From positions 372,001 to 436,000 of the forward strand of contig NZ_VDUY01000004.1 of assembly GCF_008039575.1 (NCBI RefSeq): a DNA stretch of 64,000 nucleotides, given 5' to 3'. Shown piece by piece: positions 1 to 64,000 of this stretch. Position 1 is the first letter of the stretch. Each line of letters begins with the position of its first letter. Source of the DNA: Zeimonas arvi. GTDB taxonomy: Bacteria; Pseudomonadota; Gammaproteobacteria; Burkholderiales; Burkholderiaceae_E. A program made the translations under genes and the position numbers. Under the pieces are notes generated by a model. It saw only the letters and a program-made list of their open reading frames with translations, was not told where the DNA came from and searched no databases.

Positions 1-1142
1 GCCTCGCCGGGCCGGGAGATCTGAATCCCCACGAAGACGTGGGCCTGGGCGGCGTCGGCGATCCGGTAGTTGAACTCGGTCACGCTGCGCGGACCGACCA
101 GCTCGCAGAAGCGCCGGAAGCTGCCGCGCTCCTCAGGGATGGTCACCGCGAACACCGCCTCGCGCTTCTCGCCGATCTCGGCCCGTTCCGACACGAAGCG
201 CAGCCGGTCGAAGTTCATGTTGGCGCCGCAGGCGATGGCCACCAGCGTGCGGTCGCGCACCCCCTCGCGGGCGGCCCAGGCCTTCATGCCGGCGATGGCC
301 AGCGCACCGGCCGGCTCGAGGATGGAGCGGGTGTCCTGGAACACGTCCTTGATGGCGGCGCAGATCGCATCGGTGTCGACCAGCACGATCTCGTCGATCA
401 GCTGCCGGCACAGGCGGAAGGTCTCCTCGCCGACCTTCTTCACGGCGGTCCCGTCCGAGAAGAGCCCCACGTCGTGCAGCTCGATGCGCCGGCCGGCCTT
501 CAGCGAGCGCGCCATCGCGTCGGAATCCAGCGTCTGCACGCCGATCACCTTGACCTCCGGCCGGATCTGCTTGACGTAGGCCGCCACGCCCGAGATCAGC
601 CCCCCGCCGCCGATCGCCACGAAGATCGCCTCGATCGGCGCGGTGTGCTGGCGCAGGATCTCCATCGCGATCGTGCCCTGGCCGGCGATCACGTCGGGAT
701 CGTCGAAGGGGTGAACGAAGGTGAGGCCCTGCTCGGCCTGCAGCGCCTGCGCATGCCCGGCGGCGTCGCTGTAGGAGTCGCCGTGCAGCACCACCTCGCC
801 GCCCAGCGCCCGGACCGCGTCGATCTTCACCTGCGGCGTGGTGACCGGCATCACGATCACCGCGCGGCAGCCGAGCTTGCGCGCCGACAGGGCCACGCCC
901 TGCGCGTGGTTGCCGGCCGATGCTGCGATCACGCCGCGGCCGAGCTGGTCGGCCGGCAGGTTCGCCATCCGGTTGTAGGCGCCGCGCAGCTTGAACGAGA
1001 ACACCGGCTGCATGTCCTCGCGCTTGAGCAGCACCCGGTTGCCGAGCCGCGCGCTCAGGTTGTCGGCGGGCTCGAGCGGGGTTTCCTCGGCGACTTCGTA
1101 GACGCGCGCGGTCAGGATGCGTTTCAGGTAGTCGATGGGCAT
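1..1142 (-). CDS. ilvA: Threonine ammonia-lyase, biosynthetic (partial, C-terminus outside window)
   Basis: PLP-dependent deamination of L-threonine to 2-oxobutanoate, the committed step toward isoleucine, in the cytosol. From the ATG at 1142 the frame opens MPIDYLKRILTARVYEVA, a typical IlvA N-terminus. The PLP lysine lies in FSFKLRGAYN (K51), ASAGNHAQG follows near residue 74, and the phosphate-binding Gly loop is AIGGGGLISG (residues 176-185). The last visible part (from about residue 335, KREAVFAVTIPEERGSF) is the beginning of the ACT-like regulatory domain that binds isoleucine or valine, so this is the long biosynthetic type. The gene runs off the window after about 380 codons. A TAAAAT hexamer on the minus strand (1171-1176) could be its -10 box. 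Identification is firm. Confidence 0.95.
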   Translation of the reverse strand, partial: MPIDYLKRILTARVYEVAEETPLEPADNLSARLGNRVLLKREDMQPVFSFKLRGAYNRMANLPADQLGRGVIAASAGNHAQGVALSARKLGCRAVIVMPVTTPQVKIDAVRALGGEVVLHGDSYSDAAGHAQALQAEQGLTFVHPFDDPDVIAGQGTIAMEILRQHTAPIEAIFVAIGGGGLISGVAAYVKQIRPEVKVIGVQTLDSDAMARSLKAGRRIELHDVGLFSDGTAVKKVGEETFRLCRQLIDEIVLVDTDAICAAIKDVFQDTRSILEPAGALAIAGMKAWAAREGVRDRTLVAIACGANMNFDRLRFVSERAEIGEKREAVFAVTIPEERGSFRRFCELVGPRSVTEFNYRIADAAQAHVFVGIQISRPGE

Positions 1143-1224
1143 GGAGGGCGGTTTCGACGGTCAACCCATCATTTTACTAGGCCGGCATCGCCGGGCCGCC
1201 CCAGGGGCAGGCGCGCGGCTCGGA

Positions 1225-1230
1225 TAGACT
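1225..1230 (+). promoter_or_regulatory. Possible -10 box (TAGACT) of the yqaA-like gene
   Basis: TAGACT ends 9 bases before the ATG at 1240, so transcription would start at or within a few bases of the start codon. No clear -35 hexamer is visible. Weak on its own, but it fits a pattern seen at several genes in the window. Confidence 0.3.
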
Positions 1231-1239
1231 TCCGCGCCC

Positions 1240-1728
1240 ATGGATGCACTCGCCGAAGCCCTGGTCCGCTGGTTCTCGCTGCCCGAGACGGGCCTTTCCA
1301 CGATCTTCGTCGTGGCCTTCGTGTCGGCGACCCTGCTGCCGATGGGATCCGAGCCGGCCGTCTTCGGCTTCGTCAAGCTGAACCCGGAGCAGTTCTGGCT
1401 GGCCATCGCGGTGGCCACGGTCGGCAACACGCTCGGCGGCGTCGTCGACTACTGGCTCGGCTACGGCGCCCACGAGGCGGTGGCCAAGGGCAAGCGCACC
1501 CGCTACCTGGGCTGGTTCGAGCGCTTCGGCCCCAAGGCCCTGTTCTTCTCCTGGCTGCCGGTGGTGGGCGATCCGCTGTGCGCCGTGGCGGGGTGGCTGA
1601 AGCTGCCCTTCTGGCGCAGCGTGCTCTGGATGGCGCTCGGCAAGCTGCTGCGCTACACGCTGATGACCGCGTTGCTGATGGGGGTGCCCGACGCCTGGTG
1701 GCGGGCGATCGGCGGCATGTTCGGCTGA
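1240..1728 (+). CDS. YqaA family (DedA/VTT-type) inner-membrane protein
   Basis: A 162-residue polytopic membrane protein of the YqaA branch of the DedA/SNARE-associated (VTT) family, whose members are linked to membrane lipid flipping and envelope homeostasis; the substrate here is unknown. Hydrophobic segments lie at about residues 18-38, 48-70, 95-118 and 128-152. Family hallmarks are visible: [12 protein letters not shown] near residues 68-79 and [19 protein letters not shown] near 105-124, the FxxxxPxxxxP/G-type re-entrant stretch. Length matches YqaA (about 140-200). It is transcribed away from ilvA and followed by a C-rich repeat. No Shine-Dalgarno is evident before the ATG. Confidence 0.88.
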
Positions 1729-1748
1729 GCCCGGCCGGTCGCCGACGG

Positions 1749-1822
1749 CCGACCCCGACCCCCGGCCCCCGACCCCGACCCCGACCCCCGACCCCGACCC
1801 CGACCCCCGACCCCCGACCCCG
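1749..1822 (+). repeat. C-rich direct repeat (CCGACCCC-type units)
   Basis: About nine tandem, slightly irregular copies of a 6-7 base unit built from CCGACC and extra C residues fill the gap between the yqaA-like stop and the next promoter. The opposite strand reads as many GGGG tracts separated by TC, which meets the base pattern of a G-quadruplex. The repeat stops about 20 bases before a TAAAAT -10 box. Confidence 0.9.
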
Positions 1823-1841
1823 GGAAAACCCACCGGAACGA

Positions 1842-1847
1842 TAAAAT
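1842..1847 (+). promoter_or_regulatory. -10 box (TAAAAT) of the FAD/Fe-S oxidoreductase gene
   Basis: TAAAAT ends 8 bases before the ATG at 1856, which puts the expected transcription start on or just before the start codon. No Shine-Dalgarno is present. The -35 region coincides with the end of the C-rich repeat. Confidence 0.5.
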
Positions 1848-1855
1848 CCGGTGCA

Positions 1856-4800
1856 ATGAACGCACCGACTCCGCTCCAGGTTCTCGATCCCAAGGCCGAC
1901 GCCCCGGTCCGCCTCCGCGAGATTCCCTACAACTACACCTCGTTCTCCGACCGGGAGATCGTGCTCAGGCTGCTGGGCGCCGAGGCCTGGGGCATCGTCG
2001 AGGTACTGCGCGCCGAGCGTCGCACCGGCCGCTCGGCCAAGATGCTCTACGAGGTGCTGGGCGACATCTGGGTGGTCCGGCGCAATCCCTACCTGCAGGA
2101 CGACCTGCTCGACAATCCGAAGCGCCGGCGCCAGCTGGTCGAGGCCCTGCATCACCGGCTCGGCGAAGTCGACCGCCGGCGCGAGGCCGATGCGGGCGCC
2201 CCCGACGCGGCCGGCTCGCGCAGCGCGAAGGTGGCCCGCCTGCTCGGGCTGGCCCGCGAGGCGGTGGCGCGCTTCGAGCGCGAGTTCTCCGAGGCCGGTG
2301 CGTTGCGCCAGCGCGCGCTGCGTCGCCTGGCGAAGTCCACCGCGCGCGACAACATCCGCTTCGACGCCCTGAGCCGGGTGTCGCACGTGACCGACGCCAC
2401 CGACTGGCGGGTCGAGTATCCGTTCGTGGTGCTCACGCCCGATTCCGAGGTCGAGATCGCCGGGCTGGTGGCCGGCTGCATCGAGCTCGGGCTGACCATC
2501 ATCCCGCGCGGCGGCGGCACCGGCTATACGGGCGGCGCGATTCCGCTCACGCCCTTGTCGGCGGTGATCAACACCGAGAAGCTCGAGGCGCTCGGCCCGG
2601 TCGAGACGCTGAGGCTCCCCGGCCTGGAGCGCGAGGTGCCGACCATCCTGTCGGAGGCCGGCGTGGTCACCAAGCGGGTGACCGAGGCCGCCGAGCGCGC
2701 GGGCCTGGTGTTCGCCGTGGACCCCACGTCGCTGGAGGCCTCCTGCGTGGGCGGCAACGTGGCCATGAACGCCGGGGGCAAGAAGGCGGTGCTGTGGGGC
2801 ACGGCGCTCGACAACCTCGCCTGGTGGCGGATGGTCGACCCCGACGGCAACTGGCTCGAGGTCACGCGCGTCGGCCACAACCTGGGCAAGATCCACGACA
2901 CCGCGGTCGCGAGCTTCGACCTGAAGTGGTACGCCCCGGGCCAGCTCGGCGCCGACGGCGCGATGCGCGGCGAGCCGATCCGCAGCCAGCGGCTCGACAT
3001 CGACGGCCGGCGCTTCCGCAAGGTGGGGCTGGGCAAGGACGTCACCGACAAGTTCCTGGCCGGCCTGCCGGGCGTGCAGAAGGAAGGCTGCGACGGACTG
3101 ATCACTTCGGCGCGCTGGGTGCTGCACCGCATGCCGAAGCACGTGCGCACCGTCTGCCTGGAGTTCTTCGGCCAGCCCAAGGACGCGGTGCCGTCGATCG
3201 TCGAGATCAAGACGTATCTCGACAAGCGCCCGCACGGCGCGATCCTCGCCGGCCTCGAGCACCTCGACGAGCGCTACCTGCGCGCGGTCGGCTACACCAC
3301 CAAGTCGCGCCGCGGCGGCCTGCCCAAGATGGTGCTGATCGGCGACATCGTCGGCGACGACGACGAGGGCGTCGCGAAGGCCACCTCGGAAGTCGTCCGG
3401 ATGGCCAACGGTCGCGCAGGCGAGGGCTTCGTCGCGGTGTCGCCCGACGCGCGCAAGACCTTCTGGCTCGATCGCGCGCGCACCGCGGCCATCGCCCGCC
3501 ACACCAACGCGTTCAAGATCAACGAAGACGTCGTCATTCCGCTCGAGCGGATGGGCGAGTACACCGACGGCATCGAGCGCATCAACATCGAGCTGTCGAT
3601 CCGCAACAAGCTGAAGGTGCTCGACGCGCTCGACGCCTTGCTGGCCGGCCCGCTCTCGCTGGGCAAGTCCGACGACGTCGACCTGGAGAGGCTCTCGGCC
3701 GACGAGCTTCTGGCCGACCGCCGCCGGCAGTCGCGCGGGCTGCTGGCCGCCACCCGCGAGCGCTGGCGCTGGCTGCTGGAAAACATCGACGAGCCGCTCG
3801 CCAAGGCGCACGGGGGGCTGGACGCCGTCGGGCTCGGCCACCTGGCCGGCAAGTCCGACGCGCGGCTGGCCGGGCAGCCGCAGGCGCAACTCTTCCACCT
3901 GCTGCAGGACCGCACGATCCGGGTGTCCTGGAAGGTCGAGGTCCGCGAGCCGCTGCGCCAGATCTTCTCGGGGCTGGCCTTCTCGCCGGTGCTCGAGGCG
4001 GTCGAGGCGGCCCAGCAGCGGGTGCTGCGCGGCCGGGTCTGGGTGGCGCTGCACATGCACGCCGGCGACGGAAACGTGCACACCAACATCCCGGTGAACT
4101 CCGACGACTACGAGATGCTCAAGGAGGCCGAGCAGGCGGTCGCGCGGATCATGAAGCTCGCGCGCTCGCTGAACGGCGTGATCTCCGGCGAGCACGGGAT
4201 CGGCATCACCAAGCTGGAGTTCCTGACCGACGAGGAGCTGCGCGACTTCCGCGCATGGAAGCGCAGGATCGACCCGCAGGGCCGCTTCAACCGCGGCAAG
4301 CTGCTCGACGACCCGGATCTGCCCGGCGACCTGCGCAATGCCTACACGCCGAGCTTCGGGCTGATGGGCGTGGAGTCGCTGATCATGCAGCAGTCCGACA
4401 TCGGCTCGATCGCCGACTCGGTCAAGGACTGCCTGCGTTGCGGCAAGTGCAAGCCGGTGTGCGCCACCCACGTGCCGCGCGCCAACCTGCTCTACTCGCC
4501 GCGCAACAAGATCCTGGCCACCTCGCTGCTGGTCGAGGCCTTCCTGTACGAGGAGCAGACCCGGCGAGGCGTGTCGATCCGCCACTGGGACGAATTCTCC
4601 GACGTGGCCGACCACTGCACCGTGTGCCACAAGTGCGTCACGCCCTGCCCGGTGAACATCGACTTCGGCGACGTGTCGATGAACATGCGCAACCTGCTGC
4701 GCAAGATGGGCAAGAAGAAGTTCAACCCGGGCGGCGCGGCGGCGATGTTCTTCCTGAACGCCACCGATCCCGACACGATCAAGGCCACGCGCGCCGCGAT

Positions 4801-5833
4801 GATCGGCGTGGGCTACAAGGCCCAGCGCTTCGCCAACGACCTGCTGAAGAAGTTCGCGCGCGAGCAGGTCGCCAAGCCCCCGTCCACTGTCGGCAAGGCG
4901 CCGATCCGCGAGCAGGTCATCCACTTCGTCAACCGGAAGATGCCGGGCAACCTGCCGAAGAAGACCGCGCGGGCGCTGCTCGACATCGAGGACAGCCGCT
5001 ACGTGCCGATCATCCGCGACCCGAAGGCCACGTCGATCGACAGCGAGGCGGTGTTCTACTTCCCGGGCTGCGGTTCCGAGCGCCTGTTCTCGCAAGTGGG
5101 GCTGGCCACGCAGGCCATGCTGTGGCACGCCGGCGTGCAGACCGTTCTGCCCCCGGGCTACCTGTGCTGCGGCTACCCGCAGCGCGGCTCCGGCCAGTAC
5201 GACAAGGCCGAGAAGATCATCACCGACAACCGGGTGCTGTTCCACCGGGTGGCCAACACGCTGAACTACCTGGACATCCGCACCGTGGTGGTCAGCTGCG
5301 GCACCTGCTACGACCAGCTGCAGGGCTACGAGTTCGAGAAGATCTTCCCGGGCTGCCGGATCGTCGACATCCACGAATTCCTGATGGAGAAGGGCGTGAA
5401 GCTCGAGGGCGTGACCGGGGCCAGGTACATGTACCACGACCCCTGCCACAGCCCGATCAAGAGCTACCAGCCGCTCAAGGTGGTCAACGCGCTGATCGAC
5501 GAGCAGCTCAACGGCCGCGTCGAGAAGAACGACCGCTGCTGCGGCGAGTCCGGCACGCTGGCGGTCGCGCGGCCCGACATCAGCACGCAGGTGCGCTTCC
5601 GCAAGGCCGAGGAGATGCGCAGGGGCGTCGAGGCGCTGGGCGCGGACGGCCCGGTCAAGGTGCTGACCTCCTGCCCGTCCTGCCTGCAGGGCCTGTCGCG
5701 CTACTCGGACGAAACCGGGGTGGACGCCGACTACATCGTCGTGGAGCTGGCCCGCCACCTGCACGGCGAGAACTGGATGGCCGACTACGTGGCGTCGGCC
5801 AACGCCGGAGGCATCGAGCGGGTGCTGGTGTAG
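1856..5833 (+). CDS. DUF3683 / FAD-linked oxidase / 4Fe-4S / CCG-domain fusion oxidoreductase
   Basis: A 1325-residue cytosolic or membrane-peripheral flavo-iron-sulfur dehydrogenase, built like a GlcD/D-lactate or D-2-hydroxyglutarate dehydrogenase fused to a GlpC/GlcF-like electron-transfer half; its substrate is not known to me. In order: N-terminal DUF3683-like region (1-170), PCMH-type FAD domain with [10 protein letters not shown] near 218, FAD-oxidase C-terminal domain with [10 protein letters not shown] near 732 and SGEHGIG near 780, two 4Fe-4S motifs CLRCGKC (about 859) and CTVCHKC (about 920), then two CCG cysteine-rich halves (YFPGCG near 1067 with CCGYPQ; HDPCH near 1195 with CCGESG near 1228). 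All cysteine motifs are intact. Such fusions are usual next to ilvA in Burkholderiales. The start is the only reasonable ATG; the mRNA looks leaderless. Confidence 0.93.
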
Positions 5834-5922
5834 GCGGTCGGCCGCCCCCCTGAATCCGGGCGGTTGACGCCGCCCGGCCCGGCCGCGAATACTCGACCCC
5901 TCGCGGCGGGGAGAACAAGAAG

Positions 5923-8900
5923 ATGGCGACCGTTCAGGGGTGGCACATCGTCTCGGGCGACTGGCGTGCGCTCGACGACGATCGCAGGCGGCGATTCTGG
6001 CCGCTCGTGGCGGACCGGATCCGGGTGGCGCTGGAGTTCGAGATCGAGGCCGGACGGGTCGCGATCGACGCGCTCGAGTTGCCGTTCTACCGCGGCCTGC
6101 GAACCGGCCCCGAAGGTCAGCCGGTCGAGAACGGCGAGTTCGTCTACGAGCTGATCCAGGTCGGCCTGCCGGTCGACATCGATTTCCTAGGGCTGAAGCG
6201 CTGGTGCTTCTTCCTTTGGGATGGCGAAACGGACCTGATCGCGCTCGACGGGCTGTCGAGCACGATCCATGAGCTGAACGAGTCGATCGGGATCGATCTC
6301 GATTCGTCCGGCTCGGCGATCAGTCGCGATCGTGCCGCGACCTACCTGGCGTTCTTCTGCGCGTTCCTGGTCGACGAATTCGGGAAGGAGAACGGCAGTG
6401 CGCCTTTCGGGCGATACCTCTCGCCGTTCCCGCTGATGTCCGGTCCGTCCTCGCGCGGCTGGGTGCCCGCTGCGCGCGAGGCGATCGCCAAGGCGGCCGT
6501 GGGGAGCTTTCCCGAGATCCTGATCGAGCGGCCGGTCGCACCGAGCCTCGACGAGTTCACCGGAGCTTCGGCCGGCCCGGATGGATCGGCCGGGGAAAGG
6601 AAACGCGAGTTCATCTCGGCGCCGATCACCGAATCTGCCCGTGCGCTGGTGTGCCTGTACGGCCCGAGCCTTCACCGGGCCCAGTTCCGGCTCGTCTTCC
6701 GGAATCCGCGGGACGGCAAGTGGCGGAACGGCGAAGTCGTGATGGTCAATGACGGCGACGCGACATCGCCCGATCGGCTGCCGCCGCTGTTCGTGAAATC
6801 GTGGCATCGCCGGGTTGCGTTCTTCTGCGCCCGCGAGGGCCCGCCGCCGCCCGACGAGGTGAGCATTCGACCGGAGTTGTTCGGCGCGCTGGCGACGGAT
6901 CCGGACTTTCTGCCTGCGGCCCGGGGTGTTCCGGGCGCCTTCGAGAGAGTGCTCGACCGTCTCGATGAGGCGGATCGTGCCGCTGTCGGTGATCTGCTTC
7001 GCCTGTTGGCGATTCGGCACTGGGGTGGGGGGCTCGGGGAGCGTTGCATCCGGATTGCGGGCGATCTCGAACTGGCCTCGCCTGGAGAGGAGATCGCGAC
7101 CGCCATCGATCTCGATGCGCCGATACGTGTCGATGGACACCTGGTGTTCGTCGGCGCGACCTTCCGTGCGCCGGTGCGACTCGCAAACTGGCGGATAGGC
7201 GGCAGAGTCAACGGATCCGGCGCAAGCGCGCTTCGATCCTTGACACTCGCGAACTTTCGGGTCGAGAACGGGATCGGCCGTGTCGCGGCGGACCGTCCCG
7301 GCCGGATCGAGTACCCGGACAACGCGATCAAGCTCGACGAGCTCCGGGTCGAGGGGACGCTCGACCTGAAGTCGCTGCATGCCCAGGGAGGCCTGTCGCT
7401 GCGACGTGCGAACGTCGGGGGACGGCTCACGCTCGCTCGCGTCCGGTTGGGACGCCACCGTGTCAGCGGGAAGCCTGGAGCCCTCTCGGCTGGCCACGCG
7501 GTGGTCGGGGGTTCACTCGACGCGGAGGGCCTGGCGGCCGACGGCGAGCTCGCACTGAGCAACGCGCGCATCGGCGGAGACGTCGACCTCAGCGGCGCTT
7601 GGGTGGCACGGCCTCATGGTGTCGTCGCCAAGAGCCTTTCGGCCGGTGGCGACCTGCACTTGAACCGCTACCGCGGCATCGGCGGCGAACCGCCGCACAT
7701 CCCGGACCTTGCGCCCACGCTGATCGGCGGAACCTTCGACGCCGAGAATGCCACGGTCGAGGGCAGCGTGTATGCCTGCCATTGCCACGTGCTCGGCAAC
7801 CTGGACTTTCGTGGCGCGGACATCGGCCACAACCTGACGCTCTACGGCGTGCACGGCGCCGGCGGCTTGCCGCCATGGGCGCGCGCCACGATCGTCCTAG
7901 GCGAGATCTCCGCCTACGGGGCGCGGGTCGGGGGGTGCGTGAACATCGACGGAACGATCTGCTCGCAGATCGAGTTCAACTTCCTCCGGGCGGAAGCCCT
8001 TTTCGTGTACCCGGGGACAGGCTCGGGCCTTCCCCTGGCAGTGGTTCCTCCGGCGCAGAGCGAATCGTCGGAACCGGCCGAGCCGCCGGTCTGCATGCAC
8101 ATGTCGCATGCCCGCATCGGCGGCGTGTTCGCCGAGGGTGTCCAGCTGGGAAGCGCCTTGCGAGCGATCAACATGCGGATCGACGGCGACTTCCGATTGA
8201 GGGTGGCGAGGAGGCTTGCCGCCTCGATCGCCGCGCAGCGCCACGTCGATATGGCGCCCTTGGAGTTTGCCTGGCGCGTTGCCCTGTTGGCTGCTTCCGA
8301 CGAGCCTGCGCTGCCGACGGTCGCGTCCGCGCACGCGGGGTTGCGGGCCTTCGCGGCAGAGGCCGAGCGGCTCGGGAACCCGGTGGCCGCGGTCGATGAC
8401 CCGGAAGAGGCGTTCGGCGCGCTTGCCTGCAAGGTCGACGGCGACGTGCGCCTCGATGGCCTGGATTGCGGTGGCAACCTCGACCTTGGCGGCATTCATG
8501 CGCGGCATGTGAGCCTGAACGGCGTGCGCATCGCAAACGCGTTGTGCCTGGCCGACGATCGTCCGGCGGCCTCCGGCGCTCGACGGGCCCGGATCGGCGG
8601 GGGGCTATGCCTGCGCAATGCGACGGTCGGAGGCGAAACGCGTATCGATCATTGCGACGCCGTGGGCGAGATCGATGTGCGTGACGCCGAGCTTGCGGGC
8701 GGTCTGAGAGTGATCGATTGCCGCCTCGAGGCCGCATCCGCCGAAGAGGGCGGGCCGACGGGTCCCATACGGGCGGCGCTGCGGGTCAACAATGTGCGGA
8801 CTCGATCCGATCTGGTCCTGGCAGGCGTCCATTCGCAGACCTGCGAGATCGGCGAATGCGTGATCGGCGGCGATCTGGCCATCGGTCGCGGCTCCGATGC

Positions 8901-10539
8901 CGGGTCATCCGATGCAGACTCGTCGCGGGGTGGGCGCACCAGCTTCGACGACTTGCGAATCGTCGCTACGCGAATAGATGGCGAACTGGCGCTCGCCTGC
9001 CTGGATGTCGAAGACCGCATCGACCTGACCGACTCGCGGTCCGGCCGAGGCTTGCGCGTCGCGAGCGGCCAGGATGTTTCGTGCCTGGCATTCGACATGA
9101 CGCGCTTCGCGACCGAAGCCGATGTCGAGCTGCCGGGGCTGCTTTGCGGCCAGGGCGGTCAGTTCCACCGGGCCAACCGGACCGGGGCCGGCGCAACCCG
9201 GTCGGTCGGGCGCTGGCTTTCGCGATTGCTCCGAAGGTTGCCGCGCTACTGGGACGACCTGACGCTGCCTGAGGAGCCCATGCGATCGCGCCTGGCCGGG
9301 TTGGATCTGGTCGCCCGGCACGCGCAGATCGGGGGCGAGTTCCTGTTGCCGGTCGGTGACGGTGTGATGCGAACGGCGGATCTTGCCTTCGCGAATGCCG
9401 ACCGGGTCGAGGTCACCGGGTGCGCCTTCTCGGGATTCGATCCGAAAGACGTCGCGCTGTGCCTGCGCGGTGCGAACTTCCAGTCGGCGCTGCTTGCGGA
9501 GCCGCTCCCGCGGCGGGTGGACCTGCGGGAGGCCTCGGTGGCGCACTGGGACATCAAGTCCGCGGGCGGACGGGCCGCGGCTTCGTCGACGACCTACCTC
9601 GACTTCGTGCACCGCTCCTGGCCCTACACGCAGGCCGCCTACACCAAGCTCGAGCAGGACTACCGCGACGGCGGCCAGCACAAGGACGCCGACTACTTCC
9701 TCGCGGCCGCCGGCTGGCGGACCTGGAGATGGTCGATGATCCGCCCGGCCTTCGACGGCTGGGGCGTCAAGTTGCTGATCCTGCTCGCAGGCGTGCTCGC
9801 CGCCGTGACCGCGCTGCGATTCGGCATCGGCTGGGGGGCGGCGACGCTCGTTGTGGTGGGCACCGTCCATGCCTTGCTCTCGCCGATTCACGACGTGTTC
9901 AAGCGCGCCAGCCGTTCGCTGATCGGCCTGTTCATCGTCGCGCCTTTCCAGTTGCTCTACGGTTTCGGGATTCGATGGTGGTTGCCGCTGGTGTTGTCCG
10001 CTGTGCTTCTGCTCACGGTGACGCTGCCGGTCATGAGCGACTGCCGAAACCTGCAGGTGCCGGGCGTCGATGCCTCGATGCCGCGGACGGCAGGCGCCGC
10101 GCCGGGCGCCGAAGGCTCCGCACGCGGGCCGGCGAACCGGACGTCGCTTCTCGCCGCGCTCGGCGCCGACATCGCGGCCGGTCCCGAGGTCGAGCTCTCC
10201 TGCGGGCTCCGCCCGGCGAATGCCTCCGCACAGGAGGCCCCTCGGGTCGACTGGAACCTCGGCGAAGCCCTCTGGCTGGCGCTCAGGTACCACCTGCCGG
10301 TGGTGCCGATCGACGCCTTCTTCCACGGCGAGCGCGCGGAATCGGTGAGGCCGTCGAGCGGACCGCTGCATCTCGCCTGGGCCGGATCCGACGGCGCGCA
10401 CCAGGGGGAGCCGATCGAGTGGGTCTCCCCCATCGCCTACGCCCGCGCCGTCTACCTGCTCAGCTGGCTGGTGATACCGTTCTCGCTGATCTTCGCGGCA
10501 GCGCGAATCCAGCGAAAATTCCGACTGCAGAAGGACTGA
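5923..10539 (+). CDS. Very large predicted beta-helix protein with C-terminal membrane domain, function unknown
   Basis: 1538 residues; I do not recognise a characterised homologue. Residues 1-370 look globular. Residues about 378-1215 carry degenerate repeats of roughly 17-25 residues around G-G-x-L-x-L-x-x-A-x-I/V (for example LDFRGADIGHNLTLYGV, ALSNARIGGDVDLSG, LRNATVGGETRI), as expected of a right-handed beta-helix. A short alpha module follows (YTQAAYTKLEQDYRDGG, near 1233). Hydrophobic segments lie near 1285-1320 and 1334-1373, then a loop with two cysteines (C1374, C1427), then a final segment near 1508-1530 and a basic tail. This order recalls actinobacterial proteins annotated as membrane-associated oxidoreductase and pentapeptide-type proteins with an ion-channel-like tail; that is resemblance only. 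A GGGGAG ribosome site precedes the ATG by about 10 bases. Codon third positions look less GC-rich than neighbours in the first 3.6 kb. Confidence 0.75.
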   Translation: MATVQGWHIVSGDWRALDDDRRRRFWPLVADRIRVALEFEIEAGRVAIDALELPFYRGLRTGPEGQPVENGEFVYELIQVGLPVDIDFLGLKRWCFFLWDGETDLIALDGLSSTIHELNESIGIDLDSSGSAISRDRAATYLAFFCAFLVDEFGKENGSAPFGRYLSPFPLMSGPSSRGWVPAAREAIAKAAVGSFPEILIERPVAPSLDEFTGASAGPDGSAGERKREFISAPITESARALVCLYGPSLHRAQFRLVFRNPRDGKWRNGEVVMVNDGDATSPDRLPPLFVKSWHRRVAFFCAREGPPPPDEVSIRPELFGALATDPDFLPAARGVPGAFERVLDRLDEADRAAVGDLLRLLAIRHWGGGLGERCIRIAGDLELASPGEEIATAIDLDAPIRVDGHLVFVGATFRAPVRLANWRIGGRVNGSGASALRSLTLANFRVENGIGRVAADRPGRIEYPDNAIKLDELRVEGTLDLKSLHAQGGLSLRRANVGGRLTLARVRLGRHRVSGKPGALSAGHAVVGGSLDAEGLAADGELALSNARIGGDVDLSGAWVARPHGVVAKSLSAGGDLHLNRYRGIGGEPPHIPDLAPTLIGGTFDAENATVEGSVYACHCHVLGNLDFRGADIGHNLTLYGVHGAGGLPPWARATIVLGEISAYGARVGGCVNIDGTICSQIEFNFLRAEALFVYPGTGSGLPLAVVPPAQSESSEPAEPPVCMHMSHARIGGVFAEGVQLGSALRAINMRIDGDFRLRVARRLAASIAAQRHVDMAPLEFAWRVALLAASDEPALPTVASAHAGLRAFAAEAERLGNPVAAVDDPEEAFGALACKVDGDVRLDGLDCGGNLDLGGIHARHVSLNGVRIANALCLADDRPAASGARRARIGGGLCLRNATVGGETRIDHCDAVGEIDVRDAELAGGLRVIDCRLEAASAEEGGPTGPIRAALRVNNVRTRSDLVLAGVHSQTCEIGECVIGGDLAIGRGSDAGSSDADSSRGGRTSFDDLRIVATRIDGELALACLDVEDRIDLTDSRSGRGLRVASGQDVSCLAFDMTRFATEADVELPGLLCGQGGQFHRANRTGAGATRSVGRWLSRLLRRLPRYWDDLTLPEEPMRSRLAGLDLVARHAQIGGEFLLPVGDGVMRTADLAFANADRVEVTGCAFSGFDPKDVALCLRGANFQSALLAEPLPRRVDLREASVAHWDIKSAGGRAAASSTTYLDFVHRSWPYTQAAYTKLEQDYRDGGQHKDADYFLAAAGWRTWRWSMIRPAFDGWGVKLLILLAGVLAAVTALRFGIGWGAATLVVVGTVHALLSPIHDVFKRASRSLIGLFIVAPFQLLYGFGIRWWLPLVLSAVLLLTVTLPVMSDCRNLQVPGVDASMPRTAGAAPGAEGSARGPANRTSLLAALGADIAAGPEVELSCGLRPANASAQEAPRVDWNLGEALWLALRYHLPVVPIDAFFHGERAESVRPSSGPLHLAWAGSDGAHQGEPIEWVSPIAYARAVYLLSWLVIPFSLIFAAARIQRKFRLQKD

Positions 10540-10563
10540 CCGCACGATGGGACCGACCGCACG

Positions 10564-11028
10564 ATGACGAATCCTGCTGCGCCGGAGCCGGGCGCCTCCG
10601 CCTGCCCGCTCTGCGCCGGCGACGGCGGCGAGCGGGTCTGGCGCGACGACCGCCTGCGCGTGATCCTGGCCGCCGAGCCTGACTATCCGGGCTTTACCCG
10701 GGTCGTCTGGCGCGCGCACGTCGCCGAGATGACCGACCTTCCGCCGCAGGATCGCGACGCGCTGATGCGCGTGGTCTGCGCGGTCGAGTCCGCACAGCGG
10801 GAGGCGTTCGCGCCCGACAAGATCAACCTGGCCAGCTTCGGGAACATGGTTCCCCATCTGCACTGGCACGTGATCCCGCGCTGGCGCGACGACCGCCACT
10901 TCCCGGAGCCGGTCTGGGGGCGGCCGGCCACCGGGCGGGACGACGCGATCGCCGCGCGGCGGGCGATCGTCGCGGCGCGCCTGCCTCGCTACCTGGACCT
11001 GCTGCGCGCGCGCCTGGCCAGGGCCTGA
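10564..11028 (+). CDS. HIT family protein
   Basis: A 154-residue histidine-triad nucleotide hydrolase/transferase-type cytosolic protein, probably acting on nucleoside phosphoramidates or dinucleotides. The diagnostic HLHWHVIPR motif puts the triad histidines at H98, H100 and H102, and the upstream NLASFGNMVPH is typical of bacterial HIT proteins. An N-terminal CPLC pair (about residues 14-17) may bind zinc. It starts 24 bases after the 1538-residue gene stops and may be co-transcribed with it. The physiological substrate cannot be read from sequence. Confidence 0.92.
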   Translation: MTNPAAPEPGASACPLCAGDGGERVWRDDRLRVILAAEPDYPGFTRVVWRAHVAEMTDLPPQDRDALMRVVCAVESAQREAFAPDKINLASFGNMVPHLHWHVIPRWRDDRHFPEPVWGRPATGRDDAIAARRAIVAARLPRYLDLLRARLARA

Positions 11029-11154
11029 TCCGCGCCCGCCGTTCGTCGGCCCGCGCGCGCCGGGCATCGCGCGCAGCGCGGCGGTCCGCGCGCGTACGAG
11101 CCGCGCGCAGCAAACTGGCGGCGAACGAACCGTTCTGCCCGACCCGTTCGCACC

Positions 11155-12864
11155 ATGCCCAGGCTCGCCGAACTCGATCCCGCGGCAGTGACCGGCCCGG
11201 AGGCTCTCCAGGCCTGGCTGGCCGCGCTTCCGGAAGATGCTGCCGAACGACTGACATCCATCGGCCGCCTGCTCGTCCGGTTCGGACACCGCGAGTCGCA
11301 TGTCGACGACTTCGTCGCGATGCTCGAGCAGGTTCGCCTCGTCCTGCTGCCGGCGGTCGACGAGTGCCTGGCCCCGCTCGAGGGACGCCAGATTCCCTAC
11401 GGCGCCGACGCCTGGCGGTGCCTGTCCGACGCGCTGACCACGATGCGGGCGCTGCGAACGATGTACCGACGTGCGGCCTCGCGGATGGCGCGCGAGCAGG
11501 CGCCGGCCGGGGCGGCTGCCGCCGCATCCGCGAGCGCTGCCCCGGCGGGCGCCGCGTCGCCCAGGGGCGATCCCGCCGTGGACGAGCCGGCCCGCCGGGC
11601 CTTGCCGCTGATTCGCGCGCTGGACCTGCAGGCCCGGATCCTCGCCACGCTGTCGCTGCATCGCGTCGAGCCGCTGGCCGAGGACTGGGACGAGTTCTGC
11701 GCCCTCGGCCGCCATGCGCGCGCCACGGGGCTGCTCGATGCGCAGGTTCCCGACGCGCTGCCGCTGGTCCGGCCGGTCACCGCCCGGGCCTTGTTCGTCC
11801 ATCCCCTGCTGCTGCGCCTCGCGGGGCTGCCGGAGCGCTCGCGTGACGATGCCGCGGCCGCCGTTCGCGTGGCCAGCCGGGTGGCCGCGCAGATCGGCTT
11901 TCGCGTCGACGCCGGCGCCGCGAAGCCGAACCAGTGGGGCCCGTCGATCGCGCTCACCGAGTCGTGGAGCGTGCGCCTGGATACGCACCGCATTCCGCGG
12001 ATTCTCGCGAGGCGGCGGGAGCTGGCGCCGGCAGGCGGGGCGGTGCGGCCCGCCGACGCCGCCGAAGCCTTGCTGGCCGATCTCGAGCGGCGCTGGGCAG
12101 GCTCGGCGGACGCGGCGCCTGCCGCCGCGCTCGCCCCCGCGCAGGACCGCGCCGCCTACGGTCTGCTGCGCTTCGGCCTGCCCAGGCGTAGCGAGCCCGG
12201 CGGGCCCGGCGCGCAGCCGCCGGGCGGCCGCGCCCAGGCAGGCTACGAGTTCGGTCGCTGGGAGCGGAACACGATCGTCCGGCTGTCGATGGCTGCGGGG
12301 GGCGACGCGCCCGAGCCCGGCAGCTTCGATCCGCTGGCCGTGGCCGAGCCGGCGCGATTCCTGCGGGACCCGTCGGGGCGGATCCTCGTCGAACGCAGCC
12401 TGATGCTTCCGCCGGCGCAGCTGGGCGGACTGGTGGCCCTGCGTTTCGGCGGCCCTGCTGCGTCGGGTGCCGGTTCCCGAGGCCCGGGCGCCGGTGCCGC
12501 CGCCGCCGAGGCGCCGACCCGGCTCGGCTCGGTGCATTCGGTCGAGCAGTTGGCGGCGCCGGGCTACGAGCGGATCCGGGGCCACCGGGTCGCGGTTGCG
12601 CTGTGGCCGGGGCGGGCGCTGGCGGTGGGGTTGAGGCTGGGGGCCGCTCGGTTCTTCGACGATGCATGGTTGATTCGGGCGGAGCCCGGCGATGCGCCGG
12701 CCCGCGACACGCTGGTCACGGCGCCGGGACTGGCCGCCGCCGGCGGCCGGGCGGTACTGCGCGAGCAGGGGCACGACCGGCCGATCCGTTTCACCGCGGT
12801 TCTCGAGACGGGCGCGGGCTTCGAGCGGGTCGGATTCGCCGTTGACGACGTGGTCGGAAACTGA
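11155..12864 (+). CDS. Conserved-looking protein of unknown function (possible cyclic-di-GMP/PilZ-type)
   Basis: 569 residues, not confidently recognised. The N-terminus (1-115) is helical with WLAALPED and repeated leucines; residues about 118-145 are an Ala/Pro-rich linker; the middle (145-440) alternates helices and GC-biased low-complexity stretches; the C-terminal 150 residues are beta-rich (LGSVHSVEQLAAPGYERIRG, VAVALWPGRALAVGLRLGA). The pattern of a helical N-terminal half plus a small beta-barrel at the end resembles betaproteobacterial proteins annotated as PilZ or cyclic-di-GMP binding, but I cannot find a clean RxxxR/DxSxxG motif. No signal peptide or membrane segment. It lies between the HIT gene and the DUF971-ubiE run on the same strand. 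Confidence 0.65.
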   Translation: MPRLAELDPAAVTGPEALQAWLAALPEDAAERLTSIGRLLVRFGHRESHVDDFVAMLEQVRLVLLPAVDECLAPLEGRQIPYGADAWRCLSDALTTMRALRTMYRRAASRMAREQAPAGAAAAASASAAPAGAASPRGDPAVDEPARRALPLIRALDLQARILATLSLHRVEPLAEDWDEFCALGRHARATGLLDAQVPDALPLVRPVTARALFVHPLLLRLAGLPERSRDDAAAAVRVASRVAAQIGFRVDAGAAKPNQWGPSIALTESWSVRLDTHRIPRILARRRELAPAGGAVRPADAAEALLADLERRWAGSADAAPAAALAPAQDRAAYGLLRFGLPRRSEPGGPGAQPPGGRAQAGYEFGRWERNTIVRLSMAAGGDAPEPGSFDPLAVAEPARFLRDPSGRILVERSLMLPPAQLGGLVALRFGGPAASGAGSRGPGAGAAAAEAPTRLGSVHSVEQLAAPGYERIRGHRVAVALWPGRALAVGLRLGAARFFDDAWLIRAEPGDAPARDTLVTAPGLAAAGGRAVLREQGHDRPIRFTAVLETGAGFERVGFAVDDVVGN

Positions 12865-12930
12865 GGCGGCGGGGAATTCGGCTACCATGCCGTTCGACCC
12901 AACGAGCGGCATTCCCAGAGCAGCACTGTC

Positions 12931-13368
12931 ATGGCAGCCCCCGATTCCGACAAGCATGTGCCGGTGCGCATCGTGGTGCACCAGGCGTCCCGCGTGCTCG
13001 AGCTCGAGTACGCCGACGGCCGCAATTTCCGGCTTCCCTTCGAGTTCCTGAGGGTGTACTCGCCTTCGGCCGAGGTGCGTGGTCACGGCCCGGGCCAGGA
13101 GGTGCTGCAGGTCGGCAAGGCCGAGGTCGGGATCGAGGCGGTCGAGCCGGTCGGCAACTACGCGATCCAGCCGCGCTTCAGCGACGGCCACGCCACCGGC
13201 ATCTATTCCTGGGACTACCTCTACCGACTCGGCGAGAACCAGCCGGGAATGTGGCAGGACTACCTCGACCGTCTCGCCAGGGCCGGAGCCAGCCGTCACG
13301 CAGGCACCGCGGCGCCTGCGCCGGCCGGCGCGCCCGACGGCGCCCGGACGGTGTCGCGGCCCCGCTGA
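12931..13368 (+). CDS. DUF971 (gamma-butyrobetaine hydroxylase N-terminal-like) protein
   Basis: A 145-residue protein with the DUF971 fold, a small metal-binding-like domain also found at the N-terminus of gamma-butyrobetaine hydroxylase. Typical stretches are [26 protein letters not shown] (residues about 23-48; two parts of the motif are [14 protein letters not shown] and [13 protein letters not shown]) and [13 protein letters not shown] near residue 90. The stand-alone protein is suspected to act in iron-sulfur or ubiquinone-related biology because it commonly neighbours ubiE, as it does here (stop 40 bases before the ubiE ATG). The last 30 residues are Ala/Pro-rich and probably disordered. 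Confidence 0.9.
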
Positions 13369-13408
13369 GCCACGGCTCGCGAATCGACCCGGTCCCCGGA
13401 TTCCCCCG

Positions 13409-14149
13409 ATGAGCGAGAAGGGCTCCACGCACTTCGGCTTCCAGACCGTCGACGAGGCCGAGAAGGCCGCGCGCGTCGCGGGCGTGTTCCATTCGGTCGC
13501 GGCGCGCTACGACCTGATGAACGACCTGATGTCGGGCGGCCTGCATCGCGCCTGGAAGGCCTTCACCGTCGCTCAGGCCGCGGTGCGGCCGGGCATGAAG
13601 GTGCTCGACGTCGCCGGCGGCACGGCCGATCTGGCCCGCGCCTTCGCCAGGCGGGTGGGGCCCGAAGGCGAGGTCTGGCTGACCGACATCAACGCGTCGA
13701 TGCTGACGGTGGGCCGGGACCGGATGATCGACGAAGGCCTGGTGCAGCCGGTCGCGCTGTGCGACGCCGAGAAGCTGCCCTTCCCGGACGGCTATTTCGA
13801 CCGGGTGTCGGTGGCCTTCGGCCTGCGCAACATGACGCACAAGGACGTCGCGCTGGCCGAGATGGCGCGCGTGCTCGAGCCCGGCGGGCGGCTCTACGTG
13901 CTCGAGTTCTCCAGGGTCTGGAAGCCCCTCGGGCCGCTGTACGACCTGTATTCCTTCCAGGTGCTGCCCCGCCTGGGCGCCCGGGTGGCCGGCGACGAGG
14001 AGAGCTACCGCTACCTGGCCGAGTCGATCCGGATGCATCCGGATCAGGAAACGCTCAAGACCATGATGGAGGAGGCGGGCCTGGTCCGCGTCCGCTACTA
14101 CAATCTCGCCGCCGGTGTGGTCGCGCTGCACGAGGGCTGGAAGCCCTGA
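13409..14149 (+). CDS. ubiE: Ubiquinone/menaquinone C-methyltransferase UbiE
   Basis: SAM-dependent C-methylation of the benzoquinol (or demethylmenaquinol) ring in ubiquinone synthesis. The 246-residue protein starts at the ATG at 13409 ([20 protein letters not shown]), which matches UbiE N-termini; an upstream ATG in frame at 13079 lies inside the DUF971 gene and is rejected. SAM motif I is [12 protein letters not shown] (65-76); the UbiE signatures [17 protein letters not shown] (34-50) and [16 protein letters not shown] are both present. Full length. It heads ubiE, Tim44-like, ubiJ in one direction, consistent with quinone biosynthesis. Confidence 0.97.
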
Positions 14150-14249
14150 GCGCAGCCGGTCGCGCGCAGCGCCGGATCGCCGCCGTAAGTTGCGGCCGGT
14201 CCGCTCGACGCAGTACCCGCACCGTTCCCCTTTCAGGAGACACAGACAG

Positions 14250-15155
14250 ATGAAATCCACCCTCTCGCGCCTGCTCGGCATCGCGCTGGTCGTGTTCGCG
14301 TCGATGACCTGGGTCGTCGACGCCGAGGCGCGGCGACTCGGCGGCGGCAAGACCTTCGGTCGCCAGTCCGACGTCACCCAGCGCCAGGCGACCCCGCCGG
14401 CCGCGGCGGCTGCGCCCACGCAGGCCGCCCGTCCCGCCGCCACCGGCGGCAGCCGCTGGATGGCCCCGATCGCCGGCTTGGCCGCCGGTCTCGGCCTGGC
14501 CGCGCTCGCCAGCTGGCTGGGCTTTGGCGAGGAGCTCGCCAACTTCATGCTGATCGCGCTGCTGGTGATCGCGGCCGTCGTCGTCTTCCGCATGTTGGCC
14601 GCCCGCAGGCAGGGCGGCGCGCGCCCCGCCTTCCAGGGTGCCGGCGCGGGCCAGGCGGGCCAGGGCAACGCCTTCCGCTATTCGCCGGCCAATGAGGGCC
14701 GCGGCGGCGTGCCGGCCTCCATGCCCGGGGCCGCCGGCGGCGCGGCGGCAATGGGTGCTTCGGCGCAGACCGGTCTCCCGGGCGTGCCGGAGGGCTTCGA
14801 CATCGACGGCTTCGTGCGCACCGCCAAGGTCCAGTTCGTTCGGCTGCAGGCAGCCAACGACGCCGGCAATCTGAACGACCTGCGCGAGTTCACCACGCCC
14901 GAGATGTTCGCCGAGCTCAAGCTCGACATCGACGAGCGCGGCGCCTCGGACAACCGCACCGACGTGGTGACGCTCGACGCCGAACTGCTCGGCATCGAGA
15001 CCACCGCGAACGACTACCTGGCCAGCGTGCGATACACCGGCATGATCCGAGAGGAAGAAGGCGCCGAGGCCAAGTCCTTCGACGAGGTCTGGGTGCTGGC
15101 CAAGCCGCTCGTCGGCGGTGGCTGGGTGCTGGCAGGCATCCGCCAGCAGGGCTGA
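14250..15155 (+). CDS. Tim44-domain membrane protein
   Basis: A 301-residue protein with an N-terminal signal or anchor (residues 1-26), a Pro/Ala-rich stretch, two hydrophobic segments (about 72-90 and 96-115), a Gly-rich linker and a C-terminal Tim44-like/NTF2-fold domain (about 185-301; FDIDGFVRTAKVQFVRLQAA begins it). Bacterial Tim44-like proteins sit at the inner membrane and bind other proteins; the precise role is unclear. The start (ATG 14250) follows a CAGGAGA ribosome site at 14234-14240. The stop overlaps the ubiJ start (ATGA), so the two are translationally coupled. Confidence 0.9.
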   Translation: MKSTLSRLLGIALVVFASMTWVVDAEARRLGGGKTFGRQSDVTQRQATPPAAAAAPTQAARPAATGGSRWMAPIAGLAAGLGLAALASWLGFGEELANFMLIALLVIAAVVVFRMLAARRQGGARPAFQGAGAGQAGQGNAFRYSPANEGRGGVPASMPGAAGGAAAMGASAQTGLPGVPEGFDIDGFVRTAKVQFVRLQAANDAGNLNDLREFTTPEMFAELKLDIDERGASDNRTDVVTLDAELLGIETTANDYLASVRYTGMIREEEGAEAKSFDEVWVLAKPLVGGGWVLAGIRQQG

Positions 15156-15808
15156 TGGAAAGCGGGTCCGGCACGCCGCTGGGCCTGCCCGGGCGGCTGG
15201 CGCGGCAGGGCACTGCCGTGCTGGTCGCCGCGCTCGATCACCTGCTCGAGCAGAACGACTGGGCGCGTGCCCGGCTTTCCATGCACGTCGGCCGTCGCGT
15301 GCTGATCGGGGTCGACGCGCCGGCCTTGCCGGGCCTGCCGCCGCCCGCCATCCTGGTGTCCATCGTCGAGGGCGGGCGGATCGCCCCCGCGGTCGGCGAG
15401 GGCCCCGAAGCGGCGGTCGCCATGACGCTGCGCCCGTCGATCGACGCGGCCTTCGACCTCGCGCGCGGCGGTCCGCGTGAACTTTCCCGACATCTTCGGC
15501 TCGAGGGCGACGTCATGCTGGCGGCTGCGCTCGGCGAGCTCGCCCAGCACCTGCGCTGGGACATGGCCGAGGACCTCAGCCGTTTCACCGGCGACGTGGC
15601 CGCGCAACGCATCGCGGGCGCAGTCGATGCCGCAGCCGGGGCGCTGCGCGATGCCGGCGGCCGCCTGCAGTCGAACGCCGTGCGCTACCTGTCGGTCGAA
15701 TCCGGCCAGCTGGTCGACCGAGCCACGCTTTCGGCGTTCGCCTCGCAGCTCGACGACCTCGAGCGCAGGCTCGACGCGCTGTCGCCGAGGCTTCGGTCCT
15801 CGCAGTGA
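15155..15808 (+). CDS. ubiJ: Ubiquinone biosynthesis accessory factor UbiJ (SCP2 sterol-binding domain)
   Basis: A 217-residue accessory protein of the aerobic ubiquinone metabolon; UbiJ with UbiK is thought to bind the lipid intermediate. The N-terminal SCP2-like domain spans about 25-110 (for example ILVSIVEGGRIAPAVGEGPE, VEGDVMLAAALGELAQHLRW), and the C-terminal part is helical, ending in the FASQLDDLERRLDAL coiled coil typical of UbiJ. It begins inside the Tim44 gene stop (ATGA at 15155). ubiB, which usually follows, is absent; the next gene is a secreted protein overlapping by GTGA. Confidence 0.88.
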   Translation: MESGSGTPLGLPGRLARQGTAVLVAALDHLLEQNDWARARLSMHVGRRVLIGVDAPALPGLPPPAILVSIVEGGRIAPAVGEGPEAAVAMTLRPSIDAAFDLARGGPRELSRHLRLEGDVMLAAALGELAQHLRWDMAEDLSRFTGDVAAQRIAGAVDAAAGALRDAGGRLQSNAVRYLSVESGQLVDRATLSAFASQLDDLERRLDALSPRLRSSQ

Positions 15809-16524
15809 GGGGCGGTTCCCGACCGGTGGGCGGACGAACCCGCGGCCTCGCGCTGGCGGCCCTGCTGTCCAGCCTCGTCGCCCCGCCCGCCTTCGCCGAA
15901 GGGATCGCCCCCGATCTGCTGCCTGTGCCGGCGCTGATCGCCGGCCTGCGCGAGGCCGGCCTGATCGGCGCCGGCGAGCCGGTGGCGCGCTTCGCCTGGA
16001 CGCTCGAAGTCAAGCGCCCGATGCGCGACCCGAAGGTCGTTTCCGAGCGCTATCTCGGGTCGCCAGGGGGCGGGTTCGCCGGCCTGAGCCCCATGATCCG
16101 CACCTATGCCCCGCAACCGGCCGCTCCGGACTCGGGCGCGCGGCCCGTGCTGAGCGTGCGCGGTCTGACCACGCTGCGCCCCGAGGAAACCGCGCTCGAG
16201 GTCGCCGTCCAGGACTTGCGGCTTCCTCTCGTGCAGGGGGCGCGCTTCCGGCTCGACTGGCACGACGACGGCGCGAAGCTCGAACAGGCCTGCACGGTGG
16301 TCGGCCAGGAGCCGGCCGCCACGCTGAACGCGGCGCTGCCGGGGCCGGCGCGCCGGATCGAGTGCGAGGGGAAGGGCAGTTACAAGGGGATTCCGGTCGG
16401 CGTGTCCGCAACGGTGTTCTACCTGGAGCGGCTCGGCGTCTTCGTGCAGGCGGAGAATACGATTCGCACGCCGCTGGGCGCGCTGCGCGCTTGGACCCGC
16501 ATCACCGGCTTCTCGATGCCCTGA
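15805..16524 (+). CDS. Secreted protein of unknown function downstream of ubiJ
   Basis: 239 residues from the GTG at 15805, which overlaps the ubiJ stop (GTGA) and suggests coupling; a second in-frame GTG at 15826 is an alternative start. A signal peptide is visible (GLALAALLSSLVAPPAFA, cleavage near residue 31). The mature part is beta-rich with FAWTLEVKRPMRDPKVV near 65 and no recognised motif; one cysteine pair (about C169 and C191) might form a periplasmic disulfide. No family assigned. Possibly in the ubiE-ubiJ transcript by position only. Confidence 0.75.
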   Translation: MRGGSRPVGGRTRGLALAALLSSLVAPPAFAEGIAPDLLPVPALIAGLREAGLIGAGEPVARFAWTLEVKRPMRDPKVVSERYLGSPGGGFAGLSPMIRTYAPQPAAPDSGARPVLSVRGLTTLRPEETALEVAVQDLRLPLVQGARFRLDWHDDGAKLEQACTVVGQEPAATLNAALPGPARRIECEGKGSYKGIPVGVSATVFYLERLGVFVQAENTIRTPLGALRAWTRITGFSMP

Positions 16525-16596
16525 TTCGTCGAGCTGGCTCCACGCCCGGGGGCAAGGCTGTCCCGTCATTCACACGAAGAAAGGAGGAGACCCTCG

Positions 16597-17346
16597 ATGC
16601 ACATCTCGTTCACCGGCCGCCGCGTACTGATCGCCGGCGGCAGCCGAGGCATCGGCCGCTCGATCGCGCTGGGTTTCGCGGCCGCGGGCGCTCATGTGGC
16701 GATCTGCGCGCGCGGCGAGGCCCGGCTGCGCCAGACCGCCGACGAACTGCGCAACCTGGGCAGCACGGTGCACGAGTCGGTCTGCGACCTGGCCGACGGC
16801 GCCGCGGTGGTCGACTGGGTCGAGGCGGCAGCCGACGCGCTGGGCGGAATCGACGTGCTGGTCAACAACGCCTCCGGCTTCGGCCGCAACGACGACGAGG
16901 CGGGCTGGGGCGCGAGCATCGACGTCGACCTGATGGCCACGGTGCGCGCCTCGCGCACCGCGCTGCCCTGGCTCGAGCGCTCGCGCGGCTCGATCGTCCA
17001 CATTTCGTCGATCTCGGGGCTGGCGCCCAGCGTGCGCACGCCCCCCTACGGCGCGATCAAGGCGGCGCTGATCCAGTACACGATGACCCAGGCCGCGGCG
17101 CTGGCGAGCAAGGGCGTCCGGGTGAACTGCGTGGCGCCCGGCTCGGTCGAGTTTCCCGGCGGTGTCTGGGACGAGGCGAAACGCAACAACCCCGCACTCT
17201 ACGAGCGGATCCTGAAAGGCATTCCCTCGGGCCGGATGGGCCGACCCGAGGAGATCGCCAACGTGGTGCTCTTCCTGGCGAGCGACCTGGCCAGCTGGGT
17301 CACCGGCCAGACCATCGCGGCAGACGGCGGCCAGATGTTCGGTTGA
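16597..17346 (+). CDS. SDR family oxidoreductase (FabG-like)
   Basis: A 249-residue classical short-chain dehydrogenase/reductase. NAD(P)-binding motif GGSRGIG (residues 14-20), NNASG near 90, catalytic Ser in HISSISG near 135 and YGAIK as the YxxxK pair near 150, PGSVEFPGG near 185, and the C-terminal TGQTIAADGGQMFG. The arginine-bearing GGSRGIG suggests NADPH. The substrate is not readable; such enzymes reduce keto-acids or ketones. A very strong AAGGAGGAG ribosome site at 16580-16588 supports the ATG at 16597. Convergent with the next SDR gene. Confidence 0.93.
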   Translation: MHISFTGRRVLIAGGSRGIGRSIALGFAAAGAHVAICARGEARLRQTADELRNLGSTVHESVCDLADGAAVVDWVEAAADALGGIDVLVNNASGFGRNDDEAGWGASIDVDLMATVRASRTALPWLERSRGSIVHISSISGLAPSVRTPPYGAIKAALIQYTMTQAAALASKGVRVNCVAPGSVEFPGGVWDEAKRNNPALYERILKGIPSGRMGRPEEIANVVLFLASDLASWVTGQTIAADGGQMFG

Positions 17347-17387
17347 ACTCGCGCGCTCCCCGCGCAGCAGGTTTACCCGCAGCGCCC

Positions 17388-18149
17388 TCAGCCGCGGCCG
17401 ACGAAGGGCATCTTGGTGGCCATCACGGTCACGAACTGGACGTTCGATTCCAGCGGCAGGCTGGCCATGTGAACGATGGTCTGCGCCACGTGCTGGACGT
17501 CCATCAGGGGCTCGGGCGCGATGCGGCCGTCGGCCTGGGGCACGCCGTTGGCCATGCGCGAGGCCATGTCGGTGGCGGCGTTGCCGATGTCGATCTGGCC
17601 GCAGGCGATGTCGTATTTCCGGCCGTCGAGGGAGGTGGACTTGGTCAGGCCGGTGATCGCGTGCTTGGTGGCGGTGTAGGGCGCGGAATTCGGCCGTGGC
17701 GCATGCGCCGAGATCGAGCCGTTGTTGATGATGCGGCCGCCGCGCGGGGACTGGTTCTTCATCACGCGGAAGGCCTCCTGCGTGCACAGGAAGGGCCCGG
17801 TCAGGTTGATGTCGACCACGTTCTTCCACTGCTCGACGCTCAGGTCCTCGACCGGCACGCCGGGCGCGTTGACGCCCGCATTGTTGAACAGCAGGTCGAC
17901 GCGGCCGAATGCCTCGACGGTCTTCGCGAAGAGCCGGCGCACCGACTCGGGGTCGGACACGTCGGCCGGCACCGCGAGCCCCCGGCTGGCCGCCTCGCCG
18001 GCCGAGGCCACCGCCTGCTCGAGCGCATCCGCGCGGCGCCCGGCGAAGGCCACGTGCCAACCGGCCTGCAGCAGCGCGACCGCGCTGGCCTTGCCGATGC
18101 CCGAGCCTGCGCCGGTGACGATCGCGACCTTCCTGGACGGGGCATTCAT
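17388..18149 (-). CDS. SDR family oxidoreductase
   Basis: A 253-residue classical SDR: cofactor motif GAGSGIG (13-19), ADVSDPES near 64, NNAGV near 90, catalytic Ser in [10 protein letters not shown] and YTATK near 160. It ends [11 protein letters not shown] rather than the usual DGG tail, and an unusual [16 protein letters not shown] replaces the common PG-motif stretch. Substrate unknown. It is divergent from the H-NS-like gene; the 176-bp region between them carries a tandem repeat and an inverted repeat, with an AGGAGAA ribosome site just before this ATG (minus strand). Confidence 0.92.
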
Positions 18150-18167
18150 TGTCGGTTCTCCTTGTCT

Positions 18168-18215
18168 GGATTATTCGGATTCGTTGCGGGCGGATTATTC
18201 GGATTCATTCCGGGC
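18168..18215 (+). repeat. Tandem direct repeat, two 24-bp units
   Basis: Units 18168-18191 and 18192-18215 begin GGATTATTCGGATTC and end GGGC, differing at two positions. They lie in the AT-richer region between the divergent SDR and H-NS-like genes. Confidence 0.9.
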
Positions 18216-18249
18216 GCATTGCACGGGAATGATATTGCGAATTAATATT

Positions 18250-18275
18250 CCCGGATATTCCCGATAATATCCGGG
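18250..18275 (+). promoter_or_regulatory. Inverted repeat in the H-NS-like gene upstream region (candidate operator)
   Basis: Perfect 10-bp arms CCCGGATATT (18250-18259) and AATATCCGGG (18266-18275) are separated by CCCGAT. Extra half-site-like copies flank it (ATATTCCC before, GGGATATC after). The surrounding 60 bp are strikingly AT-rich for this genome, as expected of a promoter bound by H-NS-type proteins; autoregulation is inferred. Confidence 0.6.
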
Positions 18276-18325
18276 ATATCGGATTCCGATGAACGAACGA
18301 CCCCGGGTCGAAAAGGAACGTTTAA

Positions 18326-18667
18326 ATGCCCACGCCATCGCTGAAATCGATCGAGGCACAGATCAAGAAGCTGCAGGCCCGCGCCCAGGCGCTTCGCGAC
18401 AAGGATCGCAAGCCGGTGATCGCCGCGATCGTCAGGCAGATGAAGGCGCATGACATCGGCGTGGCGGAAATTGCCGAGGCCATGGGCAAGCCGCGCGCGC
18501 CGCGCCGGGCCGCGGGCAAGGCAGTCGCCGCCAAGCCGCGCAAGGCGGTGCCGATCAAGTATCGTCACCCCGAAACCGGCGACACCTGGACCGGCCGCGG
18601 CCGCACGCCGCGCTGGATCGTCGAGGCCGAGAAGGCCGGGACCGACCGGTCGAGCTTCGCGGTCTGA
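18326..18667 (+). CDS. H-NS family nucleoid protein
   Basis: A 113-residue xenogeneic-silencer-type DNA-binding protein. The N-terminus (1-50) is a coiled-coil oligomerisation segment (LKSIEAQIKKLQARAQALRD); the middle is a basic Ala/Lys/Arg linker (55-75); the C-terminus holds the H-NS DNA-binding motif YRHPETGDTWTGRGRTPRWI (79-98). Length and layout fit the Bv3F/BpH3-like H-NS proteins of Burkholderiales. AAGGAA precedes the ATG. The AT-rich, repeat-bearing upstream region suggests autoregulation. Confidence 0.93.
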   Translation: MPTPSLKSIEAQIKKLQARAQALRDKDRKPVIAAIVRQMKAHDIGVAEIAEAMGKPRAPRRAAGKAVAAKPRKAVPIKYRHPETGDTWTGRGRTPRWIVEAEKAGTDRSSFAV

Positions 18668-18766
18668 GGCCGAGGCCGGCCGACAGCGCCGGCGCGCTTC
18701 GCCTTCGGCAGGTCGTGCCCTCGTCGCGCGCTGCGTGCAGGCTCATCCGGTGAGCCTCGCCTGCGC

Positions 18767-18772
18767 GACAAT
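18767..18772 (+). promoter_or_regulatory. -10 box (GACAAT) of rmuC
   Basis: GACAAT ends 6 bases before the rmuC ATG (18779). Transcription would begin at the start codon, and there is no Shine-Dalgarno. The same word sits at the same distance from gph. Confidence 0.4.
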
Positions 18773-18778
18773 CGCGGC

Positions 18779-20158
18779 ATGACGATCGACATTCCGGGCG
18801 CGCTCTCCGGCTGGCCGGCGCCCGCCCTGGCCTTCGCGCTGCTCGTTGCCGCGGCGCTCTCCTTCGCCGCGGGCTGGGCCATCGCCGCGCTGCGCGCGCG
18901 AGGCCGGCTCGCGGGCTGCCTTGCCACGCTCGACGAACGCAGCCGCGCGCTCGAACGCGCGAGCGAGCAGCGCGACGCCGCCCAGGCCGATTCGCGCGCG
19001 CTGGCCGAGAAGGTGGCCGGCCTTCGGGCGGCACTCGACGCCGAGCGCCGGCAGTCCGGAGAAAAGCTTCGCCTGCTCGCCGAGGCTCGCCAGCAGCTGG
19101 CGGACCAGTTCCGCGCGCTGGCGGCCGAGGTGCTCGACGAGAGATCTCGGGCGGTCGGCGACCGACACCGCGAGCAGCTCGGCCAGTTGCTCGAGCCGCT
19201 GCAGCAGCGGCTTGCCGAGTTCCGCAGCCGGGTCGACGAGGTCTACGAGCGCGAGGGGCGCGACCGCGCCGCGCTCGGCGAGCAGGTCCGCCAGCTGATG
19301 TCGCTCAACCGCCAGCTGTCCGACGACGCGCACGCGTTGACCCGTGCGCTGAAGGGCCAGGTCAAGGCGCAAGGGGCCTGGGGCGAGCTGATCCTCGAGC
19401 GGGTCCTCGAGGCGGCCGGCCTGCGCCGCGGCAGCGAGTACGAGCTGCAGGTCTCGCTGGTCGACGACGAGGGCCGCAGGCTGCAGCCCGACGCGGTGGT
19501 GCGCTTGCCCGAAGACCGCCTGCTGGTGGTGGATGCCAAGGTCTCGCTGGTGGCCTGGAACGCCCATGTCAACGCGGACGACGATGCCGGACGCGGCGAG
19601 GCGATGCGCCGGCACGTGGAATCGCTGCGCGGGCACGTCAAGGGACTTGCCGGACGCAACTACGAGCAGTTGCACGGGGCGCGCTCGCCGGATTTCGTGA
19701 TCATGTTCGTGCCGGTCGAGGCCGCGTTCTCGGCCGCGGTCGCGCAAGACGATGCGCTGTGGCAAGAGGCCTGGCAGCGCAACGTGCTGATCGTGGGGCC
19801 GGCCTCGCTGCTCTTCGTGGTGCGCACCGTGGCCCAGTTGTGGCGCCAGGCCCGGCAGGACCGCAACGCGCGGGAAATCGCCGAGCGCGGCGCCGAGCTC
19901 TACGACCGCTTCGTGTCCTTCGCGGCCGACCTGGAAAAGCTCGGCGATCGCCTGCGCCAGGCCCAGGAGAGCTATGACAGCGCCAGGTCTCGGCTGGCCA
20001 CCGGCCGCGGGAACCTGGTGCGCCAGGCGGAGATGCTGCGCGAGCTGGGCGTCAAGCCGTCGAGGGCGCTGCCGGCCGAGACGCTGGAGCGTGCGTTCGA
20101 GGAAGCGGACGACGGCGGGGCCGCCGGCGAATCGCCGCCCGCTGCCGCTCAGGGATAG
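18779..20158 (+). CDS. rmuC: DNA recombination protein RmuC
   Basis: 459 residues. RmuC limits recombination at inverted repeats and carries a nuclease-like fold. An N-terminal membrane segment (about 10-38, [22 protein letters not shown]) is followed by a long coiled coil (about 45-180) and the RmuC core, recognisable by [20 protein letters not shown] near 195, [20 protein letters not shown] near 240 and [15 protein letters not shown] near 305. The last ten bases overlap the end of the convergent glutamate dehydrogenase gene. Full length. Confidence 0.95.
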
Positions 20159-21453
20159 AGCCCGCGTTCCTGCCGCGCGGTCAGGATCCGCTCGCAGGCC
20201 ACCGCGAAGGTGGCGGTGCGCAGCGTGACCCGGTGCCGGTCGGCGGTGTCCCAGATCTTCTTCAGCGCGTCGACCATGATCTTGTCGAGCCGCAGGTTGA
20301 TCTCGTCCTCGGTCCAGAAGAAGCTCGAGAAGTCCTGCACCCACTCGAAGTAGCTGACCGTCACGCCGCCCGCGTTGCAGATCACGTCGGGCACCACCAG
20401 CACCCCGCGCTCGGCCAGCACGTCGTCGGCTTCAGGCAGGGTGGGGCCGTTGGCGCCCTCGAGCAGCATCTTCGCCTTCAGGCGACGCGCCCGCTTCGCG
20501 GTGACCTGGCCCTCGAGGGCGGCCGGCACCAGGATGTCGCAGTCGGTCTCCCAGAAGGCCTCGTCGTCGATGCGCTCGCCGCCGCGGAATTCGCCCACGC
20601 CGCCATGCAGCCGCGCCGAGCCGATCAGCGCGCCCATCTCCAGGCCGTTCGGGTTGGCCATCGTGCCGGTGTGGTCCTGCACCGCCACGATCTTCGCGCC
20701 GGCCCCTGCGAACAGCTCGGCCGCCGCCGAACCCACGTTGCCGAAGCCCTGGATCGCGACCCGCGCGCCGTTCAGCTCCAGGCCGATCCGGCGGGCCGCC
20801 TCCCGGCCGGTCACGAACACGCCACGGCCGGTGGCCTTCACCCGCCCGAGCGATCCGCCGAGGTGCACCGGCTTGCCGGTCACCACGCCGGTGACCGTGG
20901 CGCCCGCGTTGGCCGAGTAGGTGTCCATCATCCAGGCCATGATCTGCGCGTTGGTGTTCATGTCGGGCGCCGGAATGTCCTGCTGCGGGCCGATCACGAT
21001 GCCGATCTCGCTGGTGTAGCGCCGGGTGAGCTTCTCCAGCTCCTTCAGCGACAGCTTCTTCGGGTCCACGCGGATGCCGCCCTTCGCGCCCCCGAAGGGC
21101 AGGTTCACCGCCGCGTTCTTGATCGTCATCCAGGCCGACAGCGCCATCACCTCCTCGAGGGTCACGTCGGGGTGGTAGCGCACGCCGCCCTTGCCGGGTC
21201 CGCGCGACAGGTTGTGCTGCACCCGGTAGCCCTCGAAGTGACGCACCGTGCCGTCGTCCATCTCGATCGGCACGTCGACGATCAGCGAGCGCTTGGGCCG
21301 GCGCAGCGTCTCGGCCCAGCGCGCGAGCGATCCCAGGTAGGGAAGCACCCGGTCGATCTGGGAAAGGTAGGTGCTCCAGGGACTGTCGGGCGCCGGCGAG
21401 ACGTAGGAAAGGCCCGATGCGTGGGCCGAAACGGTCGGTGAAGGGGCGTTCAT
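20149..21453 (-). CDS. Glu/Leu/Phe/Val family dehydrogenase (glutamate dehydrogenase)
   Basis: 434 residues from the ATG at 21453 ([10 protein letters not shown]). Reversible oxidative deamination of glutamate to 2-oxoglutarate and ammonia. The substrate pocket has K112 (WMTIKNAAV) and the catalytic lysine K124 in [13 protein letters not shown]; the Rossmann motif is QGFGNVGS near residue 232. The C-terminal [19 protein letters not shown] is typical of hexameric NAD- or dual-specific enzymes. A longer upstream reading is rejected because it runs through the divergent DUF3014 gene. GAGGAGAT precedes the ATG. Nitrogen role fits the nearby urease/amide island. Confidence 0.94.
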
Positions 21454-21606
21454 CGGGTCGATCTCCTCTGTCGGGCGAATGCCTCGGAGGCATGACTGGG
21501 GGGATGATCCGGACTTTATCCCGCCCGCGGCGCTTCGGCTAACGGCGCAGGTTGTCCCCGGGTCGTGCCGGATGTACGCTTTCGGCCCATCTCCCAGGGA
21601 AATTCG

Positions 21607-22491
21607 ATGCCTCCTCGCAGACCCCAGAACACGGCTAGCGGTTCCTCCTGGTGGCTGATTGCGATCGTCGCGATCGCGATCGCCGCCGGCCTCTACTACT
21701 GGTGGCAGCGCGCCGGCGGCCCGTCGCCGGAATCTGCCGGCGGGCCGGCGCCGACGGCGCAGTCCGGTGGCCCGTACGCGCCGGCCGATGCGCCCGAGAA
21801 GGACGCCGCGAAGCCCGCCGACGAGCCGAAGCCGCCGGAGGAGGAGAAGCCTGGCGACGGCCCGAAGCATCCGCTGCCCGCAGGCGTGACGAAAGAGGGC
21901 GACCCCTCCCTGCCCGAGCTCGCGAAGAGCGATGCCCCGATCCTCGAGTCGCTGACCGGCATCGCGCCGCGAACCGATCTCGGGCGCTTCGGCAACATCG
22001 GCGACTTCACGCGGCGGGTGGTGATCACCGTGGACAACCTGCCGCGCGAACGGGTGCCGGCGCAGTACAGCGTGGTGCAGCGGATCCCCGGCGTGCTGGC
22101 GGTCGGCAAGGAGGGCGAGGCCATCGTGCTGAAGCCCGAGAACTACCGCCGCTACAGCGCCTTCGTCGGCTTCGCCGAATCGGTGGGCGCGAAACAGCTC
22201 GCGCAGGTCTATCTTCGCTACTACCCGCTGTTCCAGCAGGAGTACCGGGCGATGGGCTACCCGAAGGGGCACTTCCACGACCGGGTCATCGAGGCGATCG
22301 ACGACATGTTGTCGGCACCGACGCCGGCCGAGCCGATCCGGCTGGTGCAGCCCAAGGTCTACTACGTGTTCGAGGACCCGGCGCTCGAGTCGCTGTCGGC
22401 GGGGCGCAAGATCATGATCCGCGTGGGGCCCGAGAACGCGGCGCGCCTCAAGCGCCTGCTGCGCGAGATCCGGGCAGAGCTCACGCGCTGA
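21607..22491 (+). CDS. DUF3014 domain protein
   Basis: 294 residues. A single N-terminal membrane anchor (about 13-33, [20 protein letters not shown]) precedes a Pro/Lys/Glu-rich linker (35-105) and a DUF3014 domain (about 110-294) with [30 protein letters not shown] and [20 protein letters not shown]. Function unknown; domain presumably periplasmic. CAGGGAA before the ATG at 21607 decides the start over an in-frame ATG at 21565. It converges on ureG with a 10-base gap. Confidence 0.9.
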
Positions 22492-22501
22492 GGCCGGGAC
22501 G

Positions 22502-23149
22502 TCACTGCGCCGCCAGCAGGCCCTTGCGCTCGATGAAGGCGATCACGTCGGCCAGGCCGTCGCGGGTCTTCAGGTTCGTCATCACGAACGGCCGCTCCGG
22601 CCGCATCCTGCGCGTGTCGGATTCCATCACTTCCAGGCTGGCGCCCACGTGCGGGGCCAGGTCGGTCTTGTTGATCACGAAGAGGTCGCTCTTGGTGATG
22701 CCCGGGCCGCCCTTGCGCGGGATCTTCTCGCCGGCGGCCACGTCGATCACGTAGATCGTCAGGTCCGAGAGCTCCGGACTGAAGGTCGCGGCCAGGTTGT
22801 CGCCGCCGGATTCGATGAAGACGATGTCGGCGTCGGGAAAGCGCTCGAGCATCCGGTCGACGGCCTCGAGGTTGATCGATGCGTCCTCGCGGATCGCGGT
22901 GTGCGGACATCCGCCGGTCTCGACACCCATGATCCGCTCGGGCTCCAGCGCGCCGGCAACGGTGAGCAGGCGCTGGTCCTCCTTCGTGTAGATGTCGTTG
23001 GTGATCACGACGAGGTCGTAGCGCTCGCGCATGGTCTTGCAGAGCATCTCGACCAGCGTGGTCTTGCCCGAGCCCACCGGGCCGCCGACGCCCACGCGCA
23101 GGGGCGGCAGCTTGCGGGTGCGACCGGAGATCGAATGCAGGGTGCTCAT
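22502..23149 (-). CDS. ureG: Urease accessory GTPase UreG
   Basis: A 215-residue SIMIBI GTPase that drives nickel delivery to urease with UreD and UreF. P-loop GGPVGSGKT (22-30), the Ni-binding CPH motif at C81-H83, and the downstream [15 protein letters not shown] and [10 protein letters not shown] guanine-recognition stretch. ATG 23149 overlaps the ureF stop (ATGA). There is no His-rich N-terminal extension; the nickel store is on UreE instead. Last gene of the urease cluster. Confidence 0.97.
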
Positions 23150-23853
23150 GATCGGAATAGCCTCGAGTATTGGGTTTCGTGCCGCGCGGAGAGGATCGCG
23201 AGCATCGGGGTGAAGGACTGGCGCCGCGCATCGTCCAGCGTCAGCGCGTGTTCCACGGTGGCGGGAATGGCCGCTGCGAGCCGCGCGAGGATCCGCTGGC
23301 CGGCGGCCTGGCCGAGCGGCACCGCCTTGATCGCCGCCTGCACCATGTTCTCGGCCCAGCCGAACGCGAAGGCAAGCAGCGCCTCGCGCGCCGGCGCGCC
23401 GGCCTGGGCGGCGGCCAGCGCGAAGGCGATCGGGTAGCCGGGCGCGGGGCGCAGCGCGGCCAGCGTGGCCACCCGCTCGTCGGCTTCTCGGTTCCTCAGC
23501 CATTCGAGCATCGAGCGGCCCATCTGCTCGGTCTGCCTGCGCAGCTCGGCCGTCTCGCGCGTCGCCATCAGCCAGTCGTTGAGCGTCGCGATCCGGGCCG
23601 GGTCGTGCCGGTCCCAGGCCGGCACCGCCTGGGCGAGGACGGCCAGCTCCGACAGGCCGGGGACCAGCGCGAGCTGGTCGCAGAGCCAGTCGCCGGTGGA
23701 GGCTTCGTCGGTGATCCGGCCGGCGTCGATCGCCGACTCCAGCCCCTCGGAGTAGCTGAAGCCGCCCACCGGCAGCGCCGGCGAGGCCAGCCAGATCAGC
23801 TGCAGCAGCGTGGCAGGCTGCGCGGCCGGCGGGCGCGGATCCGGCGTCATCAC
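23146..23853 (-). CDS. ureF: Urease accessory protein UreF
   Basis: A 235-residue all-helical accessory protein that bridges UreD and UreG in the urease activation complex. Typical stretches are [24 protein letters not shown] (residues about 16-39, beginning [15 protein letters not shown]) and the C-terminal [22 protein letters not shown], the conserved UreF tail. It overlaps both neighbours by ATGA (ureE stop at 23850; ureG start at 23149). Confidence 0.96.
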
Positions 23854-24428
23854 GCGTGGGCGTGACCGCAGCCGGGACCGTGGACGTGCTCGTGGCCATG
23901 CCGATGCCCGTGCGAGTGCCCGTGGTCGTGCCCGTGTCCCTGCGAGTGCCCGTGCCCGTGCGAATGCCCGCCCTGCGCGGCATAGGCCCCCGATTCGGGT
24001 TCGAAGGGCGCCATCGCCTCGCGCACCGACAGGCCGATCTGCGCGAGCATCTCCGCGAGAACGTGATCGGGCTCGAGCTTCAGGTGGTCCGGCTGCAGCT
24101 CGAGCTGAACGTGGCGGTTGCCCAGGTGGTAGGCCGCCCGCGCGAGGTCGAAGGGCGTGCCGCGCCCCGGCGCGGCCTCCACGATCATCACCGCTTGCGG
24201 CGCGGCCTGCACGCGGATCAGCGACCCGTCTACGGCGACCAGCACGTCGCCGCCTCGCACCGAGCTGCCGCGCGGCAGGAAGACGCCGAGTGCGCGCCCG
24301 GTCGAGTCGATCGCATCGAAGCGGCTCTTCTGGCGGGTGTCCCAGCCGAGCGCCACTTCAGCGGCGCGGGCCAGCAGCGGAGCGGCCAGGCCGGCGCCGC
24401 GGGGGATCAGCTTGTTCACGATCAGCAT
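23850..24428 (-). CDS. ureE: Urease accessory nickel chaperone UreE with His-rich tail
   Basis: A 192-residue nickel metallochaperone. The peptide-binding N-terminal domain (1-75) and metal-binding domain (75-145; [27 protein letters not shown], key part [13 protein letters not shown]) are intact, with the interface histidine in LGNRH. The last 40 residues (encoded by about 23853-23975) are dominated by His-Gly pairs with Ser, Asp, Glu and Cys, a polyhistidine nickel store like that of Klebsiella UreE. Overlaps ureF by ATGA; 30 bases downstream of ureC. Confidence 0.96.
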
Positions 24429-24458
24429 CGGGACGTTCCTGGCCGCGCGGCGGTCCGG

Positions 24459-26186
24459 TCAGAAGAGGAAGTAGCGCTGCGCCATCGGCAGCACGCTGGC
24501 CGGCTCGCAGGTGAGCAACTGCCCGTCGGCGCGCACCTCGTAGGTCTGGGCGTCGATCTGCATGCGCGGCGCGTAGGCGTTGTGGACCATGTCGGCCTTG
24601 CCCACGCTCCGGCAGCCGCGCACCGCCGACACGGTCTTGCGCAATCCGAGCCGATCCGCGACGCCGGATGCGAGCGCGGCGGCGCTGAGGAAGCTCAGCG
24701 AGGTGGCCGCCCGCGCGCCGCCGTAGCTGCCGAACATGGGCCGGTAGTGCACCGGCTGCGGCGTGGGGATCGACGCATTCGGATCGCCCATCGCGGCAGC
24801 GGCGATGAAGCCGCCCTTCAGGATCAGCGAGGGCTTGACGCCGAAGAACGCCGGTCGCCAGAGCACCAGGTCGGCCCACTTGCCGGGCTCGACGCTGCCC
24901 ACCTCGTGGGCGATGCCGTGCGTCAGCGCGGCGTTGATCGACAGCTTCGCCACGTAGCGCTTGACGCGGAAGTTGTCGTTGCGCGGGCCGTCGCCCGGCA
25001 GCGGGCCGCGCTGCTGCTTCATCTTGTGGGCGGTCTGCCAGCATCGCAGGATGACCTCGCCGACACGGCCCATCGCCTGGCTGTCGGAGCTGAAGATGCT
25101 GATCGCGCCCAGGTCGTGCAGGATGTCCTCGGCCGCGATCGTCTCGCGCCGGATCCTGCTCTCGGCGAAGGCCAGGTCCTCGGCGATGCCCGCGTCCAGG
25201 TGATGGCAGACCATCAGCATGTCGAGGTGCTCGTCGATCGTGTTGATCGTGTACGGGCGCGTGGGGTTGGTCGAGCTCGGCAGCACGTTCGGCTCGCCGA
25301 CCACCTTGAGGATGTCGGGCGCGTGGCCGCCGCCCGCGCCCTCGGTGTGGAAGGTGTGGATCGTGCGGCCCTTGAAGGCCGCGATCGTGTCCTCCACGAA
25401 CCCGCTCTCGTTCAGCGTGTCGGTGTGGATCGCCACCTGCACGTCGTGCTCCTCGGCCACACCCAGGCAGCAGTCGATCGCCGAGGGCGTCGTGCCCCAG
25501 TCCTCGTGCAGCTTCAGCCCGATCGCGCCGGCCTCCACCTGCTGGCGCAGGGGATCCGGGCTGCTGGCGTTGCCCTTGCCGAAGAAGCCGAGGTTCATCG
25601 GGAAGGCCTCGGCCGCCATCAGCATCCGCTCGATGTTCGCCGGGCCCGGCGTGCAGGTGGTGGCGAAGGTGCCGGTGGCCGGCCCGGTGCCGCCACCGAG
25701 CATCGTCGTGATGCCGCTCGCCAGCGCTTCCTCGATCTGCTGCGGGCAGATCCAGTGGATGTGCGAGTCGATTCCGCCGGCGGTCACGATCATGCCCTCG
25801 GCGGCGATGATCTCGGTGCCGGGGCCGATCACGATGTCCACGCCCGGTTGCACGTCGGGATTGCCGGCCTTGCCGATCGCGGCGATCCGCGAGCCGCGCA
25901 GGCCGATGTCGGCCTTCACGATGCCCCAGTGGTCGACGATCAGCGCATTGGTGATCACGCAGTCCATCGCGTCCGCCGGCCCGGGGCCGTTGACCCGCTG
26001 GCCCTGGCCCATGCCGTCGCGGATCGTCTTTCCGCCGCCGAACTTCACTTCCTCGCCGTAGCCGCCGGCGCGCAAGGTGTAGTCCTGCTCGACCTCCACG
26101 AAGAGATCGGTGTCCGCAAGGCGGACCCGGTCGCCCACCGTGGGCCCGAACATCTCCGCGTATGCGCGGCGATTCACGCTGCTCAT
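24459..26186 (-). CDS. ureC: Urease alpha subunit UreC
   Basis: The 575-residue catalytic subunit hydrolysing urea to ammonia and carbamate at a di-nickel centre. Nickel ligands and active-site residues are all present: H142 and H144 ([10 protein letters not shown]), carbamylated K225 (GLKLHEDW), H254 ([10 protein letters not shown]), H280 ([12 protein letters not shown]) and catalytic H328 in the flap MVCHHLD. Length is slightly above the usual 567-570 because of a short insertion before residue 140. ATG overlaps the ureB stop (ATGA). Confidence 0.98.
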
Positions 26187-26494
26187 AGCGCCCCCTGGAC
26201 CAGGCCGCGAAAACCCTGCACCACGCGGTTGCCCGCGTAGTCGACCAGCTCGACGGTGCGCTGCTGGCCCGGCTCGAAGCGCACGGCGGTGCCGGAGGCG
26301 ATGTTCAGCCGCATGCCCCGCGCCGCGTTCCGGTCGAATCGCAGCGCCGCATTGGTCTCGGCGAAGTGGTAGTGGGACCCGACCTGGATCGGGCGGTCGC
26401 CCGCGTTCTCCACGACCAGCGTGAGCGTGCGCCGGCCCGGATTGAGCGGAAGGTCGCCGGCCTCGACGATCAGTTCGCCAGGGATGATCGCCAT
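26183..26494 (-). CDS. ureB: Urease beta subunit UreB
   Basis: A 103-residue structural beta subunit. It begins [18 protein letters not shown] and contains [18 protein letters not shown] and [19 protein letters not shown], both diagnostic. Separate from ureA, as in most proteobacteria other than Helicobacter. It follows the 73-residue membrane ORF by 4 bases and overlaps ureC by ATGA. Confidence 0.97.
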
Positions 26495-26498
26495 GGGA

Positions 26499-26720
26499 TC
26501 AGCGGCGCCGAAGCAGGCGCGCGACGCCGGCGACGATGCCCACGGCGGCCGCGCAGAGCAGGGCCAGCGCCAGCAGCGGGTCCAGGTGGGCCACGCCGTG
26601 GGCGATCTCCTGGAAGACGCCGTGGTGCGCCCCGCCGTCGGCGCCGGTGTGGGTGTGCGCGGCGGTGCTCGCGGCGAGCGCCAGGGCCGCCGTGGCGGCG
26701 CGAGAGGTGATCCTGATCAT
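26499..26720 (-). CDS. Small membrane protein between ureA and ureB (HupE/UreJ-like N-terminus)
   Basis: 73 residues from the ATG at 26720, preceded by GGAG. Signal-like start ([20 protein letters not shown]), then GADGGAHHG, which resembles the first periplasmic stretch of HupE/UreJ nickel permeases, then one membrane helix ([19 protein letters not shown]) and an RRR end. HupE/UreJ proteins are about 190-200 residues, so this is either a degenerate remnant or a distinct mini-protein. The four histidines before the helix could bind nickel. The reading frame is intact and spaced 4 bases from ureB, which argues for translation. Confidence 0.7.
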
Positions 26721-26785
26721 CGGTCGGCTCTCCATTGAAAGGGGGGTAGGCGAGGCTTCGCTGGGCGCCCCGCCCTGGTGCAGTG

Positions 26786-27088
26786 TCATGCGATGGGCTG
26801 GTGCACGGTCACCAGCTTGGTGCCGTCGGGAAAGGTGGCCTCGACCTGGATTTCGGGAATCATCTCGGCAACGCCGGGCATCACGTCGGCGCGCGTGAGC
26901 ACCTCCTTGCCTTCGCTCATCAGCTGGGCCACGGTCTTGCCGTCACGGGCGCCTTCCATGATCGTCGCGCTGATCAGCGCGACGGCCTCGGGATGATTCA
27001 GCTTGATTCCCCGCGCCTTGCGCCGCTCGGCGACCAGGGAGGCGGTGAAGATCAGCAGCTTGTCCTTCTCGCGGGGCGTGAGTTCCAT
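26786..27088 (-). CDS. ureA: Urease gamma subunit UreA
   Basis: A 100-residue structural gamma subunit. It starts at the ATG at 27088 ([20 protein letters not shown]), the canonical UreA opening; the open frame upstream has no ribosome site. [10 protein letters not shown]-type (here [16 protein letters not shown]) and [14 protein letters not shown] are intact. Separated from ureD by 117 bases in which I see no other feature. Confidence 0.97.
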
Positions 27089-27205
27089 CGGTTCCTCGGC
27101 CGCTGCGCGGCGCTTGGCGGGCGGGCGCGTCCGGTGCGCGGCCCTCGGCGGAGGTGTTGCAAGATCCGGGCCCGTCGGCGTCCGGGCAGGCGGCACGGGT
27201 CCGGT

Positions 27206-28105
27206 TCAGGTTCGCCAGACGCGCGGCGAGGCCGGCTCCGATGCCCAGAGCAGGTGCCGCCAGTCGTCGCGGACGGCCTGCAGGGTCGGCCAGAGCGCCT
27301 CGACACGATCGGCGAGCGCGCGCACGACGACGACGCGCGGATGCGGGGCGGTCGCGCCGCAGCGCCCGGGGTCCGGAGCCGCCTGCAGGCGCTCGCGCGC
27401 CGCGGCGAGCAGCGCCTCGGCAAGCGGGGCCGGCCAGTCGCTGCCGCCGGCGCACCAGAGCGTGAAGAGCGCGGACTGCCCGTCCCAGCCCAGCGGGCTG
27501 CGCAGCAGCAGCTCGCCGAGCCGGTCGCCCGGGTCCACGATGCCGCGCTCGAGCCAGGCCCCGGGCAGCGCCAGGTCTTGCTCGAACCTGCCCTGCGTGA
27601 AGCGCTCGCCGGAGGCCGGCAGGCCGAGCGCGAGAATGTCCCATCCGATCATCTGCGCGCCTGCCGCGAGCTCGAAGCGCATCCGGTTCACCGCGATCGC
27701 GCCGCGGTAGGCGATCGTCTCCAGCGGCAGCCATTCGAGACGCCCCCCGGCCGCCACCCGCGCGCGCAGCTCCTGCGCCGCGAGCCCGCCCGCGCTCCGG
27801 TAGAAGCGGGTCGCGCCGGGCGTGGTGACCAGCGCGTGGGCGTTCTCGCCGACGTCGATGTCGATCTCGAGCCGGTCGCCGCCCACGATGCCGCCGGGCG
27901 GGTGCACCAGCACGTGGTGGCAGGTGCCCGGCCCCTCGGGGTAAAGCCGCTTGAGCACGCGCAGCGGGCCGTCGTGGCGATCGACGCCGATCGTGCGTTC
28001 GCCGTCGCGCCGGTAGCGCAGCGCCAGCCTGCCGCGCCACCCCGGCTCCCCGGCCGGCATGCCGGCCGCAGGCGGAGCATCGCGGAGATCGCGCGGCGCG
28101 TTCAC
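27206..28105 (-). CDS. ureD: Urease accessory protein UreD (UreH)
   Basis: A 299-residue scaffold that binds apo-urease and forms the nickel-delivery tunnel with UreF/UreG. Diagnostic stretches: GDGPLRVLKRLYPEG-like (here HDGPLRVLKRLYPEG), HPPGGIVGGDRLEI, TTPGATRFYRS and PLETIAYRGA. A GTG at 28105 overlaps the response-regulator stop (GTGA), so I take it as the start; the ATG at 28060 (MPAGEPGW) is the alternative. The overlap ties urease expression to the two-component genes. Confidence 0.94.
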   Translation of the reverse strand: MNAPRDLRDAPPAAGMPAGEPGWRGRLALRYRRDGERTIGVDRHDGPLRVLKRLYPEGPGTCHHVLVHPPGGIVGGDRLEIDIDVGENAHALVTTPGATRFYRSAGGLAAQELRARVAAGGRLEWLPLETIAYRGAIAVNRMRFELAAGAQMIGWDILALGLPASGERFTQGRFEQDLALPGAWLERGIVDPGDRLGELLLRSPLGWDGQSALFTLWCAGGSDWPAPLAEALLAAARERLQAAPDPGRCGATAPHPRVVVVRALADRVEALWPTLQAVRDDWRHLLWASEPASPRVWRT

Positions 28106-28998
28106 CGCAGCGCCCTCGATGCCAGAGCCGCCGCGGCTGCCCGGGTCTCCACGCCCAGCTTCTCGAACACGTGCTCGAGGTGCTTGTTCACCGTGCGCGG
28201 GCTCATTCCGAGGATCTCGGCGATGTCGCGATTGGTCTTTCCCTTGGCCACCCAGGACAGCACCTCGGTCTCGCGCGGCGTGAGCGCGGCATCGTCGAGC
28301 CGCGCGCCGGCCGCTTCCTCGCGCCGCTGCAGCAGCAGCATGGTTTCGTCCAGGCCGGCCCGCCCCAGGCTCTTGGCCACCAGGCGATGGCCGTCGGCAC
28401 CGTCCGCAGCGGCCTCTTCGCCGGGCGCGAGCGCCAGGACCTGCGCGATCCACCCGGCCGGCGGCCGCGGATCGTCGCTGCCGAACCGGTCGCGCAGCCA
28501 GGCCTCCGCCTGCGGCGATCGCCAGGCGATCCGGCCGCGCGCATCGAGCAGCAGCACGCCGATGCCGCCCACGTCCACGGCGTCGCGCGCCATCCTTGCC
28601 ACCCGCGCATTGCGCGCGTGCGTGGCCAGCCTGGCGAGGACCTCCTCGGCGCGCACCGGCTTCACCACGTAGTCGACGCCGCCGCTGTCGAAGCCGCGCA
28701 CGATCGAGTCGGTCTCCGAGAGCCCGGTCATGAAGATCACCGGCACGTGCGACCAGGCCGGGTTCGCCTTGATCCGGCGACAGGTCTCGAATCCGCTCAG
28801 GCCCGGCATCACCGCGTCGAGCAGGACCGCGTCGGGAACCGCGTACTCGAGGCGCTCGAGCGCCTCCTCGCCGCTGCGCGCGACCAGGACCGAATAGCGT
28901 TCGGCCTCGAGCAGGTCGCAGAGCCAGCGCAGCGTCTCGGGGGCGTCGTCGACGACGAGCACGGTGCCGTGCGGCGGGCTGGCGGTTTCAACTGTCAT
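28102..28998 (-). CDS. Response regulator, receiver + PAS-like + LuxR-type HTH
   Basis: 298 residues from the ATG at 28998, overlapping the sensor-kinase stop by 11 bases. Receiver domain 1-125: acidic pair D17/D18, phospho-acceptor D61 (VLLDAVMPG), Thr and Lys switch residues (MTGLS, VVKPV). Middle (about 130-225) resembles a PAS domain (GIGVLLLDARGRIAW). C-terminal LuxR/FixJ-type helix-turn-helix about 236-295: LTPRETEVLSWVAKGKTNRD and SPRTVNKHLEHVFEKLGV. Presumably phosphorylated by the adjacent hybrid kinase and controlling ure and urt genes; that is inferred from overlap and position. Confidence 0.95.
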   Translation of the reverse strand: MTVETASPPHGTVLVVDDAPETLRWLCDLLEAERYSVLVARSGEEALERLEYAVPDAVLLDAVMPGLSGFETCRRIKANPAWSHVPVIFMTGLSETDSIVRGFDSGGVDYVVKPVRAEEVLARLATHARNARVARMARDAVDVGGIGVLLLDARGRIAWRSPQAEAWLRDRFGSDDPRPPAGWIAQVLALAPGEEAAADGADGHRLVAKSLGRAGLDETMLLLQRREEAAGARLDDAALTPRETEVLSWVAKGKTNRDIAEILGMSPRTVNKHLEHVFEKLGVETRAAAAALASRALR

Positions 28999-31900
28999 CG
29001 GATGCCCTGAGTTGTTGCTGGAGGGTGTCGAAGTCGAAGGCATCGACCAGGCGCGACCACTGCGCGCACAGCGGGGCCAGGTCGGGGTGCTCGCGCGCCA
29101 GGGCGTCGAGGCGCTCGCGCAGCGCGCGCGGCCTGCCGGCCAGCGCCAGTCGGCGAAGCTCCGCGAGCGCCTCGACCGGCACGCCGAAGGCAGCGACGTC
29201 CAGCGTCGCGGGCGGCGCCTCCAGCGGCTCCACGGTCAGGTCGGTGATCCACTCGATCTCCAGGTGACGACCGAGCGCGTCGAGCAGCTCGGACTCGATC
29301 ACCGGCTTGGCGACGAAGGCCTGCGCCTGGGCGTTCGCGAGGTTCTCCGGGCGGTTCTCGAAGAGGTCGGCCGAGACCATGACGATCGGCAGGTCGGTGA
29401 AGCCGGACTCGCGCACCATGCGGGCGGCCTGCCATCCGTCCAGGTCGTCCATGCTCACGTCGAGCAGGATCGCATCGGGGCGGACCTCCCGCACGCTCTC
29501 CAGGCATTCGCGCGCGCTGGCCGCCTCCCGGATCGCGAAGCCCAGCGGCGCCAGGAGTCCGGCGATCATCTGGCGCTGGATCGGCTGGTCGTCGACCACC
29601 AGCAGCGTGCGGCGAGGGCCCGCGTAGCCGGAGATCGGCCGATGGCGCGGCGGACTCGGCAGCGACGCGAGGCCGGCCGCGCTCAGCTCGCGCAGGTAAA
29701 GCCGGACCGAGAAGGTGCTGCCCGCGCCGGGCGTGCTGCGAACGGCGAGCTCGCCGCCCATCAGTTCGGTGAGCAGGCCGGTGATCGTGAGCCCGAGCCC
29801 GGTGCCGAGCTCGCTCGAGCGGCGTCCGGCGCTGCCGCGCTCGAAGGGCAGGAAGATCCGCTCGAGGTCCTGGGGTGCGATGCCGATCCCGGTGTCGATG
29901 ACCTCGAACACGATCACCGCGCGCCGGGCGTCCACGCGCAGCGTCACGCCGCCGCTCCGCGTGTAGCGCACCGCGTTGCCGAGCAGGTTGATCAGGATCT
30001 GGCGCAGCCGCTTGGCGTCGGCCTGCACGTAGGTCGGAACCCGCCCGGCGGTCTCGAAGGAGAAGGCGAGGCCCTTGGCGCGCGCCTGGGGCTGCACCAT
30101 GCGGACCAGGTCGTCGAGCAGCTCGCGAAGCGGCACCGGCGCGCTGTCCAGCCGCAGGCGGCCCGCCTCGATCCGGGCCAGGTCGAGCAGGCCGTCGACC
30201 AGCGCGTGCAGGTGCTCGCCGCTGCGCTGGATGGTGACCACGGCGTCGCGCGCCGTTCCGGCGAGCTGGTTGCCCTTGAGCAGGATCTGCGCGTAGCCCA
30301 GGATGCTGTTGAGCGGCGTGCGCAGTTCGTGCGTGATGCCGGTCACGTAGCGCGTCTTCGCCCGGCTCGCCGATTCCGCCAGGTCCTTGGCCGCCTGCAG
30401 CGCCGCATCGGTGCGCCGGTGCGCGTCGACCTCGCGGGTGAGCAGCTGGGTTTGGCGCGTCGACTCGTCTTCCGCCATCCGGCGGCTTTCGCCGGCGAGC
30501 ACCACCCACCACGAGCAGACCGCCGCCACGAGGACCAGCAGCGCGTAGGCCTTCACGAAAGGCATGCGCAGCGCGATCGTCCCGGAGGCCAGCGTTTCCT
30601 GGTAGTAGACGATGCCCAGCACCGCGGCGAGCATCGCGCTGAGCGAGGCGAGCACGACCAGGAAGTAACCGATCCGGCCATTGACCCGGCGCGTCAGCCG
30701 CCCCGGCAGCACCGCGGCGACCGCGTCGGCAGCCTGCTCGGAGGCGCGCGATCGCGACTTGCAGCAGTCGCGGCAGCGCGACTCCAGCGTGCAGCACAGC
30801 GAGCAGATCGGCGCGCCGTAGGCCGGGCAGCCGGCGATGTCCTCGGATTCGAATTCGTTCTCGCACACCGAGCAGCGCACGATCTGGCCGGGCTTCCAGG
30901 CCGTCGGCGGTCGTCGCGCGAGGTAGTAGCGGCCGCGAGTCAGCCAGGCGATCAATGGGGCGCTGGCCAGCGACGCGCCCAGCGCGATGAAGGGCGAGAA
31001 GGCCTCGGCGCCGGGGCCCAGCACGCCACTGTAGGCCACGATCGCCAGCGCTGCGGCCAGCAGCATCGAGCCGAGCCCGACCGGGTTCAGGTCGTACAGG
31101 TGGGCCCGCTTGAACTCGATGTGGCGGGGGCTCAGCCCGAGCGGCTTGTTGATGACCAGGTCGGCCACCAGCGCGCCGACCCAGGCGATCGCGAGGTTGG
31201 CGTAGAGGCCCAGCACGCGCTCGAGGGCGCCGAAGACGTCGAGCGTCATCAGCAGCAGCGCGATCGTCACGTTGAACACCAGCCAGACCACGCGACCCGG
31301 GTGGCTGTGCGTGAGCCGCGCGAAGAAGTTCGACCAGGCCAGCGATCCGGCATAGGCGTTGGTCACGTTGATCTTGACCTGCGAGACGATCACGAAGACC
31401 ACGGTCGCCGCGACCGCCCAGGCGGAGCCGCCGAACACCTGCTGGAAGCCCGCCAGGTACATCTCGGTGGGCTGGATCGCCTTCTCCGCGGCAACGCCCT
31501 GCCCGAGGGCGAGGAAGGCCAGGAAGGCGCCGGCCAGCATCTTCAGCATGCCCGGCACCACCCACCCCGGACCGGCCACGATGACCGCCGTCCACCAGCG
31601 CCAGCGGTTGCCGGCGTTGCGCTCGGGCAGGAAGCGCAGGTAGTCGACCTGCTCGCCGATCTGCACGACCAGCGCGATCGCGACGGTGGCCGCCGCCCCG
31701 AACATCAGCGGATCGAAGCCGCTGCTGCCGGAGACGCTTCCGGACAGGCCGGACAGCGACGTCAGGGCCTGGGGATTCCGGAAGGCGATGAACAGGAAGG
31801 GCAGGGCGAGGAGCGCCAGCCAGACCGGCTGCGTGCAGGCCTGCAGGCGCGAGATCAGCGTGATCCCGTGCGTGACCAGCGGAATCACGACGACGGCCGA

Positions 31901-32368
31901 GATCGCGTAGCACCACACCAGCGGCAGGTCGACCACCATCTGCAGCGCCAGCGCCATGATCGCGGCTTCGAGCGCGAAGAAGATGAAGGTGAAGCCGGCG
32001 TACACCAGCGAGGTGATCGTCGAGCCCAGGTAGCCGAAGCCCGCGCCGCGAGTCAGCAGGTCCATGTCCACGCCGTGCCGGGCGGCGTAGACGCTGATCG
32101 GCAGTCCGGTCAGGAAGGTGACCAGGCCCACCGCCAGGATCGCCCACAGCGCGTTCGCGAACCCGTAGTTCAGCGCGATCGTTCCGCCGATCGCCTCGAG
32201 CGCCAGGAAGGACACCGCGCCGAAGGCCGTGTTGGCCACCCGGAACTCCGACCACTTGCGGAAGCTGCGCGGCGTGTAGCGCAGGGCGTAGTCCTCGAGC
32301 GTCTCGTTGGCCACCCAGGCGTTGTAGTCGCGCCGGATGCGAAGGATTTTCTGCGGAGCGGAGGACAA
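28988..32368 (-). CDS. NCS1-transporter-like / Cys-rich / histidine kinase / receiver fusion sensor
   Basis: 1126 residues. Residues about 35-490 form a 12-helix permease-like domain resembling NCS1 (cytosine/purine/allantoin) transporters (YNAWVANETLEDYALRYTPR, DLLTRGAGFGYLGSTI). A cysteine module follows: C499, C502, C514, C522, C525, C526, C532, C535, C536, probably zinc or Fe-S. Two further helices (about 565-590, 605-630), a coiled coil, then HisKA with THELRTPL (H680) and HATPase_c (DTGIGIA, GTGLGLT), then a receiver with D970. Start is TTG at 32368: an in-frame stop lies two codons upstream and no Met occurs for more than 100 residues. Likely senses urea or a related nitrogen compound, as CbrA does with its SLC5 domain; ligand unproven. 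Overlaps the response-regulator gene. Confidence 0.93.
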   Translation of the reverse strand: MSSAPQKILRIRRDYNAWVANETLEDYALRYTPRSFRKWSEFRVANTAFGAVSFLALEAIGGTIALNYGFANALWAILAVGLVTFLTGLPISVYAARHGVDMDLLTRGAGFGYLGSTITSLVYAGFTFIFFALEAAIMALALQMVVDLPLVWCYAISAVVVIPLVTHGITLISRLQACTQPVWLALLALPFLFIAFRNPQALTSLSGLSGSVSGSSGFDPLMFGAAATVAIALVVQIGEQVDYLRFLPERNAGNRWRWWTAVIVAGPGWVVPGMLKMLAGAFLAFLALGQGVAAEKAIQPTEMYLAGFQQVFGGSAWAVAATVVFVIVSQVKINVTNAYAGSLAWSNFFARLTHSHPGRVVWLVFNVTIALLLMTLDVFGALERVLGLYANLAIAWVGALVADLVINKPLGLSPRHIEFKRAHLYDLNPVGLGSMLLAAALAIVAYSGVLGPGAEAFSPFIALGASLASAPLIAWLTRGRYYLARRPPTAWKPGQIVRCSVCENEFESEDIAGCPAYGAPICSLCCTLESRCRDCCKSRSRASEQAADAVAAVLPGRLTRRVNGRIGYFLVVLASLSAMLAAVLGIVYYQETLASGTIALRMPFVKAYALLVLVAAVCSWWVVLAGESRRMAEDESTRQTQLLTREVDAHRRTDAALQAAKDLAESASRAKTRYVTGITHELRTPLNSILGYAQILLKGNQLAGTARDAVVTIQRSGEHLHALVDGLLDLARIEAGRLRLDSAPVPLRELLDDLVRMVQPQARAKGLAFSFETAGRVPTYVQADAKRLRQILINLLGNAVRYTRSGGVTLRVDARRAVIVFEVIDTGIGIAPQDLERIFLPFERGSAGRRSSELGTGLGLTITGLLTELMGGELAVRSTPGAGSTFSVRLYLRELSAAGLASLPSPPRHRPISGYAGPRRTLLVVDDQPIQRQMIAGLLAPLGFAIREAASARECLESVREVRPDAILLDVSMDDLDGWQAARMVRESGFTDLPIVMVSADLFENRPENLANAQAQAFVAKPVIESELLDALGRHLEIEWITDLTVEPLEAPPATLDVAAFGVPVEALAELRRLALAGRPRALRERLDALAREHPDLAPLCAQWSRLVDAFDFDTLQQQLRASDDS

Positions 32369-32429
32369 GCGTCACCTGGCGCGGATGGGTTCCTCTCGAT
32401 TGAACGCAAGAACCGCGCCATGACCTCGC

Positions 32430-32447
32430 ATACGTCGATCGACGTAT
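32430..32447 (+). promoter_or_regulatory. 18-bp perfect palindrome between the sensor kinase and urtA (candidate operator)
   Basis: ATACGTCGATCGACGTAT reads identically on both strands. It lies in the 185-bp divergent region, 62 bases from the kinase start and 106 from urtA. Length and symmetry suit a dimeric LuxR/FixJ-type regulator, and such a gene is in the same cluster. Binding is inferred. Confidence 0.6.
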
Positions 32448-32456
32448 TTCCCGTTC

Positions 32457-32470
32457 GTGCTGCAGAGCAC
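32457..32470 (+). promoter_or_regulatory. Short inverted repeat GTGCT-N4-AGCAC upstream of urtA
   Basis: Perfect 5-bp arms around GCAG, ten bases from the larger palindrome. It loosely resembles half of an NtrC-type enhancer site but does not match the full pattern. Could equally be chance. Confidence 0.3.
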
Positions 32471-32553
32471 AAAGTCGCTTCCTGCACGCACGCCAGCCTC
32501 GACGCACCGCGACGTGTCCCGGAATCCCCCTTTCTTGTGCAAGGAGCCTCGAA

Positions 32554-33834
32554 ATGTCGCACGACCACGACGAAAACGCCTCCAGACCGGGCATCCCGGC
32601 CCTCTCCGACGTCACCCGGCGCCGCCTGCTGCAGGGCCTCGGCGCGATTCCGCTGGCCGGCGTGCCGGGCCTCGCGTTCGCCCAGCAGTTCCCGACCGCC
32701 AAGGTGATGACCACGGGCAAGGCGGTCACCGACACCGAGGTGGTCGTCGGCCAGCTTCACTCCTCCTCCGGAACGATGGCGATCTCCGAGACCGGCGCCA
32801 TCCAGGCCGAGCAGCTGGCGATCGACCAGATCAACGCGATGGGCGGCGTTCTCGGCCGCAAGATCAAGGTGATCAAGGAAGACGGCGCTTCCGACTGGCC
32901 CACCTTCGCCGAGAAGTCCCGCAAGCTGATCCTCAACGACAAGGTGGCCTGCGTGTTCGGATGCTGGACCTCGGCCTCGCGCAAGGCGGTGCTGCCGATC
33001 TTCGAGAAGGAGAACAACCTCCTCTACTACCCGACCTTCTACGAAGGCCTCGAGCAGTCGAAGAACGTCATCTACACCGGCCAGGAAGCCACCCAGCAGA
33101 TCCTCTGGGGTCTGGACTGGGCCAAGGACGAGAAGAAGGCCAAGACCTTCTTCCTGGTCGGCTCGGACTACATCTGGCCGCGCACCTCGATGAAGATCGC
33201 GCGCAAGCACATCGAGAACTTCCAGAAGGGCAAGGTCGTCGGCGAGGAGTACTACGCGCTGGGCAGCACCAACTTCCAGTCGCTGATCAACAAGATCAAG
33301 ATCGCCAAGCCGGACTGCATCTTCGCGGCGGTGGTCGGCGGCTCGAACGTCGCCTTCTACAAGCAACTCAAGGCCGCCGGCATCACCGGGGCCAAGCAGT
33401 TCCTGCTGACGCTGTCGGTCACCGAGGACGAGATGCTGGGCGTGGGCGGCGAGAACTTCGCCGGCTTCTTCTCGTCGATGAAGTACTTCCAGACGCTCGA
33501 GAACGACAACAACAAGAAGTTCGTCGAGGCCTTCAAGGCGGCCTACGGTCCGAAGTCGGTGATCGGCGACGTCACGCAGGCCGGCTACCTGGGCCCCTGG
33601 CTCTGGAAGGCCGCGGTCGAGCGGGCGGGCAGTTTCGACGTCGACGCGGTGGTCAAGGCCTCGCCCGGCATCGAGCTCAAGACCGCGCCCGAAGGCTACG
33701 TGAAGGTCCACGAGAACCACCACCTGTGGAGCAAGGCGCGGATCGCCGAGGGCATGCCCGACGGCACCTTCAAGGTCGTGGCCGAGTCCAAGGACCTGAT
33801 CGAGCCCAACCCCTTCCCGAAGGGCTACCAGTAA
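32554..33834 (+). CDS. urtA: Urea ABC transporter substrate-binding protein UrtA
   Basis: A 426-residue periplasmic binding protein of the branched-chain amino acid/amide type. The N-terminus carries a twin-arginine-like signal (TRRRLLQGLGAIPLAGVPGL, cleavage after AFA near residue 43). The mature part has VGQLHSSSGTMAISE, FGCWTSASRKAVLP and YYPTFYEGLEQS, characteristic of UrtA rather than LivJ/FmdD. AAGGAG ribosome site before ATG 32554. First gene of urtABCDE, divergent from the transporter-like sensor. Confidence 0.96.
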   Translation: MSHDHDENASRPGIPALSDVTRRRLLQGLGAIPLAGVPGLAFAQQFPTAKVMTTGKAVTDTEVVVGQLHSSSGTMAISETGAIQAEQLAIDQINAMGGVLGRKIKVIKEDGASDWPTFAEKSRKLILNDKVACVFGCWTSASRKAVLPIFEKENNLLYYPTFYEGLEQSKNVIYTGQEATQQILWGLDWAKDEKKAKTFFLVGSDYIWPRTSMKIARKHIENFQKGKVVGEEYYALGSTNFQSLINKIKIAKPDCIFAAVVGGSNVAFYKQLKAAGITGAKQFLLTLSVTEDEMLGVGGENFAGFFSSMKYFQTLENDNNKKFVEAFKAAYGPKSVIGDVTQAGYLGPWLWKAAVERAGSFDVDAVVKASPGIELKTAPEGYVKVHENHHLWSKARIAEGMPDGTFKVVAESKDLIEPNPFPKGYQ

Positions 33835-33930
33835 GCGCGGCATCGCCGGGGCCGCCGAGGCCCCGGCGGCGACCCTGGCCGCGCGCGTCGCGTCCAGGGG
33901 TCTTCCCGATCGGTGCGCAAGGAGCCGGAG

Positions 33931-34845
33931 ATGAGTTTCAACGACATCCTCAACATCACCCTGATGCAGGGTTTCGCGGGCCTGAGCCTGTTCTCGGTCC
34001 TGCTGCTGATGGGCCTCGGGCTGGCGGTGATCTTCGGCCAGATGGGCGTCATCAACATGGCGCACGGCGAGTTCATGACGATCGGGGCCTACACGGTCTT
34101 CCTCGGATCGACGCTGACCGAGACCTTCGCCCCCGGGCTGATGCAGGCCTACTTCCCGCTTGCCATCGTGGCCGCCTTCCTGTTCGCCTTCATCGCCGGC
34201 TGGCTCACCGAGTGGGCGCTGATCCGGCACCTCTACAAGCGCCCGCTGGACACGCTGCTCGCCACGTGGGGCCTGAGCCTGGCGATCCAGCAGGTCTTTC
34301 GCACCTTCGTGGGCCCCAAGGAAGTCAGCCCCACGCTGCCCGACTGGCTGATGGGCTCCTGGGCGCCGGTCGAGGGCCTGGACATCCCGATCAACGGCAT
34401 GTTCGTGATGGCGCTGACCCTGCTGGTCACCGGCGGCCTGCTGTTCGCGATGTACCGGTCGCGCTGGGGCCTGCGCGTGCGGGCCACGGTCGCCAACCGG
34501 TCGATGGCCAACGCCACCGGCATCAACACCCGGATGACCGACCGGATGACCTTCGCCATCGGCTGCGGGATCGCCGGCGTGGCGGGCGCGGCCTTCACCA
34601 CGATCGGCTCGACCGGGCCGACCAGCGGTTCGCTGTACATCGTCGACGCCTTCCTGGTTGTCACCTTCGGCGGCGCGGCGAGCCTGCTCGGCACGGTGGC
34701 CTCGGCCTTCGGCATCGCCCAGACGCAGTCGATCTCGGAGTTCTTCCTGACCGGCTCGATGGCCAAGGTGCTCACGCTGATGCTGGTCGTGACCATCCTG
34801 ATGATCCGCCCGCAGGGCCTGTTCGCGGCCAAGGTGCGCCGCTGA
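33931..34845 (+). CDS. urtB: Urea ABC transporter permease UrtB
   Basis: A 304-residue LivH-type inner-membrane permease with about eight hydrophobic segments. It has GQMGVINMAHGEFMTIGAYT (about 38-57) and GLRVRATVANRSMANATGIN, both characteristic of UrtB. The ATG at 33931 is chosen because AAGGAG at 33918-33923 sits at the right distance; an in-frame GTG at 33913 precedes that site and is unlikely. The 96-base gap after urtA holds a GC-rich stretch, perhaps a partial transcript attenuator. Confidence 0.96.
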   Translation: MSFNDILNITLMQGFAGLSLFSVLLLMGLGLAVIFGQMGVINMAHGEFMTIGAYTVFLGSTLTETFAPGLMQAYFPLAIVAAFLFAFIAGWLTEWALIRHLYKRPLDTLLATWGLSLAIQQVFRTFVGPKEVSPTLPDWLMGSWAPVEGLDIPINGMFVMALTLLVTGGLLFAMYRSRWGLRVRATVANRSMANATGINTRMTDRMTFAIGCGIAGVAGAAFTTIGSTGPTSGSLYIVDAFLVVTFGGAASLLGTVASAFGIAQTQSISEFFLTGSMAKVLTLMLVVTILMIRPQGLFAAKVRR

Positions 34846-34867
34846 ACCGGCCGCGAGGAGAAGCACG

Positions 34868-36100
34868 ATGAATGCGCTCAAATCACTCCTGATGCGTCCC
34901 AGCACCGGCAGCATCCTGGTCCTGGCGGCGATCCTGCTGGTGGTGTTCCCGCTGACGCTGGACATCTTCCGGCTGAACCTGGTCGGCAAGTACCTGACCT
35001 ACGGCTTCGTGGCGATCGGCCTGGTGATGCTCTGGGGGCACGCCGGCATCCTGAGCCTCGGCCAGGGCGTCTTCTTCGGGCTGGGCGGCTACATGATGGC
35101 CATGTTCCTCAAGCTCGAGGCCTCCGACCCCGAGAGCACGAAGATCCAGTCCACGCCGGGCATTCCCGACTTCATGGACTGGAACCAGCTGACCGAGCTG
35201 CCCCTCTGGTGGGAGCCGTTCAGGTCGCTGCCCTTCGCGCTGGCGGCGGTGATCCTGGTGCCGGCGATCCTCGCCTTCGTCATCGGCTTCGCGATGTTCA
35301 AGCGGCGGGTCGGCGGGGTCTACTTCGCGATCATCACGCAGGCCGTGGCCCTGATCCTCACGGTGCTGATCATCGGCCAGCAGGGCTACACCGGCGGCGT
35401 GAACGGCATGACTGACCTGAAGACGATGCTGGGCTGGGACATCCGCGAGGACGGCTCCAAGCTGATCCTGTACTACGTGTGCGCCGGCCTGCTGCTCGCC
35501 AGCATCCTGGCCTGCCGCTGGATCCAGTCGAGCAAGCTCGGCACGCTGCTGCTGGCGATGCGCGACAAGGAAGACCGGGTGCGATTCTCGGGCTACGACG
35601 TGGCGATGTTCAAGGTCTTCGCCTTCGTGCTCGCGGCGATCCTGGCCGCGATCGGCGGCGCGATGTTCACGCTGCAGGTCGGCTTCATGTCGCCGTCCTT
35701 CGTCGGGATCGTGCCCTCGATCGAGATGGTGATCTTCGCCGCGGTCGGCGGGCGGATGAGCCTGGTCGGCGCGGTCTACGGCGCGCTGCTGGTGAACTTC
35801 GGCAAGACCTACTTCTCGGAGAGCTTCCCCGATCTGTGGCTCTTCCTGATGGCCGCGCTGTTCATCGGCGTGACCATGGCCTTCCCCAACGGCCTCGCGG
35901 GCCTGGTCGAGAGCCACCTGAAGCCCTGGTGGCGGCGGCGCCGGGCGCAGCGCGCCGAGCAGGCCGAGCGCCTGGCCGCCGCCCAGGCCTCGTGGCCGGA
36001 CCAGCCCGAGTCGCGCGTGCCCGCCGCGAGCGCGCCGGCTTCCGCAGCCGGGGCGGCCGGACCGAAGCTGCCCGGCGGCATCAGCGGCCAGCGCGCCTGA
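34868..36100 (+). CDS. urtC: Urea ABC transporter permease UrtC
   Basis: A 410-residue LivM-type permease: about ten hydrophobic segments between residues 12 and 345, with WGHAGILSLGQGVFFGLGGY (about 57-76), YTGGVNGMTDL and RDKEDRVRFSGYDV. The C-terminal 55 residues are a charged and Ala/Pro-rich cytosolic tail (RRRRAQRAEQAERLAAAQAS), longer than usual and of no known role. CGAGGAGAA before the ATG. Confidence 0.96.
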   Translation: MNALKSLLMRPSTGSILVLAAILLVVFPLTLDIFRLNLVGKYLTYGFVAIGLVMLWGHAGILSLGQGVFFGLGGYMMAMFLKLEASDPESTKIQSTPGIPDFMDWNQLTELPLWWEPFRSLPFALAAVILVPAILAFVIGFAMFKRRVGGVYFAIITQAVALILTVLIIGQQGYTGGVNGMTDLKTMLGWDIREDGSKLILYYVCAGLLLASILACRWIQSSKLGTLLLAMRDKEDRVRFSGYDVAMFKVFAFVLAAILAAIGGAMFTLQVGFMSPSFVGIVPSIEMVIFAAVGGRMSLVGAVYGALLVNFGKTYFSESFPDLWLFLMAALFIGVTMAFPNGLAGLVESHLKPWWRRRRAQRAEQAERLAAAQASWPDQPESRVPAASAPASAAGAAGPKLPGGISGQRA

Positions 36101-36124
36101 TTCCCGCATCGACCGGAGTAGGAC

Positions 36125-36868
36125 ATGAGCCAGAAAGAGTTCGCGCTGTACATCGAGGACCTCACGGTCTCGTTCGACGGCTTCAAGGCGATCGACAGCC
36201 TGAACCTGTACATCGACAAGGACGAGCTGCGGGTGATCATCGGACCGAACGGCGCCGGCAAGACCACGCTGCTCGACCTGATCTGCGGCAAGACGCGCGC
36301 GAGCGCCGGAAGCATCCGGTTCAAGGACGAGGAGCTCACGAAGAAGCCCGAGCACGAGATCGTCAGGTCCGGGGTGGGGCGCAAGTTCCAGACGCCCTCG
36401 ATCTACGAGAACCTCAGCGTGTTCCAGAACCTCGAGGTCTCGTTCCCGAAGGGCCGCTCGGTCTTCGGCGCGCTGTCCTTCGAGCGCACCGAAGAGGTCC
36501 TCGAGCGGGTCCGCAAGGTCGCCGAGGAGATCGGCCTGGCGGACAAGCTCGAGACCGAGGCGGGGCTGCTGTCGCACGGCCAGAAGCAGTGGCTCGAGAT
36601 CGGGATGCTGCTGATGCAGGAGCCCGAGCTTCTGATGCTCGACGAGCCGATCGCGGGCATGAGCGCGCGCGAGCGCGAGCTGACCGCCGACCTGCTCAAG
36701 CGGATCTGCCGCAACCGCTCGATGATCGTGATCGAGCACGACATGGACTTCGTCAAGCAGATCGCCTCGAAGGTCACCGTCATGCACCAGGGAAAGATCC
36801 TCGCCGAAGGGCCGATGGACGTGGTGCAGGCCGATCCCAAGGTGATCGACGTCTACCTGGGTCACTGA
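36125..36868 (+). CDS. urtD: Urea ABC transporter ATP-binding protein UrtD
   Basis: A 247-residue LivG-type ATPase. Walker A GPNGAGKTT (40-48), Q-loop KFQTPSIYENLSV, signature LSHGQKQWLEIG in place of LSGGQ (normal for UrtD), Walker B LLMLDEPIAGMS and switch His in IVIEHDMDFV. Works as a heterodimer with UrtE on the UrtBC permease. Preceded by GGAGTA; 24 bases from urtC. Confidence 0.96.
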   Translation: MSQKEFALYIEDLTVSFDGFKAIDSLNLYIDKDELRVIIGPNGAGKTTLLDLICGKTRASAGSIRFKDEELTKKPEHEIVRSGVGRKFQTPSIYENLSVFQNLEVSFPKGRSVFGALSFERTEEVLERVRKVAEEIGLADKLETEAGLLSHGQKQWLEIGMLLMQEPELLMLDEPIAGMSARERELTADLLKRICRNRSMIVIEHDMDFVKQIASKVTVMHQGKILAEGPMDVVQADPKVIDVYLGH

Positions 36869-36895
36869 CCCGCCGAACCCGCAACGGAGCCAGCC

Positions 36896-37585
36896 ATGCT
36901 CGAAGTCAAGGACCTGTTCGTCGCCTACGGGCAAAGCGAGGCGCTGCACGGCATCTCGTTCGACGCCGCCCACAACGAGACGGTGGCCATCATGGGGCGC
37001 AACGGCATGGGCAAGACCACGCTGTTCAAGAGCCTGATGGGGGTGCTGCCGTTGAAGGCCGGGAGCATCAGGGTCGCGGGGAGCGACGTGTCGCGGGACG
37101 AGAGCTTTCGCCGCGTCGCCAAGGGGATCGCCTACGTGCCGCAGGGTCGGATGATCTTCCCGACGCTCACCGTCGAGGAGAACATCCAGACCGGGCTGGA
37201 GAACAGCCGCAGCAAGCGGATTCCCGACGAGATCTACGCGCTCTTCCCGGTGCTCTTCGAGATGCGCCGGCGCAAGGGCGGGAACCTGTCGGGCGGCCAG
37301 CAGCAGCAGCTGGCGATCGCGCGGGCGCTGGTGACCGACCCCAAGGTCCTGCTGCTCGACGAGCCCACCGAGGGCATCCAGCCTTCGATCATCAAGGACA
37401 TCGCCAAGGCGCTCAACGAGATCCGCAAGATGCGCCGGATCACGATCGTCGTGTCGGAGCAGATCCTGTCCTTCGCGATGGACGTGGCCGACCGGCTGTT
37501 CGTCATCGAGGGCGGGCGGCTGGTCCACGAAACCACGCGCGCCGAGACCGACGAGGCGCGCATCAAGCAGTACCTGTCGGTCTGA
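36896..37585 (+). CDS. urtE: Urea ABC transporter ATP-binding protein UrtE
   Basis: A 229-residue LivF-type ATPase: Walker A GRNGMGKTT (34-42), signature LSGGQQQQLAIARAL, Walker B VLLLDEPTEGIQPS, switch stretch VVSEQILSF (Gln instead of the usual switch His, common in UrtE/LivF). Energises urea uptake with UrtD. 27 bases downstream of urtD; GGAGC ribosome site. Confidence 0.96.
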   Translation: MLEVKDLFVAYGQSEALHGISFDAAHNETVAIMGRNGMGKTTLFKSLMGVLPLKAGSIRVAGSDVSRDESFRRVAKGIAYVPQGRMIFPTLTVEENIQTGLENSRSKRIPDEIYALFPVLFEMRRRKGGNLSGGQQQQLAIARALVTDPKVLLLDEPTEGIQPSIIKDIAKALNEIRKMRRITIVVSEQILSFAMDVADRLFVIEGGRLVHETTRAETDEARIKQYLSV

Positions 37586-37626
37586 ACGCCGACGCCCATC
37601 TCAACGACGCCCCACGGAGGCACGCC

Positions 37627-38856
37627 ATGCCCGACACCCTGATCAAGGTCGACCTCGCCCAGTCGCCGTACGAGAACGAGAACATCCACAACCGCTGGCA
37701 CCCGGACATCCCGATGGCCTGCTGGGTCAATCCCGGCGACGACTTCGTGCTGGAGACCTACGACTGGACCGGCGGCTACATCAAGAACAACGACAGCGCC
37801 GACGACGTGCGCGACGTCGACCTGAGCACCGTGCACTTCCTGTCCGGGCCGGTGGGCGTGAAGGGCGCCGAGCCCGGCGACCTGCTGGTGGTGGACCTGC
37901 TCGACATCGGCGCCAAGCCCGACAGCCTGTGGGGCTTCAACGGCTTCTTCTCGAAGAAGAACGGCGGCGGCTTCCTGACCGAGCACTTCCCGCTCGCGCA
38001 GAAGTCGATCTGGGACTTCAACGGGATGTTCACGAAGAGCCGGCACATCCCGGGCGTGGAGTTCGCGGGCCTGATCCATCCGGGCCTGATCGGCTGCCTG
38101 CCCGACCGTAAGATGCTCGACACGTGGAACGAGCGCGAGGTCGACTTCATCGCGACCCAGCCCGACCGGGTGCCGCCGCTGGCCAACCCGCCGTTCGCGA
38201 AGACCGCCCACATGGGCAAGATGAAGGGCGACGCCGCGGCGAAGGCCGCCGCCGAGGGCGCCCGCACCGTGCCGCCGCGCGAGCACGGCGGCAACTGCGA
38301 CATCAAGGACCTGTCGCGCGGCTCGAAGGTCTTCTTCCCGGTCTACGTGGACGGCGCCGGCCTGTCGGTGGGCGACCTGCACTTCAGCCAGGGCGACGGC
38401 GAGATCACCTTCTGCGGCGCGATCGAGATGGCCGGCTGGGTGCACATGCGCGTGTCGCTGATCAAGGGCGGCATGGCGAAGTACGGGATCAGGAACCCGA
38501 TCTTCAAGCCGAGCCCGATCACGCCGAACTACAAGGACTACCTGATCTTCGAAGGCATCTCGGTCGACGAGCAGGGCAGGCAGCACTACCTGGACGTGCA
38601 CGTCGCGTACCGGCAAGCCTGCCTGAACGCGATCGAGTACCTGAAGAAGTTCGGCTACTCGGGCGCGCAGGCCTACTCGATCCTGGGCACCGCGCCGGTG
38701 CAGGGCCACATCAGCGGCGTGGTGGACATCCCGAACGCCTGCGCCACGCTCTGGCTGCCCACCGAGATCTTCGAGTTCGACATCAATCCCGGCGCGAACG
38801 GGCCGGTGAAGATGATCTCGGGCGCGGTCGACATGCCGATCTCGCCGGATCTCTGA
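37627..38856 (+). CDS. fmdA: Formamidase FmdA (acetamidase/formamidase family)
   Basis: A 409-residue cytosolic amidase releasing ammonia from formamide and possibly other short amides; a metal-dependent family distinct from nitrilase-type amidases. Hallmarks: NRWHPDIPMACWVNPGDDF near residue 22, GVEFAGLIHPGLIGCLP near 140, EHGGNCDIKDLSRGSKVFFP near 220 and GDLHFSQGDGEI near 250. Full length. A GGAGG site precedes ATG 37627. It sits directly behind urtE, consistent with amide uptake by the Urt system or co-regulation with urea use. Confidence 0.95.
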   Translation: MPDTLIKVDLAQSPYENENIHNRWHPDIPMACWVNPGDDFVLETYDWTGGYIKNNDSADDVRDVDLSTVHFLSGPVGVKGAEPGDLLVVDLLDIGAKPDSLWGFNGFFSKKNGGGFLTEHFPLAQKSIWDFNGMFTKSRHIPGVEFAGLIHPGLIGCLPDRKMLDTWNEREVDFIATQPDRVPPLANPPFAKTAHMGKMKGDAAAKAAAEGARTVPPREHGGNCDIKDLSRGSKVFFPVYVDGAGLSVGDLHFSQGDGEITFCGAIEMAGWVHMRVSLIKGGMAKYGIRNPIFKPSPITPNYKDYLIFEGISVDEQGRQHYLDVHVAYRQACLNAIEYLKKFGYSGAQAYSILGTAPVQGHISGVVDIPNACATLWLPTEIFEFDINPGANGPVKMISGAVDMPISPDL

Positions 38857-38868
38857 GGAGCCCGGGCC

Positions 38869-39231
38869 ATGCCGACCTACGACTACGAGTGTCCGGCCTG
38901 CGGCGGCTTCGACGCCTTCCGCAGCATCGCCGAACGCAACGAGCCGGCCGGGTGCCCGAGCTGCGGAACGGCCTCGGCGCGGGTGCTGAGCGCGCCGAGG
39001 CTGTCCGCGCTGGCCACGGGAGCCCGCCGGGCGATCGAGGCCAACGAGCGCTCGGCGAACGCGCCGATGTCTTCGCGGGAGTACGCCGACAGCCGCTCGG
39101 GCAGCTATGGCCGCCTGCGGCACCCGGCCGGCTGCGGCTGCTGCAGCACCGGCATCCGCAGCGCCACGGTGCGCGGCGCCTCGGGCGCCAAGGCCTTCCC
39201 GACCAAGCGGCCCTGGATGATCAGCCACTGA
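38869..39231 (+). CDS. fmdB: FmdB-type zinc-ribbon protein
   Basis: A 120-residue protein with the FmdB/CxxC_CXXC_SSSS zinc ribbon: [17 protein letters not shown] (C8, C11) and GCPSCG (C29, C32). A second Cys cluster, GCGCCSTG near residue 88, is not part of the ribbon. Historically proposed as a regulator of formamidase in Methylophilus, but its biochemical role is not settled. 12 bases after fmdA, so co-transcribed. Confidence 0.92.
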
Positions 39232-39301
39232 GCCCTCCTCGGCGAACCTTCCCCGCCGAAGCTTCCGTCCCTCCTTCCATCGAACCCAGCAGGAACCCGT
39301 C

Positions 39302-40342
39302 ATGCATCACGGAGACATCTCCAGCAGCCACGACACCGTCGGTGTCGCCGTCGTCAACTACAAGATGCCGCGCTTGCACACGAAGGCCGAGGTGCTGGCC
39401 AACGCGCGCAAGATCGCGGAGATGATCGAAGGGATGAAGATCGGGCTGCCGGGGCTCGACCTGGTGATCTTTCCGGAGTACAGCACCCACGGAATCATGT
39501 ACGACCCGAAGGAGATGTACGAGACCGCGTCGGCGGTACCGGGCGAGGAGACCGCGATCTTCGCCGAGGCCTGCCGCAAGGCGAAGGTCTGGGGCGTGTT
39601 CTCGCTCACCGGCGAGCGTCACGAGGAGCACCCGAACAAGGCGCCGTACAACACGCTGATCCTGATGAACGACCAGGGCGAGATCGTGCAGAAGTACCGC
39701 AAGATCATGCCCTGGGTGCCGATCGAGGGCTGGTACCCGGGCAACTGCACCTACGTGTCGGAAGGACCCAAGGGCCTGAAGGTGAGCCTGATCATCTGCG
39801 ACGACGGCAACTACCCGGAGATCTGGCGCGACTGCGCGATGAAGGGCGCCGAGCTGATCGTGCGCTGCCAGGGCTACATGTACCCGGCCAAGGACCAGCA
39901 GGTGCTGATGGCCAAGGCGATGGCCTGGGCCAACAACAGCTACGTGGCGGTGGCCAACGCGTCGGGCTTCGACGGCGTGTACTCCTACTTCGGCCACTCG
40001 GCGATCATCGGCTTCGACGGCCGCACCCTGGGCGAGTGCGGCGAGGAGGACTACGGGATCCAGTACGCCGCGCTCTCGAAGAGCCTGATCCGCGACTTCC
40101 GCAAGAACGGGCAGTCGGAGAACCACCTGTTCAAGCTGCTGCATCGCGGCTACACCGGCAAGATCAACTCGCGAGAGGGCGACAAGGGCGAGGCCGCCTG
40201 CCCCTACGACTTCTACGCGAAGTGGATCAACGATCCGGAAGGCACGCGCGCGATGGTCGAATCGATCACGCGGCCCACGGTCGGGACGGAGGAGTGCCCG
40301 ATCGACGGGATTCCCAATCCCGATACCGCCGGACACCGTTGA
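39302..40342 (+). CDS. amiE: Aliphatic amidase AmiE
   Basis: A 346-residue nitrilase-superfamily amidase hydrolysing short aliphatic amides (acetamide, propionamide) to acid and ammonia. It is very close to Pseudomonas AmiE from the first residues ([20 protein letters not shown]). The catalytic triad is in register: E59 (FPEYS), K134 (KYRKIMPW) and C166 ([10 protein letters not shown]). Length matches (346). The related formamidase AmiF is shorter and lacks this N-terminus. AGGAACCC before the ATG. Confidence 0.96.
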
Positions 40343-40363
40343 CCCGCCGGCACCGACGGATCG

Positions 40364-41218
40364 ATGAGCATCGCCGGATTGCGAAGGCCCGCCGAAGCGG
40401 CGGGCGGCGCGGCTTCCGATCCGCTCGCCGACTGGCGGGCGGCCGGCGAGCCCTTCTACCTGCCGTCGGGCGACGAGATCGCCGCGTTCGAGGCGGCCCA
40501 TGCGCTGCGCCTGCCGGTGCTGCTGAAGGGCCCGACCGGCTGCGGCAAGACCCGCTTCGTCGAGCACATGGCGTGGCGGCTCGGCATGCCGCTGGTCACG
40601 GTGGCCTGCCACGAGGACCTCACCGCCGGCGACCTGGTCGGGCGCTGGCTGCTCGACGCCGAGGGCACCCGCTGGCACGACGGGCCGCTCACGATGGCGG
40701 CGCGCCACGGCGCGATCTGCTACCTGGACGAGATCGTCGAGGCCAGGCCCGACACCACGGTGGTCCTGCATCCGCTGACCGACACGCGCCGCATGCTGCC
40801 GCTCGAGCGCCGCAACGAGCTGCTGCGCGCCCACCCCGATTTCCAGCTGGTGGTGTCCTACAACCCCGGCTACCAGGGCATGGGCAAGTCGCTCAAGCCC
40901 TCCACGCGCCAGCGCTTCACCGCGATCGACTTCGGGTACCCGGCGCCTGAGCACGAGGCGGCGATCGTGGCGCGCGAGAGCGGCCTGCCCTCGGAGACCG
41001 CGCAGGCGCTGGTCGCGCTGGCGGTCCGCACGCGGCGCCTCGAGGCGGACGGCCTGGAGCAGGGCGCCTCCACGCGGATGCTGGTGCACGCCGGCGCGCT
41101 GATCGCGCTGGGGCTGGCGCCGCGGGCCGCTTGCCTGCAGGCGATCGCCCTGCCGCTGAGCGACGACCCGGATCTCACGGTCGCGCTGCGGGCGGCCGTC
41201 GAGGCGAGCTTCGCCTGA
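40364..41218 (+). CDS. MoxR-family AAA+ ATPase (CbbQ/NirQ/NorQ type)
   Basis: A 284-residue AAA+ chaperone-like ATPase. Walker A GPTGCGKT (56-63), GWRLGMP-like helix, HEDLTAGDLVGRW (about 83-95, the CbbQ/NirQ signature), Walker B AICYLDEI (D122, E123), sensor-1 VVSYNPGYQ and arginine finger in KPSTRQRF. CbbQ/NorQ proteins pair with a VWA protein to remodel or activate a metalloenzyme; the partner gene follows by 4 bases. No Rubisco or NO reductase genes are in view, so the client here is probably one of the upstream amidases or urease. That is inferred. Confidence 0.94.
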   Translation: MSIAGLRRPAEAAGGAASDPLADWRAAGEPFYLPSGDEIAAFEAAHALRLPVLLKGPTGCGKTRFVEHMAWRLGMPLVTVACHEDLTAGDLVGRWLLDAEGTRWHDGPLTMAARHGAICYLDEIVEARPDTTVVLHPLTDTRRMLPLERRNELLRAHPDFQLVVSYNPGYQGMGKSLKPSTRQRFTAIDFGYPAPEHEAAIVARESGLPSETAQALVALAVRTRRLEADGLEQGASTRMLVHAGALIALGLAPRAACLQAIALPLSDDPDLTVALRAAVEASFA

Positions 41219-41222
41219 GCCG

Positions 41223-42911
41223 ATGGCCGCTCCGCAGGCTGCGCGCTACCTGGGGCCCTATCTCCGGGCCTTGTGGGCGAGCCCGGTCTCGATCGGCGCG
41301 CTGCCCGAGCCGGCGCCTCGCGCGGTGCTGGGCGACGCGCTGCTGCGCCTGCCGGCCGGCGCCCTCGGGTCGCGCGACCTGGCGCTGGCGACGGCCGCCC
41401 ACGCGGGGGCCCACCGCGCGCACGGCGGCCCGCCCTTCGACCGTGGCGCGCTGAAGCCGGTGCAGCTCGCCCTGGTCGGCCTGCTCGAGGACGCGCGGGT
41501 CGAGTGGCTGGCGGCCCGCGAGCTGCCGGGCCTGCGCGCGCTGTGGCTGGCCTTCCACGCCGCCGGTCCCGAGAGCGGCAACGGCTTCGAGATGCTGCTG
41601 CAGCGGCTGGCGCGCAGCCTGCTCGATCCGGGCTACCGGGATCCCCATCCGTGGGTGCAGAAGGGGCGGCGCCTGTTCTTCGGGGACGCCGAGGGGCGCG
41701 CCCTCGCGGTCGGGGCGCCGCAGGCGCTGCGCCGCGCGGCGTCACTGCTCGGCAACGACATCGGCCAGATGCGCCTGCAGTTCAATGCGAAGCTCTACCG
41801 GATCGAGCCCGCCTACCGTGACGACAATTCGCACCTGTGGATCGACGAGCCGCAGGCGGTCGATGCCTCGCTGCCCCCCGAGGGGGTGCCGGACGCCGAC
41901 GCGACCACGAGCGCCCGCGCCTCGGAGCAGGTGTCGGTCGAGGCATCGGTCGCCTATCCCGAGTGGGACCGGCTGATCGCCCGGTACCGGCCGCGCTGGG
42001 CCCGGGTCTTCGAGCGCCTGCCCGAGCGGCCGGGCTCGCCCGAGGCGATCCGCCGCCTCGAAGCGGCGCTGCGGGGGCGGGCGGCCGTTTCGAGGGGGCT
42101 GGCCGACCGTCTCGAATCGCTGCAGCGCGCCCGGCGCGGGGAGCGGCCCGTGCGCGCGGCCGATGGCGAGGATTTCCACCCGGGCGCGCTCGTCGACGCC
42201 CGCGTGGCGCAGCGCATGCGCAGCACGCCTGACCCGCGCGTCTACCTGCGCTGCGGGCCCGGGCGAGATCCGGCCGCCTTCGCGATCCTGCTCGATGCGT
42301 CGGCGTCGACAGCCCGTCCGTCGAAACCCGACGCGGTCGCGATCGGCGAAGGCGCCGGCGCAGGGCGGGTCGCCACCGTGCTCGATGCCGCCCGCCTCGC
42401 TGCGCTGCTGGCCGCCGAAGCCGTCGAGCGAACCGGGAGTTCGTGCGCGCTGATGGCCTTCGCGTCGAATGGACGCGGCGAGGTCGAGGTGCTCGCGCTC
42501 AAGGGTTTCGACGAGCGCGCCGGCGACCCCGCGGTCCTCGCGCGCGCGGCCGGGCTGCGCAGCCGCTGGTCGACCCGGCTGGGCGCCGCGCTGCGCCATG
42601 CCACGGCCGCGCTGGCGCGCCGGCCCGAGCGCTTCCGGCACCTGCTGGTGCTCTCCGACGGCGAGCCGCACGACGTGGACATCCACGACGCACGCTACCT
42701 GGTCGAGGACCTGAGGATGGCCCTGCGGGAGGCCGCCCGTGCGGGCGTGGCCGTGAGCTGCCTGGACATCGAAGCGGCGTCGTCCGGGCCGCTCCGGCCC
42801 GGGGCGCCATCGATGCGCAGCGCCTTCGCGCCGGGCGCCTGGCGCGCGGTGCGCCGCCTCGACGCGCTGCCGGCAGCCTTCGCCGCGGCGATCGGGCAGG
42901 CCGGGCGCTGA
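41223..42911 (+). CDS. NorD/CbbO-type VWA domain protein
   Basis: 562 residues. The N-terminal 330 residues are helical and match the NorD/CbbO adaptor layout (LALVGLLEDARVEWLAARE near 82-100). The VWA domain occupies about 350-555 with an intact MIDAS: DASAS (D358, S360, S362), the Thr in RSRWSTRLGAALRHA and LSDGEPHDVD. Partner of the preceding AAA+ ATPase, 4 bases upstream. In studied systems the pair acts on Rubisco or NO reductase; here the neighbours are amidases. Confidence 0.92.
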   Translation: MAAPQAARYLGPYLRALWASPVSIGALPEPAPRAVLGDALLRLPAGALGSRDLALATAAHAGAHRAHGGPPFDRGALKPVQLALVGLLEDARVEWLAARELPGLRALWLAFHAAGPESGNGFEMLLQRLARSLLDPGYRDPHPWVQKGRRLFFGDAEGRALAVGAPQALRRAASLLGNDIGQMRLQFNAKLYRIEPAYRDDNSHLWIDEPQAVDASLPPEGVPDADATTSARASEQVSVEASVAYPEWDRLIARYRPRWARVFERLPERPGSPEAIRRLEAALRGRAAVSRGLADRLESLQRARRGERPVRAADGEDFHPGALVDARVAQRMRSTPDPRVYLRCGPGRDPAAFAILLDASASTARPSKPDAVAIGEGAGAGRVATVLDAARLAALLAAEAVERTGSSCALMAFASNGRGEVEVLALKGFDERAGDPAVLARAAGLRSRWSTRLGAALRHATAALARRPERFRHLLVLSDGEPHDVDIHDARYLVEDLRMALREAARAGVAVSCLDIEAASSGPLRPGAPSMRSAFAPGAWRAVRRLDALPAAFAAAIGQAGR

Positions 42912-42914
42912 ATC

Positions 42915-43778
42915 TCAGCCGGCCAGCGCCGCCGCGAGCGCCCGGTCGAAGGCCGGGGCATCCTCGAACTGCACCCAGTGGCCGGCGCCGGGAACCAGCG
43001 CGAGGCCTCGGAAGTCGGGCGCGGCCGCCAGCGCCGGCGCGATCCGGTCGGCCGCGCCGCGGTAGAGCACGTCTTCGCTGCCCCAGATGCCCCAGACCGG
43101 GCAGCGCACCTCGCGCAGCGTGCGCAGCAGCACGTCGGTGCGCGAGAGCCGGCGCAGGCGCATCCGGTCGCGCGGCAGGTTGGCCGCGTGGATCGCGAGC
43201 GCGAGCTCGTCGATCGACTCGGGCCGGGCCAGCATCAGCCGCGCCAGGTTCTCGCGATGCGCGGCATCGAGCGCCGGCCCCGGCGCCAGGTGGCCCCAGG
43301 CCTTCAGCACCAGCGGCGCGGCGGGCTCGACGCCCAGCGCGGGGGCGCCGCACAGCACCAGCCTGCGCACGCGCGCGGGCCGCTGGGCCGCCATGAAGGC
43401 CGCGACCATGCTGCCGAACGAGAAACCGACCAGGTCGACCGGCGTGTCGCCGAGCAACGACTGCAGCGCGGCCTCCGTGGGATCCGGCAGCGCGTCGGCA
43501 TCGCCACCGGCAGGCGGGCGAGCCGAGTCGCCGAAGCCCGGGAGGTCCGGTATCCAGGCCTGATGGCCGGCCGCCACCAGCGCGGCGATGTTCCTCACCC
43601 AGTGGGTCCAGCTGCCCGAGCCGCCGTGCAGCAGCACCACCGGTGCGCCCTCGCCCCAGTTGTGCCACACCATCGCGCCGTCGCCGCAGGGCACTTCGTG
43701 GCGGCGGGCGACCGCCTCGATCGCTTTCAGGTCGTCGAGCGCCAGAATTTTTGCCGGAAGGGGATTCGCGTGCATCAT
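42915..43778 (-). CDS. Alpha/beta hydrolase
   Basis: 287 residues from the ATG at 43778; ATG 43775 and 43796 are alternatives and no ribosome site discriminates. Oxyanion stretch LLHGGSGSW (49-57), nucleophile elbow GFSFGS (S120) and catalytic His in GAGHWVQFE near the end; the acid is probably Asp in GSEDVLY. Cytosolic, no signal. Substrate unknown; resembles carboxylesterase or C-C hydrolase members. Divergent from the lipoprotein phospholipase-D gene with 58 bases between starts, and tail-to-tail with the VWA gene (3-base gap). Confidence 0.92.
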   Translation of the reverse strand: MMHANPLPAKILALDDLKAIEAVARRHEVPCGDGAMVWHNWGEGAPVVLLHGGSGSWTHWVRNIAALVAAGHQAWIPDLPGFGDSARPPAGGDADALPDPTEAALQSLLGDTPVDLVGFSFGSMVAAFMAAQRPARVRRLVLCGAPALGVEPAAPLVLKAWGHLAPGPALDAAHRENLARLMLARPESIDELALAIHAANLPRDRMRLRRLSRTDVLLRTLREVRCPVWGIWGSEDVLYRGAADRIAPALAAAPDFRGLALVPGAGHWVQFEDAPAFDRALAAALAG

Positions 43779-43836
43779 GGGCCGCGATCTTGCCATCGGA
43801 GCGGGGGGCTCCGGGCGCGTCACGTTCGGGAGTGAA

Positions 43837-45270
43837 ATGGGCGGTTCCGGATCCGGCTTGCCTGCGTGGGTCGCCAGGCGCCTGGCCACGGCCTGGCTGT
43901 CCGTCGCGCTGCTCGCGGCCCTGGCCGGCTGCGCGGGGCTCCCCGAGCGCGACCCCGCACCCCGGGCGGCGTCACGCGGCGAGATGCGGGAGCGGGTCAC
44001 GGTGCGCGGCGAACAGGGCAAGGTCGAGCCGCGTTCGGTGCGTCGCGTGCTCGCCGAAGTGGGGGCCGAGGGCAGGGCCGAGCTCGTCGCCCATCACCTC
44101 CGGGTCATGGCCGGCTCGGGCGATGTCGACCTCTACCGCGGCAACGCGGTGCGGCTGCTGGTGGACGGCCCGGTCGCCTTCGACGCGATGAAGCGCGCGA
44201 TCTCCGCGGCTCGCCATCGCATCCTGCTCGAGAGCTACATCGTCGAAGACCAGGGAGTGGCGGCCGAGATCGGCGCCTTGCTCGAGCGCAAGGCCGGCGA
44301 GGGGGTCAGCGTGGCGCTGATCTACGACAGCGTCGGGTCGATGCGAACGCCGCCGGAGTATTTCGCATCGCTCGAGAAGTCCGGGGTGATCACCTGCGCC
44401 TTCAACCCGGTGAACCCGCTGCGCCGGCCGGGCTACTGGGGCATCAATCACCGCGACCACCGCAAGTTGCTGGTGGTCGACAACGAAGTGGCGTTCACCG
44501 GCGGCATCAACATCAGCCAGGTCTACTCGTCGGGTTCCTTCCGGCCCCGGCCACCAACCGACGGCGGGGACGCGGTGCTGGATGGCTGGCGCGACACCCA
44601 GATCGAGCTGCGCGGCCCGGTCGTCGGCGCACTGGCGGTGAGCTTCGGCGAGATGTGGGGCAGGCAGGGTTGCCGGGGGGAACTGGGCGGCGCGTATCCG
44701 GCAAGCGTGGCGCAGCCGGGCGAGCGCGTGGTCAAGGTGCTGACCAGCGATCCGGGCGATCCGGAGAACCGCATCTACCGCGTGCTGTTGTCGGCGATCG
44801 ACGCCGCCCGGGTCAGCGTGCACGTGACCATGGCCTATTTCGTGCCCGGCGCCGACATGATCCAGGCCCTCTGCGATGCCGCAGGGCGCGGCGTGCACGT
44901 GAGCCTGCTGCTTCCCGGGCGCAGCGATTTCGCGCTGGTGCTGCACGGCGGGCGGTCCTACTACTCGCAACTGCTCGCCTGCGGGGTGGAGATCCACGAG
45001 ATGGCGCACGCGCTGTTGCACGCCAAGACCGCGGTGATCGACGGCGTGCTGTCCACCGTGGGTTCGAGCAACATGGATTGGCGCAGCTTCGTGATGAACA
45101 GCGAGATCAACGTGATCGTGCTCGGGGCGGAGCTGGGCGCGGAGATGGAGGCGCTGTTCGAGAAGGACCTGGCCACCGCGCGCCGGATCGATCCGCAGGA
45201 GTGGGAGCGGCGCGGGGCGTGGCAGCGGCTGATGGAGGCGATCGGGAGGATGGCGGAGCGCTTGTTGTGA
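43837..45270 (+). CDS. Phospholipase D-family lipoprotein, cardiolipin synthase-like
   Basis: 477 residues. GGGAGTGA ribosome site before ATG 43837. A lipobox (LLAALAGC, cysteine near residue 29) ends the signal, unlike classical Cls proteins which have membrane helices. Two HKD motifs are complete: H208-R-K210 with D215 (HRKLLVVDN) followed by GGINIS, and H395-A-K with D (HAKTAVIDG) followed by GSSNMD. The spacing fits cardiolipin synthase/phosphatidyltransferase. Lipidation would place it on the periplasmic face of a membrane. Condenses phosphatidylglycerol, or acts as a phospholipase; sequence cannot decide. Confidence 0.9.
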   Translation: MGGSGSGLPAWVARRLATAWLSVALLAALAGCAGLPERDPAPRAASRGEMRERVTVRGEQGKVEPRSVRRVLAEVGAEGRAELVAHHLRVMAGSGDVDLYRGNAVRLLVDGPVAFDAMKRAISAARHRILLESYIVEDQGVAAEIGALLERKAGEGVSVALIYDSVGSMRTPPEYFASLEKSGVITCAFNPVNPLRRPGYWGINHRDHRKLLVVDNEVAFTGGINISQVYSSGSFRPRPPTDGGDAVLDGWRDTQIELRGPVVGALAVSFGEMWGRQGCRGELGGAYPASVAQPGERVVKVLTSDPGDPENRIYRVLLSAIDAARVSVHVTMAYFVPGADMIQALCDAAGRGVHVSLLLPGRSDFALVLHGGRSYYSQLLACGVEIHEMAHALLHAKTAVIDGVLSTVGSSNMDWRSFVMNSEINVIVLGAELGAEMEALFEKDLATARRIDPQEWERRGAWQRLMEAIGRMAERLL

Positions 45271-45323
45271 CGCGTTCGGGAAGAGGCGCTCCGTGCGGCC
45301 GGAAGCGCCCCCGGGTCGGCGCC

Positions 45324-46670
45324 TCAGCGATCCCAGGACGTCTCGCCGGCCTTGGCCTTCTTGTCCAGATACATCGCAGCGTCGGCATGCCTGAGCAGTT
45401 GTTCGGGCTCCACGCCATGCTCGGGGTAGACGGCGGTGCCGATGCTTGCCGCCGCCTTCAATGCGGTCTTGTCGACGTCGACGGGTTCCCCTATCGCGCT
45501 GCGAAGCTTGTCCGCGATCGCCACTGCGTGTTGCGGCGTACCGAGGTCCTCCACCAGCACGACGAACTCATCCCCGCCAAGTCTCGCGACAGTGTCCTCT
45601 TCCCGCAGGCACTCCTTCAATCGCTGCGCGACCGTCGTCAGCAACTTGTCGCCCGTTGCATGGCCGAGCGAATCGTTGACCTGCTTCAAACCGTCGATGT
45701 CGATGAAAAGCACCGCCATGCGAGTCCCCCTGCCGCGGGACCTCGCGAGTGCGGACCTGATTCGATCGTAGAGCAGGCGCCGGTTCGGCAATCCGGTGAG
45801 ATCGTCATATCGCGCTGACTGCATCAATTTCTCGGTCAGCTGCCTTCGCTTGATCGCCGTGGCGATCTGTGCCGAAACGAATTGCAGCAGCTCCCTGTCC
45901 TTTTGGGAATAGCCCGCACCATGGCGGCTCTTCAGGATCAGCGCTCCGACCGCTTCCTTCTGATCGATGAGCGGCATCACGAGATAGGGCTGATCGGCCT
46001 TGGCCGCGGCCTTGCCAGGCCTCGTGGCGAGCAGTTCGTCGTCCGACAGGGTTCTCGGTCGGCCGTTGAGAACGGCTTCGCTGCAATACCGCTTCAGGAA
46101 CGTCGTCTGCATGTCCGACGGGAGTTCCGGAAGGTTTCTTTCGTAGGACAAGGTCAGCTCGTTCGTCCCGGGCGTGCATGTGGCAACTGCAAGGCCGGCG
46201 AGCGGAACCAGCTTTTCGATGATCTGGTCGATCTCCCGAAACAGGGAGGTCAGATCGACCGCGTCGTGCGCCGCCTCGGACACCGCGTAGGTCGCAGCCT
46301 GCAGTTCCTCCGCCTGTTTTCTCTCGGTGATGTCTCGTGCGACACCGATGCGCAATTGATCCGCTTCCGACCAGCGCGCCGACCACATGATGGGCACCAG
46401 GCTGCCGTCCTTGCGAACATAGCGGTTCTCGAAACCGATCCTTGGTTGACCGGTCATGACGATCCGGGCTTCTTCCAGTGTCCTGTCCCGATCTTCCGGC
46501 GCAACGAGGTCGATCATCGATCGACCGATGATCTCGTCGGGCGCATACCCGAAAATGCGTTCACACGCCGCATTCACATAGACGACGCGCCCGGCGGCGT
46601 CGACCAGCAGGACGGCGTCGAGCAAGAGATCCACCAGGGACAGCGGAAGCTTCCGAGCTTCATCGTTCAT
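45324..46670 (-). CDS. PAS-GAF-GGDEF diguanylate cyclase
   Basis: 448 residues. N-terminal PAS (about 10-125; DAVLLVDAAGRVVYVNAACE, RDITERK), GAF (about 145-280), and GGDEF domain (about 290-448). The active motif is intact, GGDEF at 365-369, and the inhibitory I-site REED (356-359) lies exactly five residues before it, so product feedback is expected. Makes cyclic-di-GMP from GTP. No membrane segment. ATG 46670 is chosen to begin just before the PAS; no ribosome site is evident. Base composition is visibly less GC-biased than neighbours. Confidence 0.92.
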   Translation of the reverse strand: MNDEARKLPLSLVDLLLDAVLLVDAAGRVVYVNAACERIFGYAPDEIIGRSMIDLVAPEDRDRTLEEARIVMTGQPRIGFENRYVRKDGSLVPIMWSARWSEADQLRIGVARDITERKQAEELQAATYAVSEAAHDAVDLTSLFREIDQIIEKLVPLAGLAVATCTPGTNELTLSYERNLPELPSDMQTTFLKRYCSEAVLNGRPRTLSDDELLATRPGKAAAKADQPYLVMPLIDQKEAVGALILKSRHGAGYSQKDRELLQFVSAQIATAIKRRQLTEKLMQSARYDDLTGLPNRRLLYDRIRSALARSRGRGTRMAVLFIDIDGLKQVNDSLGHATGDKLLTTVAQRLKECLREEDTVARLGGDEFVVLVEDLGTPQHAVAIADKLRSAIGEPVDVDKTALKAAASIGTAVYPEHGVEPEQLLRHADAAMYLDKKAKAGETSWDR

Positions 46671-46884
46671 CTTCGTACAAGGCGTTGGGCCGTTGACCAT
46701 CGAGGCAACCCGCCTGCCCGAGTTCGCCGGCGAGCTGGTCCGCCACGCAAGCGCTCGCGCAAGTGTGGTGGCTCGGTTCTTGTGCAGCGCTGCGCACAGG
46801 CGGGCGGTGGTCGCGGCGAGAGCCGGACGTGGACGCCGACCAGCCGGCACGAAGCAATCGCCACGACTGCCGCGTGCAAGAATA

Positions 46885-46930
46885 AGGTAAACAGGCGAAC
46901 CGCGGCCAGGTGAACAGGCGAACCGCGGCC
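46885..46930 (+). repeat. Tandem duplication, two 23-bp units
   Basis: Units 46885-46907 and 46908-46930 begin AGGT and share AACAGGCGAACCGCGGCC, differing at one base. They lie just downstream of tRNA-Phe. No gene is affected. Confidence 0.9.
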
Positions 46931-46954
46931 AGCGCGGACGCCGAAAACGACGAA

Positions 46955-46974
46955 GGCCAGCACGGAGGCTGGCC
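46955..46974 (-). terminator. Rho-independent-type terminator of tRNA-Phe
   Basis: A 7-bp perfect stem (GGCCAGC with GCTGGCC) and 6-base loop begin 18 bases after the tRNA 3' end. Reading the minus strand, the stem is followed by TTCGTCGTTTTC, a broken T-rich tail. Confidence 0.65.
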
Positions 46975-46991
46975 CAAGTAACTGAATTCTC

Positions 46992-47067
<76 letters not shown>

Positions 47068-47202
47068 ATTCGCGACAAACGGGGTTGCCCCCCGTGCGAG
47101 CGGCGAATGATAGCAGAATCCGCGGGCAGCCTGCCCGACGGCCCCGAGGTGGGCGGAGCGACGCGATCACCATGGCGGCGGGGGCTGTGTCCCGGCCGAA
47201 CC

Positions 47203-47208
47203 TATAAT
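47203..47208 (+). promoter_or_regulatory. -10 box (TATAAT) of the UbiH-like gene
   Basis: A consensus TATAAT ends 6 bases before ATG 47215, so the transcript probably starts at the A of the ATG. No ribosome site can fit between them. No good -35 is visible. Confidence 0.6.
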
Positions 47209-47214
47209 CGTCCG

Positions 47215-48564
47215 ATGACCGGCTCGCGCTACGCCTCGGTGTTCGACGTCGCTGTGGTCGGCCGCGCGGCGGTCGGCCTCGCGACCGGGCTCGCGCTCGC
47301 CCGCGCGGGTCTGCGTGTGGCCATGGTCGGACCCGATGCGGCGGGCGCCGAGACCGCGCGCTCCGCGCCGGGCCAGCCGGGGGCGGCCGGTTTCGTTGCC
47401 GCCTCGCCGCATGCGGCCGGCGACTGGGACAACCGGGTCTTCGCGCTGTCGCCGTCGTCTCGGGCGCTGCTCGAGTCGCTGGGCGCCTGGCAGGCGATGG
47501 ACGCCGAGCGGATCGCGCCGGTCCACGACATGCGGATCTGGCCCGAGGCCGCGGACGGCCCGTCCTCCGCCTTCGCGCCGAAGGCGATCCACTTCAGTGC
47601 CTGGCAGGCGGGCATCGACGCGCTGGCCTGGATCGTCGAGAACCGCAATCTCACCCGCGCGCTGGCCCAGGCCTGCCGCTTCGCCGGCTTCGCCACCTTC
47701 GATTCGCCCCTCTCGGCGCTCGACCTCGAAGGGGATCCGGCCGCCGCCAGGCTCGTGCTCGGCGACGGCCGCACGCTGAAGGCGCGCCTGGTGGTCGGCG
47801 CCGACGGTGCGAGTTCGCGGGTTCGCGAGCTGGCCGGCATCGCCGGCTCGCTGACCGACTACCCGCAGCGCGCGGTGGTCGCCAACTTCGACACCTCGCT
47901 GCCGCATCGCGATTGTGCGTACCAGTGGTTCGGCGCCCACGGCATCCTGGCGCTGCTGCCCTTGCCGGCCGGGACTGGCCATGCGCAGCCGAGCGCGTCT
48001 GCCGCTGCGCCAACGGCTGTGCCGACAGGCCGCTGCAGCATCGTGTGGTCGGCGCCACACGCGCTGGCCGACGAGTTGCTGGCGCTCGAGCCGGCCGATC
48101 TGGCCGCGCGGGTCGAGGCGGTGTCGGGCGGCGCGCTCGGCCGGATGACCCCGATCGGGCCCGCGGCCGGCTGGCCGCTGCGACTCGGCAAGGTCGATTC
48201 GCTGGTTGCGCGCCGCGTGGCCCTGGTGGGCGACGCTGCCCACGTGGTGCACCCGCTGGCCGGGCAGGGCATGAACCTGGGTTTCGGCGACGTGCAGGTG
48301 CTCGCCGATACCCTGCGCGGGCGCGAGGCCCCGCGCGATCCCGGCGAGCTGCTGCTGCTGCGCCGCTACGAGCGCTCGCGCGCCGAGCCGGTGCTGGCCA
48401 TGCGTCTGGCCACCGATGGCTTGCAGAAGCTGTTCGATACGGGGTCGACCTTGTCGCAGGGACCGTTCGGCGCGCCGTTGGCGGCGTTGCGCGGACTGGG
48501 CTGGCGGGCCGTGGCAAGTTCGGGTCTGCTCAGGCGACTCCTGGTTTCACAGGCTGTCCGGTGA
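47215..48564 (+). CDS. UbiH/UbiF/VisC-family FAD hydroxylase
   Basis: A 449-residue flavin monooxygenase of the ubiquinone hydroxylase family. C-terminal FAD motif VALVGDAAHVVHPLAGQGMNLGFGDV (core GDAAHVVHPLAGQG, near 340) and the middle DG motif VVGADGASSRVRE are strong. The N-terminal dinucleotide motif reads VVGRAAVGL, with Ala where the second Gly of GxGxxG is expected. Ring position hydroxylated cannot be assigned. Start at ATG 47215, apparently leaderless; an upstream in-frame ATG at 47062 would read through the tRNA and is rejected. Followed by the dsbC-like gene, a usual pairing in Burkholderiales. Confidence 0.9.
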   Translation: MTGSRYASVFDVAVVGRAAVGLATGLALARAGLRVAMVGPDAAGAETARSAPGQPGAAGFVAASPHAAGDWDNRVFALSPSSRALLESLGAWQAMDAERIAPVHDMRIWPEAADGPSSAFAPKAIHFSAWQAGIDALAWIVENRNLTRALAQACRFAGFATFDSPLSALDLEGDPAAARLVLGDGRTLKARLVVGADGASSRVRELAGIAGSLTDYPQRAVVANFDTSLPHRDCAYQWFGAHGILALLPLPAGTGHAQPSASAAAPTAVPTGRCSIVWSAPHALADELLALEPADLAARVEAVSGGALGRMTPIGPAAGWPLRLGKVDSLVARRVALVGDAAHVVHPLAGQGMNLGFGDVQVLADTLRGREAPRDPGELLLLRRYERSRAEPVLAMRLATDGLQKLFDTGSTLSQGPFGAPLAALRGLGWRAVASSGLLRRLLVSQAVR

Positions 48565-48595
48565 TCGCCGGGCGCCGCTTTTCGAGGAAGTTTTC

Positions 48596-49429
48596 ATGTC
48601 GTTGAAGTTCGCATCCGTCCGCGCGCCGTTCGCGCCTCGTTTCGCGCGTGCCGCCGGCTCCGCGCTCCGCCTGCCGCTGCTTGCGTCGCTGCTGGCGCTG
48701 GGCATCGCTGCCGGCTCCGCGCTGGCGCCGGCCGGCGAGGCGCATGCCCAGGCGGGCCAGCCGGCGCCCGAGGCGGTGACCGCCACCGTGCGCAAGGCGC
48801 TCGAGCCGGTGGTGCGCGGCCGCAAGGTCGACGAGGTGCGCCGCACGCCGGTACCCGGCATGTACGAGGCCCGAATCGGCAACGAGCTGCTCTACATCGA
48901 CGAGAAGGGCCAGTACCTGTTCTGGGAAGGCGACCTGATCGACCTCAAGGCGCAGCGCAACCTCACGCAGGAGCGGGTCGAGGAACTGATGGCGATCCGC
49001 TTCGAGGACCTGCCGCTCGATCTGGCGGTCAAGCAGGTGATCGGCAAGGGCACGCGCCGGATCGCGGTCTTCGAGGACCCGAACTGTGGTTTCTGCAAGC
49101 GGCTGCGCGCGGATCTCGTCAAGCTCGACGACATCACCATCTACACCTTCCCGATGGCCTTCCTGGCGGCGGACTCCGACTCCAAGGCCCGCAAGGCGCT
49201 GTGCGCGGCCGATCCGGTCAAGGCCTGGAACGAGTTGCTGCTGAGCAACCGCCTGCCGGACAACGCCGGCACCTGCAGCACTTCGATCGAGAAGGTCCGC
49301 GACCTGGCGCAGAAGCTCGGCATCACCGGAACGCCGGTGGTGTTCTTCGAGAACGGCAAGCGGCTGTCGGGTTACGAGCCGCCCGAGCGCTTCAGCCAGC
49401 GGCTGGCGAACAACTCCAGGAAGAGTTGA
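48596..49429 (+). CDS. dsbC: Thiol:disulfide interchange protein DsbC-like
   Basis: 277 residues. Periplasmic disulfide isomerase: signal peptide (about 1-51, LPLLASLLALGIAAGSALA core, cleavage after AHA), dimerisation domain (55-125) and thioredoxin domain with redox CGFC (C164, C167) and cis-proline GTPVVF. A second pair (near C201 and C223) matches the structural disulfide of DsbC. GAGGAAG before ATG 48596. Confidence 0.93.
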   Translation: MSLKFASVRAPFAPRFARAAGSALRLPLLASLLALGIAAGSALAPAGEAHAQAGQPAPEAVTATVRKALEPVVRGRKVDEVRRTPVPGMYEARIGNELLYIDEKGQYLFWEGDLIDLKAQRNLTQERVEELMAIRFEDLPLDLAVKQVIGKGTRRIAVFEDPNCGFCKRLRADLVKLDDITIYTFPMAFLAADSDSKARKALCAADPVKAWNELLLSNRLPDNAGTCSTSIEKVRDLAQKLGITGTPVVFFENGKRLSGYEPPERFSQRLANNSRKS

Positions 49430-49463
49430 GCGCGTAGACCCCGCGGGGCGCGCGCGGGGCGGC

Positions 49464-50615
49464 TCAGCGCGGCCGCAGAAGCCAGATGCGGCCGGGCTCC
49501 TTCATCAGCCCCGCCAGGCGCTCGGCCTGCTCGCCGGCGCCGAAGAAGATGTCGGCCCGCACGCCGCCCACGATCGCCGCGCCGCGATCCTGGCTCAGCA
49601 TCGCCCGGGCCAGCGGCCGCTGGTCGTCCGGATAGCGGGTCTCCAGGTACAGCAGCGCGCCCGGCGGCACGAAGCCCGGATCGGTCGCCACCGATCGCAT
49701 CGGCGTGAGCGGCACGCCCAGCGAGCCGGGCGGGCCGGCGTCGGCCGGCGTGGGCAGCTCGCGAAAGAAGATGTAGCGCGGGTTGCTTCGCATCACCTCG
49801 GTCGCCTGCGCGGGGTTGGCCCGCAGCCAGGCCTTGATGGCCGGCGCATCGACCTGCTCCCGCGCGAGCGCGCCGCGCGCGATCAGTTCCGCGCCGATCG
49901 CCCGGTAGGCCTGGCCATTGTGGTCGGCGAATCCCACGCGCAGCGTCGTGCCGTCGCGCAGTCCGACGCGGCCAGACCCCTGGATCTGCAGGAAGAAGGC
50001 CTCGACCGGGTCGTCGAGCCAGACGAGCTCCTGGCCGTCGAGCAGGCCGAAGCGCTCGATCTCGGCGCGCGCGGGGTAGGGCCGGCGCACGCCATCCACG
50101 ATGCGCCAGCGTGCATTGCCTTCGGAGAGCATGTCGGCCGGGCGCCGGTAGAGCGGCACCTGGCCGGGCGACTCGCGCTCGCGGCTGCCGGTCAGCACCG
50201 GCTCGTGATAGCCGGTGATCAGCCCGAGCGCATCGCCGTTCTCCCCGGCGAGCGGCCAGGCCTGGAAACGGCGCTCGATCCAGGCGCGCAGCGCATCGGT
50301 GCTGGCCGACACGTCGGGCAGTTCGGGGCACAGTGCGGGCCAGGGCTGGGGCGGAGAGCGCAGCGCGCATTGCCGGGCGAGCGCGCCGGCCAGGCCGTCG
50401 AGCCCGTCGCGCTGCCAGCCCGGGAGCTCGTCGACCGCGATCGGGCCGGCGGCGCTCGCGTCCCCGGCCGGGGCGTTCCGTGCGGCCGTGGTCGGCGCCG
50501 ATGGGGCGGCGCGGGTCGACTGGCCGAGCGCAGTGCCGGGCAGCGGGCCGATAGCCACTGCGAGCAGCCAGGCCACCGCCAAGGGCGCGCGCCGCCCGAA
50601 GCTAGAATCCCGCAA
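49464..50615 (-). CDS. mltA: Lytic murein transglycosylase MltA
   Basis: About 383 residues from a proposed TTG at 50615; no ATG or GTG fits near the signal. MltA cleaves peptidoglycan to 1,6-anhydromuropeptides. MltA domain: GLITGYHEPVLTGSRER and VPLYRRPADML, then IQGSGRVGLRDGTTLRVGFA; the C-terminal 3D domain has MLSQDRGAAIVGGVRADIFF with its Asp residues. The signal (LAVAWLLAVAIGPLPGTALG) lacks a lipobox Cys, unlike Escherichia coli MltA, so the protein is likely soluble or anchored by an uncleaved signal. Starts are divided from the 30-residue ORF by only 24 bases. Confidence 0.88.
   Translation of the reverse strand: MRDSSFGRRAPLAVAWLLAVAIGPLPGTALGQSTRAAPSAPTTAARNAPAGDASAAGPIAVDELPGWQRDGLDGLAGALARQCALRSPPQPWPALCPELPDVSASTDALRAWIERRFQAWPLAGENGDALGLITGYHEPVLTGSRERESPGQVPLYRRPADMLSEGNARWRIVDGVRRPYPARAEIERFGLLDGQELVWLDDPVEAFFLQIQGSGRVGLRDGTTLRVGFADHNGQAYRAIGAELIARGALAREQVDAPAIKAWLRANPAQATEVMRSNPRYIFFRELPTPADAGPPGSLGVPLTPMRSVATDPGFVPPGALLYLETRYPDDQRPLARAMLSQDRGAAIVGGVRADIFFGAGEQAERLAGLMKEPGRIWLLRPR
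50603..50608 (+). promoter_or_regulatory. -10-like TAGAAT ahead of the 30-residue membrane ORF
   Basis: TAGAAT would give a transcription start near 50615, leaving about 25 bases of leader containing GGAGG before the TTG at 50640. It lies inside the 5' end of mltA on the other strand. No clear -35. Confidence 0.4.
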
Positions 50616-50639
50616 CGACGATCGAACGGAGGTTCCGTC

Positions 50640-50732
50640 TTGGCCGACAGCTGGATCCTGTTTCTCGAAGCCGGTGGCGTGCTGGCCCTGATGCTGTTCT
50701 TCGTCTGGTGGACGATGCGCGGCAAGAAATGA
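50640..50732 (+). CDS. 30-residue single-helix membrane protein
   Basis: From TTG 50640 the frame reads ADSWILFLEAGGVLALMLFF then a WW pair and a basic end (RGKK), stop TGA at 50730. A GGAGG site ends 7 bases before the TTG, ideal spacing, and TAGAAT lies further upstream. One membrane helix with an acidic residue near the start and positive tail predicts N-out/C-in. No function known. It lies between mltA (divergent) and apaG (convergent). The start codon and shortness make it easy to miss. Confidence 0.65.
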   Translation: MADSWILFLEAGGVLALMLFFVWWTMRGKK

Positions 50733-50771
50733 GCGCCGCGCCCTCGGCAGGGAGCGCATCTTCCGCGCCCC

Positions 50772-51152
50772 TCAGTGCAGCGTGCGCGGCATGCTGAGCG
50801 CGAACTCCGGTATCGGCGCGTCGAAGCGGTGACCGTCCTCGGCCACGAAGAAGTAGCTGCCCTGCATCGAGCCGCTGGGCGTGCCGATCTGGCTGCCGCT
50901 GGTGTACTCGAAGCTTTGGCCCGGCTGCAGGAGCGGCTGGTGGCCGACCACCCCGAGTCCCTTGACCTCGATCAGCCGGCCTGCGTCGTCGCGGATCAGC
51001 CAGTGCCGGGAGATCAGCTGCGAAGTGACGTTGCCGGTATTGGTGATGCGGATCGTGTAGGCGAAGCCGTAGCGGCCCGCATCGGGGTCCGATTGTTCGG
51101 GCAGGTAGCGGCTCTGGACTTCGATCCGGATCTGGTAGCGCTTGTCCGACAC
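50772..51152 (-). CDS. apaG: ApaG protein
   Basis: A 126-residue beta-sandwich protein (fibronectin-III-like), also known as CO2+/Mg2+ efflux protein in old annotations; role unclear. [20 protein letters not shown] is the hallmark N-terminal stretch, followed by [17 protein letters not shown] and [12 protein letters not shown]. Start is taken as GTG 51152 ([12 protein letters not shown]), aligning with usual ApaG N-termini; upstream ATGs fall inside rpe. Divergent from rpe, as is common. Confidence 0.94.
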
Positions 51153-51173
51153 GTGGGCTCGATGGGCGGTCGC

Positions 51174-51179
51174 TAGAAT
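51174..51179 (+). promoter_or_regulatory. -10 box (TAGAAT) of rpe
   Basis: TAGAAT preceded by GC gives a start near 51186 and a leader of about 28 bases before rpe. The same GCTAGAAT context occurs at 50601-50608. Confidence 0.5.
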
Positions 51180-51213
51180 GCCGGCGATTGTAGACCGCAC
51201 AACCGAGCCGCCG

Positions 51214-51909
51214 ATGAAATCCCGCAACTTCCGCATCGCCCCGAGCATCCTGTCCGCCGACTTCGCCCGTCTCGGCGAGGAGGTCCGCGCGATCGAGACG
51301 GCCGGCGCCGACCTGGTCCACTTCGACGTGATGGACAACCACTACGTGCCGAACCTCACCGTGGGCCCGATGGTCTGCGAGGCGGTTCGCCGCTGCGTGT
51401 CCGTCCCGATCGACGTACACCTGATGGTGCGGCCGGTCGACCGCCTGGCCGCCGACTTCGCCAAGGCCGGCGCGAACCTGATCACCTTCCACCCCGAGGC
51501 GTCGGAGCACATCGACCGCACGCTGTCGCTGATCCGCGAGAGCGGCTGCAAGGCCGGGCTGGTGTTCAATCCGGCCACGCCCTTGCACCACCTCGACCAC
51601 GTCATGGACCGGCTGGACATGATCCTGCTGATGTCGGTGAACCCGGGCTTCGGCGGACAGTCCTTCATCGCGTCGACGCTGCCCAAGATCGCCGCGGTGC
51701 GCGCGCGGATCGACGCCCATGTCGCGGCAGGCGGCCAGCCGATCTGGCTCGAGGTCGACGGCGGCATCAAGATCGACAACATCGGGGCGGTGGCGCGCGC
51801 CGGCGCGGACACCTTCGTGGCCGGCTCGGCGGTGTTCGGCGCGCCGGATCCCGACGGCGGCTATCGCGGCGTGATCTCGCGCTTTCGCGAGGCCCTGAGG
51901 GACGCCTGA
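51214..51909 (+). CDS. rpe: Ribulose-phosphate 3-epimerase
   Basis: 231 residues. Interconverts ribulose-5-phosphate and xylulose-5-phosphate (pentose phosphate/Calvin cycle). TIM-barrel motifs intact: [54 protein letters not shown] and LEVDGGI. Metal ligands (His and Asp in HFDVMDNH, Asp in EVDGG) present. First gene of a likely rpe-gph-trp supraoperon, interrupted by the fasciclin gene. Confidence 0.97.
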
Positions 51910-51952
51910 GCGCGGATGCCCGGGCCGGCTTCATGGACTTGAAGTTCTTTAT

Positions 51953-51968
51953 GTGACTGAACGGTCAC
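51953..51968 (+). promoter_or_regulatory. Inverted repeat GTGAC-N6-GTCAC upstream of the fasciclin gene
   Basis: Perfect 5-bp arms in a locally AT-rich stretch 64 bases before the fasciclin ATG. Could be an operator or part of a promoter. No regulator is identified. Confidence 0.35.
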
Positions 51969-52031
51969 AATGAGGGTGCCCAGTCAAAAGGGCGTCCTCT
52001 CGATCCTCGTATCCACGCAAGGAGACCGTTC

Positions 52032-52493
52032 ATGAAGCTCTCGAAATTCGTCGCCGCCGCCCTGGTGGCCGGTGCCGCCACCGTCGCCCACGCCAAGGAC
52101 ATCGTCGACACCGCCGTCGGCGCGGGTTCGTTCAACACGCTGGTCAAGGCCGTGCAGGCGGCAGGCCTGGTCGAGACCCTGAAGGGCCCGGGTCCGTTCA
52201 CCGTGTTCGCTCCGACCGACGAGGCCTTCGCCAAGCTGCCGGCCGGCACGCTGGAGAACCTGCTGAAGGACAAGGAGGCGCTCGCCAAGGTGCTGACCTA
52301 TCACGTCGTGCCGGGCAAGGTCATGGCCGCCGACGTGAAGCCCGGCGAGGCGAAGACCGTGCAGGGCCAGTCGGTGAAGCTGTCCGCGATGGGTGGCAAG
52401 GTGATGGTCGACGACGCGAACGTCGTCGCCGCCGACGTGGTCGCCTCCAATGGGGTGATCCACGTGATCGACAAGGTGATCCTGCCCAACTGA
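52032..52493 (+). CDS. Secreted fasciclin (FAS1) domain protein
   Basis: 153 residues: signal peptide (1-21, [16 protein letters not shown] core) and one FAS1 domain. FAS1 hallmarks H1 ([19 protein letters not shown]) and H2 ([27 protein letters not shown]) are present. Extracellular or periplasmic adhesion-type fold; the function in bacteria is largely unknown. AAGGAGA before the ATG. Own promoter likely, since its upstream region is AT-rich with an inverted repeat. Confidence 0.95.
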
Positions 52494-52560
52494 CCCTCGT
52501 CCGCCGCCTGCCGGGTCGCCACGCGCGGCCCGGCGAACGGGTTCGCGGCCCGACCGGTGA

Positions 52561-52566
52561 GACAAT
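52561..52566 (+). promoter_or_regulatory. -10 box (GACAAT) of gph
   Basis: GACAAT ends 7 bases before the gph ATG (52574), so the transcript would begin at the start codon. The same hexamer and following CGC occur before rmuC. Confidence 0.4.
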
Positions 52567-52573
52567 CGCCTCC

Positions 52574-53260
52574 ATGAACAGGCGATTTCCCGCGCTCGGC
52601 GCGATCATCGATCTCGACGGCACGCTGCTCGACACGGCGGCCGATCTGGCGGCGGGCACCAACGCGATGCTCGCCGAGCTCGGCAGGCCGCCCCTTCCGG
52701 TCGAGGAGGTCGCCCGCTACGTCGGCAAGGGCGGCGAGGTGCTGGTGCACCGCGCCCTGACCCGTTCGCTCGACGGGCGAATCGACGCCGGCCTGGCCGC
52801 GCGGGCGATGGAGGCCTTCCTTCGCCACTACGCTCGCGAGAACGGCGCCCGCTGCCGGATCTACCCGGGCGTCGTGGAAGGGCTCGAGGCCATGCGGGCC
52901 CGCGGCCTGAAGCTCGCCTGCGTGACCAACAAGCCGCAGGCCTTCTCCGAATCGCTGCTCGCGGCCAAGGGCCTCGCGCCATACTTCGACATGGTCGTCG
53001 GCGGCGACCGGCTGCCCCGCCGCAAGCCCGATCCGCTGCCGATGCTGCACGTCTGCGAGCGCTTCGGCATCGAGCCCGGCCGCATGATCGCGATCGGCGA
53101 CTCGGACAACGACGCGGCCGCCGCGCGAGCCGCCGGCATGCCGGTGCTCGTCGTGCCCTACGGTTACAACGAAGGCCGTCCGGCGGACGCCATCGACGCG
53201 GACGGCGTCGTGGCCTCGCTCGCCGAGGTGCCGCCATTGCTCGAGGACGCCCAGCCATGA
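52574..53260 (+). CDS. gph: Phosphoglycolate phosphatase (HAD family)
   Basis: 228 residues. Dephosphorylates 2-phosphoglycolate. HAD motifs: DLDGTLLDT (nucleophile D13, D15), TNK (motif II, near 117), KPDP with the conserved Lys near 153, and GDSDNDAAAARAAG (motif IV, near 175). The cap domain is helical (20-85). ATGA overlap with the nitronate monooxygenase gene. The rpe-gph-trpE order is a betaproteobacterial trait. Confidence 0.94.
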   Translation: MNRRFPALGAIIDLDGTLLDTAADLAAGTNAMLAELGRPPLPVEEVARYVGKGGEVLVHRALTRSLDGRIDAGLAARAMEAFLRHYARENGARCRIYPGVVEGLEAMRARGLKLACVTNKPQAFSESLLAAKGLAPYFDMVVGGDRLPRRKPDPLPMLHVCERFGIEPGRMIAIGDSDNDAAAARAAGMPVLVVPYGYNEGRPADAIDADGVVASLAEVPPLLEDAQP

Positions 53261-54315
53261 ACCTTGCCGTGTCCCGCCTGCGCGAACTGCTCGGAATCGA
53301 GCTGCCCATCGTCCAGGCCCCGATGGCCGGCGTGCAGGCAAGCGCGCTGGCGGTAGCGGTGTCGAATGCGGGCGGGCTGGGCTCGCTGCCCTGCGCCATG
53401 CTCGCCCCCGACGCCCTTCGCAGGGAGCTCGAGACGATCCGCGCGCAGACGGCCCGGCCCTACAACGTGAACTTCTTCTGCCACCTGTCGCCCGAGCCCG
53501 ACGCCGGCGAGGAGGCTCGCTGGCGCGCCGCGCTCGAGCCCTGCTACCGGGAGTTCGGCATCGATCCGTCGGCCATCCCTGCGGGGCCGGGTCGCGCGCC
53601 GTTCAGCGAGGAAGCCGCCGCGCTGCTGGCCGAATTCGAGCCGCCGGTGGTCAGCTTCCACTTCGGTCTGCCTTCGCCCGAGCTGCTGGCCCGGGTCAAG
53701 GCCTGGGGCGCGAAGGTCCTGTCGTCGGCCACCACGGTGGATGAAGCGCGCTGGCTCGAGGCGCACGGCGCCGACGCGGTCATCGCGCAGGGGCTCGAGG
53801 CGGGCGGCCACCGCGGCCACTTCCTGTCCGGCGACCTCACCGCACAGCTCGGCACCCTCGCGCTCGTGCCGCAGGTCGTGCGTGCGGTCCGCGTGCCGGT
53901 GATCGCCGCGGGCGGCATCGCCGACGCGAACGCGGTGGCCGCAGCCCTCGCGCTGGGCGCGGCTGCCGTTCAGGTGGGCACCGCCTGGCTGCTGTGCCCG
54001 GAAGCCACCACTTCGGCCGTGCATCGCGCCGCGCTGAAGAGCGAGGCGGCGCGCCACACTGCGCTCACCAACGTGTTCACCGGGCGCCCCGCGCGCGGCA
54101 TCGTGAACCGGATCGTGCGCGAGATCGGCCCGCTGAGCGCAGCGGCGCCGCGTTTTCCGCTGGCCGCTTCGGCGGTCGCGCCCTTGCGCGCGCGCGCCGA
54201 GGCGCAGGGCAGCGGCGACTTCTCGCCGCTCTGGTCCGGCCAGAACGCGAGCGGCTGCCGCGAGATCCCGGCGGCCGAGCTGGCGCTGGAACTCGCGCGC
54301 GGCGCGATGGTATAG
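53257..54315 (+). CDS. Nitronate monooxygenase / NPD-type FMN flavoprotein
   Basis: A 352-residue TIM-barrel FMN enzyme of the 2-nitropropane dioxygenase family, detoxifying alkyl nitronates such as propionate 3-nitronate. Motif IVQAPMAGVQ (residues 18-27), GLPSPELL, the active-site His in QGLEAGGHRGHF, IAAGGIADANAV and GAAAVQVGTAWL for FMN phosphate. Its ATG overlaps the gph stop (ATGA). It lies between gph and trpE, not its commonest location. Confidence 0.93.
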   Translation: MNLAVSRLRELLGIELPIVQAPMAGVQASALAVAVSNAGGLGSLPCAMLAPDALRRELETIRAQTARPYNVNFFCHLSPEPDAGEEARWRAALEPCYREFGIDPSAIPAGPGRAPFSEEAAALLAEFEPPVVSFHFGLPSPELLARVKAWGAKVLSSATTVDEARWLEAHGADAVIAQGLEAGGHRGHFLSGDLTAQLGTLALVPQVVRAVRVPVIAAGGIADANAVAAALALGAAAVQVGTAWLLCPEATTSAVHRAALKSEAARHTALTNVFTGRPARGIVNRIVREIGPLSAAAPRFPLAASAVAPLRARAEAQGSGDFSPLWSGQNASGCREIPAAELALELARGAMV

Positions 54316-54316
54316 T
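54311..54316 (+). promoter_or_regulatory. Possible -10 box (TATAGT) of the trp operon
   Basis: TATAGT at the very end of the nitronate monooxygenase gene would start transcription near 54323, 37 bases before the candidate leader ATG. The -35 is poor. Confidence 0.4.
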
Positions 54317-54359
54317 CTCGCCGTCCCGAACACTCGACTCCGACATCCCCGGACTCCCG

Positions 54360-54440
54360 ATGCGTTCCCTTCCGGTCTGGCAAGTTTCGCGTTCCACGGC
54401 CCCCTGCTGGCGGCCGTGGCGCTGGTGGTGCTGGCACTGA
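54360..54440 (+). CDS. trpL: Candidate trp leader peptide (26 residues, 6 Trp)
   Basis: A short frame from ATG 54360 to TGA 54438 encodes Trp at positions 7, 17, 20, 22, 23 and 25, the density and clustering expected of a trp-operon leader peptide, 183 bases ahead of trpE. No strong ribosome site; GGAC lies 9 bases upstream. Caution: the TGG codons coincide with CTG-G and GTG-G words of an overlapping frame that itself looks like a hydrophobic peptide, so the enrichment might be a by-product. Confidence 0.5.
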   Translation: MRSLPVWQVSRSTAPCWRPWRWWCWH

Positions 54441-54454
54441 TTGCCCGCATCCCG

Positions 54455-54496
54455 GGCCGGCTCGCGCCGGTCCCGCCGCCGGCCTCCCTGGCCGGC
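54455..54496 (+). promoter_or_regulatory. Candidate attenuator: mutually exclusive hairpins before trpE
   Basis: GGCCGGC (54455-54461) and GGCCGGC (54490-54496) are identical and can each pair with GCCGGCC (54478-54484), giving an antiterminator-like 2:3 or a terminator-like 3:4 hairpin with a TCCCT loop. A small local hairpin (CCGGC-TCGC-GCCGG, 54457-54470) is a further option. No U-run follows, so termination would need Rho or be weak. Confidence 0.4.
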
Positions 54497-54622
54497 ATCC
54501 TGGCGGAGCAGCATCCCGCCACCGGACCGACACACCCGAATCCAGTACCCGCGCCGTGATACGGCGGCCCGCCCCGAGCGAGCGGCCGCACCGGAAACGG
54601 CGAGCCTCCGCAGAGGGACGAC

Positions 54623-56104
54623 ATGACCGAACTCGAATTCAAGGCGATCGCAGCCCAGGGCTACAACCGCATTCCGCTGCTGCTCGAATGCTTCGCCGAC
54701 CTGGATACCCCGCTGTCGCTGTACCTGAAGCTCGCGCACAAGCCCTACAGCTTCCTGCTCGAGTCGGTGGTCGGCGGCGAGCGCTTCGGCCGCTACTCGT
54801 TCATCGGCCTGCCGGCCAGCACGATCATCCGCTCCACCGACAAGGGCGCCGAGGTGGTGCGCCACGGCAAGGTCATCGAGAACTTCAAGGGCAACCCGCT
54901 CGACTTCGTCGACGCCTACCAGAAGCGCTTCAAGGTCGCGGTGCGCCCCGGGCTGCCGCGCTTCTGCGGCGGGCTGGCCGGCTACTTCGCCTATGACACG
55001 GTGCGCTGCATCGAGCCGAAGCTGGCGGGCGTGAGGAAGCCCGACCCGATCGGCGTGCCCGACATCTTCCTGCTGGTCACCGAAGAGCTGGCGATCATCG
55101 ACAACGTGACCGGCAAGATCTACCTGATGGTCTATGCCGACCCGGCCGAGCCCGAGGCCTACGAGCGTGCGCGCAAGCGGCTGCGCGAGCTCTACGTGCA
55201 GCTGTCGCGGCCGATCGACGTGCCCTCGTTCAAGTCGAGCTACGAGACCGACACGCAGCGCAACTTCGCGAAGGACGACTACCTGGCGGCGGTGGCGAAG
55301 GCCAAGGAATACATCATGGCCGGCGACGCGATGCAGATCCAGGTCGGCCAGCTGATCCAGAAGCCCTTCCGAGACTCGCCGCTCACGCTGTACCGGGCGC
55401 TGCGCTCCATCAATCCGTCGCCCTACATGTACTTCTACAACCTGGGCGGCTTCCACATCGTGGGCGCCTCGCCCGAGATCCTGGTGCGCCAGGAGCGCCA
55501 GCCCGACGGCGACCGGATCACGATCCGCCCGCTGGCCGGCACCCGCAAGCGCGGCGGCACGCCGGCGCAGGACGAGGCGCTGGCCCGCGAGCTGCTGTCC
55601 GACCCGAAGGAGATCGCCGAGCACGTGATGCTGATCGACCTGGCGCGCAACGACATCGGCCGCATCGCCGAGATCGGCAGCGTCAAGGTCACCGACCAGC
55701 TGGTCATCGAGAAGTACTCGCACGTGATGCACATCGTGTCCAACGTCGAGGGCAAGCTCAAGCGCGGCATGGGTCCGGTCGACGTGCTGCGCGCGACCTT
55801 CCCGGCCGGCACGCTGACCGGCGCGCCGAAGATCCGCGCGATGGAGATCATCGACGAGCTCGAGCCGACCAAGCGCGGCATCTACGGCGGCGCCTGTGGC
55901 TACATCTCCTTCGTGGGCGACCTGGACCTCGCGATCGCGATCCGCACCGCGATCGTCAAGGACGGCACGCTGTACGTGCAGGCTGCGGCCGGCGTGGTCG
56001 CCGACTCGGTGCCCGAGAGCGAATGGCAGGAGACCGAGAACAAGGCCCGCGCGGTGCTGCGCGCGGCCGAGCTGGTGCAGGCCGGCCTCGACGGCCAGAT
56101 CTGA
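54623..56104 (+). CDS. trpE: Anthranilate synthase component I
   Basis: 493 residues. Converts chorismate to anthranilate using ammonia from TrpG. Feedback-inhibition motif LLES is present in [18 protein letters not shown] (near 47), with NPSPYMYF completing the Trp site; the catalytic C-terminal half has [27 protein letters not shown] and [15 protein letters not shown]. Full length. GAGGG ribosome site before ATG 54623. First structural gene of trpEGDC. Confidence 0.97.
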
Positions 56105-56130
56105 ACGGGCGCAAGCGGAGCGCGACGAAC

Positions 56131-56694
56131 ATGCTGCTGATGATCGACAACTACGACAGCTTCACCTACAACCTTGTCCAGTACTTCGGCGAGCTCGGTG
56201 AAGAGGTGCTCACCGTTCGCAACGACGCGATCGACCTGGCCGGTATCGAGAAGCTCGCGCCGGCCCGCATCGTGATCTCGCCCGGGCCCTGCACGCCGGC
56301 CGAGGCGGGCGTGTCGGTGCCGCTGATCCGGCGCTTCGAGGGCCGCATCCCGATCCTGGGCGTGTGCCTGGGCCACCAGTCCATCGGCGCGGCCTACGGC
56401 GGCCGCATCGTCCGGGCGCGGCAGGTGATGCACGGCAAGACCTCGCCGGTCACGCACACCGGCGCGGGCGTGTTCCGCGGGCTGCCCAGCCCGTTCACCG
56501 TCATTCGCTACCATTCGCTGGCCATCGAGCGCGAGAGCCTGCCCGACTGCCTCGAGATCACCGCCTGGACCGACGACGGCGAGATCATGGGCGTGCGCCA
56601 TCGCGAGCACAAGGTCGAGGGGGTCCAGTTCCATCCCGAGTCGATCCTCACCGAGCACGGCCACGCGCTGCTGAAGAACTTCCTGGAGACCTGA
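56131..56694 (+). CDS. trpG: Anthranilate synthase component II (glutamine amidotransferase)
   Basis: A 187-residue class I amidotransferase that passes ammonia to Trp[21 protein letters not shown] opens it; nucleophile C79 in GVCLGHQ, and the His/Glu of [12 protein letters not shown] complete the triad. May also serve PabB. Start ATG 56131; an upstream in-frame ATG at 56023 lies in trpE. GGAG at 56116 is somewhat distant. Confidence 0.97.
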
Positions 56695-56695
56695 C

Positions 56696-57727
56696 ATGAC
56701 GATCACCGCGCAGGAAGCGCTGGTGCGCTGCATCGAGCACCGCGAGATCTTCCACGACGAGATGCTCAAGCTGATGCGGATGATCATGAGCGGCGAGATG
56801 TCGCCCACGATGACCGCGGCGATCCTCATGGGCCTGCGGGTCAAGAAGGAGACCATCGGCGAGATCACCGCCGCGGCCCAGGTGATGCGCGAGTTCTCGA
56901 ACAAGGTGCAGGTCGACGGCGGCCCGCACTTCGTGGACATCGTGGGCACCGGCGGCGACGGCGCGCAGACCTTCAACATCTCGACCGCCTCCACCTTCGT
57001 GGTGGCCGCGGCCGGCGGCACCGTGGCCAAGCACGGCAATCGCGGCGTTTCGTCGAAATCGGGCAGCGCCGACGTGATGGAGGCGCTGGGCGCCAACATC
57101 ATGCTGAGCGCGCCTCGGGTGGCCGACTGCATCCGGGAGACCGGCGTGGGCTTCATGTTCGCGCCCAATCACCATCCGGCGATGAAGAACGTGGCGCCGG
57201 TGCGCCGCGAGCTGGGCGTGCGCACGATCTTCAACATCCTGGGCCCGCTCACCAATCCCGCTGGCGCGCCCAACATCCTGATGGGCGTCTTCCACCCCGA
57301 CCTGGTCGGCATCCAGGTGCGGGTGATGGAGCGGCTCGGCGCGAAGCACGCGATGGTCGTCTGGGGCAAGGACGGCATGGACGAGGTCTCGCTCGGCGCG
57401 GCCACGCTGGTCGGCGAGCTCAAGGACGGCCAGGTCCACGAGTACGAGGTCCACCCCGAGGACTTCGGGCTGTCGATGATCAGCAACCGCGGCCTGCGGG
57501 TGGACGATGCCGAGGAATCGAAGGAGATGGTGCTCGAAGCGCTGGGCAACAAGCCCGGCACGCCGCGCGAGATCGTGACGCTGAACGCCGGCGTGGCGCT
57601 TTACGCGGCCGACGTGGCCGACTCGATCGGCGCCGGCATCGATCGCGCGCGCGAGGCGATCGCCTCGGGCGCGGCGCGCGAGCGGCTCGACCGCTTCGTG
57701 GCCTTCACCCGCCGCTTCGCGAACTGA
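56696..57727 (+). CDS. trpD: Anthranilate phosphoribosyltransferase
   Basis: 343 residues. Transfers phosphoribose from PRPP to anthranilate. PRPP loop [14 protein letters not shown] (84-97), [21 protein letters not shown] (the KHGNR and SGSAD parts are hallmarks), and the metal-binding DE in DGMDEVSLG. One base after the trpG stop, so translationally coupled. Confidence 0.97.
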
Positions 57728-57744
57728 TCGCACACGAGCTCACG

Positions 57745-58551
57745 ATGGCAGCCGACATCCTCCAGAGAATCGTCGCGGTCAAGCGCGACGAGGTCGCCGC
57801 GGCGCTGCGCGCCTGCTCGCTGGCCGAGATCCGCGCGCAGGCCGAGGCGGCCCGCGCCGCACAGCCGGTGCGCGGTTTCGAGCGCGCACTGCGCGCCAGG
57901 ATCGCCGCCGGCCGGTCCGCGGTGATCGCCGAGATCAAGAAGGCCAGCCCGAGCAAGGGCGTGCTGCGCGAGGATTTCGCGCCGCCCGCCATTGCGGCGA
58001 GCTACGAGCGCGGCGGCGCGGCCTGTCTCTCGGTGCTCACCGACGAGCAGTTCTTCAAGGGATCGCTGGCCTACCTGCGCGCCGCGCGGGCGGCCTGCAC
58101 GCTGCCGGCGCTGCGCAAGGACTTCATCGTCGACGCCTGGCAGGTCTTCGAGGCGCGCGCCAACGGCGCCGACTGCATCCTGCTGATCGCGGCCTGCCTG
58201 TCGGACGCGCAGATGGCCGAGTTCGAGGCGATCGCGCATTCGCTCGACATGGACGTGCTGGTCGAGGTCCACGACGGAGCCGAGCTCGACCGTGCGCTGG
58301 CGCTCAAGACGCCGCTGGTGGGCATCAACAATCGCGACCTGCGCAGCTTCGAGGTGTCGCTCGACACGACGATCGGGCTGCTGGGCCGGATCCCGGCCGA
58401 TCGGCTGGTCGTCACCGAGAGCGGCATCCTGGCGCCGGCCGACGTTGCGAAGATGCGCGCGGCCGGCGTGGACGCCTTCCTGGTCGGCGAGGCCTTCATG
58501 CGCGCGCCAGAGCCCGGCGAGGCGCTGGCGGCACTGTTCGGAACCGACTGA
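57745..58551 (+). CDS. trpC: Indole-3-glycerol phosphate synthase
   Basis: 268 residues, monofunctional (no TrpF fusion). Ring closure of CdRP to indole-3-glycerol phosphate. [17 protein letters not shown] (63-79) has the catalytic lysine region, [13 protein letters not shown] the second Lys, [16 protein letters not shown] and ESGIL the phosphate site. 17 bases after trpD. Last gene of the trp run here; trpF, B and A are not in the window. Confidence 0.97.
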
Positions 58552-58599
58552 AGACGCCGCGCCGGACCCCGATTCCGGTGAAGTCGCGTACCGGCGCGT

Positions 58600-60429
58600 T
58601 CAGGACCGCTTCGGGCGGCCGGTCGAACCCGACAGCCAGGCCGACAGCAGCCGCCGCGCGACTGCCCCGGCCTTCGGGTCGATGCCGAGCATGGCCTCGG
58701 TCGGCGTCGCGGCCGTCGGCACGAGCTCGAACTCGTGCAGCTCGTCGCGCCGGAAGGCGTGCACCCGCAGACGCGCGCCGATTCCGCGCCGCTCGAGCAG
58801 CGCCTTGAGCGCGCGCTCGTCGGCCATTCGCAGGCCGTCGACCGCCACGATCGCGTCGCCCGCCGACAGCCCCGCCGCGTGGGCCGGACCGCCGTTGAGC
58901 ACGCCGGAGCACTGCAGCATCCCGTCGCGCATCGCCAGCCTGGCGCCGATCGTGGCGCCGGCCTGGTCGGCGCCGCGCGCCTCGAGCCGGATCCCGTGCC
59001 GGCGCAGCAAGGCTGCCAGCGGCAGCTCGCCGGTGCCTTCGGCCCAGTCGCGGATCTCGCGGTCGAGCTTCACGCCGGTGGCCTCGGCCAGCAGCCCCGG
59101 GAAGCCCTCCTCGGCGAGTCCGCCGCGCTGCCCGGGCGGCAGGGCGTAGAAGTCGCGCCCCCAGCGCTGCCACATCAGCCGCATCACGTCGTCGAGCGAG
59201 CGCCGGCCGTTCGTGCGCGCGCGGATGGAAAGATCCAGGCACAGCGCCACCAGCGCGCCCTTCGCGTAGTAGCTGACGATGGCGTTCGGCGAGTTCTCGT
59301 CCTGGCGGTAGTAGCGGGTCCAGGCGTCGAAGCTGGACTCGGCCACGCTCTGCGCGAAGCGTCCGGGCGCGCGCAGCACGCTGGAGATCGTTCCCGAGAG
59401 CAGCGTCAGGTAGTCGTTGGGGTCGACGACGCCCGAGCGCGCGAGCATCAGGTCGTCGTAGTACGAGGTGAACCCCTCGAAGATCCACAGCAGCCGCGTG
59501 TGGGTCTCGCGCGCGAGGTCGTAGTCGACGAAGGCCGCCGGCTTGATCCGCTTGACGTTCCAGGTATGGAAGTACTCGTGGCTGCACAGGCCGAGAAAGG
59601 ACCGGTAACCCTCGGGCGTGCCGGGCATGCCCGGATGGGGCAGGTCGGCGCGACGGCAGATCAGCGCCGTGCTGGCCCGGTGCTCGAGGCCGCCGTAGCC
59701 GTCGCCGACCGCGGTGACCTGGAACAGGTAGCGGTCGACGGGCGCGCGCCGGGTCTTCGGATCGAACAGCGCGGCCTGGGCTTCGCAGATCGCCTTCAGG
59801 TCGTGCGCAAGCCGCTTGCCGTCGGCGTCGTGACGCCCGGTGATCGCGACCTCGTGGCGGGCACCCGCGGCCTCGAAGGAGACCCTGTCGAAGCGGCCCA
59901 TCTCCACCGGGTGGTCGATCAGCGCGTCGTAGTCGGCGGCCCGGTAGCGGCCGAAGCCCCAGCGGCGAGCGCCCGCCTCGGGAAGCGTGGTGGCCACCCG
60001 CCAGTCGGCGCAGGCCGGGTGGTCCGGCGCCTCGAGGATGACCTCGCAGGGCGAGCGCTCCTGGCCGATCGCGCACAGGAACACGCTGGTGCCGTTGAAG
60101 AAGCCGTGCGTCCGGTCCAGGTGCGCGCCACGCACCGAGAGATCCCAGGCGTAGACCAGGTAGCGGAGCGTGAGCGGGCCCTCGCAGGGCGCGGCCTGCC
60201 AGCTGTCCTTGTCGAGCTTGCGCAGCGCGAGCTTGCGGCCGCCGGCCTGCGCCTCGATCCGCACGATGTGCCGGGCGAACTCGCGAATCATGTAGCTGCC
60301 CGGGATCCAGGCGGGCAGCGCCACCCGCTGGCCCTGCGGGTCGGGCGCGGCGATGGTCATCTCGACGCCGAAGAGGTGGGCGTCGGGGTCGGACGGGCGG
60401 ATGCGGTAGCGGATCGGGGCAGCGGGCAT
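58600..60429 (-). CDS. M61 family metallopeptidase with PDZ domain
   Basis: 609 residues. Glycyl-aminopeptidase-type zinc peptidase. Beta-rich N-terminal domain (1-170; PAWIPGSYMIREFARHI is a family signature), catalytic domain with HEYFH (H284, E285, H288) followed by TWNVKRIKP and the third ligand region LWIFEGFTSYYDD, and a PDZ domain (about 480-580; GGPAHAAGLSAGDAIVAVDG). No signal peptide, so cytosolic. Starts one base after the reductase stop upstream, so the two are an operon; tail-to-tail with trpC. Confidence 0.94.
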   Translation of the reverse strand: MPAAPIRYRIRPSDPDAHLFGVEMTIAAPDPQGQRVALPAWIPGSYMIREFARHIVRIEAQAGGRKLALRKLDKDSWQAAPCEGPLTLRYLVYAWDLSVRGAHLDRTHGFFNGTSVFLCAIGQERSPCEVILEAPDHPACADWRVATTLPEAGARRWGFGRYRAADYDALIDHPVEMGRFDRVSFEAAGARHEVAITGRHDADGKRLAHDLKAICEAQAALFDPKTRRAPVDRYLFQVTAVGDGYGGLEHRASTALICRRADLPHPGMPGTPEGYRSFLGLCSHEYFHTWNVKRIKPAAFVDYDLARETHTRLLWIFEGFTSYYDDLMLARSGVVDPNDYLTLLSGTISSVLRAPGRFAQSVAESSFDAWTRYYRQDENSPNAIVSYYAKGALVALCLDLSIRARTNGRRSLDDVMRLMWQRWGRDFYALPPGQRGGLAEEGFPGLLAEATGVKLDREIRDWAEGTGELPLAALLRRHGIRLEARGADQAGATIGARLAMRDGMLQCSGVLNGGPAHAAGLSAGDAIVAVDGLRMADERALKALLERRGIGARLRVHAFRRDELHEFELVPTAATPTEAMLGIDPKAGAVARRLLSAWLSGSTGRPKRS

Positions 60430-60430
60430 C

Positions 60431-61426
<996 letters not shown>

Positions 61427-61527
61427 GGGGGCTCCTTGCGTGCGATATTTCACGGTACGCTCGGATCTTAACGGGCAGGAGCCCGTTCCCGGCTCGGGGC
61501 CAGGATTCCCGGTCCGGCGAGCTTCGT

Positions 61528-61533
61528 TATGAT
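61528..61533 (+). promoter_or_regulatory. -10-like TATGAT ahead of the lipoprotein gene
   Basis: TATGAT would start transcription near 61540, 28 bases before the ATG at 61568, leaving room for the GAGGG ribosome site. Confidence 0.4.
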
Positions 61534-61567
61534 GGTCCGCAACAGGACTTTTCAATTTGAGGGCGCG

Positions 61568-62620
61568 ATGCAGATCTTCGACCCATCGATGCGTTTGAGA
61601 ACGGGCAAGGCGTCTGGCGCGCGCGGCATCCTCCTGCTGCCGATCGCCGCATCGCTCGTGCTGGCGGGTTGCGGCGGCGGTTCGTCGATCGGCGATGTGA
61701 CGCCGCAACCGGTGGTTCGATGCACTGCTCTCGACGGAGGAGGCTCTGGTTTCTCGTTGGGAGTGTGCACGAACCCGGCCACTCTCGTAGCTAGTTCGGC
61801 GTTTCAGCCGATCGAAGCTGCAGTGCTCCCCGGCGCAAACTCGTCATACGCGCTGACGCTCAACGCGCCGGCAAAAATCCTGAATGTTGCATTTGGCTCC
61901 GGCGACGAGACTGATCCAGGGGTTCGCGACATCATCGGGGCTGTGCGGGGAACTGCATACGAGAAGGATGCGGATCCCAGCGACCCGATTAGTTCGATCC
62001 TGCCAGTGCCACCCTATACTGCGCTGGTCGACTTCCGAAATGCCTGGGATGCGGATGTAGGCACCGAAGTGCTGAGGCTGGAGTTCGTTAACTTCGGGTA
62101 CTGGGAGCAGTTCACTGACAAGACCGCCGATGGTGGATTTTTCGGAGGTTGGTACTCCAAACGCTCGGAGACCTCGGTGACGAATGATCGACCCTCGGGG
62201 CAAACCGCTTATTCCGGGTTTGCGGTCGGCGTACTTTCCCCTGCGGAGCCGGGCGCGCGAAGCTACGGTTTCAGCGCAACGGTTAACGTGGTCGGCGACA
62301 ACAACGGGGTGCAATCCGGAGAGATCAAGTCGATGAAAATCTCCTACCGGGATTCCGCGAACAAGCTGATCATTCTGGACGTGCCCTTGAACGACTTGGT
62401 GTTCGCAGTGCCAGTCAACGACCTTGCTGGGCAAGCGGCCACGACGGATCTGCTTGTCTCGACAGGTAGTGAGGTCGTTCCGGTAGGGCGCGTGGAGGCT
62501 CGATTCTTCGGCTCCGCGACGAGTCGAGGCGCCGAGGTCGCTGGTCGACTACGCTTCCAGACCGCCGACGGAATGCGTGGCGTCGGAGCATTCGGAGCGC
62601 GCGCGGTGTCGGGCGGCTGA
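61568..62620 (+). CDS. Lipoprotein with TbpB-like C-terminal beta-barrel
   Basis: 350 residues from ATG 61568 (GAGGG upstream). Signal with lipobox LVLAGC (C35), then a GGGSS spacer. The body is beta-rich. The C-terminus, RVEARFFGSATSRGAEVAG then GVGAFGARAV, closely follows the G-x-F-F/Y-G-x-x-A-x-E-x-x-G...GAFGA pattern that ends transferrin-binding-protein-B-like and related Slam-exported lipoproteins. Hence probably a surface lipoprotein binding a protein or haem ligand. No Slam or TonB receptor gene is next to it. Codon third positions are clearly less GC-rich than the neighbours, suggesting transfer. Confidence 0.7.
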   Translation: MQIFDPSMRLRTGKASGARGILLLPIAASLVLAGCGGGSSIGDVTPQPVVRCTALDGGGSGFSLGVCTNPATLVASSAFQPIEAAVLPGANSSYALTLNAPAKILNVAFGSGDETDPGVRDIIGAVRGTAYEKDADPSDPISSILPVPPYTALVDFRNAWDADVGTEVLRLEFVNFGYWEQFTDKTADGGFFGGWYSKRSETSVTNDRPSGQTAYSGFAVGVLSPAEPGARSYGFSATVNVVGDNNGVQSGEIKSMKISYRDSANKLIILDVPLNDLVFAVPVNDLAGQAATTDLLVSTGSEVVPVGRVEARFFGSATSRGAEVAGRLRFQTADGMRGVGAFGARAVSGG

Positions 62621-62623
62621 TCG

Positions 62624-62661
62624 GGCCGCGGGGGGGCTGCGAGACACCCCTCGCGGCCTTT
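62624..62661 (+). terminator. Terminator hairpin between the lipoprotein and paaK
   Basis: GGCCGCG (62624-62630) pairs with CGCGGCC (62652-62658), and the G-run pairs with CCCC across one mismatch; TTT follows. It is placed 4 bases after the lipoprotein stop and beside the convergent paaK stop, so it may serve both. Confidence 0.7.
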
Positions 62662-64000
62662 ACGCCTTCGGCCGCTTGTCGACCACCCGCTTGGCCTTGC
62701 CGATCGAGCGCTCCACCGCGCCCGGCGGCTCCACGAGCACGCGCACCGTCACGCCGATGTAGGACTTGATCGCGTGCTCGAGCGCGGCGGCCGCGCCGAC
62801 AGCGGCCGAGCGGTCGTGGTGCTCGCCGCCCTTCAGTTCCACGCGCACGGTCAGCGTGTCCATGTGGTCCTCGCGGCCGAGCTCGCACACATAGTGCGGG
62901 GCCAGGTTCGGCCGCTGCAGGATCAGCTCCTCGATCTGCGACGGGAACACGTTCACGCCGCGGATGATCATCATGTCGTCGGAGCGACCGGTGATCTTCT
63001 GCATGCGTCGCATGGTGCGCGCGGTGCCCGGCAGCAGACGGGTCAGGTCGCGTGTGCGGTAGCGGACGATGGGCAGCGCTTCCTTGGTGAGCGAGGTGAA
63101 GACCAGCTCGCCGAACTCGCCGTCGGGCAGCACGCGGCCGGTTTCGGGGTCCACGATCTCGGGATAGAAGTGGTCCTCCCAGATGGTCGGGCCGTCCTTG
63201 GTCTCCACGCATTCGTTGGCCACGCCGGGCCCCATCACTTCTGACAGGCCGTAGATGTCGACCGCGTCGATCGCCAGCCGCTTCTCGATCTCGGCGCGCA
63301 TCTCGTTGGTCCAGGGCTCGGCGCCGAAGATGCCGATCCGCAGGCTCGACTCGCGCGGGTCGAGCCCGGATCGCTCCAGCTCGTCGGCGATCGCCAGCAT
63401 GTAGCTGGGCGTGACCATGATGATGTCGGGCCGGAAATCGGCGATCAGTTGCACCTGGCGCTCGGTCTGGCCGCCGCCGAAGGGCACCACGGTGAGGCCC
63501 AGCCGCTCCGCTCCGTAGTGGGCGCCCAGCCCGCCGGTGAACAGGCCGTAGCCGTAGCTCACGTGGACCATGTCGCCGGGCCGCGCGCCGGCGGCGCGGA
63601 TCGAGCGTGCGACGAGATCCGACCAGGTGTCGATGTCCTTGCGGGTGTAACCGACCACCGTGGGCTTGCCCGTGGTGCCGCTCGAGGCGTGAATGCGCAC
63701 GACCCGGTCGCGCGGCACGGCGAACATGCCGAAGGGGTAGTTCTCGCGCAGATCGCCCTTCGTGGTGAAGGGAAAGCGCGCCAGATCGTCGAGCGACTTC
63801 AGGTCGTCGGGGTGCACGCCGGCGGCTTCGAATCGCTTGCGATAGTGCGGGACGCCTTCCCATGCGTGGCGCAGCGTGCCGCGCAGGCGCTCGAGTTGCA
63901 GGGCGCGCAGCTCGTCCACGCTGGCGCGTTCGACGGGCTCGAGCGGAAAGCCGCCGGCCGAGAAGCCGGCGCCTGCCGCGGCAGGGGATGCGCTCGTCAT
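62660..64000 (-). CDS. paaK: Phenylacetate-CoA ligase PaaK
   Basis: 446 residues. Activates phenylacetate to phenylacetyl-CoA with ATP and CoA, the entry to the paa aerobic pathway. AMP-binding motif RIHASSGTTGKPTVVGYT near 104, GLSEVMGPG near 250, YRTRDLTRLLPG near 315 and the C-terminal domain lysine region KAKRVVDKRP. Length is typical (about 435-450). The ATG is the last codon of the window, so an upstream start cannot be excluded. Other paa genes would lie beyond the edge. Confidence 0.95.
   Translation of the reverse strand: MTSASPAAAGAGFSAGGFPLEPVERASVDELRALQLERLRGTLRHAWEGVPHYRKRFEAAGVHPDDLKSLDDLARFPFTTKGDLRENYPFGMFAVPRDRVVRIHASSGTTGKPTVVGYTRKDIDTWSDLVARSIRAAGARPGDMVHVSYGYGLFTGGLGAHYGAERLGLTVVPFGGGQTERQVQLIADFRPDIIMVTPSYMLAIADELERSGLDPRESSLRIGIFGAEPWTNEMRAEIEKRLAIDAVDIYGLSEVMGPGVANECVETKDGPTIWEDHFYPEIVDPETGRVLPDGEFGELVFTSLTKEALPIVRYRTRDLTRLLPGTARTMRRMQKITGRSDDMMIIRGVNVFPSQIEELILQRPNLAPHYVCELGREDHMDTLTVRVELKGGEHHDRSAAVGAAAALEHAIKSYIGVTVRVLVEPPGAVERSIGKAKRVVDKRPKA

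Follow-up and report, generated by a model that had tools for sequence, protein, structure and literature searches.

Introduction

Transporter folds that have been turned into receptors of histidine kinases are known from the SLC5 and Amt kinases. CbrA combines L-histidine transport with signalling (PMC7096432), whereas CrbS is a hybrid kinase whose LuxR-family regulator CrbR requires an inverted repeat (PMC5715377); in CbrA/CbrB and CrbS/CrbR alike, the transporter domain is joined via a linker to the histidine kinase. In Ks-Amt5, ammonium binding is coupled to a kinase, which sets a precedent for ligand binding without translocation (PMC5764959). Members of the NCS1 family carry nucleobases, hydantoin, allantoin or metformin, and the use of Na+ is not universal among them, MetT being an exception (PMC13390362). 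Among genes for the use of urea and amides, the fmd cluster of Methylophilus methylotrophus is induced by formamide and urea (PMC10781810), and an amide transporter has been proposed for the second urt cluster of Bradyrhizobium japonicum, which comes with formamidase and AmiE (PMC3098086). The parts of these two papers drawn on here link no kinase to either cluster. A genome table of Dechloromonas aromatica gives a histidine kinase of 1131 aa, a CheY-like protein of 308 aa and UrtA in succession (PMC2907700). A description of an NCS1-kinase fusion was not found in the literature searched, most subscription papers lying outside it, and a term search of a preprint on the CbrA structure gave no mention of NCS1 (PMC13022988).

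Here, we describe such a fusion in Zeimonas arvi, encoded within a 64,000-nucleotide stretch of contig NZ_VDUY01000004.1 (positions 372,001 to 436,000), referred to as the window. A preliminary description of this DNA had proposed an NCS1-type transporter joined to a cysteine-rich module, a kinase and a receiver. We favour, with moderate confidence, the reading that the protein is a receptor kinase derived from an NCS1-fold transporter, which responds to urea or a short-chain amide and acts via the adjacent LuxR-type regulator.

Results and Discussion

Architecture of the fusion kinase and its locus

The preliminary description gave the interval 28988-32368 without a strand; on the minus strand it contains a single open reading frame of 1126 aa, in which an NCS1-like domain, a Cys module, HisKA, HATPase and a receiver follow one another (Table 1). 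The frame starts with TTG one codon past an in-frame TGA, and the homologue at locus L001 has its start at the same position. The three signalling domains were all recognized by Pfam with E ≤ 1.1e-17, and the phosphoacceptors H680 (within HELRTP) and D970 are present exactly at the residues given in the preliminary description, so that the window protein has the full equipment of a hybrid histidine kinase. The opposite strand is likewise open over 28988-32368 (1127 codons); such frames are common at 70% GC, and this one was dismissed as a shadow frame that could misguide gene callers.

The longest open reading frame of the regulator overlaps the 3′ end of the kinase gene and is the next gene on the same strand, whereas urtA-E, fmdA, fmdB and amiE are divergent from the kinase. 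The amidase gene is followed by genes for a CbbQ/NorQ-type AAA protein and a VWA protein (39302-42911), as also noted for loci L215 and L216, and this trio is intact where amiE sits away from the cluster (genomes G246 and G207). The AAA and VWA proteins are a possible amidase activase. The target genes are of the same kind as those of M. methylotrophus and B. japonicum. Gene order is the same and sizes are similar in D. aromatica, where the protein is listed only as a "histidine kinase"; judged by analogy with the table entry, that locus is perhaps orthologous.

Table 1: Features of the fusion kinase locus in the window.
Feature	Position	Strand	Basis
Urease genes ureD-A-B-C-E-F-G, 3′ of the regulator gene	22502..28078	-	UreD and UreC by Pfam; the others named from translations
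LuxR-type response regulator: receiver, about 110 residues, LuxR/GerE HTH	28102..29043	-	PF00072, PF00196
Receiver domain, residues 923-1032, D970	29273..29602	-	PF00072, E 5.7e-20
HATPase_c, residues 784-892	29693..30019	-	PF02518, E 1e-26
HisKA dimerisation/phosphoacceptor domain, residues 671-736, H680	30161..30358	-	PF00512, E 1.1e-17
TM hairpin and beginning of signalling helix, residues 564-640	30449..30679	-	Model helices 564-595 and 598-659
Cys module, residues 496-540, C-x2-C-x11-C-x7-C-x2-C-C-x5-C-x3-C	30749..30883	-	Alignment; eight invariant Cys
NCS1-fold permease-like domain, residues 1-490	30899..32368	-	Profile and fold match; invariant E58, E134, Q236, E239, Q240, D242, K332, N334, N337
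Candidate operator, perfect 18-bp palindrome ATACGTCGATCGACGTAT between kinase gene and urtA	32430..32447		Pattern TACGT-N6-ACGTA
urtABCDE, urea/amide-type ABC transporter	32554..37585	+	Five NCBIfam equivalog/exception models over cut-off
fmdA, acetamidase/formamidase	37627..38856	+	PF03069, E 8.5e-183
fmdB-type zinc-ribbon protein	38869..39231	+	TIGR02605, NF053663
amiE, aliphatic amidase	39302..40342	+	NF009802, 715.8 bits (cut-off 427)

The membrane domain belongs to the NCS1 lineage

A search of the N-terminal part against PF02133, as suggested in the preliminary description, would have missed the lineage, as neither the window protein nor the fusion of locus L143 matched this profile in a Pfam scan at E up to 10. 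Simple PF02133 membership thus fails as a basis for the assignment, and profile-profile and fold comparisons were used instead. By hhalign, the whole TM domain aligned with the NCS1 profile over 414 columns with E 3e-16, whereas five shuffled sequences gave E 0.04-0.57 against the same profile and the SSS (SLC5) profile yielded E 0.027 with a probability of 1.8. In the fold ranking CodB and Mhp1 came out on top, 4 to 9 Z units over the best other row. The suspected resemblance to NCS1 rather than SLC5 is clearly supported by these data, and the structure model together with the Mhp1/CodB match is consistent with the "about 12" permease-like helices counted before. An SLC5 fold was rejected on the hhalign comparison; SSF and Amt rows were both absent from the Pfam scans of the window protein and L143 (E up to 10). 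When the family profile was run against the sequences of solved structures, no transporter appeared, and the two rows obtained (E 1.4 and 5.7) covered the Cys block only. A phmmer search with the stand-alone relative L157 returned a single, unrelated match. We regard the architecture and the NCS1 lineage of the fusion kinase as settled.

The domain is like CodB, Mhp1 and MetT (PF02133) in fold and profile; it differs in K332, in the TM6 part of the pocket, in the fusion to Cys module and kinase and in being invisible to PF02133. The transporter part of the SLC5-STAC kinases CbrA and CrbS is SLC5 and their target genes are others; moreover, the eight-Cys module and TM hairpin stand here where those kinases carry STAC, and the general Pfam scan lists no STAC. 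By analogy, the fusion kinase would work like CbrA and CrbS, yet it represents a separate lineage. With Ks-Amt5 it shares the use of a nitrogen-compound transporter fold as kinase receptor, the domain there being Amt/Rh.

A putative ligand pocket

The domain was aligned with Mhp1, CodB, twelve relatives, five stand-alone proteins and eight PF02133 proteins. The Mhp1 pocket comprises A38, W117, Q121, W220, N314 and N318 (PMC13390362). In the window protein, E134 corresponds to Mhp1 Q121, F130 to W117, K332 to S312, I333 to T313, and the TM8 residues N334 and N337 to N314 and N318, as mapped by alignments at ~20% identity in which TM6 may be off by several residues, one of them having a gap there. 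The nine residues of the membrane domain named in Table 1 are identical in 134/134 rows, that is, in the window and 133 of 135 relatives. The five stand-alone relatives likewise have a glutamate at the E134 place and carry an arginine at that of K332; a glutamate at the former is also found in L101, a PF02133 protein. The TM3 tryptophan of NCS1 (Mhp1 W117) is replaced by Phe or Leu in the kinase family; for the TM6 Trp, the alignment shows an aliphatic residue. We take A38, I41, A309, S312 and T313 to be the Na2 site of Mhp1, with S312 and T313 as side-chain ligands; these two are not kept in the kinase. The basic residue at the sodium position (Lys332) suggests that the membrane domain may be Na+-independent.

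The eight-cysteine module

All nine cysteines reported between C499 and C536 were located (499, 502, 514, 522, 525, 526, 532, 535 and 536), though only eight of them are invariant in the 134 rows, window included; C535 varies, and we therefore refer to the conserved unit as the eight-cysteine module. Searching 249 genomes with a profile of the module, with up to 25 candidates scored per genome so that weak copies elsewhere may escape, gave 36 matches below 1e-16, all in frames of 894-1247 codons at kinase-family places, and five more that were short and weak (E 0.002-0.007). Modelled alone, the module reached a pLDDT of 77.9, and the top rows of a fold search were RING, FYVE, Rab-effector and ribosomal zinc domains, all weak and none significant. 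The module is specific to the kinase family, its similarity to RING/FYVE-like domains being weak. If both ends of the permease part are inside, as in NCS1, the module would face the reducing cytoplasm, where zinc is more plausible than disulfides; the module probably holds zinc.

Distribution and gene linkage

Among 398 genomes of Pseudomonadota, the fusion was present in 52, that of the window included, out of 56 with any match; the other four yielded no more than a fragment or remote stand-alone proteins, and as up to three candidates were scored per genome, further copies may exist. An unbiased sample of 55 of the 57 fusion places was examined in stretches of mostly 19.5 kb, omitting the window and G224, which is cut by a contig end. 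Genes for urt, urease or fmdA were found near the kinase in 54 of these 55 loci, the exception being L131, whose contig ends just past the gene start. The commonest partner was an amide-type urt cluster (UrtA at least 60% identical to that of the window) with FmdA and often AmiE (35/55), followed by urease genes (13/55, six of these with a less similar urt), a less similar urt alone (4/55; UrtA 37-39%) and FmdA without urt (2/55). A LuxR-type regulator was adjacent and co-oriented in 53 of the 55. Consistent with the preliminary description, nitrogen genes recur beside the homologues, and neither of the two outcomes it had named as speaking against its proposal, an N-terminus closest to SLC5 or homologues without nitrogen linkage, was observed.

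The proposed setting of urea uptake and urease stood in part: urt recurs, but adjoining urease is not conserved, and amide-type urt-fmdA predominates as given above. In a set of closest relatives, biased as it comprises the best 80 of 448, UrtA was encoded in 79, the remaining locus starting at a contig end; in the same set a whole urease cluster adjoined the regulator in L001 alone, four Pseudomonas loci contained ureE-F-G, and in two Methyloversatilis loci a UreG-like match (45%) was located at the distal end. Since amide-type urt and formamidase are the commonest partners, urea or short-chain amides appear to fit better as ligands than the urea or allantoin considered before.

A tree was built from the window kinase and those of 54 sampled loci (55 members in all, L131 omitted), with one outgroup on a very long branch. 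The six kinase copies divergent from ureA formed one clade (100/100), and in three of the six the genome also carries an amide-type copy. The eleven copies located by canonical urt or urt-ure require four changes on the tree, at least three of them via well supported branches. These placements indicate that the kinase switched partner clusters more than once. The urease-linked copies directly divergent from ureA (L112, L115, L136, L139, L140 and L145) have longer frames, of 1216-1365 codons, and in four of the six the match is interrupted before the Cys module.

The NCS1-Cys-TM unit was also found on a receiver-less kinase beside FmdA and AmiS/UreI in two loci (L143:8002-10656 and L155:8166-10847), and judged from these sequences, the sensor unit is portable between kinases. 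The nearest stand-alone relative found, L157, is followed by genes whose products are a carbon-nitrogen hydrolase, a binding protein of the AmiC type and an AmiR-like antiterminator with AmiR_N and ANTAR domains (L157:8949-13984), and it is a candidate amide or nitrile permease. Both settings point to small amides.

A candidate operator upstream of urtA

The pattern TACGT-N6-ACGTA was derived from 10-mers common to the intergenic regions between kinase gene and urtA. Perfect copies were detected in 91 of 113 such regions (window included, UrtA ≥ 60%) compared to 0 of 2260 mononucleotide shuffles, the 113 regions being related to one another so that the 91 are not independent cases. Allowing Y/R half-sites, the 700 bp preceding the kinase gene contained the palindrome in 107 of 135 relatives, compared to 0.11% of shuffles and none of 135 control stretches inside the kinase gene. 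Across the 64 kb of the window, the copy at 32430-32447 has no second match even when one mismatch is tolerated (0.03 matches expected), and it is the sole perfect one in the 3.83 Mb genome, in which a reversed control pattern has two.

With the same half-sites and a limit of 350 bp, the palindrome was present upstream of urtA in 107/114 loci, of fmdA in 17/104 (among twelve listed, all Pseudomonas or Stutzerimonas save two) and of amiE in 5/34. It was found before none of urtB (111), urtC (111), urtD (117), urtE (107), fmdB (42), cbbQ (4), the regulator (128), ureA (13) and ureC (13). In G246, where amiE lies 3.3 kb past fmdB, a perfect palindrome precedes it by 66 bp, and in G207 one is located 74 bp before an amiE on a separate contig; three of the five set-apart amiE genes (G379, G196 and G360), situated on other contigs, have none. 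Fifteen genomes contained 22 sites, namely 16 in kinase clusters, the two before amiE of G246 and G207 and four elsewhere, and as the reversed control had 52 sites in the same genomes, the evidence lies in the position of the palindrome and not in its number.

A perfect palindrome was found upstream of the kinase in none of the six urease-divergent copies, in neither of the two with the other kinase and in one of the eleven canonical urt or urt-ure copies, three more of which reached 9 of 10 positions. A single palindrome serving all kinase copies is not supported by these counts, and the palindrome thus qualifies as a good candidate operator of the amide-type systems only. In one genome, the interval from kinase to urtA contains two perfect copies (G170:C1:3467261 and 3467445, within L113). 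Concerning promoters, a strict sigma-54 pattern was present in 3 of the 113 intergenic regions, which is unconvincing, and a scan of 32300-32620 gave no sigma-70 site.

Proposed mechanism and alternative explanations

In the mechanism that we infer, urea or a short-chain amide such as formamide or acetamide would bind in the membrane pocket. Via the cytoplasmic, probably zinc-holding eight-Cys module and the TM hairpin, a change of the permease fold would then reach the coiled helix of the kinase and alter autophosphorylation of H680. The phosphate would then reach the adjacent LuxR-type regulator, with D970 perhaps acting as an intramolecular sink or tuner, and the regulator would bind the TACGT-N6-ACGTA palindrome and turn on urtABCDE-fmdAB-amiE. 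In other lineages it would activate urt-ure or urease operons via as yet hypothetical sites. The adjacent regulator is likely to control the urea/amide genes; that urea or a short-chain amide is the ligand is somewhat less certain though still rather probable, and the chances that the domain is a receptor rather than a transporter are about even. The proposal as a whole is supported, among other evidence, by the partner changes on the tree, through which the kinase stays, and by the invariant pocket residues.

An NCS1 domain that imports amide or urea and reports flux or occupancy to the kinase, in the manner of CbrA, is a somewhat unlikely alternative. Movement of substrate may persist, as the glutamate of E134 and the basic character of position 332 recur in the five stand-alone permease-like relatives; however, both presumed Na2 side-chain ligands of Mhp1 are lost to K332 and I333, and many loci carry neighbouring genes for a five-subunit ABC transporter of urea-like substrates, which would make uptake through the kinase superfluous. 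The precedents likewise point both ways, with CbrA transporting L-histidine (PMC7096432) and Ks-Amt5 binding without translocation (PMC5764959). It seems more doubtful still that the domain senses another signal, such as nitrogen status, a nucleobase, ammonium or cyanate, with the urea/amide genes as mere targets. The range of known NCS1 substrates (PMC13390362) would allow this, and linkage alone could show the regulon rather than the ligand; nevertheless, the Phe or Leu in place of the TM3 Trp and the aliphatic TM6 place argue against nucleobase stacking, and the amidase-like cluster around L157 argues for amides.

The least probable explanation, to which we give little credence, is that the Cys module is the true sensor, of redox state, zinc or nickel for urease, and that the permease-like part serves as an anchor only. 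The invariance of the eight cysteines and the confinement of strong matches to the kinase family would agree with such a role, but residues of the membrane domain are equally invariant, the weak similarities are to structural two-zinc folds, and the module would lie on the reducing side of the membrane. Furthermore, the 35 amide-type loci contain no urease in the fetched stretch, and nickel is therefore unlikely as the common signal.

Conclusion

Returning to the receptor kinase that we favour, its presence in 52 of 398 genomes of Pseudomonadota would make it an independent case of a transporter fold becoming a receptor. More tentatively, it may constitute a third class of transporter-fold receptor kinases beside SLC5 and Amt, namely an NCS1 receptor for short-chain amides as well as urea that would neither transport its ligand nor need Na+. 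In such a receptor, K332 would fill the former sodium site and pair with an invariant acidic pocket residue, the zinc module would take the role of STAC, and the unit would have moved between two kinases and been re-linked several times. New here is the 18-bp palindrome before urtA, and in some relatives before fmdA or amiE; it offers a ready reporter, and L157 a stand-alone protein for comparison. The adjacent LuxR-type protein represents a candidate regulator for the use of urea, formamide and acetamide, which may be relevant to soil nitrogen.
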